A stretch of DNA of 64,000 nt from Methanosphaerula palustris E1-9c (GTDB lineage: Archaea; Halobacteriota; Methanomicrobia; Methanomicrobiales; Methanospirillaceae). Below, one piece after another: positions 1 through 64,000 of the stretch (position 1 is its first letter; every line of letters starts with the position of its first letter). The translations under genes and the position numbers were made by a program. Under the pieces are notes generated by a model, which did no database searches, had not been told where the DNA came from, and saw only the letters and a list, made by a program, of their open reading frames with translations. The stretch is from NCBI RefSeq assembly GCF_000021965.1, contig NC_011832.1, forward strand, positions 806,001-870,000, in the 5' to 3' direction.

Positions 1-273
1 GACCTCTGATGTGGTCAGATCCCCGACAACTGTCATGACCCCATCGATCGAGGGTATCGGGTTGAGGTCCACCCCCAGCACCTTCCCTTTGGTCAGCGTC
101 CGCTCGACCTGCAACCAGGATCCTGGTGCAGCCCCGAGGTCGACGATATTGTCATCTTCTCTGATGATCGAGAACCGTTCCTGGATCTCCTGGAGTTTGT
201 ATGCTGCCCTGGACCGGAACCCCTCGTTCATCGCTCTTCGATAGACTTTGTCTTTTCCCCACTGTGAACCCAT
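1..273 (-). CDS. rlmE: RlmE/FtsJ-type 23S rRNA 2'-O-methyltransferase (partial)
   Basis: Only the N-terminal 91 codons are in the window; the gene runs off the left edge. The protein opens MGSQWGKDKVYRRAMNEGFR, followed by SRAAYKLQEIQERFSII, the N-terminal signature of RlmE/FtsJ with its catalytic Lys (of SRAAYKL). Motif I of the SAM-binding Rossmann fold follows as VDLGAAPGSW, then VLGVDLNPI. The family methylates a ribose 2'-OH in the A-loop of 23S rRNA. The ATG at 271-273 gives the conserved start. It is divergent from PCNA. The C-terminal catalytic Asp/Lys/Glu residues cannot be checked here. Confidence 0.9.
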   Translation of the reverse strand, partial: MGSQWGKDKVYRRAMNEGFRSRAAYKLQEIQERFSIIREDDNIVDLGAAPGSWLQVERTLTKGKVLGVDLNPIPSIDGVMTVVGDLTTSEV

Positions 274-582
274 ATTGACTGACCTCAACCTCTGTCTTTT
301 TCCAGAGTTGATACAGAACGGAGGTATTGTCAAAGCCCGACGATTGTCATCTCATTCGGGCTTCTTCAACAGTGGTGAGCGCAACGCCATGTATCGTGCA
401 CGCACAGATTTTCATCTGGTATTTGTACACGTTTTTGATACACGTCTCATTTCGATCCGGTCAAAAAATGCTCGCGCATTGCCTGATTTGTCTGAAATGT
501 TGCGTTAACCACAATATTTTCTCCGATATTATTAAAACTATGATTATATAGTTTATAATAGAGTTTGTTAAGGGAGTTCATG
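274..582. promoter_or_regulatory. Divergent intergenic region between rlmE and PCNA
   Basis: This stretch holds no convincing gene. It becomes AT-rich toward PCNA. A TATA-like run (ttatatagttta, about 545-556) lies some 30 bases ahead of the PCNA start, followed by an agggag Shine-Dalgarno at 571-576. The rlmE promoter must also lie here but no clear box was picked out. Short open frames on both strands have no recognisable features. Confidence 0.4.
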
Positions 583-1326
583 ATGTTGGATGCTACTATA
601 GATGCAGACGTCTTCAGAGAGTCGGTGGATGCGATCGCAGCGCTGGTGACCGAATGCCGCCTGCATGCCACAGAGCAGGGACTGCGGACCAGGACTGTCG
701 ACACGGCGAATGTTGCGATGATCTCGCTTGAGCTGGATAAGGATGTCTTCGAGTCATATCAGGCCACCTCCAGCGAGATGGGCATCGATATTGTGAAGAT
801 CAAGAATGTCCTCTCGATGATGGGCAAGGGGGATCCGGTTCACCTTGCGCTTGCAGAGGAGAGCAGGAAACTGGAGGTCAGTTTCCAGAGTTATCAGTAT
901 TCGATCACCCTGCTCGACACCAATACCATACGCAAGGACCCGAACGCCCCGACGATCGAACTGCCCGGCAAGGTGGTAATATCCGGGGCGGCGCTCAGTG
1001 CAGCAATCAAAGCCGCCTCAGTGGTATCGGACAAGATTGCACTTGGGATCGACCCTGAAAAGGGGATCTTCTATATGGAGGCTGAGGGGGATACCGATCA
1101 TATCCGGCTCGAACTCGGGGATGACAAACTGATCTCTCTGGTGCCGGTGCAGGCCCGCTCGCTCTTCTCGCTCGATTATCTGAAAGATATGGGCAAGACG
1201 ATGAGCAAGGCCGAGAAGGTCGAGATCAGCCTCGGCATCGACCACCCCGTGGAGTTCACCTTCGATATTGCGGACGGCAAAGGGCACGTGATGTACCTGC
1301 TCGCCCCCCGTATCGAGGCAGACTGA
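583..1326 (+). CDS. pcn: DNA polymerase sliding clamp PCNA
   Basis: 247-residue homotrimeric sliding clamp that encircles DNA and tethers polymerases, ligase and FEN1. The N-terminus MLDATIDADVFRESVDAIAA and the C-terminal strand ending YLLAPRIEAD are typical of archaeal PCNA; length matches the family (about 245-250). Internal features include the LELDKDVFESY segment and the central interdomain region near DTNTIRKDPNAPTIELP. ATGs occur at 580 and 583; the second has better spacing (6 bases) from the agggag at 571-576 and matches family N-termini. The primase large subunit follows after one base, so the two are probably co-transcribed. Confidence 0.96.
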   Translation: MLDATIDADVFRESVDAIAALVTECRLHATEQGLRTRTVDTANVAMISLELDKDVFESYQATSSEMGIDIVKIKNVLSMMGKGDPVHLALAEESRKLEVSFQSYQYSITLLDTNTIRKDPNAPTIELPGKVVISGAALSAAIKAASVVSDKIALGIDPEKGIFYMEAEGDTDHIRLELGDDKLISLVPVQARSLFSLDYLKDMGKTMSKAEKVEISLGIDHPVEFTFDIADGKGHVMYLLAPRIEAD

Positions 1327-1327
1327 T

Positions 1328-2344
1328 ATGCAGGTCCGGCTCGATATCAAGGACCTTGCACGATACCCATTTTTAAAAGAATCACAGCAGTATGTCGGGA
1401 CGCAATCGGAGTCCCTCGACCAGTTTCTCGCCGGCAGCCAGGGGGGACTGGCGCTGGGGAAGGCCGCTGACCGGGTGAACCTGGCCATCACTTTTCGCAG
1501 ATCAAAGGATGAAGGAGAGAAACGTCCTGAGGTCCCTGCGGACGATATCCATGTGAAACTTGAGATCTTCAGTTACGGGCTCGCACGGGTGCTGGTCTCC
1601 TGCATGAAGGACCGGACGCTGATCGACCGGCTGGCGAGGTATGAGGCACGGCGCGCCGCCCAGTTCCTGGCTGATGAAGATCCTGATAAGAAGGCCTACG
1701 TCGCAGAGAGCCTGGGGATGGATCTCAATGAGGCCCGGATGCCGCTGGTCGCCTACGTCGACCTGGTCGCGCCGCTCCGGGACGAACGGTGGCGCCTGGT
1801 GAACCGTTCGGTGCATTCCGGGTCGGTCCTCCTCAGGGGTGATGATGAACAGAGGGAGATCGATGAACTGCTGGCCGAACGGATCCGCGTGGTGCTGCTC
1901 AGACAACTTCCGCTTCAGGTTCCGCCTTCGGTCTGTGAACAGGTCAGGCCGATCACCGAGCACCTGAACGCCACCTACCAGCAGCAGATGCTGCGGGACC
2001 TCGGTCCGATCGACGAGGGACGGTATCCCCCCTGCATCAGCGCCCTGATCACCGCGGTGACCGAAGGAAAGAATCTGACCCATCCGGGGAGGTTTGCGAT
2101 GACCGCTTTTCTGCACACAATCGGGATGTCCTCGACCCAGATCGTCGAACTGTACTGTCGGGCACCCGACTTCGACCTGCAGACCACGATGTATCAGGTC
2201 GGACATATCACCGGCGGAGGGGGTACCGAGTACTCGCCGCCGTCGTGCGCCACGATGCAGACCAATGGGATCTGCATCGGGAAGAATGCGCTCTGCTCCA
2301 GGGTGAGCAGCCCGCTCGGGTATTACCGGCGAAAGAAAGAGTGA
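1328..2344 (+). CDS. priL: DNA primase large subunit PriL
   Basis: 338-residue regulatory, iron-sulfur subunit of the archaeal/eukaryotic-type primase, partner of catalytic PriS (not in this window). The C-terminal domain shows the four-cysteine pattern of PriL: Cys in ELYCRAPDF, Cys in SPPSCATMQTNG, then Cys residues in GICIGKNALC, followed by the conserved SSPLGYY close to the end. The N-terminal half is helical and charged, as in the family. The start ATG lies one base after the PCNA stop, which indicates a replication operon. Length is normal for archaeal PriL. Confidence 0.94.
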   Translation: MQVRLDIKDLARYPFLKESQQYVGTQSESLDQFLAGSQGGLALGKAADRVNLAITFRRSKDEGEKRPEVPADDIHVKLEIFSYGLARVLVSCMKDRTLIDRLARYEARRAAQFLADEDPDKKAYVAESLGMDLNEARMPLVAYVDLVAPLRDERWRLVNRSVHSGSVLLRGDDEQREIDELLAERIRVVLLRQLPLQVPPSVCEQVRPITEHLNATYQQQMLRDLGPIDEGRYPPCISALITAVTEGKNLTHPGRFAMTAFLHTIGMSSTQIVELYCRAPDFDLQTTMYQVGHITGGGGTEYSPPSCATMQTNGICIGKNALCSRVSSPLGYYRRKKE

Positions 2345-2362
2345 AAGGGGAGATCGAAGATC

Positions 2363-2539
2363 TCAGGCGATCTTATCGTTGATCACATACCCTGCCCCGC
2401 TCATCACGAGCAGGAACCCGGCGATCGCGACCAGATATGCAATGGCATGGGGCATGACCAGCGGTAGCCCGACGATCAGAACGACAAAGATTCCAAAGGC
2501 AGCGAGCCCGGTGATCAGATCCAGCAGCGGTCCATCCAT
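2363..2539 (-). CDS. Small two-helix membrane protein, unknown function
   Basis: A 58-codon reading frame fills the gap between priL and the next rightward gene. It reads MDGPLLDLITGLAAFGIFVV, then a run of hydrophobic residues with a central Pro-His break (MPHAIAYLVAIAGFLLVM), and ends YVINDKIA. Two transmembrane helices joined by a short turn are likely. It converges on priL (stop 19 bases from the priL stop). No family was recognised. Support comes from the coherent hydrophobic pattern, the fit into the gap and in-frame high-GC codon usage. No strong ribosome binding site is seen. Confidence 0.55.
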   Translation of the reverse strand: MDGPLLDLITGLAAFGIFVVLIVGLPLVMPHAIAYLVAIAGFLLVMSGAGYVINDKIA

Positions 2540-2619
2540 CTGAGTAGTATCATCGTTGCAGGGATAAAAATTCTTTCTGCGACAAATATCCTTTTAGGAT
2601 CGCGATCAATATCAGCATC

Positions 2620-2946
2620 ATGGAACTTGTTGATACACTCCGAACGTTTCTTGAGTCTGGTGATGACTGGGAACGCAAACAGACCTCTGTACCGGGGCTT
2701 TCGATCATCAAACTGCCCAAGACCCGGACGCGCCCCGCCTCGCTCGCCCTCGAATTGAATCCGGTCGGTGAGAACGGTCTGCCCATGAAGAGGAAGGGAT
2801 ATATGGTGATGAACACCACCGAGCTCGCTGCCCTCCGCTCCCTGGTCACCAACGAGAAGGTCGATTCTCTCTTTACCGCGATCACGGAAGTCATGCCTGA
2901 AAAGCGATCTGTACGAGCTGTGAGTGATAGTATCCTTGAGATCTGA
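2620..2946 (+). CDS. Conserved-looking hypothetical protein (108 aa)
   Basis: A soluble, charged 108-residue protein starting MELVDTLRTFLESGDDWERK and ending in AVSDSILEI. No signal peptide, membrane segment or known motif was identified. The middle (KLPKTRTRPASLALELNPVG and KRKGYMVMNTTELAALRSLV) suggests a small alpha/beta domain. No Shine-Dalgarno precedes the ATG, and an AT-rich stretch (aaatatccttttagg, about 2583-2597) lies roughly 25-35 bases upstream, compatible with a leaderless transcript. It overlaps the following NUDIX gene if that gene starts at 2924, which suggests coupling. Confidence 0.75.
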   Translation: MELVDTLRTFLESGDDWERKQTSVPGLSIIKLPKTRTRPASLALELNPVGENGLPMKRKGYMVMNTTELAALRSLVTNEKVDSLFTAITEVMPEKRSVRAVSDSILEI

Positions 2947-3784
2947 TGGTTCTTCCTTTCAACCGCACTATGCGGTGAGGTCGTTGCACCTTGGCTACCT
3001 GTCACCAGCCGGAATTCCGGAGGCCGGGTCACTCCTGGTGATCGTGCAGGGCGGTCAGGTGCTGGTGGACGAGCAGGTAAACTCGATCTTCTTCCCGTTT
3101 GGATCCCCTGCGATCCCCGCTGTCGACCAGATGGTCGGGATCGGCTGGGTGAACGACCAGCCCTGTTATGTGGCCCCGGCTCCCGAGATCTCCGCCCGTC
3201 CAGGTACCCGTTTTGTCGACCTTCGTGAACTCTTCAATCTGGTGGACGAGGAGTCGCTCGGGATCGCTGGCAGGGCCGTACAGATCACGGCGTTTCTGGC
3301 GACCCGTCGTTTCTGTGGCAGGTGCGGGGCACCAGCCGCTCTCGCCGACCAGGAACTGGCGATGGTCTGTCCGGTCTGCGGGCAGACCGAGTATCCACGC
3401 CTCTCTCCGGCGATCATTGTGTTGATACGGGATAACGACCGGTGCCTGCTCGCACGCTCCCCCCGGTTTCCCGAAGGGATGTACAGTGTGATCGCCGGTT
3501 TTGTCGAGCCTGGCGAGACGATCGAGCATGCAGTTCACCGAGAGGTGCAGGAGGAGGTCGGGGTCAGTATCCGGTCTGTGCAGTACTGGGGTTCTCAGCC
3601 CTGGCCGTTCCCCAACTCGCTGATGATCGGATTCACCGCCGAGTATGCAGGTGGCCAGATTGCCATCGATAATCGGGAGATCGAGGCTGCGGGCTGGTTC
3701 CACCGGGACGATCTGCCGCAATTGCCCGGACCGATGAGTATCGCCTATGCGCTGATCAATGATTTTTTAGAAGAGGGCCGGTAA
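2924..3784 (+). CDS. nudC: NUDIX hydrolase, NudC-like NAD(H) pyrophosphatase
   Basis: The architecture is that of NudC: an N-terminal beta-rich domain, a four-cysteine zinc ribbon (CGRCGAPAALA then MVCPVCGQTEYPRLSPA) and a NUDIX domain with the box GFVEPGETIEHAVHREVQEEVG. NudC enzymes hydrolyse NAD(H) to NMN and AMP and can remove NAD caps from RNA. The NudC-type downstream motif SQPWPFPNSLMIGF is present. The start is uncertain: GTG 2924 overlaps the upstream gene and GTG 2975 (VRSLHLGYLSP) is an alternative; neither has a good ribosome site. Length (286 aa) is a little above the usual 260-280. Confidence 0.88.
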   Translation: MIVSLRSDGSSFQPHYAVRSLHLGYLSPAGIPEAGSLLVIVQGGQVLVDEQVNSIFFPFGSPAIPAVDQMVGIGWVNDQPCYVAPAPEISARPGTRFVDLRELFNLVDEESLGIAGRAVQITAFLATRRFCGRCGAPAALADQELAMVCPVCGQTEYPRLSPAIIVLIRDNDRCLLARSPRFPEGMYSVIAGFVEPGETIEHAVHREVQEEVGVSIRSVQYWGSQPWPFPNSLMIGFTAEYAGGQIAIDNREIEAAGWFHRDDLPQLPGPMSIAYALINDFLEEGR

Positions 3785-3820
3785 CCGGCGCCTGATGGCC
3801 GGGCCTGAGTCGGGTGACGA

Positions 3821-4717
3821 TCAGGGCCGAAACGGCCCCTGCATCCGGCGGGTTCCGGCCATCCGCACCGCAGCCTGTCTGGATGGATCGAAGGCCGGGT
3901 CATCGAAGAGGTCTGCCGGGCCGATCAGTCTACCCCTGTTCAGAGCGAATCCGAACGCCGTGATCCGCGAAGGGCTGGTTGCTTTTGTGGTGTGAGCGTC
4001 ACAGATGCTGACCGGCATCAGGGTCATCCCTGCCATCAGGTGGGGGGAGAGGAAGGGTGCAAGCACCTCGTCGACCGACGGAAACGATCCCTCAGTTCTG
4101 ATGATGATCGCCCCTCCTGTCCTCTCTATGCCGGCCACCGCTGCTATGGTGCCATCCTGTTTTAGTACCCTGATACCCTTCATCTCCTCGTCTGTGAGGC
4201 ATCCTAGGAGTTGGTATGTCTCTCCTGGGGTGGTATAACGGTGCTGTACCCCGTCCAGCAAGGTCAGTTCGAAGACGAACCCTTCCCGTAAGCACGGGTC
4301 GCTGACCAGCCGTGTTGTCATGAGTGGGTCAGCGAAGATACGGTACAGGATCTGGGCGACCGTCCTTCCCGTGTCCGTCATCAACACCAGCACCGGCTCG
4401 TGCTCCCGCTCGGTGAGGGTGAGTTCGAGGGTCAGGGAATTACCCTGTGATGGACAGAGGTGCAACTCCGTCGCCTCGTTCTGGCCGGCCGTAAAGGTCC
4501 GTTCGATCAGATCATCTGGTATCGCACCGGTCAGGATCAGTCCGAGCAGGTCTCCGCAGTGGATGATCCCTGAGTCAGTGACCGTCCCGGCCTTCACCTG
4601 CTCCTTTACTACTCGTGCTGCCCGTTCGAGCACCTTCGGATGGATCCGGGCATGCCCCGGGTACCCCCCGACCGCTCGTACAGCCACGGTGATTGTGGAA
4701 ATTTCCTCTCCTCCCAT
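3821..4717 (-). CDS. Degenerate archaeal FBP aldolase/phosphatase-like protein
   Basis: 298 residues recognisably related to the archaeal bifunctional fructose-1,6-bisphosphate aldolase/phosphatase: GGYPGHARIHP near the N-terminus, the FADPLMTTRLVSDP segment, PHLMAGMTLMPVS, and LIGPADLFDDPAFD near the end. It is shorter than the usual 360-400 residues and key parts are absent. The metal-binding Asp of the ADVGS segment is Ala15, the Asp-Asp of HVGDD is Asp56-Leu57, the region carrying the conserved Gln is deleted, and the piece between IER and IIIR (about residue 200) that carries the catalytic Tyr, the Schiff-base Lys and two Asp is missing. The C-terminal tail is also gone. It starts 5 bases after the FBPase stop, so is co-transcribed with it. 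Catalysis by the known mechanism is unlikely. The ATG has no Shine-Dalgarno of its own, so the start is tentative. Confidence 0.75.
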   Translation of the reverse strand: MGGEEISTITVAVRAVGGYPGHARIHPKVLERAARVVKEQVKAGTVTDSGIIHCGDLLGLILTGAIPDDLIERTFTAGQNEATELHLCPSQGNSLTLELTLTEREHEPVLVLMTDTGRTVAQILYRIFADPLMTTRLVSDPCLREGFVFELTLLDGVQHRYTTPGETYQLLGCLTDEEMKGIRVLKQDGTIAAVAGIERTGGAIIIRTEGSFPSVDEVLAPFLSPHLMAGMTLMPVSICDAHTTKATSPSRITAFGFALNRGRLIGPADLFDDPAFDPSRQAAVRMAGTRRMQGPFRP

Positions 4718-4722
4718 GGGTT

Positions 4723-5619
4723 TCAGGTGCAGAGCGTCCCGTTCACCTTCTCGATCAGCCCCTTTGAGCCGACGTAGAGGGGAGTCTTCTGGTGGGGTTT
4801 CTCCGGGTTGATCGTCAGGACGTTCATCCTGCCGTCACAGATCGCTCCCCCTGCCTGGGTTGCGATGAACCCGATCGGGTTCGCCTCGAACATCAGCCGG
4901 AGCTTGCCCCGCTCCTTTCCTACCACGGCCGGGTAACAGTAGATCCCGCCGTACTTCAGGATCTGATGAAAGTCTGCGACAAACGAACCGGAGTACCTGA
5001 GTTTGTACCCCTCCTGCTCGCAGGTGTCGATGAACCGGGCATGCTCCTCGGTCCAGACGGTCCGAAGCCCGCCAGAACCGTACAGGTTTCCCTCCGGCAT
5101 TTTGACGTCTGCTTCGAGGAGCACGTACTGGTTGTTGTTATCGAGGGCAAAGATCTGGACCCCCTCGCCGACGGTCAGGGTCAACACAGTCATTGGACCG
5201 TAGAGCATATACAGTGCGGCACGCATCTTCTCGCCTGGCTGCATCACGGTGCCGTGGTCGTAGATCCCGACGATCGTGCCGACCGCCAGGTTCACCTGAA
5301 TCAGTGACGAACCATCGAGCGGGTCCATCACGACGGCGTACTCCCCGTGGGACTCTGGGATCTTCAGAATGTCGTTCTGCTCCTCAGATGCAACCTCTCT
5401 GACCAGACCCGATCTCTGCAGTACCTCGGTGATATGCCGATCCGCCCAGGTGTCCATGGCGGCCTGCTCCTCTCCTGACTGGTTGGTGGTACCTGCATAG
5501 GTCTGGTTGGTCAGGAATGCCTCCCGAATCGGGGTGGCCTGGGCGGCGATCAACCGGACCAGTTCTTTCAGTTCCTGTTCGGCACCGGTGCCATCGAGGT
5601 ACTCTTCAAGGGTAATCAT
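4723..5619 (-). CDS. fbp: Class I fructose-1,6-bisphosphatase
   Basis: Gluconeogenic phosphatase converting fructose-1,6-bisphosphate to fructose-6-phosphate. Hallmarks are ASEEQND (active-site loop), the metal-binding VVMDPLDGSSLIQVNLAVGT, SGSFVADFHQILKYGGIYCYP, and EANPIGFIATQAGGA. The usual DPLDGSSNID reads DPLDGSSLIQ here. 298 aa is slightly shorter than bacterial Fbp (about 330). The ATG at 5617-5619 is preferred over upstream in-frame starts because gggagaagag lies just ahead and the 29-residue upstream extension is Arg-rich and non-conserved. It lies 25 bases downstream of the aldolase and 5 bases upstream of the FBP aldolase/phosphatase relic. Confidence 0.93.
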   Translation of the reverse strand: MITLEEYLDGTGAEQELKELVRLIAAQATPIREAFLTNQTYAGTTNQSGEEQAAMDTWADRHITEVLQRSGLVREVASEEQNDILKIPESHGEYAVVMDPLDGSSLIQVNLAVGTIVGIYDHGTVMQPGEKMRAALYMLYGPMTVLTLTVGEGVQIFALDNNNQYVLLEADVKMPEGNLYGSGGLRTVWTEEHARFIDTCEQEGYKLRYSGSFVADFHQILKYGGIYCYPAVVGKERGKLRLMFEANPIGFIATQAGGAICDGRMNVLTINPEKPHQKTPLYVGSKGLIEKVNGTLCT

Positions 5620-5644
5620 CTCTTCTCCCACTGTTCCTGCTCTC

Positions 5645-6568
5645 TTATGCAGCAGGGCTGGTCCCCTTACAGATCTTGATCGCTTCCTCAACCGGGATGT
5701 CCTCAACGGTCACTGCGTAGATGGCGTCGCACATCCGAACCGCATCTTCAAGGGATTTCTGGTGAATGTTCCTGCCGGTGGCGTTCCCGGCGGTCCCTCC
5801 GATATGGATCTGATCGTACAACTGCTGCAGGAATACCTCCTCTGATACGCTCGAACCGCCTGCACAGACAACCTTCGTCTTTCCAGCGGCCTTGGTCGCC
5901 TCCTGCATCAGTTCTGAGGAGACTGCACCCTCCTTCTTTGGTGCATTCACCTTGACGAAATCACTGCCAAGGGCGGATGCGACACCGACTGCCCCTGCGA
6001 TCAGGTGCGGATCCTTCTCGTCCTTCACCGCCTTTCCGCGGGGGTAGATCCAGAGGACGGTGATGAGGCCGTGCTGGTGAGCCTCATAGACGATCTGGGC
6101 TGCCTGCCGGAGCATCTCCGGTTCCTTCTCGCTGCCCAGATAGATGGTATACCCGACAGCGGTGATATTGAGCCCGCTTCGGTCACGGAAGTCCACGATC
6201 TGCTGGATCGAATAGAGGGCCGTGCTCATCGGATCCTTCTGCTCAGGTTTGACCAGGTGTGTCTTGGAGTTGACCTTGACGAGATACGGGACCTCAGGAT
6301 AGTCCGCTCCATAACGTGCAATCAGCCCGAGCTGCGTTGCAAAGACTCCAATCTTCCCCTGTGCTGCGATCCGGAAGAGATGTTCTGGGTCCGCGTCGTC
6401 GGGATGGATCTTCTCGCCATAAAAGTCATCGTTCAGATGTTCGACCTTCTGGTCCCCGGCAAAGAGCATCAGCCGTCCGGTCTTATGAGTGATCGTCTCA
6501 TAGTTCCTGACATAGGTGGGACGAACACGCTTTGGCACATCCAGTGGTACGAAGACAGTCTCTGACAT
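5645..6568 (-). CDS. Class I fructose-bisphosphate aldolase (DhnA/FbaB family)
   Basis: 307-residue Schiff-base aldolase of the DhnA/DeoC-LacD group that interconverts fructose-1,6-bisphosphate with glyceraldehyde-3-phosphate and dihydroxyacetone phosphate. Motifs include LMLFAGDQKVEHLNDDF at the N-terminus, TVLWIYPRGKAV, the putative Schiff-base lysine in ALGSDFVKVNAPKK, VVCAGGSS and HIGGTAGNATGRNIHQ (phosphate binding). The ATG at 6566-6568 gives a typical N-terminus. It is first in a three-gene operon with fbp and the degenerate aldolase/phosphatase. Some archaeal DhnA proteins serve the aromatic (ADH synthase) pathway instead; the adjacent phosphatase favours the gluconeogenic role. Confidence 0.9.
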   Translation of the reverse strand: MSETVFVPLDVPKRVRPTYVRNYETITHKTGRLMLFAGDQKVEHLNDDFYGEKIHPDDADPEHLFRIAAQGKIGVFATQLGLIARYGADYPEVPYLVKVNSKTHLVKPEQKDPMSTALYSIQQIVDFRDRSGLNITAVGYTIYLGSEKEPEMLRQAAQIVYEAHQHGLITVLWIYPRGKAVKDEKDPHLIAGAVGVASALGSDFVKVNAPKKEGAVSSELMQEATKAAGKTKVVCAGGSSVSEEVFLQQLYDQIHIGGTAGNATGRNIHQKSLEDAVRMCDAIYAVTVEDIPVEEAIKICKGTSPAA

Positions 6569-6685
6569 ACAGACCCAGTTTTTCTCTCTTTACTAATCTA
6601 ATTAACTCTTCTTTGGAATTGCATCAAAGGACTGTATGGAGAGGGGCACCAAAAAAGATAGAGTATTGATAAATGGATATCCTGG

Positions 6686-7129
6686 TCAATCGGTCGATGT
6701 TCCCTGTTCCTGTTCGTCGCCGGGTCTTCTTCTCCCAAGCATGATCTCCAGGATTCCGTGCTTGAATGATGTCTGCATTGGGACCAGGTGACGGTGTGGA
6801 AGGTTTGCCTCCGACCGATAATGCAGGTGATCCTGATCTGCAATGATCTGAAGAGACTGTTCCGAAAGAGCCATCCTGATATTTTCTACATTCATACCTG
6901 GCAGTTCGGTGACCACGATCACCGTGTCATCGATGGTCGTGATCTCGGCCTCTCTCTCAATGACCTCATCTGCTGGTGGAAGATCGAGGATTGAATCGGC
7001 AGGGGCGTAGATCACCCGAAAGCCGAAGGCAACCGGCACCCGTCCCCTCCTGTTCTGGAGGGTATAGGTGACCAGTTGCCGAATCAACTGCTCGACTTCA
7101 TCGTCCTGGTCCAATGGCGACGTGCTCAT
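6686..7129 (-). CDS. hsp20: Hsp20/alpha-crystallin family small heat-shock protein
   Basis: 147-residue chaperone that would hold unfolding proteins. The alpha-crystallin domain is visible as DDTVIVVTELPGMNVENIRM (beta2-beta4), SLQIIADQ, and the closing strand with the A/G-x-L-like motif in SFKHGILEIMLGRR. The N-terminus is acidic and the C-terminal tail is hydrophilic (EQEQGTSTD) without a clear I-x-I/V motif, so oligomer assembly may differ. It starts 15 bases after the VAT ATPase stop on the same strand, suggesting a shared proteostasis transcript. Confidence 0.88.
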   Translation of the reverse strand: MSTSPLDQDDEVEQLIRQLVTYTLQNRRGRVPVAFGFRVIYAPADSILDLPPADEVIEREAEITTIDDTVIVVTELPGMNVENIRMALSEQSLQIIADQDHLHYRSEANLPHRHLVPMQTSFKHGILEIMLGRRRPGDEQEQGTSTD

Positions 7130-7144
7130 AATGATGTCCTGTGC

Positions 7145-9556
7145 TCACCCGGTCCCGTCAAGGTGCCCCTTCACCTGTGCTGTTCTCTCCTTGATCAGAC
7201 CGAAGTCCTTCGTCTGTCTGTATAACGCTGTTCTGAGATCTTCTATCTCGCTCTTCTGGCTATCAGGTACCGTGGTGCCGATCCCTTTGAGTTCGGCACG
7301 CTTGATGACAGCGGCCGCATCCTCAAGGATCATCCTCTGGTCCTGGTTGAAGAGGATCTCCCAGGACTGCCGTTCGGACTGCTCGGTCGTATCGCGGTCC
7401 AGGGATCCGTTGACCTTAAGGAGTGCGTCCTCAAAATGCTTTCCGGTGATCCTGACGTTCCCGATCGCTTCGGTCCTCTCCAGTTCGGTCTTCCCGGTCA
7501 TTACGCCGATGAACTCACGCATCGCTGAGAGCTTCGCCTCCCTGACCAGTGCCTCGATGTCTGCACCCACGAACCTCTCGGTCTTCTCAACCAGATCGTC
7601 GATCTTCACATCCCCTGAGAGGATCGCCTCGGCATGCCGCAGGTAGACCTCGAAGATCTTCTTCCTCCCCTCCCTGTCCGGCGGTGGGACGTAGAGGTGC
7701 CGGTCGAGCCGGCCTGGCCGCATCAGCGCCTTGTCGATCATGTCGGGCCTGTTGGTGGCTGCCAGCACCACCACGTTCTTCAGTTCCTCGAGCCCGTCCA
7801 GCTCGGTCAGGATCTGGCTGACCACACTCTCGGTCACATGCGAGGAGCCCGTGTAGGATCCCCTCGACGGCACCAGGGCATCGATCTCGTCGAAGAAGAT
7901 GATCGACGGAGCAGCCTGCCGGGCCTTTCTGAAGATGTCCCTGACCCCCTTTTCTGATTCACCGACCCACTTTGAGAGGAGTTCGGGCCCCTTCACCGAG
8001 ATGAAGTTGCACTGGCTCTCGTTGGCGACCGCCTTTGCCAGCATCGTCTTGCCGGTGCCTGGCGGGCCGAAGAGCAGAATCCCCTTCGGGGCACTGGTCT
8101 CGAGCTTCTCAAAAACGTCCGCGTACTTGAGCGGCCACTCCACCGTCTCGGTCAGGTCCTTCTTCACCTGTTCGAGTCCGCCGATGTCCTCCCACTTCAC
8201 GTCCGGCACCTCGACCAGCACCTCCCGCATCGCACTCGGGTCGACATGTTTTCTCGCCTCGGTGAAGTCGGCATTGGTCACTTTCAACTGGTCGAGCACC
8301 TCGTCCGGGATCCCCTCGTCATCCTTGATCTTCGGGATCACCTTCCGAAGGGCGTGCATCGCGGCTTCCTTGACCAGCAGGGCGATATCGGCACCGACGA
8401 ATCCATGCGTGGTCTCTGAGAGATCCTTGAGGTCCACATCTTCGGCGAGGGGGACACCCCTGGTGTGGACCTTGAAGATATCCTCCCGGCCGTTCCGGTC
8501 AGGGATCCCGATCTCGATCTCTCGATCGAACCGGCCGCCCCGCCGGAGTGCCGGGTCGAGCGCATCCGGAAGGTTGGTGGCCGCGATCACGATCACCTCG
8601 CCACGCCCCTTCAGCCCGTCCATCAGGGCGAGCAACTGGGCGACCACCCGGCGTTCGACCTCGCCCTTGGTATCCTCCCGCTTGGGTGCGATCGAATCGA
8701 TCTCATCGATGAAGATGATCGTCGGGGCGTTCTGCTGGGCCTCCTCGAAGACCTGGCGGAGGTTTCCCTCGCTCTCACCATAGTACTTGGAGATGATCTC
8801 CGGACCTGAAAGGGTGATGAAGTGGGCGTCCACCTCGTTGGCCACCGCCTTCGCTATCAACGTCTTGCCAGTGCCGGGCGGCCCGTACAGCAGCACCCCC
8901 TTGGGCGGCTGGATCCCGAGCTTCTCAAAGATCTCCGGGTGGCGGAGCGGCAGTTCGATCATCTCCCGAACCTGCTGCAGTTCGCGGCCGAGCCCGCCGA
9001 TATCCTCGTAGTGGATGTCCGCCGTCGCCGCTTCCTTCTTTCCCTCCTCCGGTTTGTAGGGGGTCTCCTTCAGTTCGATGGTGGTCTCATCGGTGACGAC
9101 CACGATCCCCTTCGGTGTGACTTTGGCGATCACAAAGGTGAGAGGATTTCCGATCACGTCGACCCGCAGACTCTGCCCTTCCATCACCGACCGACCATGC
9201 AACAACCTCCTCAGGTACTGTTCGCCACCGACGAGCCGGATCGGCTGGGTCGGCTGGATCACAACCTTGGTTGCGACCGAGGCCTGCACCTTCCTGATCC
9301 TGACGGTCTCGTCGACCCCGGTTCCTGCATTGGATCTTATGTTCCCGTCGATCCGGAGGATCCCTCTGCCGGTGTCCTCCGGAAATCCCGGCCAGACGAT
9401 GGCGTTCGCCTTCCTCTTGCCCTGAATCTCGATTACATCCCCGCTGACGAATCCGAGCGCTCTCATCACGTCCATCGAGACACGTGCGATACCCCGGCCG
9501 GCATCATCCCGTGCGGCTTCCTTCACCACGACGTTGACATAATCATTATCTGCCAT
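7145..9556 (-). CDS. VAT/CDC48-family AAA+ ATPase
   Basis: 803-residue double-AAA unfoldase, the archaeal counterpart of p97/Cdc48, which extracts and unfolds substrates for the proteasome. The N-domain (double-psi barrel, about residues 1-180) is followed by two AAA modules. D1 has [17 protein letters not shown], the Walker [13 protein letters not shown] and the arginine-finger region [14 protein letters not shown]2 has [29 protein letters not shown] and [16 protein letters not shown]. The ATG at 9554-9556 ([11 protein letters not shown]) fits the aggtgat Shine-Dalgarno better than the ATG pair just upstream. Length matches VAT (about 745-810). hsp20 lies 15 bases downstream. Confidence 0.96.
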
Positions 9557-9602
9557 AATTATCATCACCTGAATCTATGATTTACCTTAAGTTAGTGTAT
9601 TA

Positions 9603-9612
9603 TTTTATATAA
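9603..9612 (-). promoter_or_regulatory. TATA box for the VAT-hsp20 transcript
   Basis: Read on the minus strand this is ttatataaaa, a near-ideal archaeal TATA box. It lies about 46 bases ahead of the VAT start, which would leave a leader of roughly 20-25 bases containing the Shine-Dalgarno. It sits immediately after the stop codon of the upstream cyclo-ligase gene, so VAT probably has its own promoter. Confidence 0.5.
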
Positions 9613-9619
9613 CAATTTC

Positions 9620-10195
9620 TTATGCTGCATTCTTTCTGCAACAGATGGTTCCCTGCTCTGTTATGATCCAGTCCATCCGAATATCGTTCTCATCGGCAGG
9701 GAGAGATGAGACCTCCTGGCATGAGAAGGCCAGCCCGATCGTCGGGATATCCTGATGTCGAGCAAGGAATCGATCATAGTACCCGGCGCCGTATCCGAGT
9801 CTGTTCCCGGCGGAGTCGAAGGCCAGCATCGGCACGATCACCACCTCTATCGCCGATGGGTCGGCAGGGATCTCATGGCCGATCGGTTCCGGAACCTGGA
9901 AGGTCGAGGGGACCAGCACGGCCGGGTCGACAAGGCAGGAGAGCCGGAGCGAGCAGTCCTCCCGCTGGATGATCGGTACCACCACGGTCTTCTCTTCTTT
10001 GAGCAGCCATTTGATCAGCGGCATCGTGTCGACCTCCGGGCACTTGGAGGCATAGACCAGCACTGTCTCTCTCTCTTTGAGAATCGGGATCAGATGGTCC
10101 CGGATCCTTCTGCTGTAATCGCTGATCTGCGCCTCGTCGAGCGTTGCCCGCTGGATCTTCGCCACCTGGCGCAGGGCCATCTTAGAGTCAGACAT
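9620..10195 (-). CDS. 5-formyltetrahydrofolate cyclo-ligase family protein
   Basis: 191-residue ATP-dependent enzyme family that converts 5-formyl-THF to 5,10-methenyl-THF. The N-terminal basic stretch (MALRQVAKIQRATL) and the phosphate/ATP-binding signature RLGYGAGYYDRFLARH are clear, and VVIVPMLAFDSAGNRLG precedes it as in the family. Methanogens mainly use tetrahydromethanopterin, so the substrate here may be a folate or a pterin analogue; the sequence does not decide this. It is transcribed away from the adjacent acs operon, with which it shares a 135-base divergent promoter region. Confidence 0.9.
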   Translation of the reverse strand: MSDSKMALRQVAKIQRATLDEAQISDYSRRIRDHLIPILKERETVLVYASKCPEVDTMPLIKWLLKEEKTVVVPIIQREDCSLRLSCLVDPAVLVPSTFQVPEPIGHEIPADPSAIEVVIVPMLAFDSAGNRLGYGAGYYDRFLARHQDIPTIGLAFSCQEVSSLPADENDIRMDWIITEQGTICCRKNAA

Positions 10196-10330
10196 CTATG
10201 GTAGTGTATCCGGTCAGTCTCTGATAAACCCCTCTTTTTTCTATTCTGCGTACTATTATGGTACCTGTACGATCATCTCTTATACTGAGGGTTCCTAGAA
10301 TCTTCTAACGAGACCTTTTTGGAGGATTTC

Positions 10331-12352
10331 ATGACCAGTATACAGGAATCATTACCTCGCGGCACGGCCGCGCTCGATCAGGCGATGGCAGGAATCACTG
10401 CAATCCCTGGCTATGATGAGACCGCCTATCACCTCCCGATCTCATTTGCGGTCACCGGGACCGTGGTTGAGGATGCCTCCTCGGCAGATGAGGCTTACCA
10501 GAAGTCCGGAAAGAACCCGCTGATCGCCTGGGAGTGTCTGCATGCCTCGCTGCATCAGCCGCTGGAGGAGCCGTACACCGGGTTCATCGCCGACGCAGTG
10601 ATCCGGAAACTGGGCTACTCGCTGGTCGACGGTTCGATCCTCGGGCTCGCCCTGATCGTCGGGACCCCACAGGGAAAAGACCTGGCTGCTGCGATCGCCC
10701 GGGAACTGCAGGAGAAGTACATGCTCACCTTCCTGGCCGGCGATGTGGTCAGTTCTCTCTCTGGGGCGGGTGTCAAGGTCGGACTCGACTATCGACTGAT
10801 CCCGCTCGGTCCGTCGGTCTCGCATGGCATCCACTTCGCCGACCTTATCGCCCGGGTCGCGATGATCTTCGGCGGGGTCGCGCCGGGCGATGCGGGACGG
10901 CTGCTTACCTACGCTAAGGAACGGGCCAAGGCCGTCGTCTTCGCGTTCCCGGGGATGACCGACCAGGAGATCGCCTGTATCGATGCACTCAGGATCCTCG
11001 GGATCCCGATCATCAGCCTCGGCGGCTACGAAGGCGGGGAGTGGATCGCCCCGACGCCCACCGAGGCGGTCAAGCAGGGGATGGATCTGCTCGGGATCCG
11101 GGTCACGGTCACCGCGATTCCGATCCCGATGGCCTGTTCCCCGGCCTTTGAAGGGAAGAGCATCCGGAAGGAGGAGATGTATGCCGAGTTCGGCGGCGGA
11201 AGGTCCCCGGCGTTCGAACTCCTCCGGGTCCGCCCGGAAGCAGAGGTCGAGGATGGAAAGGTGACCGTGATCGGCCCTGAGATCGAGACGATTCCGGAAG
11301 GATCGGCCGCCCCCCTCGGGATCGTGATCGAGGTCGCCGGCAAAACGATGAAGAAGGAGTACGAGCCGGTGCTCGAGCGGCGGATCCACAACTTCGTCAA
11401 CTATGGCGAGGGGTCCTGGCATGTGGCGCAGCGGGACCTGATCTGGGTGCGGCTCTCCAAGGAGGCTGTCAAGAATGGTGTCCGGGTCGAGCACATCGGA
11501 AAACTTCTCGCCAGCAAGTTCCGGATCGACTTCCCCGACCTCCTCGATGCGGTGCAGGTGACGCTGATCACCGATCCCGAGCAGGTGCTGACGGCAAAGA
11601 AGGAGGCAGAGGCGATCTACGATGAGCGGGATGCACGGATCAAAGGGATGAAGGACGACGACGCCGATACCTTCTACTCATGCACCCTCTGTCAGACCTT
11701 TGCCCCTGATCATGTCTGTGTCATCACCCCCGAACGGCCCGGACTCTGTGGTGCGATCTCCTGGCTCGACGGGAAGATCGCCTATGAGATCTCCCCGGCC
11801 GGCGCCAACCAGCCTGTCCAGAAGGGAGGGCTGATCAGTGCGGAGAACGGTGAGTTCGAAGGGGTGAATCGATTCGTCAGAAAGGCCTCGCATGGGGCGA
11901 TCGAACGGTGCCAGCTGTACAACTTCATGGAGTACCCGATGACCGCCTGCGGCTGCTTTGAGGTGATCGCACTGGTGCTGCCTGAGGTGAACGGGATCAT
12001 GGTCGTGAACCGTGAGTATAAGGGAGAGACCCCGTCAGGGATGTCGTTTTCAACCCTTGCCGGCACCATCGGCGGCGGGGTTCAGACCCCCGGGTTTGCC
12101 GGGATATCCAAGAGTTATATTCTCAGCGATCGGTTCCTCCAGGCAGAGGGCGGCATCGATCGGCTGGTCTGGATGCCCTCGGTGCTGAAGGAGGAACTGG
12201 CGTCACGGCTGAAGGAGAGGCTGAAAGCCCAGGGGAAGGGCGACCTCTTTGAGAAGATCGCAGACGAACGGAATGCAGAGACCATCGAGGCACTGACAGA
12301 GTTCCTTGCCGGTGTCGATCACCCGGCACTGACGATGGATTCGATACTGTAG
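10331..12352 (+). CDS. acsB: Acetyl-CoA synthase catalytic subunit, bacterial long form
   Basis: 673-residue ACS that condenses CO, a methyl group from the corrinoid protein and CoA to acetyl-CoA at the Ni-Ni-[4Fe-4S] A-cluster. The cluster cysteines are at 451, 454, 463 and 473 (YSCTLCQTFAPDHVCV through GLCGAISW), and the distal-nickel Cys-Gly-Cys is at 540-542 (TACGCFE). These spacings equal those of Moorella AcsB (506, 509, 518, 528, 595, 597) with a constant offset of 55. The N-terminal domain that docks CODH is present (PYTGFIADAVIRKLGYSLVD, FGGVAPGDAGR), unlike the short archaeal CdhC. The C-terminus HPALTMDSIL is as in acetogens. The ggagg at 10321-10325 selects ATG 10331. It heads a six-gene operon. 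Confidence 0.96.
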   Translation: MTSIQESLPRGTAALDQAMAGITAIPGYDETAYHLPISFAVTGTVVEDASSADEAYQKSGKNPLIAWECLHASLHQPLEEPYTGFIADAVIRKLGYSLVDGSILGLALIVGTPQGKDLAAAIARELQEKYMLTFLAGDVVSSLSGAGVKVGLDYRLIPLGPSVSHGIHFADLIARVAMIFGGVAPGDAGRLLTYAKERAKAVVFAFPGMTDQEIACIDALRILGIPIISLGGYEGGEWIAPTPTEAVKQGMDLLGIRVTVTAIPIPMACSPAFEGKSIRKEEMYAEFGGGRSPAFELLRVRPEAEVEDGKVTVIGPEIETIPEGSAAPLGIVIEVAGKTMKKEYEPVLERRIHNFVNYGEGSWHVAQRDLIWVRLSKEAVKNGVRVEHIGKLLASKFRIDFPDLLDAVQVTLITDPEQVLTAKKEAEAIYDERDARIKGMKDDDADTFYSCTLCQTFAPDHVCVITPERPGLCGAISWLDGKIAYEISPAGANQPVQKGGLISAENGEFEGVNRFVRKASHGAIERCQLYNFMEYPMTACGCFEVIALVLPEVNGIMVVNREYKGETPSGMSFSTLAGTIGGGVQTPGFAGISKSYILSDRFLQAEGGIDRLVWMPSVLKEELASRLKERLKAQGKGDLFEKIADERNAETIEALTEFLAGVDHPALTMDSIL

Positions 12353-12367
12353 GAGACGGTACCTGAA

Positions 12368-13333
12368 ATGACAGATACAACATCATCTGAATGGGAAGGA
12401 GCGATCGGCACGGTCACCCTCGGGGCGACTGCCGGGGAAGGAGGAACCCGAACGGTCTCGTACCGAATCGGGGGCGATCAGGGGCTGCCCTACACCGGTG
12501 CCTTCCGGCCGGGCGAACACCAGCCGCTGATCGTCTTTGAGATCTGTGACGACCCCTCGATCTGGTCGCCGCTGGTGAAGAACGCGGTCGGTGACCAGGT
12601 CAACGATCCCGGGGACTGGGCTGCTACAGTTGAGAAGACGTATCGGGCCGACATGGTCCGGCTGGTGCTGACCAGTACCCGGCGTCGTGGGTTCGAGGAC
12701 TTCCCCTCTATAAACCGGACCGTCGAGCAGGTCCTTTCGTCGACAGGCCTTCCGCTGTCGATCGAAGGGCCCAGCGAGCCGGCGATCGAGAGCGAGGTCT
12801 TTCAGCGGTGCGGGGAGGCCGGTCAGGGCGAACGGCTCCTCCTCGGCACCGCCGAAGCGACGCGGTACCGGTCGGTGGCGGCAGCAGCCCTCACCTATCA
12901 CCACGCGATGATCGCCCAGTCCCCCATCGACATCAACCTCGCCAAGCAGTTGAACATCCTCCTCCGCGAGGTCGGGGTTCCTGCAGATCAGATCGTGATC
13001 GACCCGTACACCGGGGCGCTCGGCTATGGGTTTGAGTACTCGTACTCGGCGATGGAGCGGATCCGGTTCGCGGCCCTGAAGGGGGATTCGGATCTGGCGA
13101 TGCCGATGATCTGTGCGGCTGGAGATACGCTGAACGTCAAGGAGATCCGGGACGCACCTGCGGATGAACAGGATCAGATGGCGATCCGCTGGGAGGTCTA
13201 CTCCAGTCTCGCGGCTGCGATCGCCGGGGCCGCGGTCCTCTGTGTCCGCCATCCGGGTTCGGTCCCGGTGCTTCGGCAGGCGCTCGATGCCCTCTGGGTC
13301 TCCCGGCAGGAGGTGAAGGCCGATGGCACTTAA
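12368..13333 (+). CDS. acsD: Corrinoid iron-sulfur protein small subunit
   Basis: 321-residue small (delta) subunit of the corrinoid Fe-S protein that carries the methyl group to ACS. It forms a TIM barrel with no metal cluster of its own. Family features include PLIVFEICDDPSIW, the segment MIAQSPIDINLAKQLN, and VIDPYTGALGYGFEYSYSAMERIR. It follows acsB by 15 bases and overlaps acsC by 11, consistent with stoichiometric expression. Length matches bacterial AcsD (about 310-325) rather than the longer archaeal CdhD (about 430). Confidence 0.93.
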   Translation: MTDTTSSEWEGAIGTVTLGATAGEGGTRTVSYRIGGDQGLPYTGAFRPGEHQPLIVFEICDDPSIWSPLVKNAVGDQVNDPGDWAATVEKTYRADMVRLVLTSTRRRGFEDFPSINRTVEQVLSSTGLPLSIEGPSEPAIESEVFQRCGEAGQGERLLLGTAEATRYRSVAAAALTYHHAMIAQSPIDINLAKQLNILLREVGVPADQIVIDPYTGALGYGFEYSYSAMERIRFAALKGDSDLAMPMICAAGDTLNVKEIRDAPADEQDQMAIRWEVYSSLAAAIAGAAVLCVRHPGSVPVLRQALDALWVSRQEVKADGT

Positions 13334-14657
13334 GGCTCTCGATATCTACAAACTGCTTCCGAAGAAGAACTGTAAGGAGTGCGGCGTTCCGACCTGTCTG
13401 ACCTTTGCGATGAAACTCGCATCAGGAAAGGCTGAACTCGACCTCTGTCCGTACCTGGATGAAACAGCCCGGTCTGTGCTCGGGTCGTCGACGCGACCGC
13501 CGATTCGGAAGGTGAAGGTCGGGGTTGGGGAACGGTCTTTCACCATCGGGGACGAGACGGTCTTCTATCGGCACGAGAAGACCTTCTATCATCAGCCGGG
13601 GATCGTCTTCTCGATCACCGACGAGATGGACGACGGCTCGATCCGGGCGGTCGTCGGGCGGGTCAGGGACGAAAAACTGACCCGGGTCGGCGCCGACCTG
13701 ATGATCAACGGGATCGCGGTCGAGCATACCGCAGCAGACCCTGCTGCGTTCGGCCGGGCTGTTGCGGTGATCGAGGAGATCGCCGATCTGCCTGAGGTGC
13801 TGATCACGACGGACCCGGTGGCCCTGGAGGCTGCACTGGGGCAGTGCGGTGGGTTCCGGCCGCTGATCGCTTCGGCGACGGTGGAAAATTACGTCGCCTT
13901 CGCCGCCCTGGCCAAGAAGTTCGGCTGCCCGCTCGCCGTCAGTGCGCCCGACCTCTCTGCGATGAAGGACCTGGTCACGAAGGTGATCGCCGCCGGCGTC
14001 GAGAACCTGGTTCTGGATATTGTTCCGGCCTCGCCCGGCGCATTCATCGCCACCTCCTCCCTGGTGCGGCAGCAGTCGCTGGCACGGTCCGTGCCTGAAC
14101 TCGGGTACCCCGTGCTCTATACTACTGCCACCAGCAGTTCTCCTGACGCTGCGATCGTCGCCGGGATCCTGAAGTATGCCGGGGTGATCGTAACGGCACC
14201 GCTCTCGAAGGCTGAGACCTACGCAGCCCTGACTCTCCGGCAGAACATCTATACTGATCCGCAGAAGCCGATCCAGATGAACCCCGGACTGTACCGTATC
14301 GGGTCGCCGGGAATGGACGCCCCAGTGCTGATGACGGTGAACTTCTCGCTGACCTACTTCACCCTTCAGGGATACCTGGAGGGGACCCGACTGCCCTGCT
14401 TTATGCTGGTCGTCGACACCGAGGGGCAGTCGGTGCTGACTGCAGTGGCTGCAGGGAAACTGAACGAGACGCTGGTTCGTGACTCACTCAAGAAGTTCGA
14501 CGTCGAGTCCCAGGTCTCTCATAAGAAGATCATCATCCCGGGCTATGCCTCCCCGCTCTCCGGTGCGATCGAGGATGCGACCGGCTGGAAGGTGCTGGTC
14601 GGGCCGCGGGACGCAGCAGAGATCGGCGAGTTCCTTGAGAAGGAGTGGAAGGCGTAG
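13323..14657 (+). CDS. acsC: Corrinoid iron-sulfur protein large subunit
   Basis: 444-residue large (gamma) subunit of the corrinoid Fe-S protein. The N-terminal [4Fe-4S] domain has cysteines 17, 20, 25 and 42 (KKNCKECGVPTC ... LDLCPYLDE), used for reductive activation of cobalt. A TIM barrel follows and the C-terminal part (ASPLSGAIEDATGWKVLVGP) is the B12-binding domain. The methyl group is accepted from a methyl-pterin and delivered to ACS. It overlaps acsD by 11 bases and abuts acsV with no spacer. Length matches family members. Confidence 0.95.
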   Translation: MALKALDIYKLLPKKNCKECGVPTCLTFAMKLASGKAELDLCPYLDETARSVLGSSTRPPIRKVKVGVGERSFTIGDETVFYRHEKTFYHQPGIVFSITDEMDDGSIRAVVGRVRDEKLTRVGADLMINGIAVEHTAADPAAFGRAVAVIEEIADLPEVLITTDPVALEAALGQCGGFRPLIASATVENYVAFAALAKKFGCPLAVSAPDLSAMKDLVTKVIAAGVENLVLDIVPASPGAFIATSSLVRQQSLARSVPELGYPVLYTTATSSSPDAAIVAGILKYAGVIVTAPLSKAETYAALTLRQNIYTDPQKPIQMNPGLYRIGSPGMDAPVLMTVNFSLTYFTLQGYLEGTRLPCFMLVVDTEGQSVLTAVAAGKLNETLVRDSLKKFDVESQVSHKKIIIPGYASPLSGAIEDATGWKVLVGPRDAAEIGEFLEKEWKA

Positions 14658-16586
14658 ATGCCGATCGTCACCTTTCTCCCGTCTTATCGGAAGGCGGAGG
14701 TCGAGTTCGGGGCTACGATCCTCGATGCCGCCCAGCGGGCAGGGCTGAACATAAACGTGGTCTGCGGCGGCCAGGGCAAGTGCGGTAAGTGCATCGTCTA
14801 CCGTAAGAGCGGGAGGGTCGCCTTTGAACGTCAGCAGTACAGCCGGTTCTTCTCGCATGGAGAACTGGAGAAGGGGGCTCTGCTGGCCTGCGAAGCGTTT
14901 GTGAATGGGGACCTGGAGATCGTGGTCCCTGAGAGCTCGCTGATCCAGGAGCAGAAGATCCTGATCGAGGGGCTCGACCTGACGACCGCTTTTCGGCCGT
15001 CGGTGATGAAGTATCATGTGACTCTCTCGCCGCCGACGCTCGAGGACCCATCCCCTGACCTGACCCGGCTGCTGGACGGGCTTGAGAAGGTGCACGGTCC
15101 CACCACCGATCTGATCTTCGTCCCGCTCGGGGCGCTCAGGTCGGTGCCGCAGATCCTCCGGGACGGAAACTGGGATGTGACCGCGACGGTGGCGCTGATG
15201 CCGCCGGGCCGGTTCTGGTTGATCGACCTCGAAGAGGGGGACACTTCGCAACGGCTCTATGCGGCTGCGATCGACCTCGGGTCGACGACGGTCGTGGCCT
15301 GTATCTGGGATCTGGTCAAGGGGAAGGTCGTCGGTATCGCTTCCAACTATAACCGGCAGATCAGTTGCGGTGAGGATATCCTCTCCAGGGTGAACTTCGC
15401 CCGAAAGAACGGCCTCTCCAAGCTGCAGACACTCGCCACCGAGAGCATCAACGCGGCTCTGACCGCTGCAGCCAACAATGCCGGGATCGACCGGGACGAC
15501 ATCTACGAGGTGATGGTCGCCGGGAATACCGTGATGACTCACATGCTCCTTGGGATCGATCCGGCCTACATGATCGCCGAGCCCTATGTCCCGGTGATGC
15601 GCCGATCGATCAACACCGAGGCTGCGTCGATTGGTATCTTTGTCGCCAAGAATGCGGGGCTCTTCGTATTCCCGGGGGTCAGTGATTATATCGGCGGGGA
15701 TATCGTCGCCGACGTGCTCGCCTGCAGGATGGGCGAGCGGGAGGAGATCTCGCTGATGATCGATATCGGTACCAACTTCGAGGTGGTGCTCGGGAACAAT
15801 GAATGGATGTTCTCCTGTGCCGGGGCTGCCGGCCCCGCCCTGGAAGGGGGGGAGGTCCTCTTTGGGATGCGGGCCAACCCAGGGGCCATCGAGAAGGTCA
15901 CGATCGACCCCGACACACTGAAACCGACCTACTCGACGATCAACCAGGTGAAGCCGAAGGGGATCTGCGGGTCCGGGCTGATCGACCTGCTCGCCGAGTT
16001 GCTCACCGCCTGCGTGATCGATCGGAACGGTCTGATCGATACGACGATCGAGAATCCACGGGTCAGGAAGGGTGAATATTTCGCAGAGTATGTGGTGGTC
16101 TGGAAAGAGGAGGCCGGCACTGAGAAGGACATCGTGATCACTCAGAACGATATCAAGAATCTGATCATGTCCAAGGCTTCGGTGCTTGGGGCCTGTACGA
16201 CGCTGATGAAGGTGGCCGGGATCACGCATGAGGAGATCGATACGATCTACTTCTCCGGGGGTTTTGGGAACTACCTGAACAAGCAGAGTGCCATCACGAT
16301 CGGACTGATCCCGGAGGTTCCGCTCGACCAGATCAAGAACATCGGGAACGGAGCGCTGATGGGTGCGAACATCGCCCTGATCAACCGCGACCAGCGGCGG
16401 ACTCTCGAGTTGATCGCCCGGAACATCGCGTATATCGAGTTGAACGCGGAGCCCTCCTTCATGGACGAGTACACCCAGAGCAGTTTTCTGCCGCACACCG
16501 ACCTCTCGCTCTTCCCGAACGTCTCGACCCTCCTCGACCGGTGCCGGCTGAACCATCCGCATCATTCGTTGAACGGGGGTGTCTGA
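14658..16586 (+). CDS. acsV: Corrinoid activation protein (RACE family)
   Basis: 642-residue ATP-dependent reductive activator of corrinoid proteins, needed to return Co(II) to Co(I). The N-terminal [2Fe-2S] domain has cysteines 36, 42 and 45 (NVVCGGQGKCGKCIVY) with a fourth in LLACEAFV. The large C-terminal part is an ASKHA-like ATPase domain (DUF4445): AIDLGSTTVVACIWD, MIDIGTNFEVVLGN and FSGGFGNYLN are the phosphate- and nucleotide-binding segments. It starts one base after acsC and ends overlapping the ribosome site of the next gene, so the operon is tight. This is the usual partner of AcsCD. Confidence 0.93.
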   Translation: MPIVTFLPSYRKAEVEFGATILDAAQRAGLNINVVCGGQGKCGKCIVYRKSGRVAFERQQYSRFFSHGELEKGALLACEAFVNGDLEIVVPESSLIQEQKILIEGLDLTTAFRPSVMKYHVTLSPPTLEDPSPDLTRLLDGLEKVHGPTTDLIFVPLGALRSVPQILRDGNWDVTATVALMPPGRFWLIDLEEGDTSQRLYAAAIDLGSTTVVACIWDLVKGKVVGIASNYNRQISCGEDILSRVNFARKNGLSKLQTLATESINAALTAAANNAGIDRDDIYEVMVAGNTVMTHMLLGIDPAYMIAEPYVPVMRRSINTEAASIGIFVAKNAGLFVFPGVSDYIGGDIVADVLACRMGEREEISLMIDIGTNFEVVLGNNEWMFSCAGAAGPALEGGEVLFGMRANPGAIEKVTIDPDTLKPTYSTINQVKPKGICGSGLIDLLAELLTACVIDRNGLIDTTIENPRVRKGEYFAEYVVVWKEEAGTEKDIVITQNDIKNLIMSKASVLGACTTLMKVAGITHEEIDTIYFSGGFGNYLNKQSAITIGLIPEVPLDQIKNIGNGALMGANIALINRDQRRTLELIARNIAYIELNAEPSFMDEYTQSSFLPHTDLSLFPNVSTLLDRCRLNHPHHSLNGGV

Positions 16587-16587
16587 T

Positions 16588-17622
16588 ATGGCCTCTCATA
16601 TCCCTTCTCCCTGCTACCTGTCGACCGGGATCGGTGCGTTGCCGCATATGAACCCGGAGACGGCATGCAGGGATGTGCTGGCGGCGTTCCCCGAGGTGCC
16701 CTATATACCGGTGCTTCCGAACCGGGGGCTGCTCGAAGGGATCGTCTTCAACGACTCCGGGCCGCTGCCCGGCCGGGTGATCACCGAGGAGAGGCTCTTC
16801 ATCGACACCGTGGGCGATCACTCCGCCGCGATGGAGCAGATCTATATGGACTTCGTCGAGGGGAATGTGGCACCGTATTCGGCCGGTGAGGAGTACGTCT
16901 CGGCTCTATATGCGATGAAGCAGCACCCGCTCGACGGAACGACCATGGTGAAGTGCCAGGTGACCGGCCCGGTCACGTTCGGCATGCAGGTGGTGGACGA
17001 GCAGAAGCGGCCGATCCTCTACGACGAGACCTATGCCGACCTGCTCGGCAAGATGCTCGGCCTCCGTGCCCGGTGGTTCGAGCAGGAACTCCGGTCGATG
17101 GGTGCTCCGGCGACGCTGGTCGTGCTGAACGAGCCGTACCTCGCCTCGCTCGGCTCATCGGTGGTGCCGGTGGACGCCAGCACGGTGCAGGCGGAGTGGG
17201 AGGACATCGCCTCGATGCTCGACGGGGGGCTTGGGGTTCACTGCTGCTCGAACACCGACTGGAACTTTGTGATGGACCTGGACCCGGCAGTGCTCTCGCT
17301 GGATGCGTATGCCAACGCCCGGGAGTTCCTCCTCTACTCGGACCGGATGGTCCGGTACATGGAGGATGGCGGGGTCGTGGCCTGGGGGATCGTCCCGGCC
17401 GACCACCGGATCTTCGCGCAGGAGACGGTTCAGTCGCTGACCGAACGGTTCCTGGCGATCCGGATGACCTGCGCCGACCTGATGGATGTGGGGGTCTTCG
17501 ACCGGCAGTCGATGATCACGCCGAGCTGTGGGATCCGGTTCGCCGATGAGGCCGGCTCCCGGGAGATCATGCAGGCTGCAGCGACGATCGCACGGACGAT
17601 GCAGAACACGATGGATGAGTGA
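16588..17622 (+). CDS. Core-MetE-like zinc methyltransferase in the acs operon
   Basis: 344-residue single-barrel protein of the UROD/MetE superfamily, resembling the catalytic half of cobalamin-independent methionine synthase. It opens TGIGALPHMNPETACRDVL and has KCQVTGPVTFG, LVVLNEPYLASLG, a probable zinc ligand pair at His218/Cys220 (GVHCCSNTDW) and Cys314 (TPSCGIRFA). The Glu expected as the other ligand seems to be Asp (LSLDAY). Core-MetE proteins of some anaerobes, for example Dehalococcoides, use methylated corrinoid Fe-S protein to make methionine; the position after acsV suggests a similar link. It occupies the slot where bacterial operons often carry acsE. ATG 16588 is chosen because gggggt lies 7 bases ahead. 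The function is inferred. Confidence 0.75.
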   Translation: MASHIPSPCYLSTGIGALPHMNPETACRDVLAAFPEVPYIPVLPNRGLLEGIVFNDSGPLPGRVITEERLFIDTVGDHSAAMEQIYMDFVEGNVAPYSAGEEYVSALYAMKQHPLDGTTMVKCQVTGPVTFGMQVVDEQKRPILYDETYADLLGKMLGLRARWFEQELRSMGAPATLVVLNEPYLASLGSSVVPVDASTVQAEWEDIASMLDGGLGVHCCSNTDWNFVMDLDPAVLSLDAYANAREFLLYSDRMVRYMEDGGVVAWGIVPADHRIFAQETVQSLTERFLAIRMTCADLMDVGVFDRQSMITPSCGIRFADEAGSREIMQAAATIARTMQNTMDE

Positions 17623-17625
17623 ACG

Positions 17626-18450
17626 ATGGCTGAGATGACAGTACCCAACAGAACAATCACTACGGAACAGAAAACAGAGACCAGTACGAAGGCCAGACCA
17701 TTCATGATCGCCCTCTCGGGCAAGGGGGGGACCGGCAAGACGACGGTCTCCTCGCTCCTCGTCGACAGCCTGATCCGGGCCGGTGAACGGCCGCTGCTGG
17801 CCGTCGATGCCGATCCGAACGCGAACCTGCACGAGGCGCTCGGGCTGACCGTCACTGAGACGCTCGGTTCGATGCGGGAGGAGGCCTTTTCAAAGGCGAT
17901 CCCTGCCGGGATGTCCCGGCACCAGTATGTTCGGTTCCGGTTCAGACAGGTGCTGGTCGAAGGGAAGGGTGTCGACCTGCTGGCGATGGGCAGGCCGGAA
18001 GGGTCTGGGTGTTACTGTTTCAGCAACGATCTTCTCACCGAATCGATCGAGTCCCTGCAGCAGGACTACCGGTTCATGCTGATGGACACCGAGGCCGGCA
18101 TGGAGCACATCAGCCGGGGTACGCTCGGCAGCCCGGATGTGCTGCTGATCGTATCCGACCCCGGCGCCCGCGGGATGCGGACCGCCACCCGGATTCGGGA
18201 GATTGCGCTCTCGCTCGGTCTGCCGGCCGACCGGATGTACCTGGTGCAGAACAGGGTCAAGGCTGGAGTTCCCTGCACTGACGACGGGCCGGTTCCTCTG
18301 ATCGCCTGTGTCCCAGAGGATCCTGCGATCGAGGCCGCCGATCTGGCCGGGGTTCCGCTGGTCACGATCCCCGACGGATCGCCGGCACGGGTGGCTGTCG
18401 CTGCGCTGGCCGAACGATTGCGCGAGATGGCGGCCGGCCGACGGGCGTGA
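17626..18450 (+). CDS. cooC: CooC/AcsF-type nickel-insertion ATPase
   Basis: 274-residue MinD/SIMIBI-class ATPase that matures the Ni-containing clusters of CODH/ACS. A deviant Walker A is visible (ALSGKGGTGKTTVSSLL), with VDADPNANL (switch I), the Cys-x-Cys nickel motif in EGSGCYCFSN, and MDTEAGMEHISRGT (Walker B/switch II). The N-terminal 25 residues ahead of FMIALSGKGG are polar and not typical of the family, so the start may lie further in. It is three bases after the preceding gene and last of the acs operon. Confidence 0.92.
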   Translation: MAEMTVPNRTITTEQKTETSTKARPFMIALSGKGGTGKTTVSSLLVDSLIRAGERPLLAVDADPNANLHEALGLTVTETLGSMREEAFSKAIPAGMSRHQYVRFRFRQVLVEGKGVDLLAMGRPEGSGCYCFSNDLLTESIESLQQDYRFMLMDTEAGMEHISRGTLGSPDVLLIVSDPGARGMRTATRIREIALSLGLPADRMYLVQNRVKAGVPCTDDGPVPLIACVPEDPAIEAADLAGVPLVTIPDGSPARVAVAALAERLREMAAGRRA

Positions 18451-18477
18451 GTCCCCTGGGCTCAGCCCGGTCATTAC

Positions 18478-18486
18478 TTTTAATAG
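18478..18486 (+). promoter_or_regulatory. TATA-like box for tRNA-Thr
   Basis: The stretch ttttaatag lies about 28-36 bases ahead of the mature tRNA 5' end, the spacing expected for an archaeal tRNA promoter. It falls in the AT-rich gap right after the cooC stop. Confidence 0.4.
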
Positions 18487-18513
18487 GATAGAATGAGGAT
18501 ATTATGAGGTAGC

Positions 18514-18585
18514 GCCGTTGTGGCTTAGGGGTATAGCGGCTGATTCGTAATCAGCAGGTCGAGGGTTCAAATCCCTCCGACGGCT
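18514..18585 (+). tRNA. tRNA-Thr (anticodon CGU)
   Basis: A full cloverleaf folds: acceptor GCCGTTG with CGACGGC (one G-T pair), D-arm from ggcttaggggtatagc, anticodon stem GCTGA/TCAGC around the loop TTCGTAA (anticodon CGT), variable loop aggtc and T-arm GAGGG TTCAAAT CCCTC. The discriminator is T and no CCA is encoded. It decodes ACG. It lies at the left border of the AT-richer glycan island, a typical integration landmark, although no copy of its 3' end was found at the right border. Confidence 0.95.
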
Positions 18586-18597
18586 TCATTGATTGCA

Positions 18598-18604
18598 TTT
18601 TTTT
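18598..18604 (+). terminator. Oligo-T terminator after tRNA-Thr
   Basis: A run of seven T begins 13 bases after the tRNA 3' end, as expected for archaeal factor-independent termination. Confidence 0.5.
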
Positions 18605-19138
18605 CTCTATGATATCTTTCGCATGAACCTCGATCCTGAATAATTTCTAATTGTTAATTCTATCACTGATATGCATACCTGGGGGATTTTCCCTGCATTA
18701 ATACCTGTCAAAGAGATGAATCTCTATATGAGATCATTGGGGGCGAGTCGATCCTGTTTGACCAGAATCTCCTGATGGGGGAATGCGGCATCACCGGTCC
18801 TGGGTGGATATGGTCATCAGAATCAAAGGGGTCTCTCGGGTAGTTTGTAAGCGATTGATATGTTGAAAAATGGTAAAATTCGTTGGATCCCGTTAGATCT
18901 GTTTGTGTGGTTGGGGGCGCCTCTTGTCGCTCACTGTAGTGGATTTTGGGACTCTCTGTATCCTGAATTATTTGTGGTATATTACATAAAATACGCCGAA
19001 ATTGAGAATAAAATCTTGTTTTTTCAGTTTTATGGATGAATCCAATGATGCCCTATTTTAAATATGCGCAATGCATATTGTCATAATGAACTGCATTGCA
19101 TATTTGCTGCGCACGGCAGTTCTTGGAGCGTATCGAAT
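18605..19138. other. Non-coding gap upstream of the first beta-helix gene
   Basis: No gene was recognised in these 534 bases. The base composition drops from GC-rich to AT-rich here and stays low or mixed for most of the next 43 kb. The last 100 bases (around 18970-19060) contain several TATA-like runs that could promote the beta-helix gene at 19139. Confidence 0.5.
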
Positions 19139-21889
19139 ATGATAAAGCATCGCATCATAATCGCACTGATTGCTGCAGTCCTTCTCATTGGATTGACAGG
19201 AGCAGCCAGTGCAACAAGCGTTGACATTGCTGCAATCAATAGTCAGGAAAGGAATTCCGCACAGTACTTCTGTGATGGATCGAATGATCAGATTGAGATT
19301 CAGGCGGCTATCAATGCCGTATCTTCAAACGGTGGTGGGGATGTTCTTCTCCGTGACGGTACCTTCTCTATTTTGGGGGATATCACACTTCCCAATGGTG
19401 TGAATCTTATCGGCAGGGGTGCAGGCACAACAACTCTCAAGTTTATCAGTGAGGGTTCGGTTCAGGTCAATGGAAATAATTCCGTCCGGAACCTTCAGTT
19501 AACAGGGCCGACTGGGTTCTTCATAACCGGCAGTCATGTCACGTTCAACACCGTGACTGTCAGAGACTATTCCCTAAAGAGAGGTGCATTCTATATTTAT
19601 GCGAATGACCAGGCTCTGAGTGACTTCGCCTTCACCACCTGTCGTGCATCCGATGGTTCGTCGAGTGGATTTATCAATGCCGGCCAGGGATCATCGAGCA
19701 GTATATCTGGGGTTACCTACACTGATTGCAGTGTGATCAATGCGGGCCGGATGTCTCAGTTCGATCCGTGGGTAAGTGGTTTTGACCTCGCTGAGCTGAC
19801 CACAATCAGCAATGTTCTGGTTCAGAACTGTAAGGCAAATGGTTGCTGGGAATCCGGGTTCTACCTGGCAGATGGTGTGACTGCGAACAATGTAATTATC
19901 AGAGACTCCTCCAGCGTTGACAACGGACAGAAGAAGACCCGTGATATCCCCGCTTCAGGTGCAGGGTTCTTTGGTGGCAGTTCGACCATGCAGTTCATCA
20001 ACTGTGTCTCGCAGGGCAACCAGAACGGGTTCACCCTTAAGACTGGAACAACCATTATCGGATGTAAGGACACTGGATCAAAGAATGGATTTGTAACGAC
20101 AGAAAATTCAGAGATATTGATGGCCGATTGCTGGTCTGATAAGGCTCAGCAGTGGGCGCTTCAGGCGCTCAGTTCCCATGATGTGACCGCTACGAACTTT
20201 AAGGTCACCAACCCGAGTTCCAACCCGGCCCCGGCAATTCTGGCGGGAAATACTGAATATCCATCCTATAATATGAATATTCAGATTGCTGGAAGTCCGG
20301 TATCAACAGCAGTTCCAACCACTGTGTCAACTCCAGTACCGACTGCAATTCCAACCACTGTGTCAACTCCAATACCGACTGCAATTCCAACCACTGTGTC
20401 GACTCCAATACCGACTGCAATTCCAACCACTGTGTCGACTCCAATACCGACTGCAATCCCAACCACTGTGTCGACTCCAATACCGACTGCAATCCCAACC
20501 ACTGTGTCGACTCCAATACCGACTGCAATCCCAACCACTGTGTCGACTCCAATACCGACTGCAATTCCAACCACTGTGTCGACTCCAATACCGACTGCAA
20601 TCCCAACCACTGTGTCGACTCCAATACCAACTGCAATCCCAACCACGGTGGCCACGATCGGACCTGTCACCAATGGTGTTGAAGCAGCAGCGTATGCGAA
20701 TGCCGCATACACTCAGGGGAATACTCGCCTCGCCCAGATGCAGCAGGCCTATCGGGCATGGGTTGTTCCCTCTCGACCGGACCTCGTTAAGATTGCCACG
20801 AATGTCAGGTCATCGGGGCTGAAAGGCGATGGTGTCACCGACGATACTGCTGCCCTCCAGTCGCTCCTCACCAACCTCCCATCCGGGTCGACGATCTACT
20901 TCCCTCCCGGTCATTACCGGATCGATGGACCCATCAGCATCAACAAACCCTTCACCCTGTTCGGTGAATCGGGAACCGTGTTCGACTGTGAAAAAGCGAC
21001 ACAGTATGTCTTCACCCTGAATGCCAAAGGCACGTCCGCATCGCCGATGACGGGCATGACCATCACCGGAATCGTCTTTGAAGGTCCCGGGATTGAGACA
21101 GACCCGGCGATGATTGATGCATATTATCTCCAGAACTTCCATGTATCCTATGTAAAGTTTCATAATATCGGATATGCTGCAATCCGCGTGAACACCTGCA
21201 CTGATGTGACGATTGAAAAGTCGATCTTCGATAACGTCTTCCAGTCTGGACTGGGATATGGGGTCAGCATCACCGACCGCAGCGATCGAATATACATCCA
21301 TGACAACTTCTTTGTCACCAAGGGAAGGCACAGTGTCACAACCGGAACCAGCCAAACCGACCTGCCGGTGGCAGATTATGTCCAGAGCGTCACGGTTGAG
21401 AACAATTACTTCGAAAATACGACAGAAGGAGCAATCGACGCCCATAAACCGACCACCGGTCCCTATGTCATAAAGGGTAATGTCATGAACAACTGTGTCA
21501 AAGGGGTAGAACTCGGCAGTGGTACGGCACAGATCAGCGACAATGTGATCGTAAACTGCAAAGGTGGTGTTGTATTAACAAACGTATACGCCGACCCAAA
21601 TAATCTGCCAGCCAAAGTTGATCAGATTGTTGACAATACCATGATCAATATCCTCTATGAGGCCATAGATGTCGACCGGACCAATATCCTGATTCAGGGA
21701 AATGTTGCGAAAGGCACGGGTAACGGCGGGACTGGGATCTACCTCGAACCCTATGTCCCGAACGTCTGCAATATCAACGGGAATGTAATAGAAAGTTATG
21801 CTCGTGGATTTCAGGCAAGTGCGCCCAGCTCAACAATTTCACTGGTGAACAACTTCCTCAAGAGCAGTGGAAGTTATCAGACCTTCTAA
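19139..21889 (+). CDS. Secreted two-domain beta-helix protein (paralog 1)
   Basis: 916-residue exported protein. A signal peptide (MIKHRIIIALIAAVLLIGLT, then GAASA) selects ATG 19139 over an upstream in-frame start. Residues about 27-380 form one parallel beta-helix (AQYFCDGSNDQIEIQAAINA, then DVLLRDGTFSI and short repeated strands). A Thr/Pro linker of nine 12-residue repeats follows. The C-terminal 400 residues form a pectate-lyase-like beta-helix starting at RSSGLKGDGVTDDTAALQSL with IYFPPGHYRI. This last part is shared with the genes at 22677, 41313 (reverse) and 52000. Such folds bind or cleave polysaccharides; no catalytic residues can be assigned. No C-terminal membrane anchor is visible. 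It is inferred to be cell-surface or matrix bound. Confidence 0.88.
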   Translation: MIKHRIIIALIAAVLLIGLTGAASATSVDIAAINSQERNSAQYFCDGSNDQIEIQAAINAVSSNGGGDVLLRDGTFSILGDITLPNGVNLIGRGAGTTTLKFISEGSVQVNGNNSVRNLQLTGPTGFFITGSHVTFNTVTVRDYSLKRGAFYIYANDQALSDFAFTTCRASDGSSSGFINAGQGSSSSISGVTYTDCSVINAGRMSQFDPWVSGFDLAELTTISNVLVQNCKANGCWESGFYLADGVTANNVIIRDSSSVDNGQKKTRDIPASGAGFFGGSSTMQFINCVSQGNQNGFTLKTGTTIIGCKDTGSKNGFVTTENSEILMADCWSDKAQQWALQALSSHDVTATNFKVTNPSSNPAPAILAGNTEYPSYNMNIQIAGSPVSTAVPTTVSTPVPTAIPTTVSTPIPTAIPTTVSTPIPTAIPTTVSTPIPTAIPTTVSTPIPTAIPTTVSTPIPTAIPTTVSTPIPTAIPTTVSTPIPTAIPTTVSTPIPTAIPTTVATIGPVTNGVEAAAYANAAYTQGNTRLAQMQQAYRAWVVPSRPDLVKIATNVRSSGLKGDGVTDDTAALQSLLTNLPSGSTIYFPPGHYRIDGPISINKPFTLFGESGTVFDCEKATQYVFTLNAKGTSASPMTGMTITGIVFEGPGIETDPAMIDAYYLQNFHVSYVKFHNIGYAAIRVNTCTDVTIEKSIFDNVFQSGLGYGVSITDRSDRIYIHDNFFVTKGRHSVTTGTSQTDLPVADYVQSVTVENNYFENTTEGAIDAHKPTTGPYVIKGNVMNNCVKGVELGSGTAQISDNVIVNCKGGVVLTNVYADPNNLPAKVDQIVDNTMINILYEAIDVDRTNILIQGNVAKGTGNGGTGIYLEPYVPNVCNINGNVIESYARGFQASAPSSTISLVNNFLKSSGSYQTF
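20318..20641 (+). repeat. Nine in-frame 36-bp tandem repeats encoding a Thr/Pro linker
   Basis: The unit encodes TTVSTPIPTAIP, and copies differ only at a few positions (tca/tcg, att/atc, one Val for Ile, one Asn-type wobble change). A tenth, diverged partial unit follows at 20642. The repeat joins the two beta-helix domains as a proline-rich stalk. The near-identity of the copies suggests recent expansion, so the number may vary between strains. The reverse strand is also open because the unit is a multiple of three; that is a by-product. Confidence 0.95.
20681..21889 (+). repeat. 1.2-kb beta-helix homology block, copy 1
   Basis: First of four long near-identical blocks, from the EAAAYAN segment to the 3' end of the gene. 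The others are at about 22866-24071 (direct), 41313-42545 (inverted) and 52165-53355 (direct). Many stretches, such as that encoding YAAIRVNTCTDVTIE, agree base for base or nearly so. Confidence 0.85.
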
Positions 21890-21918
21890 TTCTTTTGGCA
21901 GGTTCTTCAGAATCGATC

Positions 21919-21927
21919 CTTTTTTTC
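21919..21927 (+). terminator. T-rich terminator after beta-helix gene 1
   Basis: A run of seven T flanked by C lies about 30 bases after the stop codon. Confidence 0.4.
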
Positions 21928-22676
21928 TATAAGTCTCTGATCACAGACCTCCCTGATGCAGGGGATCTGGTGTATTGTTCCTTTTTTACAGGGTCGACTG
22001 TCTATGTCTCCAGAAGTTCAAATCAATTGTGCACGCATAGTTCTCATTTGCTCTGATTGACGAGTATCTGATGACAATTGTACGCTAATGGAACTGGTTC
22101 GTTTTCTTCATCGGAGATGAGTTCTGGCAGAGTGTCATGGTAGAGGCATCTCCTCTGTGGGGACCAGAACTCTATCTTGGGAATGCATCTCTCTTGTGGA
22201 GATTGTCGACGGAGTTTCCGCTGATTCTGGCGTGGTGTGGAATTGACGTGCTTGGTGCGCGAACTGAGTATTAATAATCTCGATAGGATCCATCACTATC
22301 CATTCATGATAAACGGGGCCTATTTGCGTTCTTCTGGATTTCCACGTTTTGGATGCATTATGAGTCCCTGAGTCGTCCAGGTTATCTCTGTTGTTCATCT
22401 TCTTTAAGGAAAGGTTCTATTCGTAAAAGTTGGGATGAAAGGGATAAGGTTATAGATCTTATATTCCTATTGTGTCTTATTATATCTTTTTGGATCTTTT
22501 TATATCATTGTAGTGTTTAACCTAATATATCTGACAGGTCTCTCAGAATGACTCAGATCCTCTAAGGCACGTGTTGTTCTGCCTCTTTGGGCTCTATAAC
22601 ATCGTGGCCCCGTGGCCCTCCTCATGAGTTGTGAAGGCATTGAACTGACCTCAATGATTATTGGACGATGATTCTG
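21928..22676. other. Long AT-rich gap between beta-helix genes 1 and 2
   Basis: About 750 bases without a convincing gene. A leftward open frame at 22135-22398 (87 codons) has no recognisable feature or ribosome site and is not called. TATA-like runs (for example ttttatatca near 22497) lie within 200 bases of gene 2. The last 35 bases resemble the leader of paralog 4 (ctcaatga ... ttctgatg). Confidence 0.45.
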
Positions 22677-24071
22677 ATGAATGAATATACGGGTTCTCTG
22701 GTAATTATGACTGCAGTATTCATTCTGCTTGTTACAGGTTCTTCGGCTGCTTCAGTATCTATTGAGAAGGATCAGGAGGTACTGTCTGGCCAGTCTGTGA
22801 TTGTCAGTATACCGACAACCTTGCCAACCGTGCCGCTCACATTTGGACCGGTAGATGATGCTGTTGAGGCAGCAGCGTATGCGAATACCGCGTATACTCA
22901 GGGGAATGCCCGCCTTGCCCTGATGGAGCAGGCCTATCGGGCATGGGCCGTTCCGTCCCGACCTGATCTCGTTGAGATTGCCACGAATGTCAGGTCATCA
23001 GGGCTGAAGGGGGATGGTGTCACCGACGATACCGCTGCCCTTCAATCGCTCCTCACCAGTCTTCCATCCGGGTCGACGATCTACTTTCCTCCTGGCCATT
23101 ACCGGATCGATGGGCCTGTCAATATCGATAAACCCTTCACGCTGTTTGGGGAGTCGGGAACCGTATTCGACTGTGAAAGAGCGACACACTATGTCTTCAC
23201 CCTGAATGCCAGGGGCTCGTCCACGTCGACGATGACGGGTATGACCATCACCGGGATCGTCATCGAAGGCCCCGGGATTGAAACCAACCCGGCGATGATT
23301 GACGCCTATTATCTCCAGAACTTCCATGTATCCTACGTAAAGTTTCATAATATCGGGTATGCTGCAATCCGCGTGAACACCTGCACTGATGTCACGATTG
23401 AAAAGTCGATCTTCGATAACGTCTTCCAGTCCGGACTGGGATATGGGATCAGCATCACCGACCGCAGCGATCGGGTATACATCCATGACAACTTCTTTGT
23501 CACCAAAGGAAGGCATTGTGTCACAACCGGAACCAGTCAAACGAACCTGCCGGTGGCAGAATATGTCCAGAGCGTCACGGTCGAGAACAATTATTTCGAG
23601 AACACGACAGAAGGAGCAATCGATGCTCACCTCCAAACGACTGGTCCCTATATCATCCGAGGAAATATCATGAGAAACTGTGTCAGGGGAGTTGATCTTG
23701 GGAGCGGACTAGCGAAGATCACTGATAATGTGATGATCAACTGTAAAAGTGGAGTTGTTTTAACAAATAAAAACGTAGACCCGGATAATCTGGGGTCGAA
23801 AGTTGACAATATTATTGACAATACGATGATCGATATCCTCTACGAAGCCATAGATGTGGACCGGACCAATATCCTGATTCAGGGGAATGTTGCGAAAGGC
23901 ACGGGGAGCGGGACAGGAATATACCTTGAGCCCTATGTCCCACAGACCTGCTCTATCATTGGAAATATAATGGAAGATTATACTCGTGGATTCCATGCAA
24001 GTCTGCCAGGTTCGACGATCTCACAGGAGAATAATTTCCTAAAATCTGGAGAAAAATACTATAGTCTCTAA
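22677..24071 (+). CDS. Secreted beta-helix protein (paralog 2)
   Basis: About 464 residues: a signal peptide or anchor (MNEYTGSLVIMTAVFILLVT, GSSAAS), a short variable region, then the pectate-lyase-like beta-helix (RSSGLKGDGVTDDTAALQSL, IYFPPGHYRIDGP, TGIVIEGPGIETNPAMID). It lacks the extra N-terminal domain and the repeat stalk of paralog 1 but is nearly identical to it over 400 residues. ATG 22677 is chosen by comparison with paralogs 3 and 4; ATG 22668 is also in frame. It ends with NNFLKSGEKYYSL and has no C-terminal anchor. Function is unknown; polysaccharide binding or cleavage at the cell surface is the likely role. Confidence 0.85.
   Translation: MNEYTGSLVIMTAVFILLVTGSSAASVSIEKDQEVLSGQSVIVSIPTTLPTVPLTFGPVDDAVEAAAYANTAYTQGNARLALMEQAYRAWAVPSRPDLVEIATNVRSSGLKGDGVTDDTAALQSLLTSLPSGSTIYFPPGHYRIDGPVNIDKPFTLFGESGTVFDCERATHYVFTLNARGSSTSTMTGMTITGIVIEGPGIETNPAMIDAYYLQNFHVSYVKFHNIGYAAIRVNTCTDVTIEKSIFDNVFQSGLGYGISITDRSDRVYIHDNFFVTKGRHCVTTGTSQTNLPVAEYVQSVTVENNYFENTTEGAIDAHLQTTGPYIIRGNIMRNCVRGVDLGSGLAKITDNVMINCKSGVVLTNKNVDPDNLGSKVDNIIDNTMIDILYEAIDVDRTNILIQGNVAKGTGSGTGIYLEPYVPQTCSIIGNIMEDYTRGFHASLPGSTISQENNFLKSGEKYYSL
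22866..24071 (+). repeat. 1.2-kb beta-helix homology block, copy 2
   Basis: Direct repeat of copy 1, beginning at the segment encoding EAAAYANTAYTQGN. Together the two direct copies could recombine and delete about 2.2 kb. Confidence 0.85.
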
Positions 24072-24365
24072 TTTTTCCAGATGGTGTTATGATCGGGTAG
24101 TCCTGGCATTGCCCTATTGATCCGCTCAATGAGACCTTTGAGAGGCTGTATCGTATTTATGGTACCATCTATGTGTTCTGATTGAACAGCACGGCACATC
24201 TCCATCCCTGTCTTGGATGAGGTACGATGTATGATAATGGATAACGAACAAGGTGGAGGGGTCCAGTCTTGTTTTGTTCAGCTCATGAATCTGATACAAT
24301 TCAGGCATGAAACGTGATCGATCTGTTTCTTGAAACAATTCCACCAGATCTCTCCCCGCCTTCAT

Positions 24366-25220
24366 TCAACCTGGATACCTGTGGCAAATTTCATTGGGTG
24401 TGGAGAATACAGCCCCTAATTTGAGAGCATTTTGAATGAAGTGGTCCAATGATGCTATATATGCAGGCGATAACCTTCCAGGATGAGCTTGAAGGGTCAT
24501 GACCCCTCCTCCTCTCTGTTTAAGTTCAATCAAACATTCTGTCCAGATTTCCCCAATTTTTAATGCTTCATTTGGAGAGAACCTGGGTCCCTGGGAATCA
24601 ACGATGAGAGAATAGTCCGTAATTCCCTGCGTTGGAAACTCCAGCACTTTCGGAGTGATGTAGAAGGGGAAAGGTAGAGATTTATTGTATCCATTATAGA
24701 CTGATCCGATGATCTTCAAAAAAGGTCTTGCAATCGGATAAGATTTTGTGTATATATATCTTTTTTCATAGAACGGAATGCGTTTAAACACTATCTCAAA
24801 TCTTTTCTTGCTACAGTCATATTTTAACCCGGCTTTTTCAACTGCAAGGTAGGTATTTTGATTATGGCAATGCAATGGAGATCGGAAGCCTTCAATATTC
24901 AGGTCGAAATCGTGATAAAATGACTTAATCATGGTCTTCAGTCGCTCGATCTGGATGGATAGAGATTGATGAAAACCTATGTGAACATCTCCATGTCCTC
25001 CAATCACATGGTGCTGTTTGATAATATATTCTATGCGTTCTGGATACTCTTCTGCACCTTTAGAGGTAATGAATAACTCTGCTCGAATGTTATTTTTATG
25101 TAATATCGAAAAGTATCGCGCCAAACATTCAATGGTTTCTGAACAGAAATCATCAATATCACCAGTAATACAAACAATCAACTCACCATGTTCAGGCGTA
25201 TCCCTCTTTTTTTCTAACAT
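24366..25220 (-). CDS. Polysaccharide deacetylase (NodB-like, CE4)
   Basis: 284 residues with the layout of carbohydrate esterase family 4: catalytic-base motif VCITGDIDDF, the metal-ligand region GGHGDVHIGFH, the GFRSPLHCHNQ (Arg-Ser-Pro) motif, and a late LQAHPGRLS that can supply the catalytic His. It has no signal peptide, so it acts in the cytoplasm, probably on a lipid-linked or nucleotide-linked sugar. The ATG follows gaggt closely. It is the third gene of a leftward group with the aminotransferase and acetyltransferase, 185 bases downstream of them. Confidence 0.82.
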   Translation of the reverse strand: MLEKKRDTPEHGELIVCITGDIDDFCSETIECLARYFSILHKNNIRAELFITSKGAEEYPERIEYIIKQHHVIGGHGDVHIGFHQSLSIQIERLKTMIKSFYHDFDLNIEGFRSPLHCHNQNTYLAVEKAGLKYDCSKKRFEIVFKRIPFYEKRYIYTKSYPIARPFLKIIGSVYNGYNKSLPFPFYITPKVLEFPTQGITDYSLIVDSQGPRFSPNEALKIGEIWTECLIELKQRGGGVMTLQAHPGRLSPAYIASLDHFIQNALKLGAVFSTPNEICHRYPG

Positions 25221-25405
25221 ATATACCTCAAAACCAATATCTAATCACCGATCTTTAGCGTAAAATACCTGCTCCGATCGTTTTCGACGTTTTTTGCGAT
25301 TATATCTCCTTTGACCGGTTGACCCCTGGCGAACTATCCTGTTCGAGTTTTGAACTATGGGGCTGTTCCCTTCTCATGGTACTACCTCGGTGACGCGACA
25401 TTCAT

Positions 25406-26500
25406 TCAGGTCATTCCATTGATTGTATCACAGATAGTCTCGAGCATCGGGTTGGTAATATTCGGGTGAACCGGGACGGAGAGGACTTCCCCGCATAATC
25501 GTTCTGCAACCGGGCACGATGGAGATTTATTTGAATCAAGGTACACGGGCTGCCTGTGGATGGGTATTGGGTAATGGACTGCTGTCCCAATTCCGTTGTT
25601 GTGCAGGTTCTGAATCAGTTCATCTCTGTTCAGCGAACATTTGTCTGTCACCCTGATCACATACTGATGATATACCGGATCTGTTTCTGGTAAGTGGACT
25701 GGGGTGACAAGACCGGGGAGATGAATATGAGTGTCCAGGTAGGTAGCGTGAACGATCCTTTTTTTGTTGAACCCGGGTAGTTTTTGCAACTGTACCCTTC
25801 CGATCGCACCCCCGATATCAGTCATTCGATAATTGTACCCAATCATCGTATGCAGATATTTCTCACTCTGACCATGGTTGATGAAACGCCGAATGGTTCC
25901 TGCGTATCCATCATCATCGGTCGTGATCATTCCCCCTTCACCAGTCGTCATGTTTTTGGTCGGGTAGAAGGAGAAACAGCCGGCCTTCCCGAACCCCCCA
26001 ACGCTCTTATTGTGGTACCGGGCGCCATGGGACTGGGCTGCATCTTCGATGAGAGCGATATTATGATCTTCGCAGATGTCAGAGATTGGATTGATATCGA
26101 ATGGCTGACCGAAGAGGTGTACCCCGATCACTGCTCTGGTCTTTTGAGTGATTGCTTCCATGACACATTCTGGGTTGATATTGAAGGTCGTGGGGTCTAC
26201 ATCGACAAAGACCGGTTCTGCTCCACAGATCGATGCACAGCTCGCTGTGGCAAAGAAGGAGAAGGTCGGTACAATCACCTGATCGCCGGGTCCAATTTCT
26301 AAACCTGCTAATGCAGCATGAAGGGCTGCAGTGCCGCTATTAACTGCGATTGCATGACGAACACCACAAAAATCTGCAAATTCATGCTCAAATGCTGCCA
26401 CTTCAGAACCCTGAGCCAGCATCCCAGTTTTTAAGACCCTCATCACTGCTTCGATCTCTTCATCTCCTGTTGTCGGTTGGGCTATGGGGATCTGTATCAT
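25406..26500 (-). CDS. DegT/DnrJ/EryC1-family sugar aminotransferase
   Basis: 364-residue PLP-dependent aminotransferase of nucleotide-sugar biosynthesis. The N-terminus IPIAQPTTGDEEIEAVMRVL, the AVNSGTAALHAALAGLEIGPGDQVIVPT stretch, the EDAAQSHGA motif and the PLP lysine in SFYPTKNMTTGEGG are diagnostic, as is the GYNYRMTDIGGAIGRVQLQKL segment. It likely transfers an amino group from glutamate to a 3-keto nucleotide sugar (WbpE-like). It overlaps the acetyltransferase by four bases. The probable dehydrogenase and oxidoreductase partners lie at 37.1-39.5 kb. Confidence 0.92.
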   Translation of the reverse strand: MIQIPIAQPTTGDEEIEAVMRVLKTGMLAQGSEVAAFEHEFADFCGVRHAIAVNSGTAALHAALAGLEIGPGDQVIVPTFSFFATASCASICGAEPVFVDVDPTTFNINPECVMEAITQKTRAVIGVHLFGQPFDINPISDICEDHNIALIEDAAQSHGARYHNKSVGGFGKAGCFSFYPTKNMTTGEGGMITTDDDGYAGTIRRFINHGQSEKYLHTMIGYNYRMTDIGGAIGRVQLQKLPGFNKKRIVHATYLDTHIHLPGLVTPVHLPETDPVYHQYVIRVTDKCSLNRDELIQNLHNNGIGTAVHYPIPIHRQPVYLDSNKSPSCPVAERLCGEVLSVPVHPNITNPMLETICDTINGMT

Positions 26501-27093
26501 AATCGCCTCATCTCCTCAGGGAGTGGTCGAAGGCGTGCTGGAGCACCTATGGCAAGCATTCCTGCCGGGACATCCTTTGTAACGATCGATCCGGCTGCGA
26601 CTGCCGCCCCTTCTCCAATATGTATACCAGGCAGGATTGTGACGTTCGCTCCTATTGTTACTCTATCCTCAAGCACCGGTCCCTTGAGTTCTGATCTTTT
26701 GGAAGGAGGGTAGCGGTCATTGGTGAGGATGGAATTAGGTCCGATGAAGACATCGTCCCTGATTATGGTGTCGGTTGGAAGAAAGACCATGCTCTGGAGA
26801 TGCACATTTTTACCCAGTACGCAGTCTCCTTCAATGACGGTTGATGTTCCAATTGCCGTATTATCTCCAATTGATGTATTTTCCCGGATTATTGTATTAT
26901 GTCCGGATGAAAAATTATCTCCAATGATAACATTGCAATAAAGAATTGTTCCGGTTCGCAAGATAGCATTCTTCCCGATTATCGTTCCCTGATACTCCTC
27001 TACACCAAGATATTCTCTTGAAGGGAACCCCAAGATGACCGGTTCGAAGATCTGTGCACCGTCACCCAGGATATTACGCCCATATTGGATCAT
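26497..27093 (-). CDS. Left-handed beta-helix sugar N-acetyltransferase
   Basis: 198 residues with hexapeptide repeats throughout (for example IGDNFSSGHNTIIRENTSIG, VTIGANVTILPGIHIGEGA). The layout matches WbpD-type acetyltransferases that acetylate a 3-amino nucleotide sugar made by a DegT enzyme. It ends with AGSIVTKDVPAGMLAIGAPA, the usual closing motif of the fold. It overlaps the aminotransferase by four bases on the same strand, so the pair works in sequence. The acceptor sugar is inferred, not seen. Confidence 0.88.
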   Translation of the reverse strand: MIQYGRNILGDGAQIFEPVILGFPSREYLGVEEYQGTIIGKNAILRTGTILYCNVIIGDNFSSGHNTIIRENTSIGDNTAIGTSTVIEGDCVLGKNVHLQSMVFLPTDTIIRDDVFIGPNSILTNDRYPPSKRSELKGPVLEDRVTIGANVTILPGIHIGEGAAVAAGSIVTKDVPAGMLAIGAPARLRPLPEEMRRL

Positions 27094-27352
27094 AACTCAC
27101 CTGAATTCCAGTGATATCCTTTATAGTAATTGAAGGTATGGGTGATTCATCATATCCCTTTTTCCGCAATCTTGACTATGTTTTCTCCGATATCTCTTAT
27201 ATGCACATCCCTTTTTGGTATTAACTCTTAAAATATGGGTGGATTTGAACTGCATAGAGTTGGATGTCGAAGCGCAATCTACAGAAGTGAAGCAATCCTT
27301 TTCAGAAAAGTTAATAGACCTGGTCGTATATTGTTCTCTGGAGACTGGAACT

Positions 27353-29152
27353 ATGTTGGGAATAGGAGTGATATCCATTGAGAATAGGTCTCATCCGGTC
27401 TTCTTGGATACCTGGAGAAAGATACTGCTTATTGCTGGGTTTTGCCTGATCATCTTCAATATCAAACTTCTGTATTATCAACAACCTCCCGGTTATGTCG
27501 TTGATATCTATTCTGTTCTTCCACTGTATTTTTATGGTGCATCGATTCTCTGTTTCTTTTTCGCCTCGTTCGCGTTGTTTTCAAAACAGGATATCGTAAA
27601 AGAACTGGGTATATTATTATTGATCATTAATCATGCGGTCATTCTCATGATCCCCTACATGCTCGGGTATTATTCCATGGGGCGTGCCGATGATATTTCT
27701 TATATCGGTGAATATGTTCATATTAGCCAAACTGGTTCTATTCAGGGATGGGATATCTATCCTGCGGCCCCCATTTTAGGTGCCGCGCTCAAAACTCTGA
27801 CTGGACTTCCTGTAAATTATATATCCTTCATAATGCCGATTTTATTTTCCTTTATCTTTATCGGAGGACTCTATCTGTGCTGCCACTTCTTCCTAAAAGA
27901 AAGGATAATATTGAATATTGCGATAATCGCCTCTTTTATTCTCTACCTTGGCCCTTATAACTTTCTTAACACTCCCCATGCGATGTTCTTTGCATACATG
28001 CCCCTCTATATTTTTGTCCTGAGCCGTTTCATTCAAAACTCAACATTCGAAAATGCCCTGTTAATTTTTATTCCGACGATCTTAGTTCCTTTTATGCACC
28101 CCTTCATCGTCTTCTTCATCTCTTATCTGCTTCTGGTATTGATCGTAGTGGGTGGCCAGCTCAATCGTATATTCCCTGGAAATTATCGATATGCCAGCAG
28201 ACCTTTATTAGTATTAGTAATCGGGTTTCTCTCCTGGTTCATCTATTCACAATCCCTCCTTGGTAATTTCGCACAACACTATCAGAGTTTCATTGAAAAC
28301 TCCATCGAACCGGTATTATTTGAAACAACAGATAAATTATCACAGATAAATGTCGATATATTCAAGATAGTAAAACTCTTATTTGTTTATTATTCTCGTT
28401 ATTTTATCCCATTATTAATCATCATTCTTGGATTTGCGTACCTCTATGTGAATCGTGACAAAATGTCAGATCGTCTTAAAAAATCGATGTTTTTTTTTGC
28501 ATTCTTCTATATCGTGTTTCTGTTCGCTGAGGTAATTCTCTTTCTGAATCCATTCGTTGCACATCAACCGGATCGTATCACCAATTTGAATTTTATGGTA
28601 TATGCTCAGGTTCCTCTGTGTGCTCTCTCCCTCTATGTCTTATCCCAAAAAATACATTCAATCAACAGGCGAACGATACTGCTTGTACTCCTTCTTACCG
28701 GAATATGGAGCCTGAGTCTCTTTGGTGTATTTAACTCACCAAATATTTTCAAGGCAAACGACGGGCTTACCTATAATGAAGTTGAGGGCATGACGTGGTT
28801 TTATGAGTCAAAGGAATATGTGAATACCATCGTTCCCATGAGCCAGATTGAGCGGTTCCGGGATTTATTTGATGAAAAAAAAGGACTTGACAAGAACATT
28901 GCTATGCCCGAGATATCAGATCATTTCGGTTACCAATCATCAGATAACTCAACATTTGTTGATCTCAATCTAAAACAAGGGCAACAGAGTAATGTTGTTC
29001 TGTTAACAATTGATGAACTCCTTTATCAGAAGGTGCCTGGTTATATGGAGGTTGGCAGATTCAATGCAGATGATTTTATCAGATTAAGAGAGGATCCATC
29101 GATAAATTTGGTTTATCAAAATAAAAACATCGAGATCTATACGACGGTATAA
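27353..29152 (+). CDS. Polytopic membrane protein, possible glycan assembly role
   Basis: About 599 residues with ten or more predicted transmembrane segments (for example KILLIAGFCLIIFNIKLLYY, LLIINHAVILMIPYMLGYY, VLVIGFLSWFIYS) and a soluble C-terminal part (TYNEVEGMTWFYESKEYVNT ... NKNIEIYTTV). The early loop GRADDISYIGEYVHISQTGS, with acidic residues after the first helices, recalls GT-C type glycosyltransferases and polymerases, but no signature was confirmed. The ATG at 27353 is preferred to an upstream in-frame start at 27215. Codon use is AT-rich, unlike the core genes. It is divergent from the acetyltransferase. Confidence 0.7.
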   Translation: MLGIGVISIENRSHPVFLDTWRKILLIAGFCLIIFNIKLLYYQQPPGYVVDIYSVLPLYFYGASILCFFFASFALFSKQDIVKELGILLLIINHAVILMIPYMLGYYSMGRADDISYIGEYVHISQTGSIQGWDIYPAAPILGAALKTLTGLPVNYISFIMPILFSFIFIGGLYLCCHFFLKERIILNIAIIASFILYLGPYNFLNTPHAMFFAYMPLYIFVLSRFIQNSTFENALLIFIPTILVPFMHPFIVFFISYLLLVLIVVGGQLNRIFPGNYRYASRPLLVLVIGFLSWFIYSQSLLGNFAQHYQSFIENSIEPVLFETTDKLSQINVDIFKIVKLLFVYYSRYFIPLLIIILGFAYLYVNRDKMSDRLKKSMFFFAFFYIVFLFAEVILFLNPFVAHQPDRITNLNFMVYAQVPLCALSLYVLSQKIHSINRRTILLVLLLTGIWSLSLFGVFNSPNIFKANDGLTYNEVEGMTWFYESKEYVNTIVPMSQIERFRDLFDEKKGLDKNIAMPEISDHFGYQSSDNSTFVDLNLKQGQQSNVVLLTIDELLYQKVPGYMEVGRFNADDFIRLREDPSINLVYQNKNIEIYTTV

Positions 29153-29154
29153 TC

Positions 29155-29160
29155 TTTTTT
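29155..29160 (+). terminator. Oligo-T terminator after the membrane protein gene
   Basis: Six T follow directly after the stop codon at 29152, in a 96-base gap between convergent genes. Confidence 0.35.
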
Positions 29161-29248
29161 ATCGCCTCTCCTCTGTAAAATTTCTGTCTGGCATTTAAGG
29201 CCGGTATCTGCCAGATTATCGCCAGATCCCGGTTGGATTCAGAACTAT

Positions 29249-30064
29249 CTACAACTCCCCGCCTTTCTGCTCTTTTTCCGGTAGGATGGAGAGTTGAATG
29301 GTGATCTGCTGATCTGATTCCTTAAGTCGAATCCTGTCGATCTGAACCCCCTGGTGAAGTCCAGTCACACATATGCAGAGGACGAGGCTGCAGATGGCGC
29401 AGGGAGCGAGTTCGCAGCACCGGGGGGATTCCTGCTGAACGCAGGCACAACCAGCATAGAGGGAGGTGCCGGCAAGGGTGATGGTCAGATTATCTCCAGT
29501 TCGGTAGGCCTCAACCCGTTCTGCGATCTCAAGGAGGTCTTCTCCGACCTCTGTTATGCATGCGAATAACTCCTTTTCGTCCCCGGGAACGTGAAGTCCG
29601 TGTCTCTGCTGGAGATAGGCGAAGAGGGTGCTTCCGGCAGGGCGAGTCAGTACTCCGTTCATCTCTCGATCAGTAATAAAGGTCTGATCTCCATAAAACT
29701 CAAAGGGAACATATTGACTGACCGGATTCCATTGACTGATCGTTCCACCTGTCGCCTCTGGAACAAGTATACAGGCATTTCCCTGGATCCCGAGGTCAGT
29801 CAGTATTCGCGAGAAGCTTACGATCTGGTCGACACCAAGATAACTGACATACTCAGTATCCATTCCGGGCTTCGAAAGGAAGGTGATGATCAGGATGCCG
29901 GTCAGGAAGCAGATGACGCCGGCCAGCACGAGGACGGCGCTCGGAAGATCCCCCCGCCCCTGAATGATCACAATTCCGAGCAGAAGGGCGGAGACAGAGA
30001 AGAGGAGACCTGGCAGAAGAAGGTTCCCTCCCTTTTCAAATCCTTCTTTCATGCTGACCTTCAT
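29249..30064 (-). CDS. Hypothetical membrane-anchored protein
   Basis: 271 residues: two N-terminal transmembrane helices (GNLLLPGLLFSVSALLLGIV; SAVLVLAGVICFLTGILIIT), then a soluble region and a Cys-rich hydrophobic stretch (GCACVQQESPRCCELAPC, SLVLCICVTGL). ATG 30062-30064 overlaps the previous stop (ATGA) and has ggagg just ahead. The open frame continues upstream to 30448, but that part is a shadow of the preceding gene. No family was recognised. It is the last gene of the DUF58/MoxR group. Confidence 0.72.
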   Translation of the reverse strand: MKVSMKEGFEKGGNLLLPGLLFSVSALLLGIVIIQGRGDLPSAVLVLAGVICFLTGILIITFLSKPGMDTEYVSYLGVDQIVSFSRILTDLGIQGNACILVPEATGGTISQWNPVSQYVPFEFYGDQTFITDREMNGVLTRPAGSTLFAYLQQRHGLHVPGDEKELFACITEVGEDLLEIAERVEAYRTGDNLTITLAGTSLYAGCACVQQESPRCCELAPCAICSLVLCICVTGLHQGVQIDRIRLKESDQQITIQLSILPEKEQKGGEL

Positions 30065-30528
30065 GCTGATCCTCCATACCTTCTCTTCAACCGGTACTCC
30101 TGAAGGCTGATACCACCTACAGTCACCAGTGCGATGGCAGAGAGGATGATGGCAGGGACGATCATGTGATGGAATTGTGAGATCCACAGCGTTATCATCC
30201 CCGCTCCGAGAAGGAACAGAACGAATCCCATGGCCTGGCCTCTCTCCCTGAGCGCCCCATCTGGAATGATCAGGGCAAGGAGCAGGAGAATCTGTACCAG
30301 GAGAGCGAGGGGCATCGAGATCCATCCTGTTGCCACCACACATGCCTCTCCAGCACAGAGGGTATAAAACCAGAACCTGGTGAAGTCCTTCCCGATGCAC
30401 AAGGAGAGGAGGAGGAGAACGGTCGCTGGAATCATCCCGATAGACCACTCTGGATGCGTGAATGATGTAGTGAATCCAATCATTCCTGCGGCAAATACGA
30501 TGATCGAACTGATGAGACGAGCCTTCAT
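30061..30528 (-). CDS. Small polytopic membrane protein
   Basis: 155 residues with four to five hydrophobic helices (LISSIIVFAAGMIGFTTSF, MIPATVLLLLSLCIG, LALLVQILLLLALII, MGFVLFLLGAGMITLWI, IVPAIILSAIALVTVGGI) and a basic C-terminus (EYRLKRRYGGSA). It overlaps both neighbours by four bases, so translation is coupled to DUF58 and the following gene. No family was recognised. Confidence 0.75.
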   Translation of the reverse strand: MKARLISSIIVFAAGMIGFTTSFTHPEWSIGMIPATVLLLLSLCIGKDFTRFWFYTLCAGEACVVATGWISMPLALLVQILLLLALIIPDGALRERGQAMGFVLFLLGAGMITLWISQFHHMIVPAIILSAIALVTVGGISLQEYRLKRRYGGSA

Positions 30529-31826
30529 CGCATCATCTCCAGGGTTACATGATCAAACGCGAGGAAGTCCGTCATTCTCCTGCAGCGGGGACTATCGGGG
30601 AGTGAGAGCGAAACCCTCGTCCCAAACTTCAGTGTGGTGAGAAGCAACATCCAGATGTGGCTGAGATCTCCCTCACAGAACCCGAAATAATAGACCCTGG
30701 AGTTCCGCGAAGCCTCGACGATACGGTTCAGTTCCCACTCAAAGGATGTGGGTCCAGCTACCTGAGTCGAGGAACGGAGAAGACCTTCCACCCGATTATG
30801 ATAGATCCTGACCTCTTCCGAGAGATCTGATTGGTCGGTTCTGGTTAAGGAAGAGAGAGTCCGGGCGGCATAATACGATCGGTACAGGCGATGAAGGCGA
30901 TCGAAAGGGGCGAATCCCCCCACCATCTGCTCCATTGCCCGGATATCCCGGCTTTTATTCTGCATGTTTAGGATATTCGGTCCGGATATGACCACCAGCG
31001 AACATGAACCATACTCCTGGATTGCGTGTTCAATGGCACTGGCGACTGCTGATGTGAGCATCTGCCGAACCCCGTCACTCCCCGGGATGATCTCATCCGG
31101 TCGGTCGGCGACGATGAGGGGTGTATCATCTGCTGTATCTCCATGGACTCTGATATATTTTTTATTGAACTTTGCAGTGAGTTTCCAGTCGACAGAACGG
31201 AGGTTGTCTCCTGCCCTGTATTCTCGAAATGACAGGATGCCCGTTCCTTTGAAACCGCTGTTTTGATGATCGTTCTCTCGCGGACCGAACCCATATCCCT
31301 TCATCAGAGCAAAGGTGGGCGACACCTGAACAAACAGTTCCGGTGCCTGGAATGCCTTCTCCCCCATGATGACGATATTGGAGAAGAACCGATCGTCAAT
31401 CCGGCATTTGATGCCGCCGAATGACAGAAATCCTGAAGAGGAGAGGGATAATTGATACGTTCCCATCAGAGTCTCTCGGTCGACACCGCCTGCAGTGAAT
31501 ACTGTGTTCCCTTTTATCATCTGACTGTTTTTTGGTGGAATATCGCTGATTTCCACCCGGCACGATGAATGGTTCTTCAGTGTAACGGTTCCAGAGACCT
31601 CGAGCATCGTTCCCTGCCGGATCACCGATTTATCCACGGTTCTTGTGAAGTTGAGGGATGAGAGGATATCTGTCACGGAACGAGAGAAGACGATCACACG
31701 ATATAGGAGGAAGAGTCCGAGAACTGATGAAGCGATGAGACAGGAACGATCGTCAAATATCAGTGCACAGAGGAGAAGTGCTGAAGCGAGGATGATGATC
31801 CCCCAGGCCCTCCGCGTGGGCTGCAT
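30525..31826 (-). CDS. DUF58 domain protein
   Basis: 433-residue protein with two N-terminal membrane helices (GIIILASALLLCALIF, SCLIASSVLGLFLLYRVIVF), a beta-rich region and the DUF58 signature GTGILSFREYRAGDNLRSVD followed by WKLTAKFNKKYIRVHGD. The last part resembles a von Willebrand A-type fold (LIVADRPDE). DUF58 proteins are regular partners of MoxR ATPases, and the moxR gene lies four bases upstream on the same strand. The family role is not settled; chaperone-like maturation of membrane or secreted complexes is usually proposed. Confidence 0.88.
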   Translation of the reverse strand: MQPTRRAWGIIILASALLLCALIFDDRSCLIASSVLGLFLLYRVIVFSRSVTDILSSLNFTRTVDKSVIRQGTMLEVSGTVTLKNHSSCRVEISDIPPKNSQMIKGNTVFTAGGVDRETLMGTYQLSLSSSGFLSFGGIKCRIDDRFFSNIVIMGEKAFQAPELFVQVSPTFALMKGYGFGPRENDHQNSGFKGTGILSFREYRAGDNLRSVDWKLTAKFNKKYIRVHGDTADDTPLIVADRPDEIIPGSDGVRQMLTSAVASAIEHAIQEYGSCSLVVISGPNILNMQNKSRDIRAMEQMVGGFAPFDRLHRLYRSYYAARTLSSLTRTDQSDLSEEVRIYHNRVEGLLRSSTQVAGPTSFEWELNRIVEASRNSRVYYFGFCEGDLSHIWMLLLTTLKFGTRVSLSLPDSPRCRRMTDFLAFDHVTLEMMR

Positions 31827-31830
31827 GATC

Positions 31831-32799
31831 TCACAACACCTCGATTGACGAAAGGATCTGTTCTATCACCGATATTGGGGTAATCCCGCCGATCTCGGCC
31901 ACCCTGTCCAGAACTATCCGGTGCTGAAGAACAAACGGTGCGATCATCTTTACATCATCAGGGATGACGTAATCCCTCCCCTGAAGCGCTGCATACGCCC
32001 GACTGCCGCGGATAAGATAGATTGACGCCCGTGAACTGGCACCTGTCCGGAGGTCGCCATGTGATCGGGTCGCCATCACGATATCACGGATGTACCTGAG
32101 CATCGGTTCCTCCACCCTGACATGCGTCATCGAGTTCTGGAGGCGCTGAATTACTGCTGGGTTCAGTACGGGGCGGATCTGCCGGCTATACGTATCCCAA
32201 TCCAGGGATCCTGTTGATTCGCGATGGATGAGTTCGAGTTCCTCATCGGCATCCAGGTAACCAATGGGTATGCTGAACATAAACCGGTCCTTCTCTGCTT
32301 CAATCAGGGGAAAAGTACCTTCGAATTCACTTGGATTATGCGTTGCGACAGCGAAGAATGGTTCATTGAGCGCGTGGGTCTCCCCATCGATGGTCACCTG
32401 GCGTTCGCTCATCGCTTCAATAAATGCGCTCTGTGCCCTCGGGGTCAGTCGATTCAACTCATCGATCAGCAGGAAATTGGTGAAAATCGGTCCTTTTTTG
32501 AGATCAAACTGTTGTATCTCCTGATCGTAGATCCGCACCCCGAGGATATCTGCCGGCTGGATATCGACAGCGCATTGAATTCGTTTGAATTCACAGTCTG
32601 AAAGGTGTGCGATAGATTTTACGATTGTTGTCTTCGCAGTTCCCGGTATCCCTTCGATCAGGACGTGTCCCCGACTGAGCAGTGCCACCATCAGCAGATC
32701 CAGGGTCAACTGGTTCCCGACCAGGAATGTTCTGACCTGTTCAACGATCTCATTGTACACATCTGTAAGTATTATCTGATCCTCATCATTCTGTGTCAT
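31831..32799 (-). CDS. MoxR-family AAA+ ATPase
   Basis: 322 residues with Walker A GIPGTAKTTIVKSIAHL, Walker B NFLLIDELNRLTPRAQSAFIEAMSERQVTIDG, sensor 1 FFAVATHNPSEFEGTFPL and the family motif EAEKDRFMFSIPIGYL. MoxR proteins act as chaperones for maturation of metal-dependent or surface complexes, with DUF58 and vWA partners. The gene sits between DUF4350 (four-base overlap) and DUF58, which is the standard arrangement. Confidence 0.93.
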   Translation of the reverse strand: MTQNDEDQIILTDVYNEIVEQVRTFLVGNQLTLDLLMVALLSRGHVLIEGIPGTAKTTIVKSIAHLSDCEFKRIQCAVDIQPADILGVRIYDQEIQQFDLKKGPIFTNFLLIDELNRLTPRAQSAFIEAMSERQVTIDGETHALNEPFFAVATHNPSEFEGTFPLIEAEKDRFMFSIPIGYLDADEELELIHRESTGSLDWDTYSRQIRPVLNPAVIQRLQNSMTHVRVEEPMLRYIRDIVMATRSHGDLRTGASSRASIYLIRGSRAYAALQGRDYVIPDDVKMIAPFVLQHRIVLDRVAEIGGITPISVIEQILSSIEVL

Positions 32800-33692
32800 T
32801 TTTCAAAACCTTCTTCTCTTTTTGACCGTTTGTTAAACACCCATGCAATAATGAGCACCAGACTTCCAATCAGGACGAATTTTACAGGATAATTTGATCT
32901 ACTGGAGTAGAACCAATTAAGGATTTCTGTCGTCTTCCCGGTTGCAGAATGACGGGTGTCGACGAGGATGGGTGGTTGAATCCCAATGATATTCTCAATG
33001 AATCTCTGGTTGCTCCACTGGTCTCCACTGCTCACCATCCCATTGATGAAGATGCTCGGATCAGCGATCACAATCAGTTCTCCGTCTCCAAAGGTCTCAT
33101 TCGCCATGATCGTGTACTGCCTGAAGTTCTCATCGTTGTCGGGATGGTGATCTCCATCGGTATCGATCCAGCTCAGGCGACTCGTCGCCATCAGGGGATT
33201 CCCGCCGAGGATGGCAGCAGGGCGATCCAGACAGAGTGTGTCGACCCCCCTCAAAAGGGTGTGACTCTGATTGGGGTAAGCGAGTACCGAAGTCGATTCA
33301 GTATATCCGGTATCAATACTTGAGAGGTTGTCCTGGAGAAGGGTGATTCCACTGTTCATCCCTTGCAGGAGAGAGTTTCCTGTTCCAAAATCATCTGCCA
33401 GGATGAGTGTGTTTCCTCTCATGAGGAAGGTTCTGATCGCTTCAGCCTCGCCTCCTGTGTAGTCCCTGGTCGGGGCGATGATCAGGAGTGTTGCGTTGCT
33501 GTATGAGTTCAGTGTGGAAACGTCGGTCACGTCTGTTCCGTCAATTTTTCCAAAGAATTGTGATGTTCCGTTCCACTGGACGTTGGTACTGCTGAAGTCG
33601 ATCGGTGTGGTGGTGAGATACCAGGTGAGGGAGAGTATGGCGATGCCGATGATGATCGCCACAACTCCCTCCTCTGTCTTAATGATGGTCAC
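32796..33692 (-). CDS. DUF4350-like membrane protein
   Basis: About 298 residues: an N-terminal helix (VVAIIIGIAILSLTWYL), an extracellular Rossmann-like region (LLIIAPTRDYTGGEAEAIRTF, NTLILADDFGTGNSLLQGM, ELIVIADPSIFINGM) and a C-terminal helix (FVLIGSLVLIIAWVFNKR) with a basic tail. This is the DUF4350 pattern, commonly found with MoxR and DUF58. The start is uncertain: GTG 33692 overlaps the DUF4129 gene and lies against a ggaggtg, while GTG 33662 has better spacing from ggagg. Upstream open frame to 33851 is a shadow. Confidence 0.8.
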   Translation of the reverse strand: MTIIKTEEGVVAIIIGIAILSLTWYLTTTPIDFSSTNVQWNGTSQFFGKIDGTDVTDVSTLNSYSNATLLIIAPTRDYTGGEAEAIRTFLMRGNTLILADDFGTGNSLLQGMNSGITLLQDNLSSIDTGYTESTSVLAYPNQSHTLLRGVDTLCLDRPAAILGGNPLMATSRLSWIDTDGDHHPDNDENFRQYTIMANETFGDGELIVIADPSIFINGMVSSGDQWSNQRFIENIIGIQPPILVDTRHSATGKTTEILNWFYSSRSNYPVKFVLIGSLVLIIAWVFNKRSKREEGFEK

Positions 33693-35415
33693 CTCCCAAC
33701 CATGAGAGGATAGCCTGGAACCACGAGATGATGGGTTCTTGCCCTTTATCCGGGAGGCGCATGCCACCGTACCTGATCTTTTCGTAGGTGTCAATGAACG
33801 AACGCATATCCTCTCCCCCCCCATCATGCCTGAGAAGACGCATGAGTTCACGGGGAGTCAGTGCCGGGATAAAGACTCTGGGATGAACGTGTGCTGCCAG
33901 TGATACCAGGTATTGATAGAGATGATGCATCGCGTCCGATTGTTCATCTGCAAACAGTCTCTGCGACTCTGCGATCACGTCATCCGGGTGCAGGTCATCC
34001 CAGGGGCTGGTTATACGTCCTTCTGAATGAATGGGATTTTCCATCATTCGATCTCCAGATGGCAGTTCTCGCACCTGAGGAAGCCAGAATCTTCTTCGGT
34101 GAATGTATCGTGAGGCCCCACCGACTGCGAGCAGGACGATCCCGCCCATCAGAAGATATTTCAGTATCTCCACTCCTATCGACTGGGCTGATATCGGGGC
34201 TTTGACAGATATCTCAGCGCTCTCTGACTGGTTCAGGGGAAGATCCAGACTTTCGAACCGTGCTTTCATCTGATGATCTCCCGGCGGCAGAGTAATATTT
34301 GTATGATACTCCCCGGATGGATTGGTGAGAACATCGGTTCTGCCGGCGCTGTCCCAGCTAATTCGTACAGGAGCTCCCGTAACCGGTATGTCCGAGACCG
34401 TCCTGAGGGTCCCGGCTATCGTGATGTTCGTACTGTCTCTCTGCTCTTCCTCTCTGATGGTGAGCACCGTGTCAGATGGAATAATATTAAATTCACTCTC
34501 TTTCGCCGGAAAGATACTACTTCTGGCATACGCAATGTGAGTTCCAGCGCTGAGGTTGCTCATTACGAGTGATACCTGGTAGGTGCGATCCGGGTTTGGG
34601 GTAATGATGCTCCATGGTGCTCCATCGACGCCAATCTCGATATTCTGATCGATTCCATCCAGATTCTGCAGGGTTCCTGAGGCATTGATGATCTCACCGT
34701 ACGAAGCGGATGTCTGTGACAGACCAAAGGTGAGCACTCCTCTCTCATTGAGTGGGATGGACCCCGGGTTTTGCTCAACCACCTGATTGTCCACCGTCAG
34801 ATTTCCAGCATTCTTCTCGAATTCAGTCGTATCGAGATCGAATTTTTTTGAAAGGCTGGTGAATGATGAGTTTGGTAACCCTCTGTAGGTTAGAGCATTC
34901 TGTCTGATCCTCTGATTGAGCGAATTTTCTTCAAAATTCAGGGTTGTCAGATCGCCAGACGAATTCTGGCTCCGAACCTGAGCCTCAAGCGTTTTGATCT
35001 CCTCTAACTGTTTTGTGTCATTGACGAGTAGGGTCAGATTAATTCGGTTTTCGTAATTCTCCTGTCGCCAGATCTCAAGTTCACTATCAGACAGGTTCAG
35101 GTCGACCACTGCCTGGTCGAGTGAGTGCGAAAGATCCAGGTATTCCCTGAGATCGCGTTCTGCTGCATTGGTATCGTTATGGTTCATATTGAGGACAACT
35201 GAGCCACTCAGATCGAGAATCTCCTGCATCATGGGCATGACCTTCTCATATCTTTCAACTGAGAACTTCTGCATGGCACCAGGGTTGATATGGGATCTGG
35301 TGCTGTCTGCCCCTGATGGGGAGTACAGGATAGGAGTAAAGGCGAAATGAATGATGAGAACGAGCACGAAGACTGTGGAGACGACCGTGATCGCAAGGGG
35401 TAATTGTCTCTTCAT
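33679..35415 (-). CDS. DUF4129 domain membrane protein with Ig-like domains
   Basis: 578 residues. An N-terminal helix (LAITVVSTVFVLVLIIHFAF) is followed by a coiled, Asn-rich extracellular region, one or two Ig/carboxypeptidase-regulatory-like beta domains (TLTGTL-like segment ITIAGTLRTVSDIPVTGAPV; LPPGDHQMKARFES), a second helix (ILKYLLMGGIVLLAVGG) and a cytoplasmic DUF4129 domain (FIPALTPRELMRLLRHDGGG ... YEKIRYGGMRLPD). DUF4129 commonly accompanies transglutaminase and MoxR/DUF58 genes. It overlaps both neighbours. Confidence 0.8.
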   Translation of the reverse strand: MKRQLPLAITVVSTVFVLVLIIHFAFTPILYSPSGADSTRSHINPGAMQKFSVERYEKVMPMMQEILDLSGSVVLNMNHNDTNAAERDLREYLDLSHSLDQAVVDLNLSDSELEIWRQENYENRINLTLLVNDTKQLEEIKTLEAQVRSQNSSGDLTTLNFEENSLNQRIRQNALTYRGLPNSSFTSLSKKFDLDTTEFEKNAGNLTVDNQVVEQNPGSIPLNERGVLTFGLSQTSASYGEIINASGTLQNLDGIDQNIEIGVDGAPWSIITPNPDRTYQVSLVMSNLSAGTHIAYARSSIFPAKESEFNIIPSDTVLTIREEEQRDSTNITIAGTLRTVSDIPVTGAPVRISWDSAGRTDVLTNPSGEYHTNITLPPGDHQMKARFESLDLPLNQSESAEISVKAPISAQSIGVEILKYLLMGGIVLLAVGGASRYIHRRRFWLPQVRELPSGDRMMENPIHSEGRITSPWDDLHPDDVIAESQRLFADEQSDAMHHLYQYLVSLAAHVHPRVFIPALTPRELMRLLRHDGGGEDMRSFIDTYEKIRYGGMRLPDKGQEPIISWFQAILSWLGGDHH

Positions 35416-35678
35416 AGGTTCAGGATCACCTTCACTTTCACTGCAATGATGATCCCAAAGAGCATGATACCTATCGCGACGAGATACCTGTTTTTTTGGA
35501 CTGATGGGGGCGTACTGAACTTCATGCTCGTCAGCTCAACAGCGACAATCAATCCAATCAACCAGAGAACAAAAAAGAACTCGAGGTTTATCGTTCCGGA
35601 GAGGATCATGAAGAAGGCGATAAGCAGAGTCCATATCGTCAGAGCGACAATTGCCATTTTCTTCCTTACAGATCCCAT
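35412..35678 (-). CDS. Small three-helix membrane protein
   Basis: 88 residues with three hydrophobic helices (IVALTIWTLLIAFFMILSGT, FFFVLWLIGLIVAVELTSM, YLVAIGIMLFGIIIAVKVKV). It overlaps the DUF4129 gene by four bases and seems to head the MoxR operon. No family was recognised. Confidence 0.7.
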   Translation of the reverse strand: MGSVRKKMAIVALTIWTLLIAFFMILSGTINLEFFFVLWLIGLIVAVELTSMKFSTPPSVQKNRYLVAIGIMLFGIIIAVKVKVILNL

Positions 35679-36046
35679 GAGGACGCCATCCTTCCGAAAT
35701 TGATAGATTCGAATGCTATCGTTTTGTTGCTTACGACAAGGTACTATTTTAGTGTATTGTTATTGATGGGCAGAACTCTCTCCGAGGTGTACATCCCGAA
35801 GCGATCCTGATGGAGTGCTATGCCATGGGGCCCTCGCTTCCCTCTTCAGTGCGGAACTGAACCGATTTTGGTCACCTGTATTGATGGATAGAAGAAGACC
35901 CTGATGGCCTTAATGCAGGTCTGACAGATTGTTTAGAGAAAGTGAGGTGTTTTGAAAGATCCTGATGCCTTTTACCTGAGGAATCATAACTGGTTTTATT
36001 TGAATTCCTGGGATAACAATCTCATCCGGTCCTCAAAGAAATTTAA
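35679..36046. other. Non-coding gap inside the leftward membrane-protein group
   Basis: No gene recognised in 368 bases between the DUF1616 gene and the 88-residue protein gene. It is long enough to hold a promoter for the MoxR operon (AT-rich at about 35695-35765) and the end of the DUF1616 transcript. Confidence 0.4.
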
Positions 36047-37036
36047 TTATTGTGGCGGCCAGATCGTGACCCAGAGATGCAGGTTATGGATACTCTGGGT
36101 GATCCTGTCCAGCCCTTCTACGGTATCATCCGGGAGAGACTCATTGAACAGGAGAAATTCAACTTGGTTATATCCATCTTTTTCAGGTGAGATATTATAC
36201 GGTAGGATACGTGTTTCGTTATGGGAAACTGAAACATTAAACCGATCGAGACGGTCCATCGCCACCAGAGTTGATCGATTCGTTGATTCATTGAGCGTCA
36301 TATTCACGAGATATGTCTCTACCGTATAGGTGATTGGACGGTATTCGTGATTGGTGATGCCGATAAAGAGGGATGTGTTCTCTCCGACCGTCAGATCTTT
36401 GGGGTAATCAGCGATCTTCTGATCGTCTCCGAGAATAAAAAAACCTGTGAACTTCTCTCCTTCTTTTGGGAGAGCAACCGCAAAGATCACGGTAACCACT
36501 GCGGCGACAACTGCAATGACGAGGATTATGGAGATGACCCGGTCGATGCGGGAGTTCTCGCCTTCTATAAAAAGATCCGCTGATAATTTTTGTCGAAGTG
36601 CACCGAGCGGAAGGGTCAGACGCTCCTCCTGCGGTAGTTTGGCCCTCCGGTAATGAGCTATCAGACAGAGGCAGATGGTGAGAAGGCTGATACAGATCAT
36701 CATGGGGGTGAGGTGAATGCCCCAGGGGGTATAACTCAGCCCCAGGCCGAGAAGTGGTATGATTGCTATGGATATGCCAAAGGAGAGAATGATGCGTATG
36801 ATCCCGTCAAGATCCCTGGCACCTGGAAAGAGGCTGGCGATCAGGATATATCCTGGGATGAAGAGGACCATCGGCAGGCTGAAGATGACCCGAACGAACG
36901 ATTCGTTTAAGTAAGGGAGGTATAATGCGAGGAGCGTCCCTGCCAACCAGAGTTCGCAGATCACGAGATCGGCGGTCTCTCTCGTGGTGACAAATGCCTC
37001 GATAATCGTATCGTAAGGGTTTTGCATCCGCGCCAT
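36047..37036 (-). CDS. DUF1616 family membrane protein
   Basis: 329 residues. The first half has five membrane helices (CELWLAGTLLALYLPYL, VIFSLPMVLFIPGYILIA, IIRIILSFGISIAIIPLLGL, PMMICISLLTICLCLIA, RVISIILVIAVVAAVVTVIF) with the DUF1616 motif PMVLFIPGYILIASLFPG. The second half is an extracellular beta domain (NTSLFIGITNHEYRPITYTV) with several Asn-x-Ser/Thr sites, which archaea can N-glycosylate. The family is often found in archaeal S-layer and glycosylation loci. ATG 37036 or 37027 may be used. Confidence 0.85.
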   Translation of the reverse strand: MARMQNPYDTIIEAFVTTRETADLVICELWLAGTLLALYLPYLNESFVRVIFSLPMVLFIPGYILIASLFPGARDLDGIIRIILSFGISIAIIPLLGLGLSYTPWGIHLTPMMICISLLTICLCLIAHYRRAKLPQEERLTLPLGALRQKLSADLFIEGENSRIDRVISIILVIAVVAAVVTVIFAVALPKEGEKFTGFFILGDDQKIADYPKDLTVGENTSLFIGITNHEYRPITYTVETYLVNMTLNESTNRSTLVAMDRLDRFNVSVSHNETRILPYNISPEKDGYNQVEFLLFNESLPDDTVEGLDRITQSIHNLHLWVTIWPPQ

Positions 37037-37109
37037 GTATCTGAATTGTGGTTTGATCTAATATATATGGCATGTCCCAGGGTCTGTGTCTTGACACATT
37101 TCCTGTTTT

Positions 37110-38591
37110 TTAAAAGAACCGGTACTTGGTATCAGGATCACGTAGTTTCTCTTCTGTACCATACAGGGGATGGTTGTTCTTATCCCCACGCCCGATACCC
37201 TTGTATACGAATCCCCGGGTTATGAAGGGATCCGGGTCAATAACATTCCTGCCATCCACAATCACCGGATGGTCCTGCCCACACAGGGCTTTGATCTCAT
37301 CCGGCTGGAGTGTGCTGTAGCGATCGTGGCCGGCGAAGATCACCACGGCATCCGCCCCGCTCACCACGGTTGTGAGATCCCGCTCCACCGGTCCCCCCGG
37401 GAAGGACACCACCCAGGGGTCGTGAACCGGGACCATCGCCCCGGCTTCCATCGCACTCTTCCAGAAGGGCTCTGCAGGTGTGTTCCGTGCATCATCTGAA
37501 TTGGAGATGAACGCCCAGCCGAGGAGTGCAATCCGGGATCCCTTCACAGTCTTTCCGATCCGTTCCAATCCCTGTCGGGTGAGCGTGAACATGTGCTGGG
37601 GCATAAAGTCATTGATATTCCGGGCCAGTACAAAGAGCGAATCTTTGCCTTTGGGATAATCGAGTTCTTTACCCATGACTCTGGCCCCTCGTTCAAGGTG
37701 ATAGGTATCCTTGGTGAGGCAGTGGCCTCCCACGCCGGCTCCCGGCCAGAGGATGGCCCGAGTAATCCCATCTCCTTTTAAGGAGGCGATCCCCTCCCGA
37801 ACATCATAGACATTGATCCCCATCGCCTCGCAGTAGAGTGCGAGTTCGTTCACTGCTGCGATCTGGAGATCCCGGAAGGTATTCTCTGCAGTCTTGGTCA
37901 CTTCTGCAGCCGATGCTGTCATCGGAATTGTCCGTCCGCTGGTTAGCACCGGGGAGTAGAGTTCCACAGCGCGTGTCGTACTGGCCTCGTCGATCCCACC
38001 GACGATTCGATCATGCTCCTGGATATTGCGGATCAGCCTGCCGACCATCACACGCTCAGGGGCATGGGCAAGAGCAAAATCCTGGCCGGCTCTCATCCCG
38101 GACTCTTCCTCCAGGATCTGTCGGGCGATGCCCGTGGTGGTTCCCGGGGTGATTGTCGACTCCAGGACGACGAGTGCACCTGGTGAGATGTATCGACCGA
38201 CCTGCCGCAATCCCTCGAAGAGGGCAGAGAAGTCAGGGATCAGATCCTTTGGATCGGCGAATGGGGTCTGGATCGAAAGCGTCACCGCGTCACAGTCCGC
38301 AATCTTCGAAAAATCCGGGGTGCAGATAAACTTCTTTTTTGTCACGACCTCGTGGAGTAACTCGGGCAGGGCCGGTTCTTCGCCTTTTAGTGGACTCTCT
38401 CCACGGTTCAGCATCTCGATCTTGTACCCGGAAGATGGAGACGCCCGCTGGAATCCATAGACCTGCGTGAACGCTTCCGAGGCGGCGAAGAGGACTGCAG
38501 CTGGAATACCGACATATCCCATCCCAACAACTCCGACAGTGTGGATGGGTCCCCGTTGGGCGAGAGAAGAGGATAGGAGTGCATTCATCAT
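37110..38591 (-). CDS. UDP-sugar 6-dehydrogenase (WbpA/WecC type)
   Basis: 493-residue NAD-dependent dehydrogenase that oxidises C6 of a UDP-HexNAc to the uronic acid. The Rossmann motif is VGVVGMGYVGIPAAVLF, with TPFADPKDLIPDF, ALAHAPERVMVGR, TAENTFRDLQIAAVNELALY, the catalytic cysteine in GVGGHCLTKDTY and the C-terminal domain IALLGWAFISNSDDARNTPA. ggaggt precedes a pair of ATGs (38591 and 38588). The last 30 residues extend a little beyond the usual end. It lies nine bases downstream of the Gfo/Idh/MocA gene, so both act in one pathway. Confidence 0.92.
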   Translation of the reverse strand: MMNALLSSSLAQRGPIHTVGVVGMGYVGIPAAVLFAASEAFTQVYGFQRASPSSGYKIEMLNRGESPLKGEEPALPELLHEVVTKKKFICTPDFSKIADCDAVTLSIQTPFADPKDLIPDFSALFEGLRQVGRYISPGALVVLESTITPGTTTGIARQILEEESGMRAGQDFALAHAPERVMVGRLIRNIQEHDRIVGGIDEASTTRAVELYSPVLTSGRTIPMTASAAEVTKTAENTFRDLQIAAVNELALYCEAMGINVYDVREGIASLKGDGITRAILWPGAGVGGHCLTKDTYHLERGARVMGKELDYPKGKDSLFVLARNINDFMPQHMFTLTRQGLERIGKTVKGSRIALLGWAFISNSDDARNTPAEPFWKSAMEAGAMVPVHDPWVVSFPGGPVERDLTTVVSGADAVVIFAGHDRYSTLQPDEIKALCGQDHPVIVDGRNVIDPDPFITRGFVYKGIGRGDKNNHPLYGTEEKLRDPDTKYRFF

Positions 38592-38600
38592 AAGAACCTC

Positions 38601-39512
38601 CTATCCCGTTAAATTCTGTGATATCTTCTCTGCCACCTGCAGATCGAGCAAGGCCTGTTCAGGGGTGACCACGAACGGTTTCTTCGCAGATGCGCAGGTG
38701 AGAAAGGTGATCAGTTCTCGTCGTAATGGCTCCTGTTTGGGGACCAGCACCTTCTCAATGATGTTCTCCTGCATATAGCGATCATTGTCGATATTGTACT
38801 GTCCTGGTTTTCGGTACACTGCGATCTCCTGGCTCATGTAATCACCCTCGATCGTGCAGTCCTCCTCTTCGATATAGATCGAACGGATCTTCTTGGATGC
38901 CTTCCTGCTTGCAGACATGTAGATGGTCGTCCCGTTCATCTTGCAGAGTGCGCCACAGGCATCCACCGTCCCGGAGCTCTGTAACCGGTAATTCCCGTTG
39001 TTGAAGAGGTTGAAGACGACATCAATATCATGGATCATCAGATCCTCGACGACCGAGGTTCCCGATATCCGTGCCGATGCAGGGTTATGCCGGTTCGTTT
39101 CAATGTACAGGGGTTTCTTGACAATCCGGCGGAGTTCATCAACAATCGGGTTAAAGCGTTCGATATGACCGACCCCCACCGTCAGGTCCCTGGGGATCAG
39201 GGGAAGCAGTTTCTTTGCAAGAGTAGCAGAACTGCAGATCGGTTTCTCAATTAAAGCATGGACCCCTGCCGCAAAGACAGCAGTTGCTACGTCATGATGA
39301 TACTGGGTCGGGACACAGATACTGACGGCGTCGACCTGATCCAGGAGTTTTTCGACCGTTGGGCAGATCCTTCCCCCATTTGAGTGTGCAACCTCTTCTG
39401 CGGCTTTGGTGTTCAGGTCGGTCACCCAGAGTGAATCGACCTGTTTGAGTTCTGAGTACAGGCGGGCGTGATTTCTTCCCATCACTCCAACGCCAATGAC
39501 ACCAACATTCAT
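38601..39512 (-). CDS. Gfo/Idh/MocA-family oxidoreductase (WbpB-like)
   Basis: 303 residues with the N-terminal dinucleotide motif VGVIGVGVMGRNHARLYSEL, then VSICVPTQYHHDVATAV and the conserved ALIEKPICSS (EKP motif). The region GHIERFNPIVDELRRIV follows, and EDLMIHDIDVVF carries the catalytic-region Asp/His. In WbpB-type pathways this enzyme oxidises C3 of a UDP-GlcNAc uronate ahead of transamination by a DegT enzyme. The neighbouring dehydrogenase and the aminotransferase/acetyltransferase pair at 25-27 kb support this. Substrate is inferred. Confidence 0.88.
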   Translation of the reverse strand: MNVGVIGVGVMGRNHARLYSELKQVDSLWVTDLNTKAAEEVAHSNGGRICPTVEKLLDQVDAVSICVPTQYHHDVATAVFAAGVHALIEKPICSSATLAKKLLPLIPRDLTVGVGHIERFNPIVDELRRIVKKPLYIETNRHNPASARISGTSVVEDLMIHDIDVVFNLFNNGNYRLQSSGTVDACGALCKMNGTTIYMSASRKASKKIRSIYIEEEDCTIEGDYMSQEIAVYRKPGQYNIDNDRYMQENIIEKVLVPKQEPLRRELITFLTCASAKKPFVVTPEQALLDLQVAEKISQNLTG

Positions 39513-39984
39513 TCAAGTCACCCCTTTGAATATTTCACAGAATGTCACTGCATATCTATTGTTATCAATACCGATCAACCACCGGAAAATAGTTTTTTCT
39601 CTCATGGAAACGCCTCACGTCTGTGGCTGGTAATGGAGCCAATCTATTTATAACTAACCATTACCAATTCAATTTTATTTACCGTCCAATCAAACCAATC
39701 CCTGAGTTCACGATCTGGGAACGAGTATACGCTCATTGTGGAGGTGAAGACGTGAATTGGGTTTGGGATCTCGTGAAGAGTTTATAATCTGGTACGACGA
39801 TTGACCGTCAGGTCGTCTATTTTTTTGGGCCGTACCCTGATCGATCTTTTCTTGAAAGTGTTTAAATATTAATACGTATATTTCCCTCCATTCTTTGAGC
39901 CGTATTGAGGTCCCCACTATTCCGAGAAAAAAAGGATCATATGATCTCTCTGGAGACCTTGGCGGTTGCGGGTGGTGGTGTCGT
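39513..39984. other. Divergent gap with the repeated promoter element
   Basis: No gene recognised here; the leftward frame at 39708-40127 crosses the GT2 gene and is a shadow. The region contains the 30-base element at 39861-39890 that recurs at 49587. The GT2 reading frame stays open back to a TTG at 39895, but the protein homology begins later. Confidence 0.5.
39861..39890 (+). repeat. 30-bp promoter-type element, copy A
   Basis: Identical over 30 bases to 49587-49616 (tttaaatattaatacgtata then tttccctcca). It includes a TATA-like tttaaata and an imperfect inverted repeat (aaatat ... atattt around the palindrome tacgta). It lies ahead of a GT2 gene. The shared position suggests a common promoter or operator. 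Confidence 0.8.
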
Positions 39985-41040
39985 ATGGATATGGAAAGAA
40001 TACCGATTCGTGCTGAAGTTGCGGGGACTGCTGCATATACAGGGACTTTTGTGCCCAACGCACTCCCCAAGTATGAGGAACCCACATATCGAGGAAAACG
40101 GATTGCAGTCGTTGTTCCTGCGTACAACGAGGAGTTACTGATTGGCGAAACACTTGGAAAAATTCCTGATTTTGTTGCCCGGGTATATGCCGTGAACGAT
40201 TGTTCAACCGATCAGACCCAGAAGATCCTTGATTCATTCGCTTTACACGATAAATCCCTCATTCCACTACGGCATGATGTGAATAAAGGGGTTGGTGCTG
40301 CGATCGTCACAGGATATAAAAAAGCATTGGAGGACGGGATGGACATTGTCGCAGTGATGGCAGGAGATGACCAGATGGATCCATCATTTCTGCCAGATCT
40401 CCTTGATCCCATTGTCGATAACAAATGTGATTACACCATGGGCAACCGGTTGATCAGCACCCCCTACCAGAAAGGGATGAGTTTCTGGCGATTTTTTGGC
40501 AACAGCACCCTCACCATGCTCACCAAGATCGCTTCCGGCTACTGGCAGATGATGGATCCCCAGAACGGGTACACCGCGATCTCCAGACGCTCGCTCGAAC
40601 AGATCAACCTCGATGATGTCTACCCTCGTTATGGATACTGTAACGACCTGCTTGTCAAACTCAATGTCAATGGTTTCCGGGTCATCAATGTCCCGCATCC
40701 GGCACGGTACGGTCTGGAGAAATCGGGGATCAACTACAGCACATATATTCTGAAGGTTTCAAGACTGCTGCTCTGTGACTTTCTCTGGCGGTTAAAGATG
40801 AAGTACCTTGTGCTGAGTTTCCACCCGCTGGTCTTCTTCTATGGGGCAGGAACTTTATTTTTAACCATCAGTGTAATTGGAGGCCTGTATTCGTTTTATT
40901 ATAAATTTATCCAGCATCAACCGATCTTTATTCCTCTGGTGTTGTCTCTCATCATCTTTGGAATAGGGTTACAGGCGCTCTTCTTTGCGATGTTTTTCGA
41001 TATGCAACAGGAGATGGAGGAGAACCGGTGGTATACATAA
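39985..41040 (+). CDS. Family 2 glycosyltransferase with C-terminal membrane helices
   Basis: About 351 residues. The GT-A domain shows IAVVVPAYNEELLIGETLGK, VYAVNDCSTDQTQKILDSF, VAVMAGDDQMDPSFLP (DxD-type region) and a YTAISRRSLEQI acceptor segment. Two membrane helices close the protein (HPLVFFYGAGTLFLTISVIG; IPLVLSLIIFGIGLQALFF). This layout fits dolichol- or undecaprenyl-phosphate sugar transferases. ATG 39985 is preferred on homology; the frame is open to a TTG at 39895. It is followed by a T-rich run near 41102. Confidence 0.88.
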   Translation: MDMERIPIRAEVAGTAAYTGTFVPNALPKYEEPTYRGKRIAVVVPAYNEELLIGETLGKIPDFVARVYAVNDCSTDQTQKILDSFALHDKSLIPLRHDVNKGVGAAIVTGYKKALEDGMDIVAVMAGDDQMDPSFLPDLLDPIVDNKCDYTMGNRLISTPYQKGMSFWRFFGNSTLTMLTKIASGYWQMMDPQNGYTAISRRSLEQINLDDVYPRYGYCNDLLVKLNVNGFRVINVPHPARYGLEKSGINYSTYILKVSRLLLCDFLWRLKMKYLVLSFHPLVFFYGAGTLFLTISVIGGLYSFYYKFIQHQPIFIPLVLSLIIFGIGLQALFFAMFFDMQQEMEENRWYT

Positions 41041-41312
41041 TCCGATGGACTCATCGAGTCATGACTCGACCCTGAGATGATCCTCACGTGATCGGGTCAC
41101 CCTTTTTTTGCATCCTTGACAGGATGTTCAGAGATCCGTGATAGAAGAGAGGGTTTTGTTTGAGAATGAAATGGATGAATCTGGAGAGGTGAGTGGTAAT
41201 TATCGGTTGAGGAGATACCTGATTCTCCGGTTCATCCATATTTTGAGATGAACTCATGGGTGGTCTCTGTTAGTCTCAAAAAATATGATGATATCTTCCA
41301 ATTCAGGGTTTG

Positions 41313-42545
41313 TTATGTGGTGGCAGAGTATTGAAACGAGACATTCTGATAACTACCATTATTGTTCTTAAGATAATTATTCACCAGTGAAATTGATGGA
41401 CTCGGTTTACTCGCCTGGAATCCCTGGATATAATTTTCCATGACATTCCCGATAATATCACAGATCTTGGGGACATAGGGGTCGAGGTAGATTCCCGATC
41501 CACTGTTCATGCCTTTCGCAACATTCCCCTGAATCAGGATATTGGTCCGGTCCACAACCATGGCCTCATAGAGGATATTGATCATCGTATTGTTCACAAT
41601 CCTATCCACTTTCGGCCCCAGATTATCCGGATCGACGTTCATATTGGTTAAAACGATTCCACTCTTACAGTTGATCATCACATTATCGGTGATCTCTGCT
41701 GAACCATTCCCAAGGTCGACTCCCCGGGCACAGTTGTTCATGACATTTCCCCTGATGATATAGGGTCCTGTCGTCACCTTCTGGGCACTGACCGCCTGTT
41801 CTGTCGTGTTTTCGAAATAATTGTTCTCGACCGTGACACTCTGCACATATTCTGCCTCAGGCAGATTTGAGGTACATGTACCCGTTGCAACTCCCTGCCT
41901 TCCCCTGGTGACAAAGAAGTTGTCATGGACGTATATCCGATCGCTGTGGTCGGTGATACTGACCCCATATCCCAGTTCGGACTGGAAGACATTATCGAAG
42001 ATTGACTCCTCAATCGTGACATCAGTGCAGGTGTTCACGCGAATTGCTGCATACCCGATATTATGGAACTTTACATAGGATACATGGAAGTTCTGAAGAT
42101 TATATGCGTCAATCATCGCCGGGTCTGTCTCAATCCCGGGACCTTCAAAGACGATCCCGGTGATGGTCACGCCCTTCAACCTCGACGTGGATGAGCCACC
42201 AGCATTCAGGGTGAAGACATACTGTGTCGCTCTTTGACAGTCGAATACGGTACCCGACTCCCCGAACAGGGTTACCGATCTGTTGATACTGATGGGCCCA
42301 TCGATCCGGTACTGACCGGGAGGGAAGTAGATCGTCGAACCGGATGGGAGTTTCGTAAGGAGTGATTGAAGGGCGGCAGTATCGTCGGTGACACCATCCC
42401 CCTTCAGCCCTGATGACCTGACATTCGTGGCAATCTTAACGAGATCAGGTCGGGACGGAACGGCCCATGCCCGATAGGCCTGCTGCATCTGGGCAAGGCG
42501 GGCATTCCCCTGAGTATACGCGGTATTCGCATACGCTGTTGCCTC
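41313..42545 (-). repeat. 1.2-kb beta-helix homology block, copy 3 (inverted)
   Basis: Inverted relative to copies 1, 2 and 4. With copy 4 it brackets the flippase-to-FemAB module, and with copies 1 and 2 it brackets the segment of nucleotide-sugar and MoxR genes. Confidence 0.85.
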
Positions 42546-42725
42546 AACCGGATTTGTAACAACAGGTGCACTTGTTGTTCCCGATATCGTCGGTTCGCTG
42601 ACAGTTGCTTGTTGATCGGACGCTGACTGATTGCTTTCAATAGTTACTGGAATAGCAGAAGAACTCGTAACTAGCAGGACGAACACCGCAACCACAATTA
42701 TCAAAGATTTGATATATCCATTCAT
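41313..42725 (-). CDS. Secreted beta-helix protein (paralog 3)
   Basis: 470 residues, on the opposite strand to the other three paralogs. Signal peptide MNGYIKSLIIVVAVFVLLVT, a short Ser/Thr-rich region, then the shared beta-helix (RSSGLKGDGVTDDTAALQSL, IYFPPGQYRIDGP, VTITGIVFEGPGIETDPAM). It is closest to paralog 4, sharing for example IVLTNMNVDPDNLGPKVDRI. The C-terminus differs (YLKNNNGSYQNVSFQYSATT). The ATG at 42723-42725 follows ggtgaaggt and gives a good signal peptide; the longer frame back to 42782 is not needed. Confidence 0.85.
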   Translation of the reverse strand: MNGYIKSLIIVVAVFVLLVTSSSAIPVTIESNQSASDQQATVSEPTISGTTSAPVVTNPVEATAYANTAYTQGNARLAQMQQAYRAWAVPSRPDLVKIATNVRSSGLKGDGVTDDTAALQSLLTKLPSGSTIYFPPGQYRIDGPISINRSVTLFGESGTVFDCQRATQYVFTLNAGGSSTSRLKGVTITGIVFEGPGIETDPAMIDAYNLQNFHVSYVKFHNIGYAAIRVNTCTDVTIEESIFDNVFQSELGYGVSITDHSDRIYVHDNFFVTRGRQGVATGTCTSNLPEAEYVQSVTVENNYFENTTEQAVSAQKVTTGPYIIRGNVMNNCARGVDLGNGSAEITDNVMINCKSGIVLTNMNVDPDNLGPKVDRIVNNTMINILYEAMVVDRTNILIQGNVAKGMNSGSGIYLDPYVPKICDIIGNVMENYIQGFQASKPSPSISLVNNYLKNNNGSYQNVSFQYSATT

Positions 42726-43066
42726 AACAATTACCTTCACCACCTCACTATGCGCAATTGTATTTATTATTATCCAAAACACTGCTGTGTTTCTTAAATT
42801 ATGAAGGTTTTTCGTTCAAGAAAATGGACGTCGCGGCGTTTTTACCATTCGGTTATGCCAAATAAAAGATGGTAGAGGCGGTTGCATGATGGTGCTTGCG
42901 AAAGCGTGACCTTCCTCTATCGGGATGGGAATCTGCAGCACTACAGCAGAAGAACTTAATATGTGGTGTGCTATTACCATCCAATTATTTCAGAGATTCT
43001 GTCATCTGATTCAGGAGAGAACTCCGGATTGTATATAGAGGGAAACCCGACCAGCGATCTGATTCC
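42726..43066. promoter_or_regulatory. Divergent promoter region, beta-helix 3 and flippase
   Basis: 341 bases with no gene recognised. The two flanking genes are divergent, so both promoters must lie here. AT-rich runs near 42770-42790 and 42955-42990 are candidates. No strong operator was seen. Confidence 0.4.
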
Positions 43067-44635
43067 ATGGCCCTAAACTCGCCCCCCAAAAAAGATACTA
43101 CCAACAGCCGTTTTGCCGCCCAACTCCCCCTGAACCTCGCGGCAAACATCGCCTACTTCCTAGTCAACGTTGTCATCGGGGTCCTCCTTGTACCATATTT
43201 CATCAGTACCCTCGGTGTTGCGGCCTATGGGCTCATCCCGCTGGCGACCTCGATCACCGGGTACGTGGCGATCGTGGTCCAGTCGCTCAACTCCGCCGTC
43301 ACCCGGTTTCTCACCGTCGACCTTCAACGGGATGACTTTGCGGCAGCGAATCGAACATTCAATACCGCCCTCTTCGGCCTCTCTGCGATCATTCTCCTGA
43401 TGGTTCCGGTCGTCCTCGTGGTAGCATGGTTTGTCCCGACGATCTTCAGCATCCCGGCCGGACAGGAGAACGACGCAGTCCTCCTCTTCCTTGGAGTATC
43501 GGCCGCTTTCATAATAAGGTCCTGGAGCGGGAACTTCACGGTTCAACTCTTCGCTTACAACCGCCTCGACCTTCAGAACCTTGTCAACCTCACTAATGTC
43601 CTTGTCCAGACCGGGTTTATCGTCCTCTTCTTCGTCCTCCTCGGTCCGAATCTCGCCTTCATCGGCGGGGCCTATCTGGCCGGAGCCATCATAGCATCTG
43701 GTGTTTCGATCGTCCTTGCCCGACGAGTCTCTCCAAATCTTTATGTCTCGATCCGCTCCTTTGATCGCAGAAGGGTTCGGGATCTCTGCGGGATGGGGTG
43801 GTGGTCGGTGGTCGACCAGATTGGTTCCCTTCTCTTTCTCCAGATCGACCTCATCGTCGTGAACCTTTTCTTTGGGGCGACATCTGCAGGGGAGTACGCG
43901 ATCGCCCTTCAGTGGGTGGTGCTCCTGCGGGCGATCTCAGGTGTGCTCGCCGGGGTGCTGACCCCGATGTTCCTCACCTATTATGCGAAGGGGGAGATCG
44001 AGACCCTGATCCGGGTCTCGAAGAGTGCCGTCAAACTGATGGGGCTCGCCATGGCACTCCCGATAGGACTGGTATGCGGTTTTGCTCCGCAACTCCTCAC
44101 GGTTTGGGTTGGTCCCGACCTGGTTTTCCTCGCTCCTCTCATGATCCTCCTGACGATGCATCTCGCTGTAAATCTTGCAGTACTCCCTCTCTTCTCGATA
44201 GAGGTTGCCTATAATCGGGTGCGGGTGCCGGGGATCGTAACCCTCTTTGGAGGAATCGGAAACTTCACCCTGGCGATCTCCCTCGCCCTGTTCACTGGTT
44301 GGGGGTACTATGGTGTTGCTGTTGCGGGTGCGATCGTGCTCACCCTGAAGAACACCCTCTTCACCCCCCTGTACTCGACCCGAATCCTCGGTGTTGGTGT
44401 TCACACCTTCACCCGATCGATGCTCCCCGGGATCGGCGCCGCCATCCTCCTCGGAGTTCTGGCTACTGTCCTGGGCACGCTCTTCTCCCTCACTGCTCTG
44501 ATCCCCCTCACCATCGCTGGCGGGTCCCTCGCTCTGGGATACCTTCTCCTCGTATGGAGGTTCGGACTGTCATCATTTGAACGCGGGTTGTTTGGATCTT
44601 ATCTCCCCGAGAACCTTCGGAGGTTTCTTCAATGA
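43067..44635 (+). CDS. Wzx-type polysaccharide flippase (MATE/MOP superfamily)
   Basis: 522 residues with 12-14 membrane helices (for example LNLAANIAYFLVNVVIGVLL, VLVVAWFVPTIFSI, LAFIGGAYLAGAIIASGVSI, IPLTIAGGSLALGYLLLVW). The early VPYFISTLGVAAYGLIPLATS and the LLFLQIDLIVVNLFFG segment match polysaccharide-export flippases that move lipid-linked oligosaccharides across the membrane. GC content is high compared with adjacent parts of the island. It overlaps the next gene by four bases (ATGA). Confidence 0.9.
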   Translation: MALNSPPKKDTTNSRFAAQLPLNLAANIAYFLVNVVIGVLLVPYFISTLGVAAYGLIPLATSITGYVAIVVQSLNSAVTRFLTVDLQRDDFAAANRTFNTALFGLSAIILLMVPVVLVVAWFVPTIFSIPAGQENDAVLLFLGVSAAFIIRSWSGNFTVQLFAYNRLDLQNLVNLTNVLVQTGFIVLFFVLLGPNLAFIGGAYLAGAIIASGVSIVLARRVSPNLYVSIRSFDRRRVRDLCGMGWWSVVDQIGSLLFLQIDLIVVNLFFGATSAGEYAIALQWVVLLRAISGVLAGVLTPMFLTYYAKGEIETLIRVSKSAVKLMGLAMALPIGLVCGFAPQLLTVWVGPDLVFLAPLMILLTMHLAVNLAVLPLFSIEVAYNRVRVPGIVTLFGGIGNFTLAISLALFTGWGYYGVAVAGAIVLTLKNTLFTPLYSTRILGVGVHTFTRSMLPGIGAAILLGVLATVLGTLFSLTALIPLTIAGGSLALGYLLLVWRFGLSSFERGLFGSYLPENLRRFLQ

Positions 44636-47142
44636 AATCCTCGGTTATTGCCACAGTGGTTGAGAACGGTCTCTGCATCGGCTGTGGTCTCTGTGCAGCC
44701 CTCTGTCCGACCGGATCGCTGACAATGCAATGGAACCTAAACGGCGAGTACAACCCGAAAGAGACGAAGCCGTGCACGATCGCGTGCGGCCTCTGCCTGA
44801 GGATCTGCCCCTTTGCCGATACGGGTGAAGACGAGGATTCGATTGGGAAAGGACTCTATGGGGGTGTGCCGGGGATCGACCACCGTCCGGAGACCGGCTA
44901 CTACCTTGCCGTGTACAGGGGTTACTCGGAGCGGTATCGGCCGGCAAGTTCCTCGGGTGGGGTGGCAACCTGGATCCTGGACTCTCTGCTCGCTGCGGGT
45001 GTCGTCGACCATATCGTCTGTGTCGTTCCCACCGGTGACCCGGAGAGACTCTTCGCTTTTCAGGTCTTCGAGACTCGGGAGGACGTGCGCTCAGGCGCCG
45101 GCTCGGCATATTACCCGGTTGAACTGTCTGCAGTCGTCAGACATATCCTCGAAACACCGGGACGGTATGCCGTCACCGGCCTGCCCTGCTTCATCAAGGC
45201 GATCAGGCTCGCACAGCAGAGAAACGCAACGTTACGGGAGCGAGTCGTCGTCTGTGTCGGCCTCACCTGCGGGCAACTGAAGAGCAGGCACTTCACTGAT
45301 TACATCGCCTCCCTTGCTGGGGTGACGGGGAAGGTGACGGGGGTGTGCTACCGGGGGAAGAGCCCGGACCAGCCGGCGAGTAATTATCACTATCGTTTCA
45401 CCACCGCTGACAGGAATGAACGAAAGATATTCTGGAACGATGGGATTGCCGAGGCATGGACAAATCTCTGGTTCACTCCGAAGGCCTGCTGTTACTGTGA
45501 CGATATCTTCGCCGAGTGTGCCGATGTGACCTGTATGGATGCCTGGTTGCCGGAGTATTCGAGGGATTATCGAGGGACAAATCTGGTGATTATACGGTCG
45601 CCCCTGCTCCAGGATCTCATCTCAAGGGGTATAATGGATGGAGAACTACAAGCAGATCCTGCTCATATTCAGGATGTCATCCGCAGTCAGGCTGGGGTTA
45701 TAGAATTCAAGCGGCGCTCTCTGACATATCGATTGCATCTTGGTTTGAAGAGAGGGGAGAAGGTCCCGGGAAAGCGGGTTGGCCCCGAAAGACCGCCTCG
45801 TTTCATTCAGCGAGAGGTCGTTATGAAAGACCATGTGCGTGCGTCAGTTCAGAGCCTGTGGATAAAAAACCCGAGTGCAGAACACCTCAGAGAGAAGATG
45901 TGGTTGAGTATGAAACTGTTAGCATTCAGAAGCCGAATGATCAGGATAATAACATTGCCGATGAGAGGAACGAGACATATTTATCGTACGAAAATCCCGG
46001 GAATTTTAAAGAAAAATTCCATTAATGATTCTTATATACAATCCCCCTCCCATGCGACGATACTTCAAAACGCCCGCGAATCTTTGAATATCCCGACATA
46101 TGATGGATCAAATCAGATGGTTCATCCCTCGGTCATAGATTTTCTTGCAGAGCACGGTCTCCCTCAGTGGGGAGGTTTCCGCTTCTGGATGGTGATCACA
46201 CCGTATCCCTATGGTAATGATGCCTCCGAGAATCCATCCATCTATACCAGTAACGATGGAATAAACTGGTTTGTACCACCCCGTATCAACAACCCGATTG
46301 ATTATGCACCCGGAGGATGGGATCAGGGGTTCAATAACGATCCGGATATGGTGTATGATCCCGACCAGGATGAGATTCGTGTCTATTTCAGATTTGCATC
46401 CACCGATCACCTGAACGTGAAACTCGTCAGAATATCGAATGATCACGGTGTCAGTGAACCAATTACGGTGATATCCCAATCTCCATGGACTCAATCGGAT
46501 AATACCCACCGTTCGCTCTGTATCTGGAGGGAATCATCCCGTCGATGGCATATGTGGGGTGGGGGAGGAACAAAAACTCCGCCATACAATCTCTTCTATC
46601 GGTTCAGCGAGGACGGGATTCATTGGGAATCCCCCATCATCTGTCTGAATGATGAAGGGAATGATCCCTTTCAGGCTCTGGGTTACTCAAGCTGGCATAT
46701 CTCCTGTAAACCCAATTATTGTGAAGATCGGATAGAATTTTTAAGTTATGCAACACCGGTTTCATCAGAAGGTAAAGGAGTCCTTCTCTATGCCGAATGC
46801 TCTATGGGGAGTCCAACGCTTTTTCGAACTCCGATTGTTCAACCTATCCTACGCCCCTCGGAGTATGGTTGGGACAACGGCACCCTCTATCGGTGCAGTT
46901 TTTGCATAACCAACACGGGGGGTTGTTATTATTACCGAATCTGGTATTCTGCAGAATCCCATAACAATATCTGGAAACTGGGGTATACCGGGGGGTATAT
47001 TGGAACTGAATACAATAATGACCAGAAATCACCGGTTCATGAAAAGAATGGAGAACCAACGTCTTGTCATGGGAGATTCCGTGATTCCATCCAGGATCTG
47101 CATTGTTCTTTTCATTCGAGGGACACGGGAGGTGATTTCTGA
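44632..47142 (+). CDS. Fusion: FrhB-type Fe-S oxidoreductase plus beta-propeller
   Basis: 836 residues in one unbroken frame. Residues 1-about 420 are an F420 hydrogenase/dehydrogenase beta-subunit-like module: two ferredoxin cysteine sets (LCIGCGLCAALCPTG; CTIACGLCLRICPF), then SSSGGVATWILDSLL, TGLPCFIKAIRLAQQ and KACCYCDDIFAECADVTCMD. About 420-485 is a basic linker. From about 485 the protein looks like a GH32/43-type beta-propeller (ENPSIYTSNDGINWFVPPRI; NNDPDMVYDPDQDEIRVYFR; FYRFSEDGIHWESPIICLND). The second half is clearly more AT-rich. ATG 46117 (residue 496) could allow a separate propeller product, as a TATA-like cttatata lies near 46033. It is between a flippase and a pyruvyl transferase. 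Function is unknown. Confidence 0.78.
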   Translation: MKSSVIATVVENGLCIGCGLCAALCPTGSLTMQWNLNGEYNPKETKPCTIACGLCLRICPFADTGEDEDSIGKGLYGGVPGIDHRPETGYYLAVYRGYSERYRPASSSGGVATWILDSLLAAGVVDHIVCVVPTGDPERLFAFQVFETREDVRSGAGSAYYPVELSAVVRHILETPGRYAVTGLPCFIKAIRLAQQRNATLRERVVVCVGLTCGQLKSRHFTDYIASLAGVTGKVTGVCYRGKSPDQPASNYHYRFTTADRNERKIFWNDGIAEAWTNLWFTPKACCYCDDIFAECADVTCMDAWLPEYSRDYRGTNLVIIRSPLLQDLISRGIMDGELQADPAHIQDVIRSQAGVIEFKRRSLTYRLHLGLKRGEKVPGKRVGPERPPRFIQREVVMKDHVRASVQSLWIKNPSAEHLREKMWLSMKLLAFRSRMIRIITLPMRGTRHIYRTKIPGILKKNSINDSYIQSPSHATILQNARESLNIPTYDGSNQMVHPSVIDFLAEHGLPQWGGFRFWMVITPYPYGNDASENPSIYTSNDGINWFVPPRINNPIDYAPGGWDQGFNNDPDMVYDPDQDEIRVYFRFASTDHLNVKLVRISNDHGVSEPITVISQSPWTQSDNTHRSLCIWRESSRRWHMWGGGGTKTPPYNLFYRFSEDGIHWESPIICLNDEGNDPFQALGYSSWHISCKPNYCEDRIEFLSYATPVSSEGKGVLLYAECSMGSPTLFRTPIVQPILRPSEYGWDNGTLYRCSFCITNTGGCYYYRIWYSAESHNNIWKLGYTGGYIGTEYNNDQKSPVHEKNGEPTSCHGRFRDSIQDLHCSFHSRDTGGDF

Positions 47143-48377
47143 TGGATGAAGAAAGACCATTATTTCTTCTTGCAGGGAATGGCCCCTATGCAAACCGTGG
47201 GTGCGAAGCGATCGTCCGGGGAACGACGAAGATCCTTCGGGAGCAGTTCAAGGATCCCCGTTTCATCTGCTTCAGTCACTTCCAGTCTGAAGAGCAATAT
47301 CAAGAACAGTCTCTTTTGGAGACCGACGGGGCGATCGTCCACCTCGCCTCCAGTCTGCTCAATAAAAGATGGGTGATCCAGAATTTCTGGAAACCAGAGA
47401 CCTGGCGCAGGGTCTTACACTACTCTCTTGACCGTGATGCCTTCTCCTATGCCGACATGCTCCCGCATCTAGGTGAAGCGACTGCCGTCCTCTCTGTTGG
47501 AGGGGATAACTATTCTCTTGACTATGGAATGCCGGCCCGCTTCGTCGCCCTCGACGATCTTGTGCTTGCGCATGAACGGGTTCTGGCGATCTGGGGGGCT
47601 TCAGTCGGCCCGTTTGGTGCAATGCCTGACTATGAACGATATATGGGCGACCATCTCAGGAGGATCCCTGGCATCTTTGCTCGTGAGTCGGCCACCATCG
47701 AATACCTGAAGAGCATCGGAGTTAAGGAGAATGTGTATCCTGTTGCAGACCCGGCATTTCTCATGGATCCGGTGCGGCCGGAGGAGGAGATGCCCATCGA
47801 GGAGGGTGCGATCGGTCTCAACCTCAGTCCATTGATGGCGAAGTTCGTCACTGGTGGCGATCTGGAACGGTGGAGAGTGATGGCGGGAGCGATCATTGCG
47901 GAAGTGGCAGGAAGAACGGAGAGACCAGTCTATCTGATCCCTCATGTGGTAAATCTTGATTCAAATGATTATTCTTTTATGCAAAGCGCACTATCCGAGA
48001 TTCCGGGGGAAAAAAAGAATATTACCCTGGTCCCTCCCCGATACACTGCCGCTGAGACGAAGTGGGTCATCAGTCAGATGACACTCTTTGCCGGGTCACG
48101 GACGCATTCAACGATCGCCGCCCTCTCGTCGGGTGTGCCGGCCCTGAGCTTTGCGTACAGCATCAAGGCTCAGGGGATCAACAGGGATCTCTTTGGTCAT
48201 AATGACTACTGTGTGGATCCCCATGATCTCGATGTGGAGAGAACTACCGATCGGATCGTGTCGATGCTGGATGAAGAGGCTTCGATCCGGATGGAATTGC
48301 GAGAGCGTATTCCTGGTGTTCAGAAGCTGGCACGAGATGCTGGAATAGGGCTGAAACGACTGATCGGAGAGGAGTGA
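47142..48377 (+). CDS. Polysaccharide pyruvyl transferase
   Basis: 411 residues of the CsaB/WcaK family that adds ketal pyruvate from PEP to a sugar. It opens LFLLAGNGPYANRGCEAIVR and has VLSVGGDNYSLDYG, LAIWGASVGPFG, IFARESATIEYLKSIGV and the late GSRTHSTIAALSSGVPALSFAYSIKAQGI motif with the catalytic-region Arg/His. FrhB-type proteins are frequent neighbours of this family in exopolysaccharide clusters. Its first base is the last base of the preceding gene, so the two are translationally coupled. Confidence 0.92.
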   Translation: MDEERPLFLLAGNGPYANRGCEAIVRGTTKILREQFKDPRFICFSHFQSEEQYQEQSLLETDGAIVHLASSLLNKRWVIQNFWKPETWRRVLHYSLDRDAFSYADMLPHLGEATAVLSVGGDNYSLDYGMPARFVALDDLVLAHERVLAIWGASVGPFGAMPDYERYMGDHLRRIPGIFARESATIEYLKSIGVKENVYPVADPAFLMDPVRPEEEMPIEEGAIGLNLSPLMAKFVTGGDLERWRVMAGAIIAEVAGRTERPVYLIPHVVNLDSNDYSFMQSALSEIPGEKKNITLVPPRYTAAETKWVISQMTLFAGSRTHSTIAALSSGVPALSFAYSIKAQGINRDLFGHNDYCVDPHDLDVERTTDRIVSMLDEEASIRMELRERIPGVQKLARDAGIGLKRLIGEE

Positions 48378-48378
48378 T

Positions 48379-49344
48379 ATGCCAGATATACCCACTGTCT
48401 CGGTTGTCATCCCCCTCTATAACAAAGAGCCTTATATCGCCCGTGCACTGAACTCGGTCCTTGCCCAGACCGTTCAGGACTTTGAAGTGCTCGTCGTCGA
48501 CGATGGCTCCACCGACGGCGGGGTGAAGGTCGTCAGAGGGATGAGGGATCCGCGGATCCAGCTGGTTCAACAGGAGAACTGTGGGGTTTCTGCTGCGAGG
48601 AATAGGGGAATTGAGGAGTCGAGGGCGGCGTTGATCGCATTCCTGGATGCGGATGATGAGTGGCTGCCTGCCTTTATCGAGACAATTGTGCGGTTACAGG
48701 CATTGTATCCTGATGCCGGCCTCTTTGGGACAGCATATGAGGTCGATTTTCCTGGTTCTATGGTGCCGAGGATCTATAGGAAAAGCCTGGGAGATAGGCT
48801 GCTTTCATCATATTTTGGTGCACTCGTACAGTTTGGATCCATGATCTTCAATTCATCTTCGTTTGCTGCTCCAAAGGATGTTCTTATGGATGTGGGGGGC
48901 TTCCCCTCTGGTGTACGATGGAATGAAGATGGTACGCTGTGGGGGAAGATTGCACTTCACTATCCTGTCGCCTATAGCCCCGATGTTTGTTCTATTTACC
49001 ACCAGTACTCAGCAAACAACTCTTCTGGAATTACAGAATATCTGAAGAATCCATTTCTTCAGTATATTTCCACCATTCCCCCTGAAAAAATGATGAATCG
49101 TGACGATGCAGGAGACCTCATGGAGTACAGCGATCTCTGTCGACTTGCAACCATTTCATACAATATCAACTCCGGTTATGGGAAAAGAGCAAGGGCGGAG
49201 TTATTATCGGTGACATCCCCTCGCTATACCTGGAAAAAGTACAAACTTCGGGCTATTTCGTATCTTCCCCCCCCAATAATGGGAATGATACGTAACCATG
49301 CAAAAACCCTGTCGTACCTGAAGAGAAAAATAATTCACACGTGA
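48379..49344 (+). CDS. Family 2 glycosyltransferase
   Basis: 321 residues with a GT-A domain: VSVVIPLYNKEPYIARALNS, DFEVLVVDDGSTDGG, GVSAARNRGIEESRAALIAF and the LDADDEW metal-binding DxD. It has no membrane helix and probably transfers a sugar in the cytoplasm to the lipid-linked oligosaccharide. GC content is higher in the first 90 codons than in the rest. The ATG follows the pyruvyl transferase stop directly. Confidence 0.92.
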   Translation: MPDIPTVSVVIPLYNKEPYIARALNSVLAQTVQDFEVLVVDDGSTDGGVKVVRGMRDPRIQLVQQENCGVSAARNRGIEESRAALIAFLDADDEWLPAFIETIVRLQALYPDAGLFGTAYEVDFPGSMVPRIYRKSLGDRLLSSYFGALVQFGSMIFNSSSFAAPKDVLMDVGGFPSGVRWNEDGTLWGKIALHYPVAYSPDVCSIYHQYSANNSSGITEYLKNPFLQYISTIPPEKMMNRDDAGDLMEYSDLCRLATISYNINSGYGKRARAELLSVTSPRYTWKKYKLRAISYLPPPIMGMIRNHAKTLSYLKRKIIHT

Positions 49345-49761
49345 TTTTAAAGACAACGTCATGAGTAGTTGATGGTTGTTTGGACACGACTTCCTCTCAA
49401 AAACAAACCGTCTTTCTGCTCGATCAGTGGCATCGGTCAATATGGGATTCCCCCATGGTAGCGGGTCAATAACAATTCTTTGAAACCCGACAGGTTCACC
49501 TGGAGACGATCGATATCCCTCTGGTGTGCGCCAGTTCTGGGGATGTCACTTTTTATTAAAGGACAATTCCTGTAAAATTGGGAATTTTTAAATATTAATA
49601 CGTATATTTCCCTCCACTCCAACATATCTTCATCCGAGGATATGATCTCAAATGAAAATGAGGTCGGTGCACAGGGATCTTCTCGGACGAGAAATCTGCC
49701 TGGAAGAGAGTATGGATCTCTAATCTCCCTGAACGATCGGCCTCTTGAGGACTGGTTCATC
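49345..49761. other. Gap with the second copy of the 30-bp element
   Basis: No gene is seen in the first 240 bases; the leftward frame at 49437-49763 mirrors the repeat. The element at 49587-49616 probably drives the deacetylase operon. The deacetylase frame extends back to an ATG at 49642 but that extension has no similarity to the family. Confidence 0.45.
49587..49616 (+). repeat. 30-bp promoter-type element, copy B
   Basis: Exact match to 39861-39890. It lies about 145 bases upstream of the deacetylase ATG at 49762 and 26 bases upstream of an alternative ATG at 49642. Flanking bases diverge. Confidence 0.8.
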
Positions 49762-50685
49762 ATGAATAAAAGGAATGCAAGTCTTTCGGTAACTGTTGAT
49801 ATTGAGGATTGGTATCATATTCCTTCAGTCTGTGGCTCCTCATTTTCTACCTATCCAGATGTAGATGGTTTTTTTAAGCACTGGCATGGGCGCTATGATT
49901 ACTTGACAGAACCAACCATGCGGGTCTTGACCCTCCTTGACCGCTATCATATCACGGCAACCTTTTTTGTCGTGGCTGATGTTGTTGAACATTATCCTGG
50001 ATTGGTTGAATCAATTGTCGATCAGGGACATGAAATTGCCTGTCATGGATTACATCACGAATGCAAGATAGATTCTGTAACAAAAAAACCTCGTTTTGGA
50101 AGGGACGATTTTGAGGAGAGAACCAGAAAAGCAAAGCGAATTCTGGAGAAAGTATCTGGCGAGAGGGTGGTTGGTTACCGGGCTCCGAATGCACTCATCG
50201 GTGGATGGATGCTCGATTCCTTGGAGAAAATAGGTTTTCTTTATGATTCATCAGTATGCGTCAATTCATTTTACAATAAGACTGATTCTATGTTGAACGG
50301 TGTATCCACAGATCCATACCATCCGAAAATTCATGGTTTGGAATCGACCATAAATTCTGATAGATCTTTTATTGAATTTCCATGGGCACATTTAGATATT
50401 GGAATGAAAATTCCCACATCCGGTGGACCTATGTTGAGATTTTTGGGTGCACACATTATTCAAAAAGGGATTCATCAGAGTTTAAGCCGTGGTCATACTG
50501 TATTTTATTTTCATCCCATCGATCTTTCCCATGAAACATTTCCAAAAGTTGGCAATAAAAGGCGATTTTACTGGATTATTAAAGGGAGCGTTGTTGAAGA
50601 TCGAGTGAAACAAATACTGGATGGCAATAGTAGCGTACAATATACTTGTTTAAGAGATTATGTGGAGGACGGATATGGATTATAA
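49762..50685 (+). CDS. Polysaccharide deacetylase, exosortase-cluster (DUF3473) type
   Basis: 307 residues (longer if ATG 49642 is used). CE4 motifs: SVTVDIEDWYHIP (DxED base), TATFFVVADVVEHYP, IVDQGHEIACHGLHHECK (metal His), VGYRAPNALIGGWMLDSLEK and the late TVFYFHPIDLSHETF. The order and HPID ending recall the deacetylases of bacterial exosortase/PEP-CTERM polysaccharide clusters. There is no signal peptide. The stop overlaps the FemAB gene by 11 bases. DNA is strongly AT-rich. Confidence 0.85.
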   Translation: MNKRNASLSVTVDIEDWYHIPSVCGSSFSTYPDVDGFFKHWHGRYDYLTEPTMRVLTLLDRYHITATFFVVADVVEHYPGLVESIVDQGHEIACHGLHHECKIDSVTKKPRFGRDDFEERTRKAKRILEKVSGERVVGYRAPNALIGGWMLDSLEKIGFLYDSSVCVNSFYNKTDSMLNGVSTDPYHPKIHGLESTINSDRSFIEFPWAHLDIGMKIPTSGGPMLRFLGAHIIQKGIHQSLSRGHTVFYFHPIDLSHETFPKVGNKRRFYWIIKGSVVEDRVKQILDGNSSVQYTCLRDYVEDGYGL

Positions 50686-51724
50686 TCTATCGTATGTTTC
50701 AGATAACCATTGTCAAAAATGGGATGATTTTCTTCAAAAAAATGATGATAGCAATGTATTTCAGCAATTCGGATGGAAAGAAATTATTCGGAAGGTTTAT
50801 GGTCCTAAACCCTATTATCTGGTAGCAGAGGATGAGTCTGGCACAATCTGTGGAAGTCTGCCCTTATTCCTTGTAACCGGTCTTCTCTTTAAGAAAAAAT
50901 TAATATCCGTCCCTTATGTACCTTATGGTGGAATCTGTTGTACTGATGATACGGTACGAGAAAAATTGCTCCTTGAAACGCTCTTATTAGTTGAAAAATT
51001 GAAGATTGATAACCTTGAGATCCGATCCGATCATTGTCAAATCTCTCCTTTTGATGACATCAACTCCCCCCTGTCGATGTATACCAATTATTCAACTTTT
51101 TTTCTGGACCTGTCAAAAAGTGTAGATCAGGCCTGGGCGGATATTGGTAAGAATAAAAGGAATAGGGTTAGAAAAGGAGAAAGCCTGGGGCTTAAATATG
51201 AAATATGTAATGGAGATAATGATTCGATCGATGAATTTTACGAAGTGTACTCTGTGAACATGAGAAGATTGGGCACCCCTGTGCATGATAAACGATTCTT
51301 CAGGGCAATCTCCAGTACGTTTAAAGATACAATGTATGTAGCGAACGTGTTATTTCATAACGATGTCATTTGTTCTCAGATTCTATTGGGGTATAAGGAT
51401 ATCTTAATCTCTGGGTGGGGTTCGTCATTACCTGAGTGCCGGAAATTTTCTCCAACCAATCTCTTGGACTGGAACTCGATAAACTTTGGGCATGAAAATG
51501 GCTACAACTGGTTGGATTTTGGGAGAAGCCCGGTTAATTCTGGAAATTATAATTATAAAATGAGATGGGGTGCTCGGGAAGTTCCATTACATTATTACTA
51601 CCTGAAAAAAAAGGGATATATCTCAAATCAAAATAAATATTCACATCTATCGAGATACTGGAGTAAAATTCCCCTGTCGGTTACAAAGATTGTTGGACCT
51701 CTGATAAGAGGAAAAATTGAATGA
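50675..51724 (+). CDS. FemAB/GNAT-like aminoacyl or acyl transferase
   Basis: 349 residues opening MDYNLSYVSDNHCQKWDDFL and containing NVFQQFGWKEIIRKVYGPKPYYLVAEDE, the SVPYVPYGGICC segment, NKRNRVRKGESLGLKY, FGRSPVNSGNYNYKMRWGAR and a central PTNLLDWNSINFGHENG. This matches the double-GNAT FemAB-like family that attaches amino acids or acyl groups in bacterial EPS and peptidoglycan pathways. ggagg about six bases ahead chooses ATG 50675. It follows the deacetylase with overlap. Substrate unknown. Confidence 0.82.
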   Translation: MDYNLSYVSDNHCQKWDDFLQKNDDSNVFQQFGWKEIIRKVYGPKPYYLVAEDESGTICGSLPLFLVTGLLFKKKLISVPYVPYGGICCTDDTVREKLLLETLLLVEKLKIDNLEIRSDHCQISPFDDINSPLSMYTNYSTFFLDLSKSVDQAWADIGKNKRNRVRKGESLGLKYEICNGDNDSIDEFYEVYSVNMRRLGTPVHDKRFFRAISSTFKDTMYVANVLFHNDVICSQILLGYKDILISGWGSSLPECRKFSPTNLLDWNSINFGHENGYNWLDFGRSPVNSGNYNYKMRWGAREVPLHYYYLKKKGYISNQNKYSHLSRYWSKIPLSVTKIVGPLIRGKIE

Positions 51725-51857
51725 GGTGATAACTGGGCATCATGACCCTCCTTCACCAATCTGTCATTTCCAATTGGTATACCTTATTTTTGATTATCGG
51801 CTCACTTCGTTTTGCTCCTTATCACTGTTTCTGGCACCGCCTTCCTCTGTGAAATAG

Positions 51858-51868
51858 ATATATATACA
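51858..51868 (+). promoter_or_regulatory. Candidate TATA box upstream of beta-helix gene 4
   Basis: The run gatatatatac is a strong archaeal TATA match about 130 bases upstream of the ATG at 52000. The long leader would be unusual, so this is tentative. Confidence 0.3.
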
Positions 51869-51999
51869 TATTTTGAGTTCATCTCACTACTCATCCTACG
51901 CTTCTCATATCGGTGGAGTGCAGTAGTACTCAATGATATGAGGGCTGCGGAATACTATGAGTTTGGGACGGCCTCAATGACTGCTGTTAGGTGGTTCTG

Positions 52000-53355
52000 A
52001 TGGATGGGCATAGTAGATCCATTATACTTGTTGCCGTTATGTTCATTCTGATTGCTGTTGGGTTCTCTACTGTATCAGTTATTATTGATGTGCCTCAATT
52101 TCTGTCAGAACATATCGAAAATGTCGATAATCCGATCACGATGGGTTCTCTATTTACCACTGTTGAGGCGGTGACAAAAGCGAATACTGCATATACCATG
52201 GGGAATACCCGCCTTGCCCAGATGCAACAGGCCTATCAGGCATGGGCCGTTCCCTCTCGACCGGATCTCGTTAAGATTGCCACCAATGTCAGGTCATCCG
52301 GGCTGAAGGGGGATGGTGTCACCGACGATACTGCCGCCCTTCAATCGCTCCTTACGAAACTCCCATCTGGTTCGACGATCTACTTCCCTCCCGGTCAGTA
52401 CCGGATCGATGGACCGATCCGCATCAATAAACCAGTAACTCTGTTCGGGGAGTCGGGAACCGTATTCGACTGTCAAAGAGCGACACAGTATGTCTTCACC
52501 CTGAATGCCAAAGGCTCGTCCGCGTCGAGGTTGAAGGGCGTGACCATCACCGGGATCGTCTTTGAAGGCCCCGGGATTGAAACCGATCCGGCGATGATTG
52601 ATGCCTATTATCTCCAGACCTTCCATGTATCCTATGTAAAGTTCCATAATATCGGGTATGCAGCAATTCGCGTGAACACCTGCACTGATGTCACGATTGA
52701 GGAGTCAATCTTCGATAACGTCTTTCAGTCCGGACTGGGATATGGGGTCAGTATCACCGACCACAGCGATCGGATATACATCCATGACAACTTCTTTGTC
52801 ACCAAAGGAAGGCATAGCATCACAACCGGAACCAGTAACACAAACCTGCCTGAGGCAGAGTATGTGCAGAGTGTCACGGTCGAAAACAATTATTTTGAAA
52901 ATACAACCGAACAGGCGGTCGATGCACATAAACCAACCGCTGGACCCTATATCGTCAAGGGCAATGTCATGAACAACTGTGCCCAGGGAGTCGACCTCGG
53001 GAATGGTTCAGCGGAGATCACCGATAATGTGATGATCAACTGTAAGAGTGGAATCGTTTTAACCAATATGAACGTTGATCCGGATAATCTGGGGCCTAAA
53101 GTGGATCGGATTGTGGACAATACGATGATCAATATCCTCTATGAGGCCATAGATGTCGACCGAACCAATATCCTGATTCAGGGAAATATTGCGAAAGGTA
53201 CGAAGAGCGGGTCTGGAATAATAATCGCGGAGTACTCCCCCGACTCCTGTAAAATTGTTGGAAATATATTGGATGATTTTAATCGTGGGATCCAGATCGG
53301 TATTCCCGGTCCAGGGATTTCATTGGAAAATAACGCTGAAATTTCAACTCAGTAG
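52000..53355 (+). CDS. Secreted beta-helix protein (paralog 4)
   Basis: 451 residues. Signal peptide or anchor MDGHSRSIILVAVMFILIAV, a short variable stretch, then the shared pectate-lyase-like helix (RSSGLKGDGVTDDTAALQSL, IYFPPGQYRIDGPIRI, VTITGIVFEGPGIETDPAMI). It is closest to paralog 3. The extreme C-terminus differs (IIIAEYSPDSCKIVG ... NNAEISTQ). ATG 52000 is chosen: aggtgg precedes it and the same ATG register is used in paralogs 2 and 3. It lies between the FemAB and DUF354 genes and may bind or cut the polymer they help to build. Confidence 0.85.
   Translation: MDGHSRSIILVAVMFILIAVGFSTVSVIIDVPQFLSEHIENVDNPITMGSLFTTVEAVTKANTAYTMGNTRLAQMQQAYQAWAVPSRPDLVKIATNVRSSGLKGDGVTDDTAALQSLLTKLPSGSTIYFPPGQYRIDGPIRINKPVTLFGESGTVFDCQRATQYVFTLNAKGSSASRLKGVTITGIVFEGPGIETDPAMIDAYYLQTFHVSYVKFHNIGYAAIRVNTCTDVTIEESIFDNVFQSGLGYGVSITDHSDRIYIHDNFFVTKGRHSITTGTSNTNLPEAEYVQSVTVENNYFENTTEQAVDAHKPTAGPYIVKGNVMNNCAQGVDLGNGSAEITDNVMINCKSGIVLTNMNVDPDNLGPKVDRIVDNTMINILYEAIDVDRTNILIQGNIAKGTKSGSGIIIAEYSPDSCKIVGNILDDFNRGIQIGIPGPGISLENNAEISTQ
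52165..53355 (+). repeat. 1.2-kb beta-helix homology block, copy 4
   Basis: Direct with copies 1 and 2, inverted with copy 3. It is closest to copy 3. Confidence 0.85.
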
Positions 53356-53569
53356 CAACCCTCGGTGTTCCAAAATGGTATAATCAAAAAACCTCGTTCT
53401 TGAGGGTATATTTTTAAATTAATTATAAATATTCGAACCGATATGTTACCATAACCATGATATGATATTCTTTGGACTTATGAGTAAACCTTAAAAAAAC
53501 GTACCTGATCGTTTAAGGAATTGACATTTGATCTGAAGATACAAATGCATGATAGTGAAGGTGTGATGA

Positions 53570-54655
53570 ATGAATATTTTGATAAATATCGGCCATCCAG
53601 CGCATGTCCATTTTTTCAAATATTTCCTCTGGGAAATGCAGAAGAAGGGACATAACTTGGTGGTATATGCTGTTAACAAAGACGTCTCATTGGACCTTCT
53701 GAAGAATTATCATATCGGCTATGAGCTCTATGGAGACATCAGTTCAAATTTTTTTGGTCAAATCCTTGAGATTATCAAAGGGGATTACAAAACCTACAAT
53801 ATGCAAAAAAAATATGATATTGATATTATGATTGGGATTGCAGATGCATTCGGAGCTCATATCTCAAAGATTACGCATGCAAAATCCATTGTCTTTACCG
53901 ATACCGAGCATGCCACATTGATAAATGCAATTACGTTTCCGTTTGCAGATGTTATCTGTACTCCAGCCTCCTATAAAAAAAACCTTGGTAGAAAGCAGAT
54001 CCGATATAATGGATATCATGAACTGGCCTATCTTCATCCACATTACTTCATACCCGACCCGTCTGTCCTCACAGAACTCGGCCTCACTGAGGACGATCCG
54101 TTCATCATCGTCCGCTTCGTCTCCTGGAAAGCGAGTCACGACGTCGGCCAGCACGGTGTTCGAGACCGGGTTGGACTGGTGAAGGCACTGGAGAAGTATG
54201 GCCGGGTGCTCATCACTTCAGAGGGTGTGTTGCCTGATGAACTGAAGCCTTACCAGATCTCGGTCCTGCCGGAGAAGTTGCATGACCTGCTGTACTATGC
54301 TACGTTGTACGTGGGAGAGGGTGGGACGACGGCGTCGGAGGCTGCAACGTTGGGAACCCATGCCATTCACATCTCTACAACCGGAAAGTATTGTGGAATA
54401 TTCTCCGATTTAAACAGGTATGGATTGCTCTGGACATCGGAGAGCGATGAGGATACGATTGAAAAAGCGATTGAACTCCTTCAAGACCCAGATCTCAAGG
54501 ATCTGGGGCAGAAGAAACGGAACCGTCTGGTTGATGAGAAGATCGATGTGACAGCCTTCATGGTCTGGTTTGTCGATCATTATCCCGAAAGTGCAGGGAT
54601 CATGAAAGGAAAGACCGATTTTCCGAATGATGATGCATCGAGAAGGCTATTATGA
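53570..54655 (+). CDS. DUF354 family GT-B-fold protein
   Basis: 361 residues. It opens MNILINIGHPAHVHFFKYFL, typical of DUF354 proteins, with QKKGHNLVVYAVNKD next, IADAFGAHISKITHAKSIVF, then VLITSEGVLPDELKPYQISV, YYATLYVGEGGTTASEAATL and HISTTGKYCGIFSDLNRYGLLW. The fold is that of UDP-GlcNAc 2-epimerase/GT-B enzymes; the family's exact reaction is not established. The first half is AT-rich and the second half (from about 54050) GC-rich, a sign of mosaic origin. It overlaps the LmbE gene by four bases. Confidence 0.88.
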   Translation: MNILINIGHPAHVHFFKYFLWEMQKKGHNLVVYAVNKDVSLDLLKNYHIGYELYGDISSNFFGQILEIIKGDYKTYNMQKKYDIDIMIGIADAFGAHISKITHAKSIVFTDTEHATLINAITFPFADVICTPASYKKNLGRKQIRYNGYHELAYLHPHYFIPDPSVLTELGLTEDDPFIIVRFVSWKASHDVGQHGVRDRVGLVKALEKYGRVLITSEGVLPDELKPYQISVLPEKLHDLLYYATLYVGEGGTTASEAATLGTHAIHISTTGKYCGIFSDLNRYGLLWTSESDEDTIEKAIELLQDPDLKDLGQKKRNRLVDEKIDVTAFMVWFVDHYPESAGIMKGKTDFPNDDASRRLL

Positions 54656-55281
54656 AGATCTTAGTTCTGTCTCCTCATACTGATGACGCTGAGCTTGGTT
54701 GCGGTGGTACGATTGTCAAACTCTTAAATGGTGAAAATGAGATCTATTGGGTTGTTTTTTCGACTGCTGAGGACTCCTTACCCGATGGACTTCCTAAGGA
54801 TACCCTGAAAAGAGAATATCGTACCGTGACCCGGGACCTCGCACTCAGAGAGGAGAACTGCAAAGTTTTTGATTTCAAGGTACGGAACCTCCATCAATAT
54901 CGTCAGGAGATACTTGATGATCTGGTCAGGATCCGGAATCAGTTTAATCCAGATATCGTCATCGGCCCATCATTGAACGATCTCCATCAGGATCATCAGG
55001 TCGTTGCACATGAGATGGTCAGAGCCTTCAAGACCACGTCGAGCATCATCTGTTACGAACTGCCCTGGAATCATGTCACCTTTAATACACAGTTTTTTTG
55101 CAGGTTGAGTACCGATCAGATCGAGAGAAAGTGCGAGATTCTGAGGAACTACCAATCCCAACTTCTTAAGGGGAGGCAGTATTTTTCAAAGGAATTCATC
55201 TTCGGCCTGGCAAAGACACGAGGAATTCAATGTAATGCAGAATACGCTGAGGCTTTTGAGGTTGTACGATGGATGCTTTAA
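54652..55281 (+). CDS. PIG-L/LmbE-family N-acetylglucosamine deacetylase
   Basis: 209 residues with ILVLSPHTDDAELGCGGTI (zinc-binding PHxDDxE) and PDIVIGPSLNDLHQDHQVVA (second zinc His motif HQDH). The family deacetylates GlcNAc-type sugars or related conjugates. It lies with four-base and 13-base overlaps between DUF354 and the ATP-grasp gene. The freed amine could be the acceptor for the neighbouring ATP-grasp or FemAB enzymes, which is inference. Confidence 0.9.
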   Translation: MKILVLSPHTDDAELGCGGTIVKLLNGENEIYWVVFSTAEDSLPDGLPKDTLKREYRTVTRDLALREENCKVFDFKVRNLHQYRQEILDDLVRIRNQFNPDIVIGPSLNDLHQDHQVVAHEMVRAFKTTSSIICYELPWNHVTFNTQFFCRLSTDQIERKCEILRNYQSQLLKGRQYFSKEFIFGLAKTRGIQCNAEYAEAFEVVRWML

Positions 55282-56324
55282 CAGTTCTTGTTACCGGTGC
55301 CGGGGCTCCTGGAATAAAAGGTACGCTCTATTCTCTAAGAGAAAATTTTGACCAGAGAACCATTCGGACGATCGGAACGGATATCAAACCGGAGGTTATT
55401 GGAACATATCTGTGCGACAGATATTATCGCATTTCAAGACCTTCACAAGCGGATTATCTGGACCAGTTGCTCTCAATCTGTGAAGATGAGGAAGTCGATG
55501 TAGTATTACCTCAAAACACTCTTGAATTGTCTGTTCTGGCCGAGAATAGATCTTCATTTTCCAGTATCGGGACGTCTATTGCCGTTTCAGATGCTTCTGC
55601 AATCTCTATCGCCAACGACAAATTTAAACTCATGAAACTGGCCGAGCGGATCGGTATCCCCGCTCCGAAATGTTCTCTTGTGGATACTTTTGATAGCCTG
55701 AAAAGATCTGCCGAAGCGTTGGGCTGGCCTGAAAAACTGGTCGTTGTTAAACCGCCGCTCTCCAATGGTTCGAGAGGGGTACGCATCATCGATGAATCCC
55801 TTGATCTCAAAAAGTTGTTCTATTCAGATAAACCGACGTCTCTTTTTTTGAAGATGAATAATCTCTATGACATATTAGGGTCAAGTTTCCCACCATTATT
55901 GGTTATGGAATATTTACCCAATGCAGAGTACACCGTCGATATCTTGAAAGCTCGGAAGTATACGATCGCTCCACGGAGGCGAGATATCATTCAGTCGGGC
56001 ATCACGTTCCAGAGTACACTTGAGTATCATGAAGAACTGATCGACTACTCGCAGCGACTCAGTGAAGCCGCTGGATTGGAGTTTGCGTTTGGTTTCCAGT
56101 TCAAGATGGATGAGCATAACATCCCCAAATTGTTGGAATCCAATCCCCGTGTCCAGGGCACGATGGTTCTTTCAACATTTGCAGGTGCCAATATCATCTA
56201 TGCTGCTGTAAAACATGCGTTGGATGAAGATGTTCCTGATTTTCAGATCCAGTGGGGGACAAAGATCATCCGATACTGGGGAGGTGCGGGGATTCAGAAC
56301 GGAGATGCTATGGCATTCTTATGA
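55269..56324 (+). CDS. ATP-grasp enzyme (CarB-like ligase)
   Basis: 351 residues with an N-terminal Rossmann start TVLVTGAGAPGIKGTLYSL, the ATP-grasp B-type segment (ISIANDKFKLMKLAERIGIP), the nucleotide-binding loop VVVKPPLSNGSRGVRII, PLLVMEYLPNAEYTVDILK and the metal-binding end LLESNPRVQGTMVLS. The family forms amide or thioester bonds with ATP. In polysaccharide clusters such proteins may add amino acids or other acids to sugars; the substrate here is unknown. It overlaps the upstream LmbE gene and its stop overlaps the PHP start. Confidence 0.88.
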   Translation: MDALTVLVTGAGAPGIKGTLYSLRENFDQRTIRTIGTDIKPEVIGTYLCDRYYRISRPSQADYLDQLLSICEDEEVDVVLPQNTLELSVLAENRSSFSSIGTSIAVSDASAISIANDKFKLMKLAERIGIPAPKCSLVDTFDSLKRSAEALGWPEKLVVVKPPLSNGSRGVRIIDESLDLKKLFYSDKPTSLFLKMNNLYDILGSSFPPLLVMEYLPNAEYTVDILKARKYTIAPRRRDIIQSGITFQSTLEYHEELIDYSQRLSEAAGLEFAFGFQFKMDEHNIPKLLESNPRVQGTMVLSTFAGANIIYAAVKHALDEDVPDFQIQWGTKIIRYWGGAGIQNGDAMAFL

Positions 56325-56932
56325 AGGCCTGGAGAAAATATTCCCCCTATCTGTTGTCTGGGGAATGGCACATTCATACGAGTTATACCGATGGCCATAA
56401 CTCTGTCGACGAGTATTGCAGGAGAGCAGGGGAACTGGGAATCCCTCTTGTTGCGTTCACCGAACATGTACGCAGAGACCTGAACTATGATTTTCATGCA
56501 TTTCTCGATGCTGTTGATCGGGCACGGGATGAGTACGATCTGATCATCCTCTCTGGATGTGAAGCGAAGGTTCTCCCCGGTGGGACACTTGATGTCGACC
56601 ATGATCTCCTGATCCAGGTCGATTATCCGATATTTGCTTTTCATTCATTTCCAAAAGATTTCGACCTCTACCTCGATGCACTTTACGCAGTCCTGAGCAA
56701 TCCCTATGTAAATGCCTGGGCGCATCCAGGTTTATTTCTCAGAAAAACAGGATTTCAGATGCCTGAAGATGAATTGGATACAATCTTTCAGAAGCTCAAA
56801 GATAATGATGTCCTGATGGAATTGAATAAAAAATATACCCTTCCTCCGGCTGAATGGATCAATTCTGGTAAGAACTATCCATTGAATTTTGTCAGAGGCA
56901 GTGATTGTCACAGGGTTGAGGAGATTGGATGA
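56321..56932 (+). CDS. PHP-domain phosphoesterase-like protein, ends early
   Basis: 203 residues. The PHP metal motifs are SGEWHIHTSYTDG (HxH), LVAFTEHVRRDL, IILSGCEAKVLPGG, FAFHSFPKDF, NAWAHPGLF and the late VRGSDCHRVEEIG. The ATG overlaps the ATP-grasp stop (ATGA). PHP proteins normally run another 15-60 residues after the SDxH motif; here the stop follows six residues later. All visible metal ligands are present, so it may still be active. The substrate is unknown. Confidence 0.82.
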   Translation: MKAWRKYSPYLLSGEWHIHTSYTDGHNSVDEYCRRAGELGIPLVAFTEHVRRDLNYDFHAFLDAVDRARDEYDLIILSGCEAKVLPGGTLDVDHDLLIQVDYPIFAFHSFPKDFDLYLDALYAVLSNPYVNAWAHPGLFLRKTGFQMPEDELDTIFQKLKDNDVLMELNKKYTLPPAEWINSGKNYPLNFVRGSDCHRVEEIG

Positions 56933-57161
56933 GGGAGCATCAAATATGTGCAGCGTCGTGTACTGAGCACCCTCATTCTTTGGTCTTCTCTGGAGGTTGG
57001 GTGGAAGGAACGTTTCAGAGCCTCGCCGGTGGTTGTGATGGGGAAGGATCTGTCTGATGAAATGAAGATATCGCTCTCTCACGGATGGGGAAAACCAGAG
57101 ACTATATTAATTGTAATGCTTCTAATGAACAACATCCTGGCAGGAAACGTATGGAGATATC

Positions 57162-59063
57162 ATGTGCGGTATTAATGGGTTTTCATGGGAGGATTTCAGT
57201 TTAATAACTGAAATGAATCAGATAACGAAATATAGAGGACCGGACGACCAGGGGGTGTACTGTGACCACTCGGTCTCATTGGGACATGCACGACTTTCGA
57301 TCATCGATCTCTCCGAACATGGTCATCAACCCATGTCCAATGAAGATCAGTCTGTATGGCTGGTCTACAACGGTGAGATCTATAATTTTCAATCGTTACG
57401 TGCTGACCTCATCGAAAAAGGCCATCTTTTTAAGAGTAATACCGATACTGAAGTGATAATCCATGCCTATGAGGAGTACGGACTCGATTGTGTAAAAAAG
57501 TTCAATGGCATGTGGGCCTTTTCCCTCTTCGATCTGAAAAACAATACGATTGTTCTTGGTCGCGATCAATTTGGTATCAAACCACTTTATTACTATGCTG
57601 ACGATGGGAAGATCATCTTCTCATCCATGATATCGGCACTCCTCTGTCATACCATTCAGGTCTCTCCTCATGAACGTGCAATAATGGAGTATCTTGCGCA
57701 CAATTTGGAAGACCATACCGATTATACCTTCTTCACCGGTGTAAACAAAGTTCCTCAGGATTCATTATTAATCTACGATCTCTCAAAGAAACAATATCGT
57801 TTACATAAGTGGTACTCTCCTGCTAAGAGGAAAGAAGCAGATATTCAGACAATTCGTGAGTCCTTCGTCGAGAGCATACGATTGCGAACGATCGCTGATG
57901 TACCGATAGGAAGCTGCTTGAGTGGGGGCATCGATTCCTCTGCGATTGTCAGTATACTCAACACGTTGCTATCTGATCGATTCAATACCTTCTCCCTTGT
58001 CGTTCCTGGCTTTTCACTTGATGAGAGCAAGTATATCCTCGAGGTGGGAAAGAATAACAACGTTCAACAATACTTTACACAGATATCCGAAGATAATTTT
58101 TTAAAGGAGTTTCGGGACTTTGTTCTTTCCCAGGAAGAGCCGGTGACCGGCTTGAGTCCCTATGCACAGTACTCTGTTATGAAACTCGCTCATCAGCACA
58201 AAGCAAAAGTATTGCTCGATGGTCAGGGTGGAGATGAAATTTTTGCAGGCTACAGTTATTATTTTGCTTACTATTTCTATGAATTATTACGTGGAGGAAA
58301 TTTTTTAACCCTTGGACGAGAGATGCGAAAATACCGAAAAAATTTTAAGGATCTCTATTCCCTCAAGATGTTCGGATTCCTGCTGCTCCCCGAATTTCTC
58401 AAATATCGATTCTGGAAGATAATTACGCCATCCTGGATCAATCATGAGTATTTGATGGAGAAATGTGATGGAGAGATGGACCCCCGATGGCGAAGGATGA
58501 CACTTCCTGAGGGTCTTTCTCTCACCCTCTACTCGACGGCGATTCCCCATCTCTTACGATGGGAGGACAAAAATTCGATGCGATGGAGTATAGAGAGCCG
58601 ACCGCCATTTCTTGATGTCAACCTGGTTGAGGCTGCCATGTCCCTCCCTTCGGATAAAAAGATTGCACATGGACGAACCAAGGTGATCTTTGTAGATGCA
58701 GTCAAAGACTGCCTCCCCGCGATGATCAGGGATCGAACTGATAAGGTTGGGTTTGCCGCTCCGACCGATGAATTTTTCAGAAAGGAGGAGATCATTGATT
58801 TTTGTAAAGGAATTATCTACTCGGATAGTTTCAAGAGCCGGCCGTACTGGAACTGGGAGGAGGTTGAGAACCACTATACCCGGCATCTTCAGGGTACGAT
58901 CAACATCGGTGATACCATCTGGAAATGGATCAATCTTGAGATCTGGCTGCGAGAGTTCTTCTCTGAACCTGCTCAAAAAACCGGTGATATCATCTCAAAC
59001 GGAAGCGTCGAAGCACAGCCCGGGATGCCGGTTGGGGTCATCCCGGCGAAGAGCAGTCTCTGA
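57162..59063 (+). CDS. asnB: Asparagine synthase (glutamine-hydrolysing), glycan type
   Basis: 633-residue class II amidotransferase. The N-terminal nucleophile Cys2 (MCGINGFSWEDFSLI), KYRGPDDQGVY, SLGHARLSIIDLSEHGHQPM, and VYNGEIYNF mark the glutaminase domain; the synthetase domain shows PIGSCLSGGIDSSAIVSI (PP-loop SGGxDS), LLDGQGGDEIFAGYSYYF and ESRPPFLDVNLVEAAM. AsnB homologs in polysaccharide clusters often amidate sugar uronates or other acids rather than aspartate. The 229-base gap ahead of it contains no convincing gene. It is followed by the GT4 gene after 29 bases. Confidence 0.92.
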   Translation: MCGINGFSWEDFSLITEMNQITKYRGPDDQGVYCDHSVSLGHARLSIIDLSEHGHQPMSNEDQSVWLVYNGEIYNFQSLRADLIEKGHLFKSNTDTEVIIHAYEEYGLDCVKKFNGMWAFSLFDLKNNTIVLGRDQFGIKPLYYYADDGKIIFSSMISALLCHTIQVSPHERAIMEYLAHNLEDHTDYTFFTGVNKVPQDSLLIYDLSKKQYRLHKWYSPAKRKEADIQTIRESFVESIRLRTIADVPIGSCLSGGIDSSAIVSILNTLLSDRFNTFSLVVPGFSLDESKYILEVGKNNNVQQYFTQISEDNFLKEFRDFVLSQEEPVTGLSPYAQYSVMKLAHQHKAKVLLDGQGGDEIFAGYSYYFAYYFYELLRGGNFLTLGREMRKYRKNFKDLYSLKMFGFLLLPEFLKYRFWKIITPSWINHEYLMEKCDGEMDPRWRRMTLPEGLSLTLYSTAIPHLLRWEDKNSMRWSIESRPPFLDVNLVEAAMSLPSDKKIAHGRTKVIFVDAVKDCLPAMIRDRTDKVGFAAPTDEFFRKEEIIDFCKGIIYSDSFKSRPYWNWEEVENHYTRHLQGTINIGDTIWKWINLEIWLREFFSEPAQKTGDIISNGSVEAQPGMPVGVIPAKSSL

Positions 59064-59092
59064 TCGGGGCTTTTCGGTGGTGATCGTGAACA

Positions 59093-60367
59093 ATGGTGAA
59101 CAGGGTTGATGATGAAGGGGAACTGTCCTGGGGGCGCTCGAAGGTGGAGCACCCAGGGGGTCGTCTGGATGATCCCCTCTTGACTGACGGGATAAAAGAT
59201 AAAAATTTGTTCGTGATCTGCCATTCCTATAACTATTTCCAGAAGGATCCCTTCGATCTGATCGCTCCGCATGTTGCATCGATATACGTATCCGTGAGGA
59301 CAAATCCATTTGCGGAGATCGGGAAACACCTTCCTATCTTAAGGAATGAGATTTTTTCCTCGGTTGATAAAATCGATCGGACCAATACCCCGGAGAATAC
59401 ACACGTCTATTCCACTCCCATCTGGTACCTTCCGACGGACAGGGGATACAAAAACCTGGGTCAGAAACAGTATAATCGGGTTACGTCACTGATACAGAAG
59501 AAGGAGATAATCTACGATCTCATCCACTGTCATTTCGTCTGGTCTGCAGGCTATGCCGGCGCTCGACTCAAGGAGGAGTTTGGCGGTCCCTTCGTGGTCA
59601 CCGCACATGGCTACGATATTTACTCACTCCCGTTCATGGATGACGAATGGCGTGAGAAGATCGAGTACGTGCTGAACACTGCCGATCATATCATCACGGT
59701 CAGTCAGAGCAACCTCGCGTGTATCAATAGATTGAACGTCTCCACACCGGTTTCTGTCATACCGAACGGCTTTCGAAGTGATATCTTCTATCCACGCGAT
59801 GCCGTTTCGTGCAGAACTCTCCTCAATCTCCCCCACGACAGGAAGATTGTCCTGACCGTGGGGTATTTTGACCCGATAAAGGGTCATACCTATTTGATCG
59901 AAGCCGCCCGAGAGATTATTTCAAAGCGAAAGGACGTTCTCTTCGTAATTGTCGGTCTCGGAAAGCTCCAGACGACCCTTGAGGATCAGATTCGATCCCT
60001 TGGGCTTGAAGATCACTTCCTGTTTGCAGGGGGCAAGCCTCACAGCGAGATTCCCCTCTGGATGAACGCATCCGATATCTTTGTCCTGCCGAGCCTCAAT
60101 GAAGGCAATCCTACTGTCATGTTTGAGGCTCTCGGTTGTGGGTTACCGTTTGTGGGGACGAGGGTCGGCGGGGTGCCGGAGATCATCACATCTGAGACCT
60201 GTGGTCTGCTGGTTGAGCCTGCCGACCCGAAGGGTCTGGCGGAGAAGATTCTGCTGGCGTTGGAGAAGGAATGGGACCGGGAGGCGATCCTCGCCTATGC
60301 TGATCAGTTTGCCTGGGAGAGTATTGCAGAGCGGATCATCGGTGTATACAACCAGGTCCTGGAATGA
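59093..60367 (+). CDS. Family 4 glycosyltransferase
   Basis: 424 residues of GT-B fold. Motifs: LIHCHFVWSAGYAGARLKEE, VVTAHGYDIYSLPF, HIITVSQSNLACIN, VIPNGFRSDIFYPRD, ILTVGYFDPIKGHTYLIEAA-like, and the donor-site PSLNEGNPTVMFEALGCGLP with EGxP/E7E pattern and GTRVGGVPEII. The first 35 residues (HPGGRLDDPLLTDGIKDKN) precede the GT fold and may not be translated; the start is thus uncertain. It ends the glycan gene run. Confidence 0.9.
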   Translation: MVNRVDDEGELSWGRSKVEHPGGRLDDPLLTDGIKDKNLFVICHSYNYFQKDPFDLIAPHVASIYVSVRTNPFAEIGKHLPILRNEIFSSVDKIDRTNTPENTHVYSTPIWYLPTDRGYKNLGQKQYNRVTSLIQKKEIIYDLIHCHFVWSAGYAGARLKEEFGGPFVVTAHGYDIYSLPFMDDEWREKIEYVLNTADHIITVSQSNLACINRLNVSTPVSVIPNGFRSDIFYPRDAVSCRTLLNLPHDRKIVLTVGYFDPIKGHTYLIEAAREIISKRKDVLFVIVGLGKLQTTLEDQIRSLGLEDHFLFAGGKPHSEIPLWMNASDIFVLPSLNEGNPTVMFEALGCGLPFVGTRVGGVPEIITSETCGLLVEPADPKGLAEKILLALEKEWDREAILAYADQFAWESIAERIIGVYNQVLE

Positions 60368-60468
60368 ACCGGTAACATCATCCTGGCTACTTCAGGTGTG
60401 GGAGAGGGACTTGGACCTGAGAAGGTCTTAATAGATTGAGATCCTCAAGGTCCTCAGGGTGGTTTTGA

Positions 60469-61641
60469 ATGGGGCATGTATTCAGTACGACCTGTGTCCT
60501 GGTGCTGGTGTGCTGCGGCGTTCTGGTCGCGGCGGTATCTGGGGAGTATGTGTACTCGGCTCAGTGGGGTAGTTCCGGTGCCGGGATCGGGCAGTTTGAT
60601 CATCCTGGTGGCGTTGCCGTCGACAGTGCCGGCAATGTCTACGTGGCGGACACTGAGAACGATCGGATCCAGAAGTTCACCTCCTCAGGCACGTTCGTAA
60701 CAGTGTGGGGGAGTTCTGGCACCGGGATCGGACAGTTCGCCCATCCGGACGGAGTCGCCGTCGATGGTGCCGGCGCTGTCTACGTGGCGGACACTGAGAA
60801 CGATCGGATCCAGAAGTTCACCTCCTCTGGTTCCTTCCTTGGAGGATGGGGTAGTTCCGGCTCGGGGGCTGGGCAGTTCAACGCTCCGACCAGCCTCGCT
60901 GTCGATGGTGTGGGAAGTATCTATGTTGTCGATTCGTGGAACGATCGGGTCCAGAAGTTCACCTCTTCCGGTTCCTTTCTCGCAGCGTGGGGGAGTCACG
61001 GGTCCGGGGTTGGAGAATTCGACGAGCCCTTTGGCATCGCGGTCGATGGAACCGGCAATGTCTACGTAGCCGATACGTATAACAACCGGGTTCAGAAATT
61101 CACGTCCGCTGGCCTCTTCGTCTCCACCTGGGGCACCTCCGGCACCGGGACCGGACAGTTCAACTGGCCCTGGGGTGTCGCTGTTGACAGTGCCGGCGCC
61201 GTCTATGTGACTGATGTGTGGAATAACCGGATCCAGAAGTTCACGTCTGCCGGTCTCTTTGTCTCCACCTGGGGCACCTCCGGCACCGGGCCCGGACAGT
61301 TCACCTGGCCGTATGGCATCACGATCGATGGGGTCGGCCAGGTCTATGTGACCGATGAATGGAACAATCGGATCGAAGTTTTTGTTTCATCTGGAGAACC
61401 GACCCCGACGCCGGTCCTGGTCACGGTCATCCCAGGTGGTGTGGGGGTCCCGACCAGTCCCGATAATGACGGGCTCTTCTGGGATCTGAACGGGGACCAG
61501 AGGGTCGATTTCAATGATGTGGTGCTGTACTTCAACCAGATGGATTGGGTCGCGGATAATGAACCCATCAAAGCGTTTGACTTCAATAAAAACGGTGTAA
61601 TCAACTTTGATGATATCGTTCTCCTCTTCAATCGTCTGTAG
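60469..61641 (+). CDS. Secreted NHL-repeat propeller with dockerin-like tail
   Basis: 390 residues. A signal peptide (TTCVLVLVCCGVLVAAVSG) is followed by six NHL repeats of about 47 residues each (core GQFDHPGGVAVDSAGNVYVA, DTENDRIQKF), enough for a six-bladed propeller. A Pro/Thr hinge (SSGEPTPTPVLV) leads to two calcium-loop sequences, DLNGDQRVDFNDVVLYF and DFNKNGVINFDDIVLLF, arranged as in a type I dockerin. Neither a cohesin nor a membrane anchor is seen. It is probably a surface or matrix binding protein. DNA is GC-rich, unlike most of the island. Confidence 0.88.
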   Translation: MGHVFSTTCVLVLVCCGVLVAAVSGEYVYSAQWGSSGAGIGQFDHPGGVAVDSAGNVYVADTENDRIQKFTSSGTFVTVWGSSGTGIGQFAHPDGVAVDGAGAVYVADTENDRIQKFTSSGSFLGGWGSSGSGAGQFNAPTSLAVDGVGSIYVVDSWNDRVQKFTSSGSFLAAWGSHGSGVGEFDEPFGIAVDGTGNVYVADTYNNRVQKFTSAGLFVSTWGTSGTGTGQFNWPWGVAVDSAGAVYVTDVWNNRIQKFTSAGLFVSTWGTSGTGPGQFTWPYGITIDGVGQVYVTDEWNNRIEVFVSSGEPTPTPVLVTVIPGGVGVPTSPDNDGLFWDLNGDQRVDFNDVVLYFNQMDWVADNEPIKAFDFNKNGVINFDDIVLLFNRL

Positions 61642-61668
61642 AGCGTGATCCCTTACTACTCTCTTCTC

Positions 61669-61685
61669 TTTTTTTGGTATTTTTT
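61669..61685 (+). terminator. T-rich terminator after the NHL protein gene
   Basis: Two T runs (seven and six T) separated by ggta lie 28-44 bases after the stop codon. Confidence 0.45.
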
Positions 61686-61829
61686 GGTATCAGAGTATGA
61701 GGCTGCCGATATCGGCCGATCAACGCGCAGAGAGTTTTCGGGTTGGTTCATCTGTCCTCTCTCCATTTTTGATCTTGTGGCCGGCAAATTCCATTCTGGA
61801 TGAAAAAAACGGTTTATTCCAGCAAAAGC

Positions 61830-61838
61830 GGTATATAC
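61830..61838 (+). promoter_or_regulatory. Candidate TATA box for cooF-cooS
   Basis: The run ggtatatac lies about 85 bases upstream of the cooF start, within the 280-base gap after the NHL protein gene. No operator was identified. Confidence 0.3.
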
Positions 61839-61920
61839 GAATATTGCTGATGGAGTTACTATTCAGAGATCTCGTGGAGTTATGGTCGTCCACTGGATGG
61901 GGAGATGGAGGCGGGAGTTA

Positions 61921-62532
61921 ATGAAGACTGTTTTTGTACGGGCTGAGCGCTGTATCGGCTGCAGGCACTGCGAGGTGGCCTGTGCCGTTGAGCACTCTGC
62001 GAGCAGAGAACTGTTTGGCGCACGGAACGAGGAGCCGATCTCAAGACCACGCGTTCATGTTGAGGTTGTTGACTACCTGACCTTCCCGAACCGGTGCCGG
62101 CACTGCGACCCGGCCCCGTGTATGCAGGTCTGCCCGACCGAGGCCCTGTACCGGGACCTGTCGACCGGTTCGGTCGCGATCCACTACAATCGGTGCATCG
62201 ACTGTGCCGTCTGTGCGATGGCCTGTCCGTTCGGGGTGATCCGGTTCCAGCGGGTGCGGCAGGTGGACCTTCCCCGCGACGTGAATGCAAAGTGTGACAA
62301 CTGTATCGACCGGCAGCAGAACGGTGTGATTCCTGCCTGCGCCGAGGCCTGCAAGACCGGGGCGCTGGAGTTCGGAGAGGTCAACGACCTGATCGAAAAG
62401 AGCAGCCATGACTTCTCGATGAAACTTCTTCTCTCCCGGGAACCGGCCAGGGAACCGGTTGGCGAGGTTCCCTCGATGCCCGAGAACATCCGGGCGTTCC
62501 GGGAGATCATGGGAACACTGGCGGATTTATAA
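61921..62532 (+). CDS. cooF: CooF-type iron-sulfur electron transfer protein
   Basis: 203 residues with four [4Fe-4S] cysteine sets: CIGCRHCEVACA; RCRHCDPAPCMQVCPTEA; RCIDCAVCAMACPF; and CDNC ... PACAEACKTGAL. This is the CooF/HycB-like pattern that carries electrons to or from CO dehydrogenase. The ATG at 61921 follows gcggga and gives MKTVFVRAERCIGC; the frame is open upstream. cooS follows after 27 bases, so they are co-transcribed. The last 45 residues are a polar tail without cysteine. Confidence 0.93.
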   Translation: MKTVFVRAERCIGCRHCEVACAVEHSASRELFGARNEEPISRPRVHVEVVDYLTFPNRCRHCDPAPCMQVCPTEALYRDLSTGSVAIHYNRCIDCAVCAMACPFGVIRFQRVRQVDLPRDVNAKCDNCIDRQQNGVIPACAEACKTGALEFGEVNDLIEKSSHDFSMKLLLSREPAREPVGEVPSMPENIRAFREIMGTLADL

Positions 62533-62559
62533 TTCCGGAGAGCGTGGAGGGTGAACACA

Positions 62560-64000
62560 ATGTATGATCCAATTGCGATAAAGAAGGTGGCAGAGAAGCG
62601 GGCGCTGGACAGGACCAGCCAGATGATGATCGAGAAGACGATCGAAGACGGTGTCGAGACCGCCTGGGACCGGCTGCAGGCGCAGCAGCCGCAGTGCGGG
62701 TTCGGGCAGCTCGGGCTCTGCTGCAACAACTGCTCGATGGGACCCTGTCGGATCGATCCCTTCGGCGGAACGCCGACGCGGGGTGTCTGCGGGGCGACGG
62801 CGGACACGATCGTGGCGAGGAACCTGCTCGACGACCTCGCCGTCGGTGCGGCCTCCCACTCGGATCACGGCCGGGAGGTCGTCGAGACGCTCCTCCATAC
62901 CGCAGAGGGGAAGGCCCAGGGTTACCAGATCACGGATGCGGTGAAGTTGCACCTGATCGCCGAGGAGTACGGGATTCCGACCGAGGGCCGGGATGACGCA
63001 GCGATCGCCGGCGACCTCGCCCGGGGGATGCTCGAGGAGTTCGGATCGATCAAGAACCGGATCCAGCTGGTTGACCGGGCCCCGGAGAAGACCCGGAAGG
63101 TCTGGCAGGATCTGAACATCACTCCCCGGGGCGTGGACCGGGAGGTCGTGGAGGCGATGCACCGGGTGCATATGGGGGTCGACGCCGATTATCTGAACAT
63201 CCTGCTGCATGCGATGCGGACCTCGCTCTCTGACGGCTGGGGCGGGTCGATGATGGCGACCGACTGCTCCGATATCCTCTTCGGGACCCCGACGCCGGTC
63301 ACTTCCTTGGCGAACCTGGGCACGCTCAGCAGGGATAAAGTCAATATCGTCCTCCACGGACACAACCCGGTCCTCTCCGAGATGATCCTCAAGGCGGTGG
63401 AGGAGCCGGCGGCCAAGGAGGCGGCCCGGGCGAAGGGTGCGGCCGGCATCAACCTGGTGGGGATGTGCTGCACCGGGAACGAGGTGCTGATGAGGCACGG
63501 GATCCCGATCGCCGGCACGATCCTGGACCAGGAACTGGCCATCGCCACCGGAGCCGTGGAGGTGATGGTGATCGATTACCAGTGCATCTTCCCGTCCATC
63601 ACGGCGACGGCCAGCTGTTATCACACGAAGGTCGTGGCGACCAGTGAGAAATCCAAGGTGCCGGGTTCGATCTACAAGGAGTTCAGGCCCGAGACGGCGC
63701 TGGACACGGCCAGGGAGATCGTGGGGATGGCGATCGAGAACTTCGCCGCCAGGGACCCGAACCGGGTCAGGATCCCGGACCGGCCGGTCCAGATGATGGC
63801 CGGGTTCTCTGAGGAGGCGATCAGAAAGGCCCTCGGAGGTACCTATAAACCTTTGATCGATGCGATCGTCGCCGGCACGATCAAGGGGGTTGTCGGGGTT
63901 GTCGGCTGCAACAACCCGAAGATCAAACAGGACTCAGGACATATCGCCCTCGGCAGGGAACTGATCAGGCGGAACATTCTCGTCGTCGAGACCGGGTGTG
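62560..64000 (+). CDS. cooS: Ni-CO dehydrogenase CooS/AcsA (partial)
   Basis: The gene runs off the right edge after 480 codons of about 630. It encodes the homodimeric Ni-Fe CODH that interconverts CO and CO2. Visible clusters: CGFGQLGLCCNNCSMGPCRI (D- and B-cluster cysteines), then LHGHNPVLSEM (C-cluster His), NLVGMCCTGNEVLMRHG, VIDYQCIFPS and VVGCNNPK (C-cluster cysteines), ending at VVETGC. The pattern follows bacterial CooS/AcsA, not the larger archaeal CdhA. ggagg 9 bases ahead picks ATG 62560. With AcsB at 10.3 kb it would form the bacterial CODH/ACS. Confidence 0.95.
   Translation, partial: MYDPIAIKKVAEKRALDRTSQMMIEKTIEDGVETAWDRLQAQQPQCGFGQLGLCCNNCSMGPCRIDPFGGTPTRGVCGATADTIVARNLLDDLAVGAASHSDHGREVVETLLHTAEGKAQGYQITDAVKLHLIAEEYGIPTEGRDDAAIAGDLARGMLEEFGSIKNRIQLVDRAPEKTRKVWQDLNITPRGVDREVVEAMHRVHMGVDADYLNILLHAMRTSLSDGWGGSMMATDCSDILFGTPTPVTSLANLGTLSRDKVNIVLHGHNPVLSEMILKAVEEPAAKEAARAKGAAGINLVGMCCTGNEVLMRHGIPIAGTILDQELAIATGAVEVMVIDYQCIFPSITATASCYHTKVVATSEKSKVPGSIYKEFRPETALDTAREIVGMAIENFAARDPNRVRIPDRPVQMMAGFSEEAIRKALGGTYKPLIDAIVAGTIKGVVGVVGCNNPKIKQDSGHIALGRELIRRNILVVETGC

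Follow-up and report, generated by a model that had tools for sequence, protein, structure and literature searches.

The window analysed, i.e. the whole stretch of 64,000 nucleotides from Methanosphaerula palustris E1-9c, contains a flippase gene followed by one unbroken frame of 836 codons, which runs from ATG to TGA, and by genes for a polysaccharide pyruvyl transferase and a GT2 glycosyltransferase (Table 1). The stop codon of the 836-codon gene overlaps the start of the pyruvyl transferase gene (TGATG). The long frame joins an FrhB-type Fe-S oxidoreductase to a propeller domain, and this two-domain anatomy of the protein is well supported. Homologies to the two families share one frame and lie ~12 codons apart with no stop between them, and both halves exhibit coding-type divergence, which is highest at the third codon position. 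The GC content drops along the ORF from ~0.60 to 0.46, and the GC3 values are 0.64 for the FrhB part, 0.39 for the linker and 0.47 for the propeller. An earlier note on this DNA, made from the letters alone, had described a single open frame, halves of different base composition, a ferredoxin-bearing module resembling F420 dehydrogenases, and flippase and pyruvyl transferase genes next to it; our analysis bears out all four of these observations, the neighbours being identified by the Pfam families PF01943 and PF04230, and the module by two [4Fe-4S] motifs together with FrhB_FdhB_N and FrhB_FdhB_C (Pfam).

Table 1. Features of the fused gene and of its neighbours, numbered from the first letter of the window.
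Positions	Strand	Feature	Evidence
43067..44635	+	Flippase (PF01943), upstream neighbour conserved in relatives	Pfam
44619..44624	+	Shine-Dalgarno-like GGAGGT of fused gene	sequence inspection
44632..47142	+	Fused ORF, 836 aa: FrhB-type Fe-S oxidoreductase and GalNAc-deacetylase-like propeller	ORF list, Pfam, phmmer
44656..44820	+	Two [4Fe-4S] ferredoxin motifs, C15-C18-C21-C25 and C48-C52-C55-C59 (residues 9-63)	Pfam Fer4
44911..45663	+	FrhB_FdhB_N (residues 94-169) and FrhB_FdhB_C (residues 178-344), with C286, C289, C296	Pfam
45802..46005	+	Helical C-terminal tail of FrhB protein, about residues 391-458	relatives' matching ends, model
46006..46038	+	Fusion junction/linker (about residues 459-469), low pLDDT, no in-frame stop or start	sequence, model
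46036..47007	+	Propeller domain (about residues 469-792), family of F. plautii GalNAc deacetylase	phmmer, hmmsearch, AF2, Foldseek
46117..46119	+	In-frame ATG of the earlier note, residue 496; poor start	sequence, alignment
46228..46236	+	E533-N534-P535, invariant; E533 aligns with chain E84 of 6n1a	alignment, profile
46339..46341	+	D570, invariant; aligns with chain D120 of 6n1a	alignment, profile
46693..46698	+	W688-H689, invariant; aligns with chain W271-H272 of 6n1a	alignment, profile
46870..46875	+	W747-D748, invariant	alignment, profile
47008..47142	+	44-residue C-terminal tail, unconserved, low confidence	AF2, sequence
about 47128-47136	+	Shine-Dalgarno GGAGGTGAT of next gene, inside tail	sequence
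47142..48377	+	Polysaccharide pyruvyl transferase (PF04230), downstream neighbour conserved in relatives	Pfam
48379..49344	+	GT2 glycosyltransferase	Pfam

Residues 1 to ~458 form a complete Fe-S/FrhB-type oxidoreductase. The cysteines of the two ferredoxin motifs (8/8), as well as C286, C289 and C296, are invariant in an alignment of the fused protein with three relatives, and the scores for PF04422 (93.9 bits vs the Pfam cut-off of 23.3) and PF04432 (60.5 bits vs 22) exceed the respective thresholds. The same FrhB_N/FrhB_C and Fer4 modules are found in the F420 oxidoreductases FrhB, FpoF and FdhB (PDB 8riu, 8rja), but the sequence match to these proteins is weak: the NCBIfam FpoF equivalogs score 51.5 of the required 444 and 48.9 of 475 bits, and frhB scores 19.6 of 331.5 bits. 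Since these values are about a tenth of the cut-offs or less, the FrhB half is a member of the broad family but, judging from its sequence, not a classical subunit of an F420 hydrogenase or dehydrogenase.

Among the 108 genomes of the family, five others possess a close ortholog of the FrhB half (E<=1e-20); the G032 copy is truncated at a contig end, and four (G097, G103, G043 and G076) remain for comparison. In these Methanomicrobiales the order of the operon is the same as in M. palustris, i.e. flippase - FrhB - pyruvyl transferase, and the FrhB protein, which is orthologous to residues 1-458 and exhibits 48-61% identity, is encoded by a separate frame of 456-482 codons (proteins of ~455-480 aa), whose stop overlaps the start of the pyruvyl transferase gene by a few bases. 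No propeller lies between the FrhB and pyruvyl transferase genes in any of the four. Their FrhB proteins end opposite residues 450-458 of the fused protein, that is at the C-terminal tail and without a propeller, whereas the M. palustris gene carries one.

For the propeller half, no match to any Pfam or NCBIfam model was found. A phmmer search of the PDB retrieved the N-acetylgalactosamine deacetylase of Flavonifractor plautii (FpGalNAcDeAc, P0DTR4; 6n1a) with an E-value of 9.4e-17, and hmmsearch with a profile of the family matched 6n1a/6n1b with 7.4e-40, the next profile match in the PDB being a GH43 arabinanase (E 0.002, over 66 residues). Structure prediction by AlphaFold2, for which an alignment of 23 homologs was used (the homolog from a Subdoligranulum plasmid was left out), yielded a confident fold with a mean pLDDT of 84.6. 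Its best match according to Foldseek is 6n1b (E 1.1e-19, TM 0.72), followed by GH130, GH43 and GH32 propellers, which reach 1e-8 at best. The F. plautii structures are the only strong match in the PDB both by sequence and by fold, and the homology of the FpGalNAcDeAc type extends across the propeller at both levels. The likeness to GH32/GH43 enzymes proposed in the earlier note holds for the glycan-active, five-bladed fold class, but the profile and Foldseek results assign the domain to the family of the F. plautii GalNAc deacetylase. We rejected a GH32/GH43 identity, given the lack of a Pfam hit, the poor E-value of the GH43 match, and a fold similarity more than 10 orders of magnitude weaker than that to 6n1b. 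The F. plautii enzyme, from a gut bacterium, removes acetyl groups from the blood-group-A sugar; in the structural alignment it shares ~22% identity with the M. palustris propeller. The F. plautii deacetylase has a CBM and works with a GalNase as its partner (PMC11762096), whereas the M. palustris propeller is joined to an FrhB protein of the cytosolic type in a biosynthetic operon.

Analysis of the alignment of 24 homologs reveals that E533, N534, P535, D570, W688, H689, W747, D748 and Y753 are invariant, and every family-invariant residue is kept in M. palustris. The E/D/WH/WD positions are shared with the F. plautii enzyme, the putative active-site positions E84, D120 and H272 (numbering of the 6n1a chain) being matched by E533, D570 and H689. 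We take these chain positions to be the published E64, D100 and H252, active-site residues of FpGalNAcDeAc. The position of chain H117, presumably the published H97 and the fourth important position in FpGalNAcDeAc, is not kept: the F. plautii enzyme has a His there and the M. palustris propeller has F567, while H, F and Y vary at this site across the family. N568, next to F567, is near-invariant.

Among the 232 genomes of the order, the propeller is present in two, M. palustris and G328, which belong to separate families, and the fusion with FrhB in one. The G328 propeller (L022:9441-10598) is a stand-alone ORF of 385 codons with 62% identity to the M. palustris domain over 324 aa. Its gene sits between those for a UDP-sugar dehydrogenase and a PF04230 pyruvyl transferase, so that a PF04230 gene is adjacent as in M. 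palustris; the G328 propeller is, however, unfused and has an NAD-dependent epimerase as well as the UDP-sugar dehydrogenase as neighbours. This recurrent closeness of the propeller and PF04230 in two methanogens is suggestive only. The PF04230 proteins of the two species differ in size and score. A distant relative of the propeller was also found within a 911-aa protein of G399, and weak matches in G149, G259 and G330 (E about 1e-4) failed when a larger alignment was used.

Outside the archaea, propeller homologs are present in 18/83 genomes of the Desulfosporosinus class, including Desulfosporosinus sp. SbF1 from peat soil with five hits, some of them decayed. These homologs (L024-L049) belong to the same family, with mostly 35-40% identity and the same invariant residues, but they are stand-alone proteins with secretion leaders or CWB2 and without FrhB (one bears both CWB2 and Big_4 domains), in contrast to the FrhB-fused propeller of M. 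palustris. Many of the bacterial homologs start with Sec- or twin-arginine-like leaders, as judged by eye. A Subdoligranulum plasmid encodes a homolog with a CBM, adjoining a gene of the GH31 family, while a search of viral contigs with single-sequence patterns found none with the propeller. Our analysis defines a propeller family that is uncatalogued (no Pfam model) and common in bacteria of the Desulfosporosinus class. In the tree, the propellers of M. palustris and G328 form one clade (support 100/99). Because of the distribution of the propeller, the direction of transfer would be from bacteria to archaea, and the simplest history suggested by the sequences is a transfer from bacteria to Methanomicrobiales, followed by fusion in the M. 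palustris line.

The reading we favour, with a probability of roughly 0.6, is that a resident FrhB protein and a laterally acquired propeller of the GalNAc-deacetylase family form a lineage-specific in-frame fusion, which serves bifunctional glycan tailoring in the cytoplasm. The FrhB-type Fe-S flavo-oxidoreductase resident in a surface-glycan operon would have been joined at its last codons to the propeller of the FpGalNAcDeAc family, which presumably entered the order by lateral transfer. The lack of a signal peptide and the cytosolic type of the FrhB half suggest that the fused protein does not leave the cytoplasm. There, the FrhB half may act on a glycan intermediate, or on behalf of one, by electron transfer (F420/flavin/Fe-S). 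The propeller, aided by a bound divalent metal, may N-deacetylate a HexNAc of this lipid-linked glycan, ahead of the steps carried out by the neighbouring pyruvyl transferase and flippase. The fusion would mainly ensure that the activities for two tailoring steps are co-expressed and co-localised. The bacterial homologs are apparently exported, and a deacetylase working in the cytoplasm would have switched compartment, which counts against this proposal. The more specific idea that the Fe-S/F420-type oxidoreductase and the metal-dependent N-deacetylase act sequentially on the same lipid-linked sugar, the once exported bacterial deacetylase having been brought into the cytoplasm of an archaeon through fusion for use in glycan biosynthesis, we consider doubtful. 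The favoured reading would place the fold of a blood-group-A-type GalNAc deacetylase in archaeal surface-glycan biosynthesis, and the fused partner together with the conserved pyruvyl-transferase neighbour provides a testable clue to the role of FrhB-type proteins in polysaccharide operons of methanogens.

The earlier note knew of no such pairing of domains, and the searched genomes agree, the M. palustris fusion being the one instance in the order; the fused gene is a new domain combination, of which each half has known relatives. Since the homologs are two separate genes, the fusion is specific to the M. palustris genome, and since it occurs in a single genome, any selection for keeping the halves fused is hypothetical. 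The note had named separate homologous genes, with the fusion a strain-specific accident, as a ground for refutation; one half of this holds, the two parts being separate in the relatives. Such an accident, in which the propeller gene came to lie behind FrhB and gave rise to a read-through chimera of which one or neither half matters, the propeller being carried along, would agree with the occurrence of the fusion in one genome only, with the separate halves in all relatives, and with the lack of conservation in the linker and the 44-residue tail. We nevertheless regard it as somewhat unlikely: 1 kb of propeller remains open in frame with all invariant residues kept, the predicted fold is confident, and substitutions relative to L022 favour third codon positions, although the latter mostly reflect history before the fusion.

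A different activity of the propeller, namely glycan binding, targeting, or catalysis of the glycosidase or phosphorylase kind (GH43/GH130-like) instead of deacetylation, is in keeping with GH130, GH43 and GH32 propellers as the next fold matches and with the biosynthetic, not degradative, character of both the G328 and the M. palustris loci. This is, however, quite unlikely, as 6n1a is far ahead of any GH family (profile 7e-40 vs 2e-3, fold 1e-19 vs 1e-8) and the putative active-site positions are retained. The earlier note proposed that a redox modification of a sugar is coupled to recognition or cleavage of that glycan; such a coupling is hypothetical, and N-deacetylation is the better-supported candidate activity in comparison with cleavage.

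At the junction, the FrhB homology ends at about residue 458, and from residue 471 onwards the protein is homologous to the G328 propeller. The full-length AlphaFold2 model exhibits a long FrhB helix (416-454), a low-confidence segment (454-474) and then the propeller, with a pTM of 0.45 and an FrhB half too poor for conclusions about domain-domain geometry. The in-frame ATG at 46117 pointed out in the earlier note is present, but it is not a credible start, as it has no Shine-Dalgarno sequence and lies inside a conserved block (TYDGS-Q-x-HPS), with T489-Y490 (invariant) and N480-A481 (near-invariant) encoded 5' of it. None of the in-frame starts by the junction (45961, 46084, 46117) has a proper Shine-Dalgarno sequence, whereas GGAGGT precedes the true start and GGAGGTGAT that of the pyruvyl transferase gene. 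Internal initiation at 46117 or at the TTG at 46084 was rejected for this reason and because it would remove conserved residues.

M. palustris is a fen methanogen, and the genome of strain E1-9C (2,922,917 bp) was determined by Sanger plus 454 sequencing at 9x (PMC4645200). The A5 run at the junction could conceal an indel in a 454-era assembly. A frameshift artefact at the junction is unlikely because there is one frame with no in-frame stop, the junction starts lack Shine-Dalgarno sequences, and T489-Y490 is invariant. That a miscall in AAAAA near 46013-46017 hides an FrhB stop and that there are really two genes is very improbable: the 454/Sanger assembly at 9x and a TAATG stop-start motif in another frame (46023-46027) would allow it, but the ATG following the TAA (46023-46025), which one inserted A would bring into play, opens only 20 codons before its frame closes, the propeller frame has no Shine-Dalgarno-backed start before the conserved N-terminal block, and with the FrhB and propeller homologies in one frame a two-gene reading leaves the propeller startless. 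Flanking repeats or target duplications were sought at the insertion, and only short, chance-like repeats were seen. In the +1 frame, a segment 3' of the propeller (47050-47147, '..SRICIVLFIRGTREVISDG*') resembled the C-termini of the relatives' FrhB proteins, but its reading as a duplicate FrhB tail was rejected (p 0.065-0.88 in shuffles against relatives, no DNA match).

The GalNAc-deacetylase-like propellers form an uncatalogued family without a Pfam model, which is common in the Desulfosporosinus class, where it was found in 18 of 83 genomes (loci L024-L049; genomes G468-G522), in some cases in several copies per genome. The proteins of this class are apparently exported, and decayed copies are also present in SbF1, a Desulfosporosinus MAG from peat. 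On a 13.5-kb Subdoligranulum plasmid, a CBM-bearing member is paired with a GH31-family gene, a plan similar to that of the GalNase/deacetylase pair of Flavonifractor plautii.

At the end of the fused gene, an overlapping +1 frame (47050-47147), which stops at the pyruvyl-transferase start, resembles an FrhB C-terminus; this reading was rejected, as shuffles gave it no support.

Dispersed across the glycan region of the window are four pectate-lyase-like beta-helix paralogs (PF12708) with almost identical cores; the linker of paralog 1 is a tandem PTTVSTPIPTAI repeat. The polysaccharide deacetylase/FemAB-like pair (TIGR03006, 129 bits; TIGR03019, 255.2 bits, slightly below the 260.35 cut-off) is similar to the bacterial XrtA/PEP-CTERM exopolysaccharide set, yet resides in an archaeal genome. 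In this methanogen there is also an NHL-repeat propeller with a terminal dockerin-like/EF-hand segment.

Coordinates of the features (window positions unless a locus is named)
Feature	Location	Strand
Beta-helix paralog 1	19064-21889	
Beta-helix paralog 2	22668-24071	
Beta-helix paralog 3	41313-42782	(-)
Beta-helix paralog 4	51991-53355	
Polysaccharide deacetylase + FemAB-like protein	49642-51724	
NHL-repeat propeller, dockerin-like/EF-hand end	60469-61641	
GH31-family gene + propeller (plasmid locus L014)	L014:118-3053
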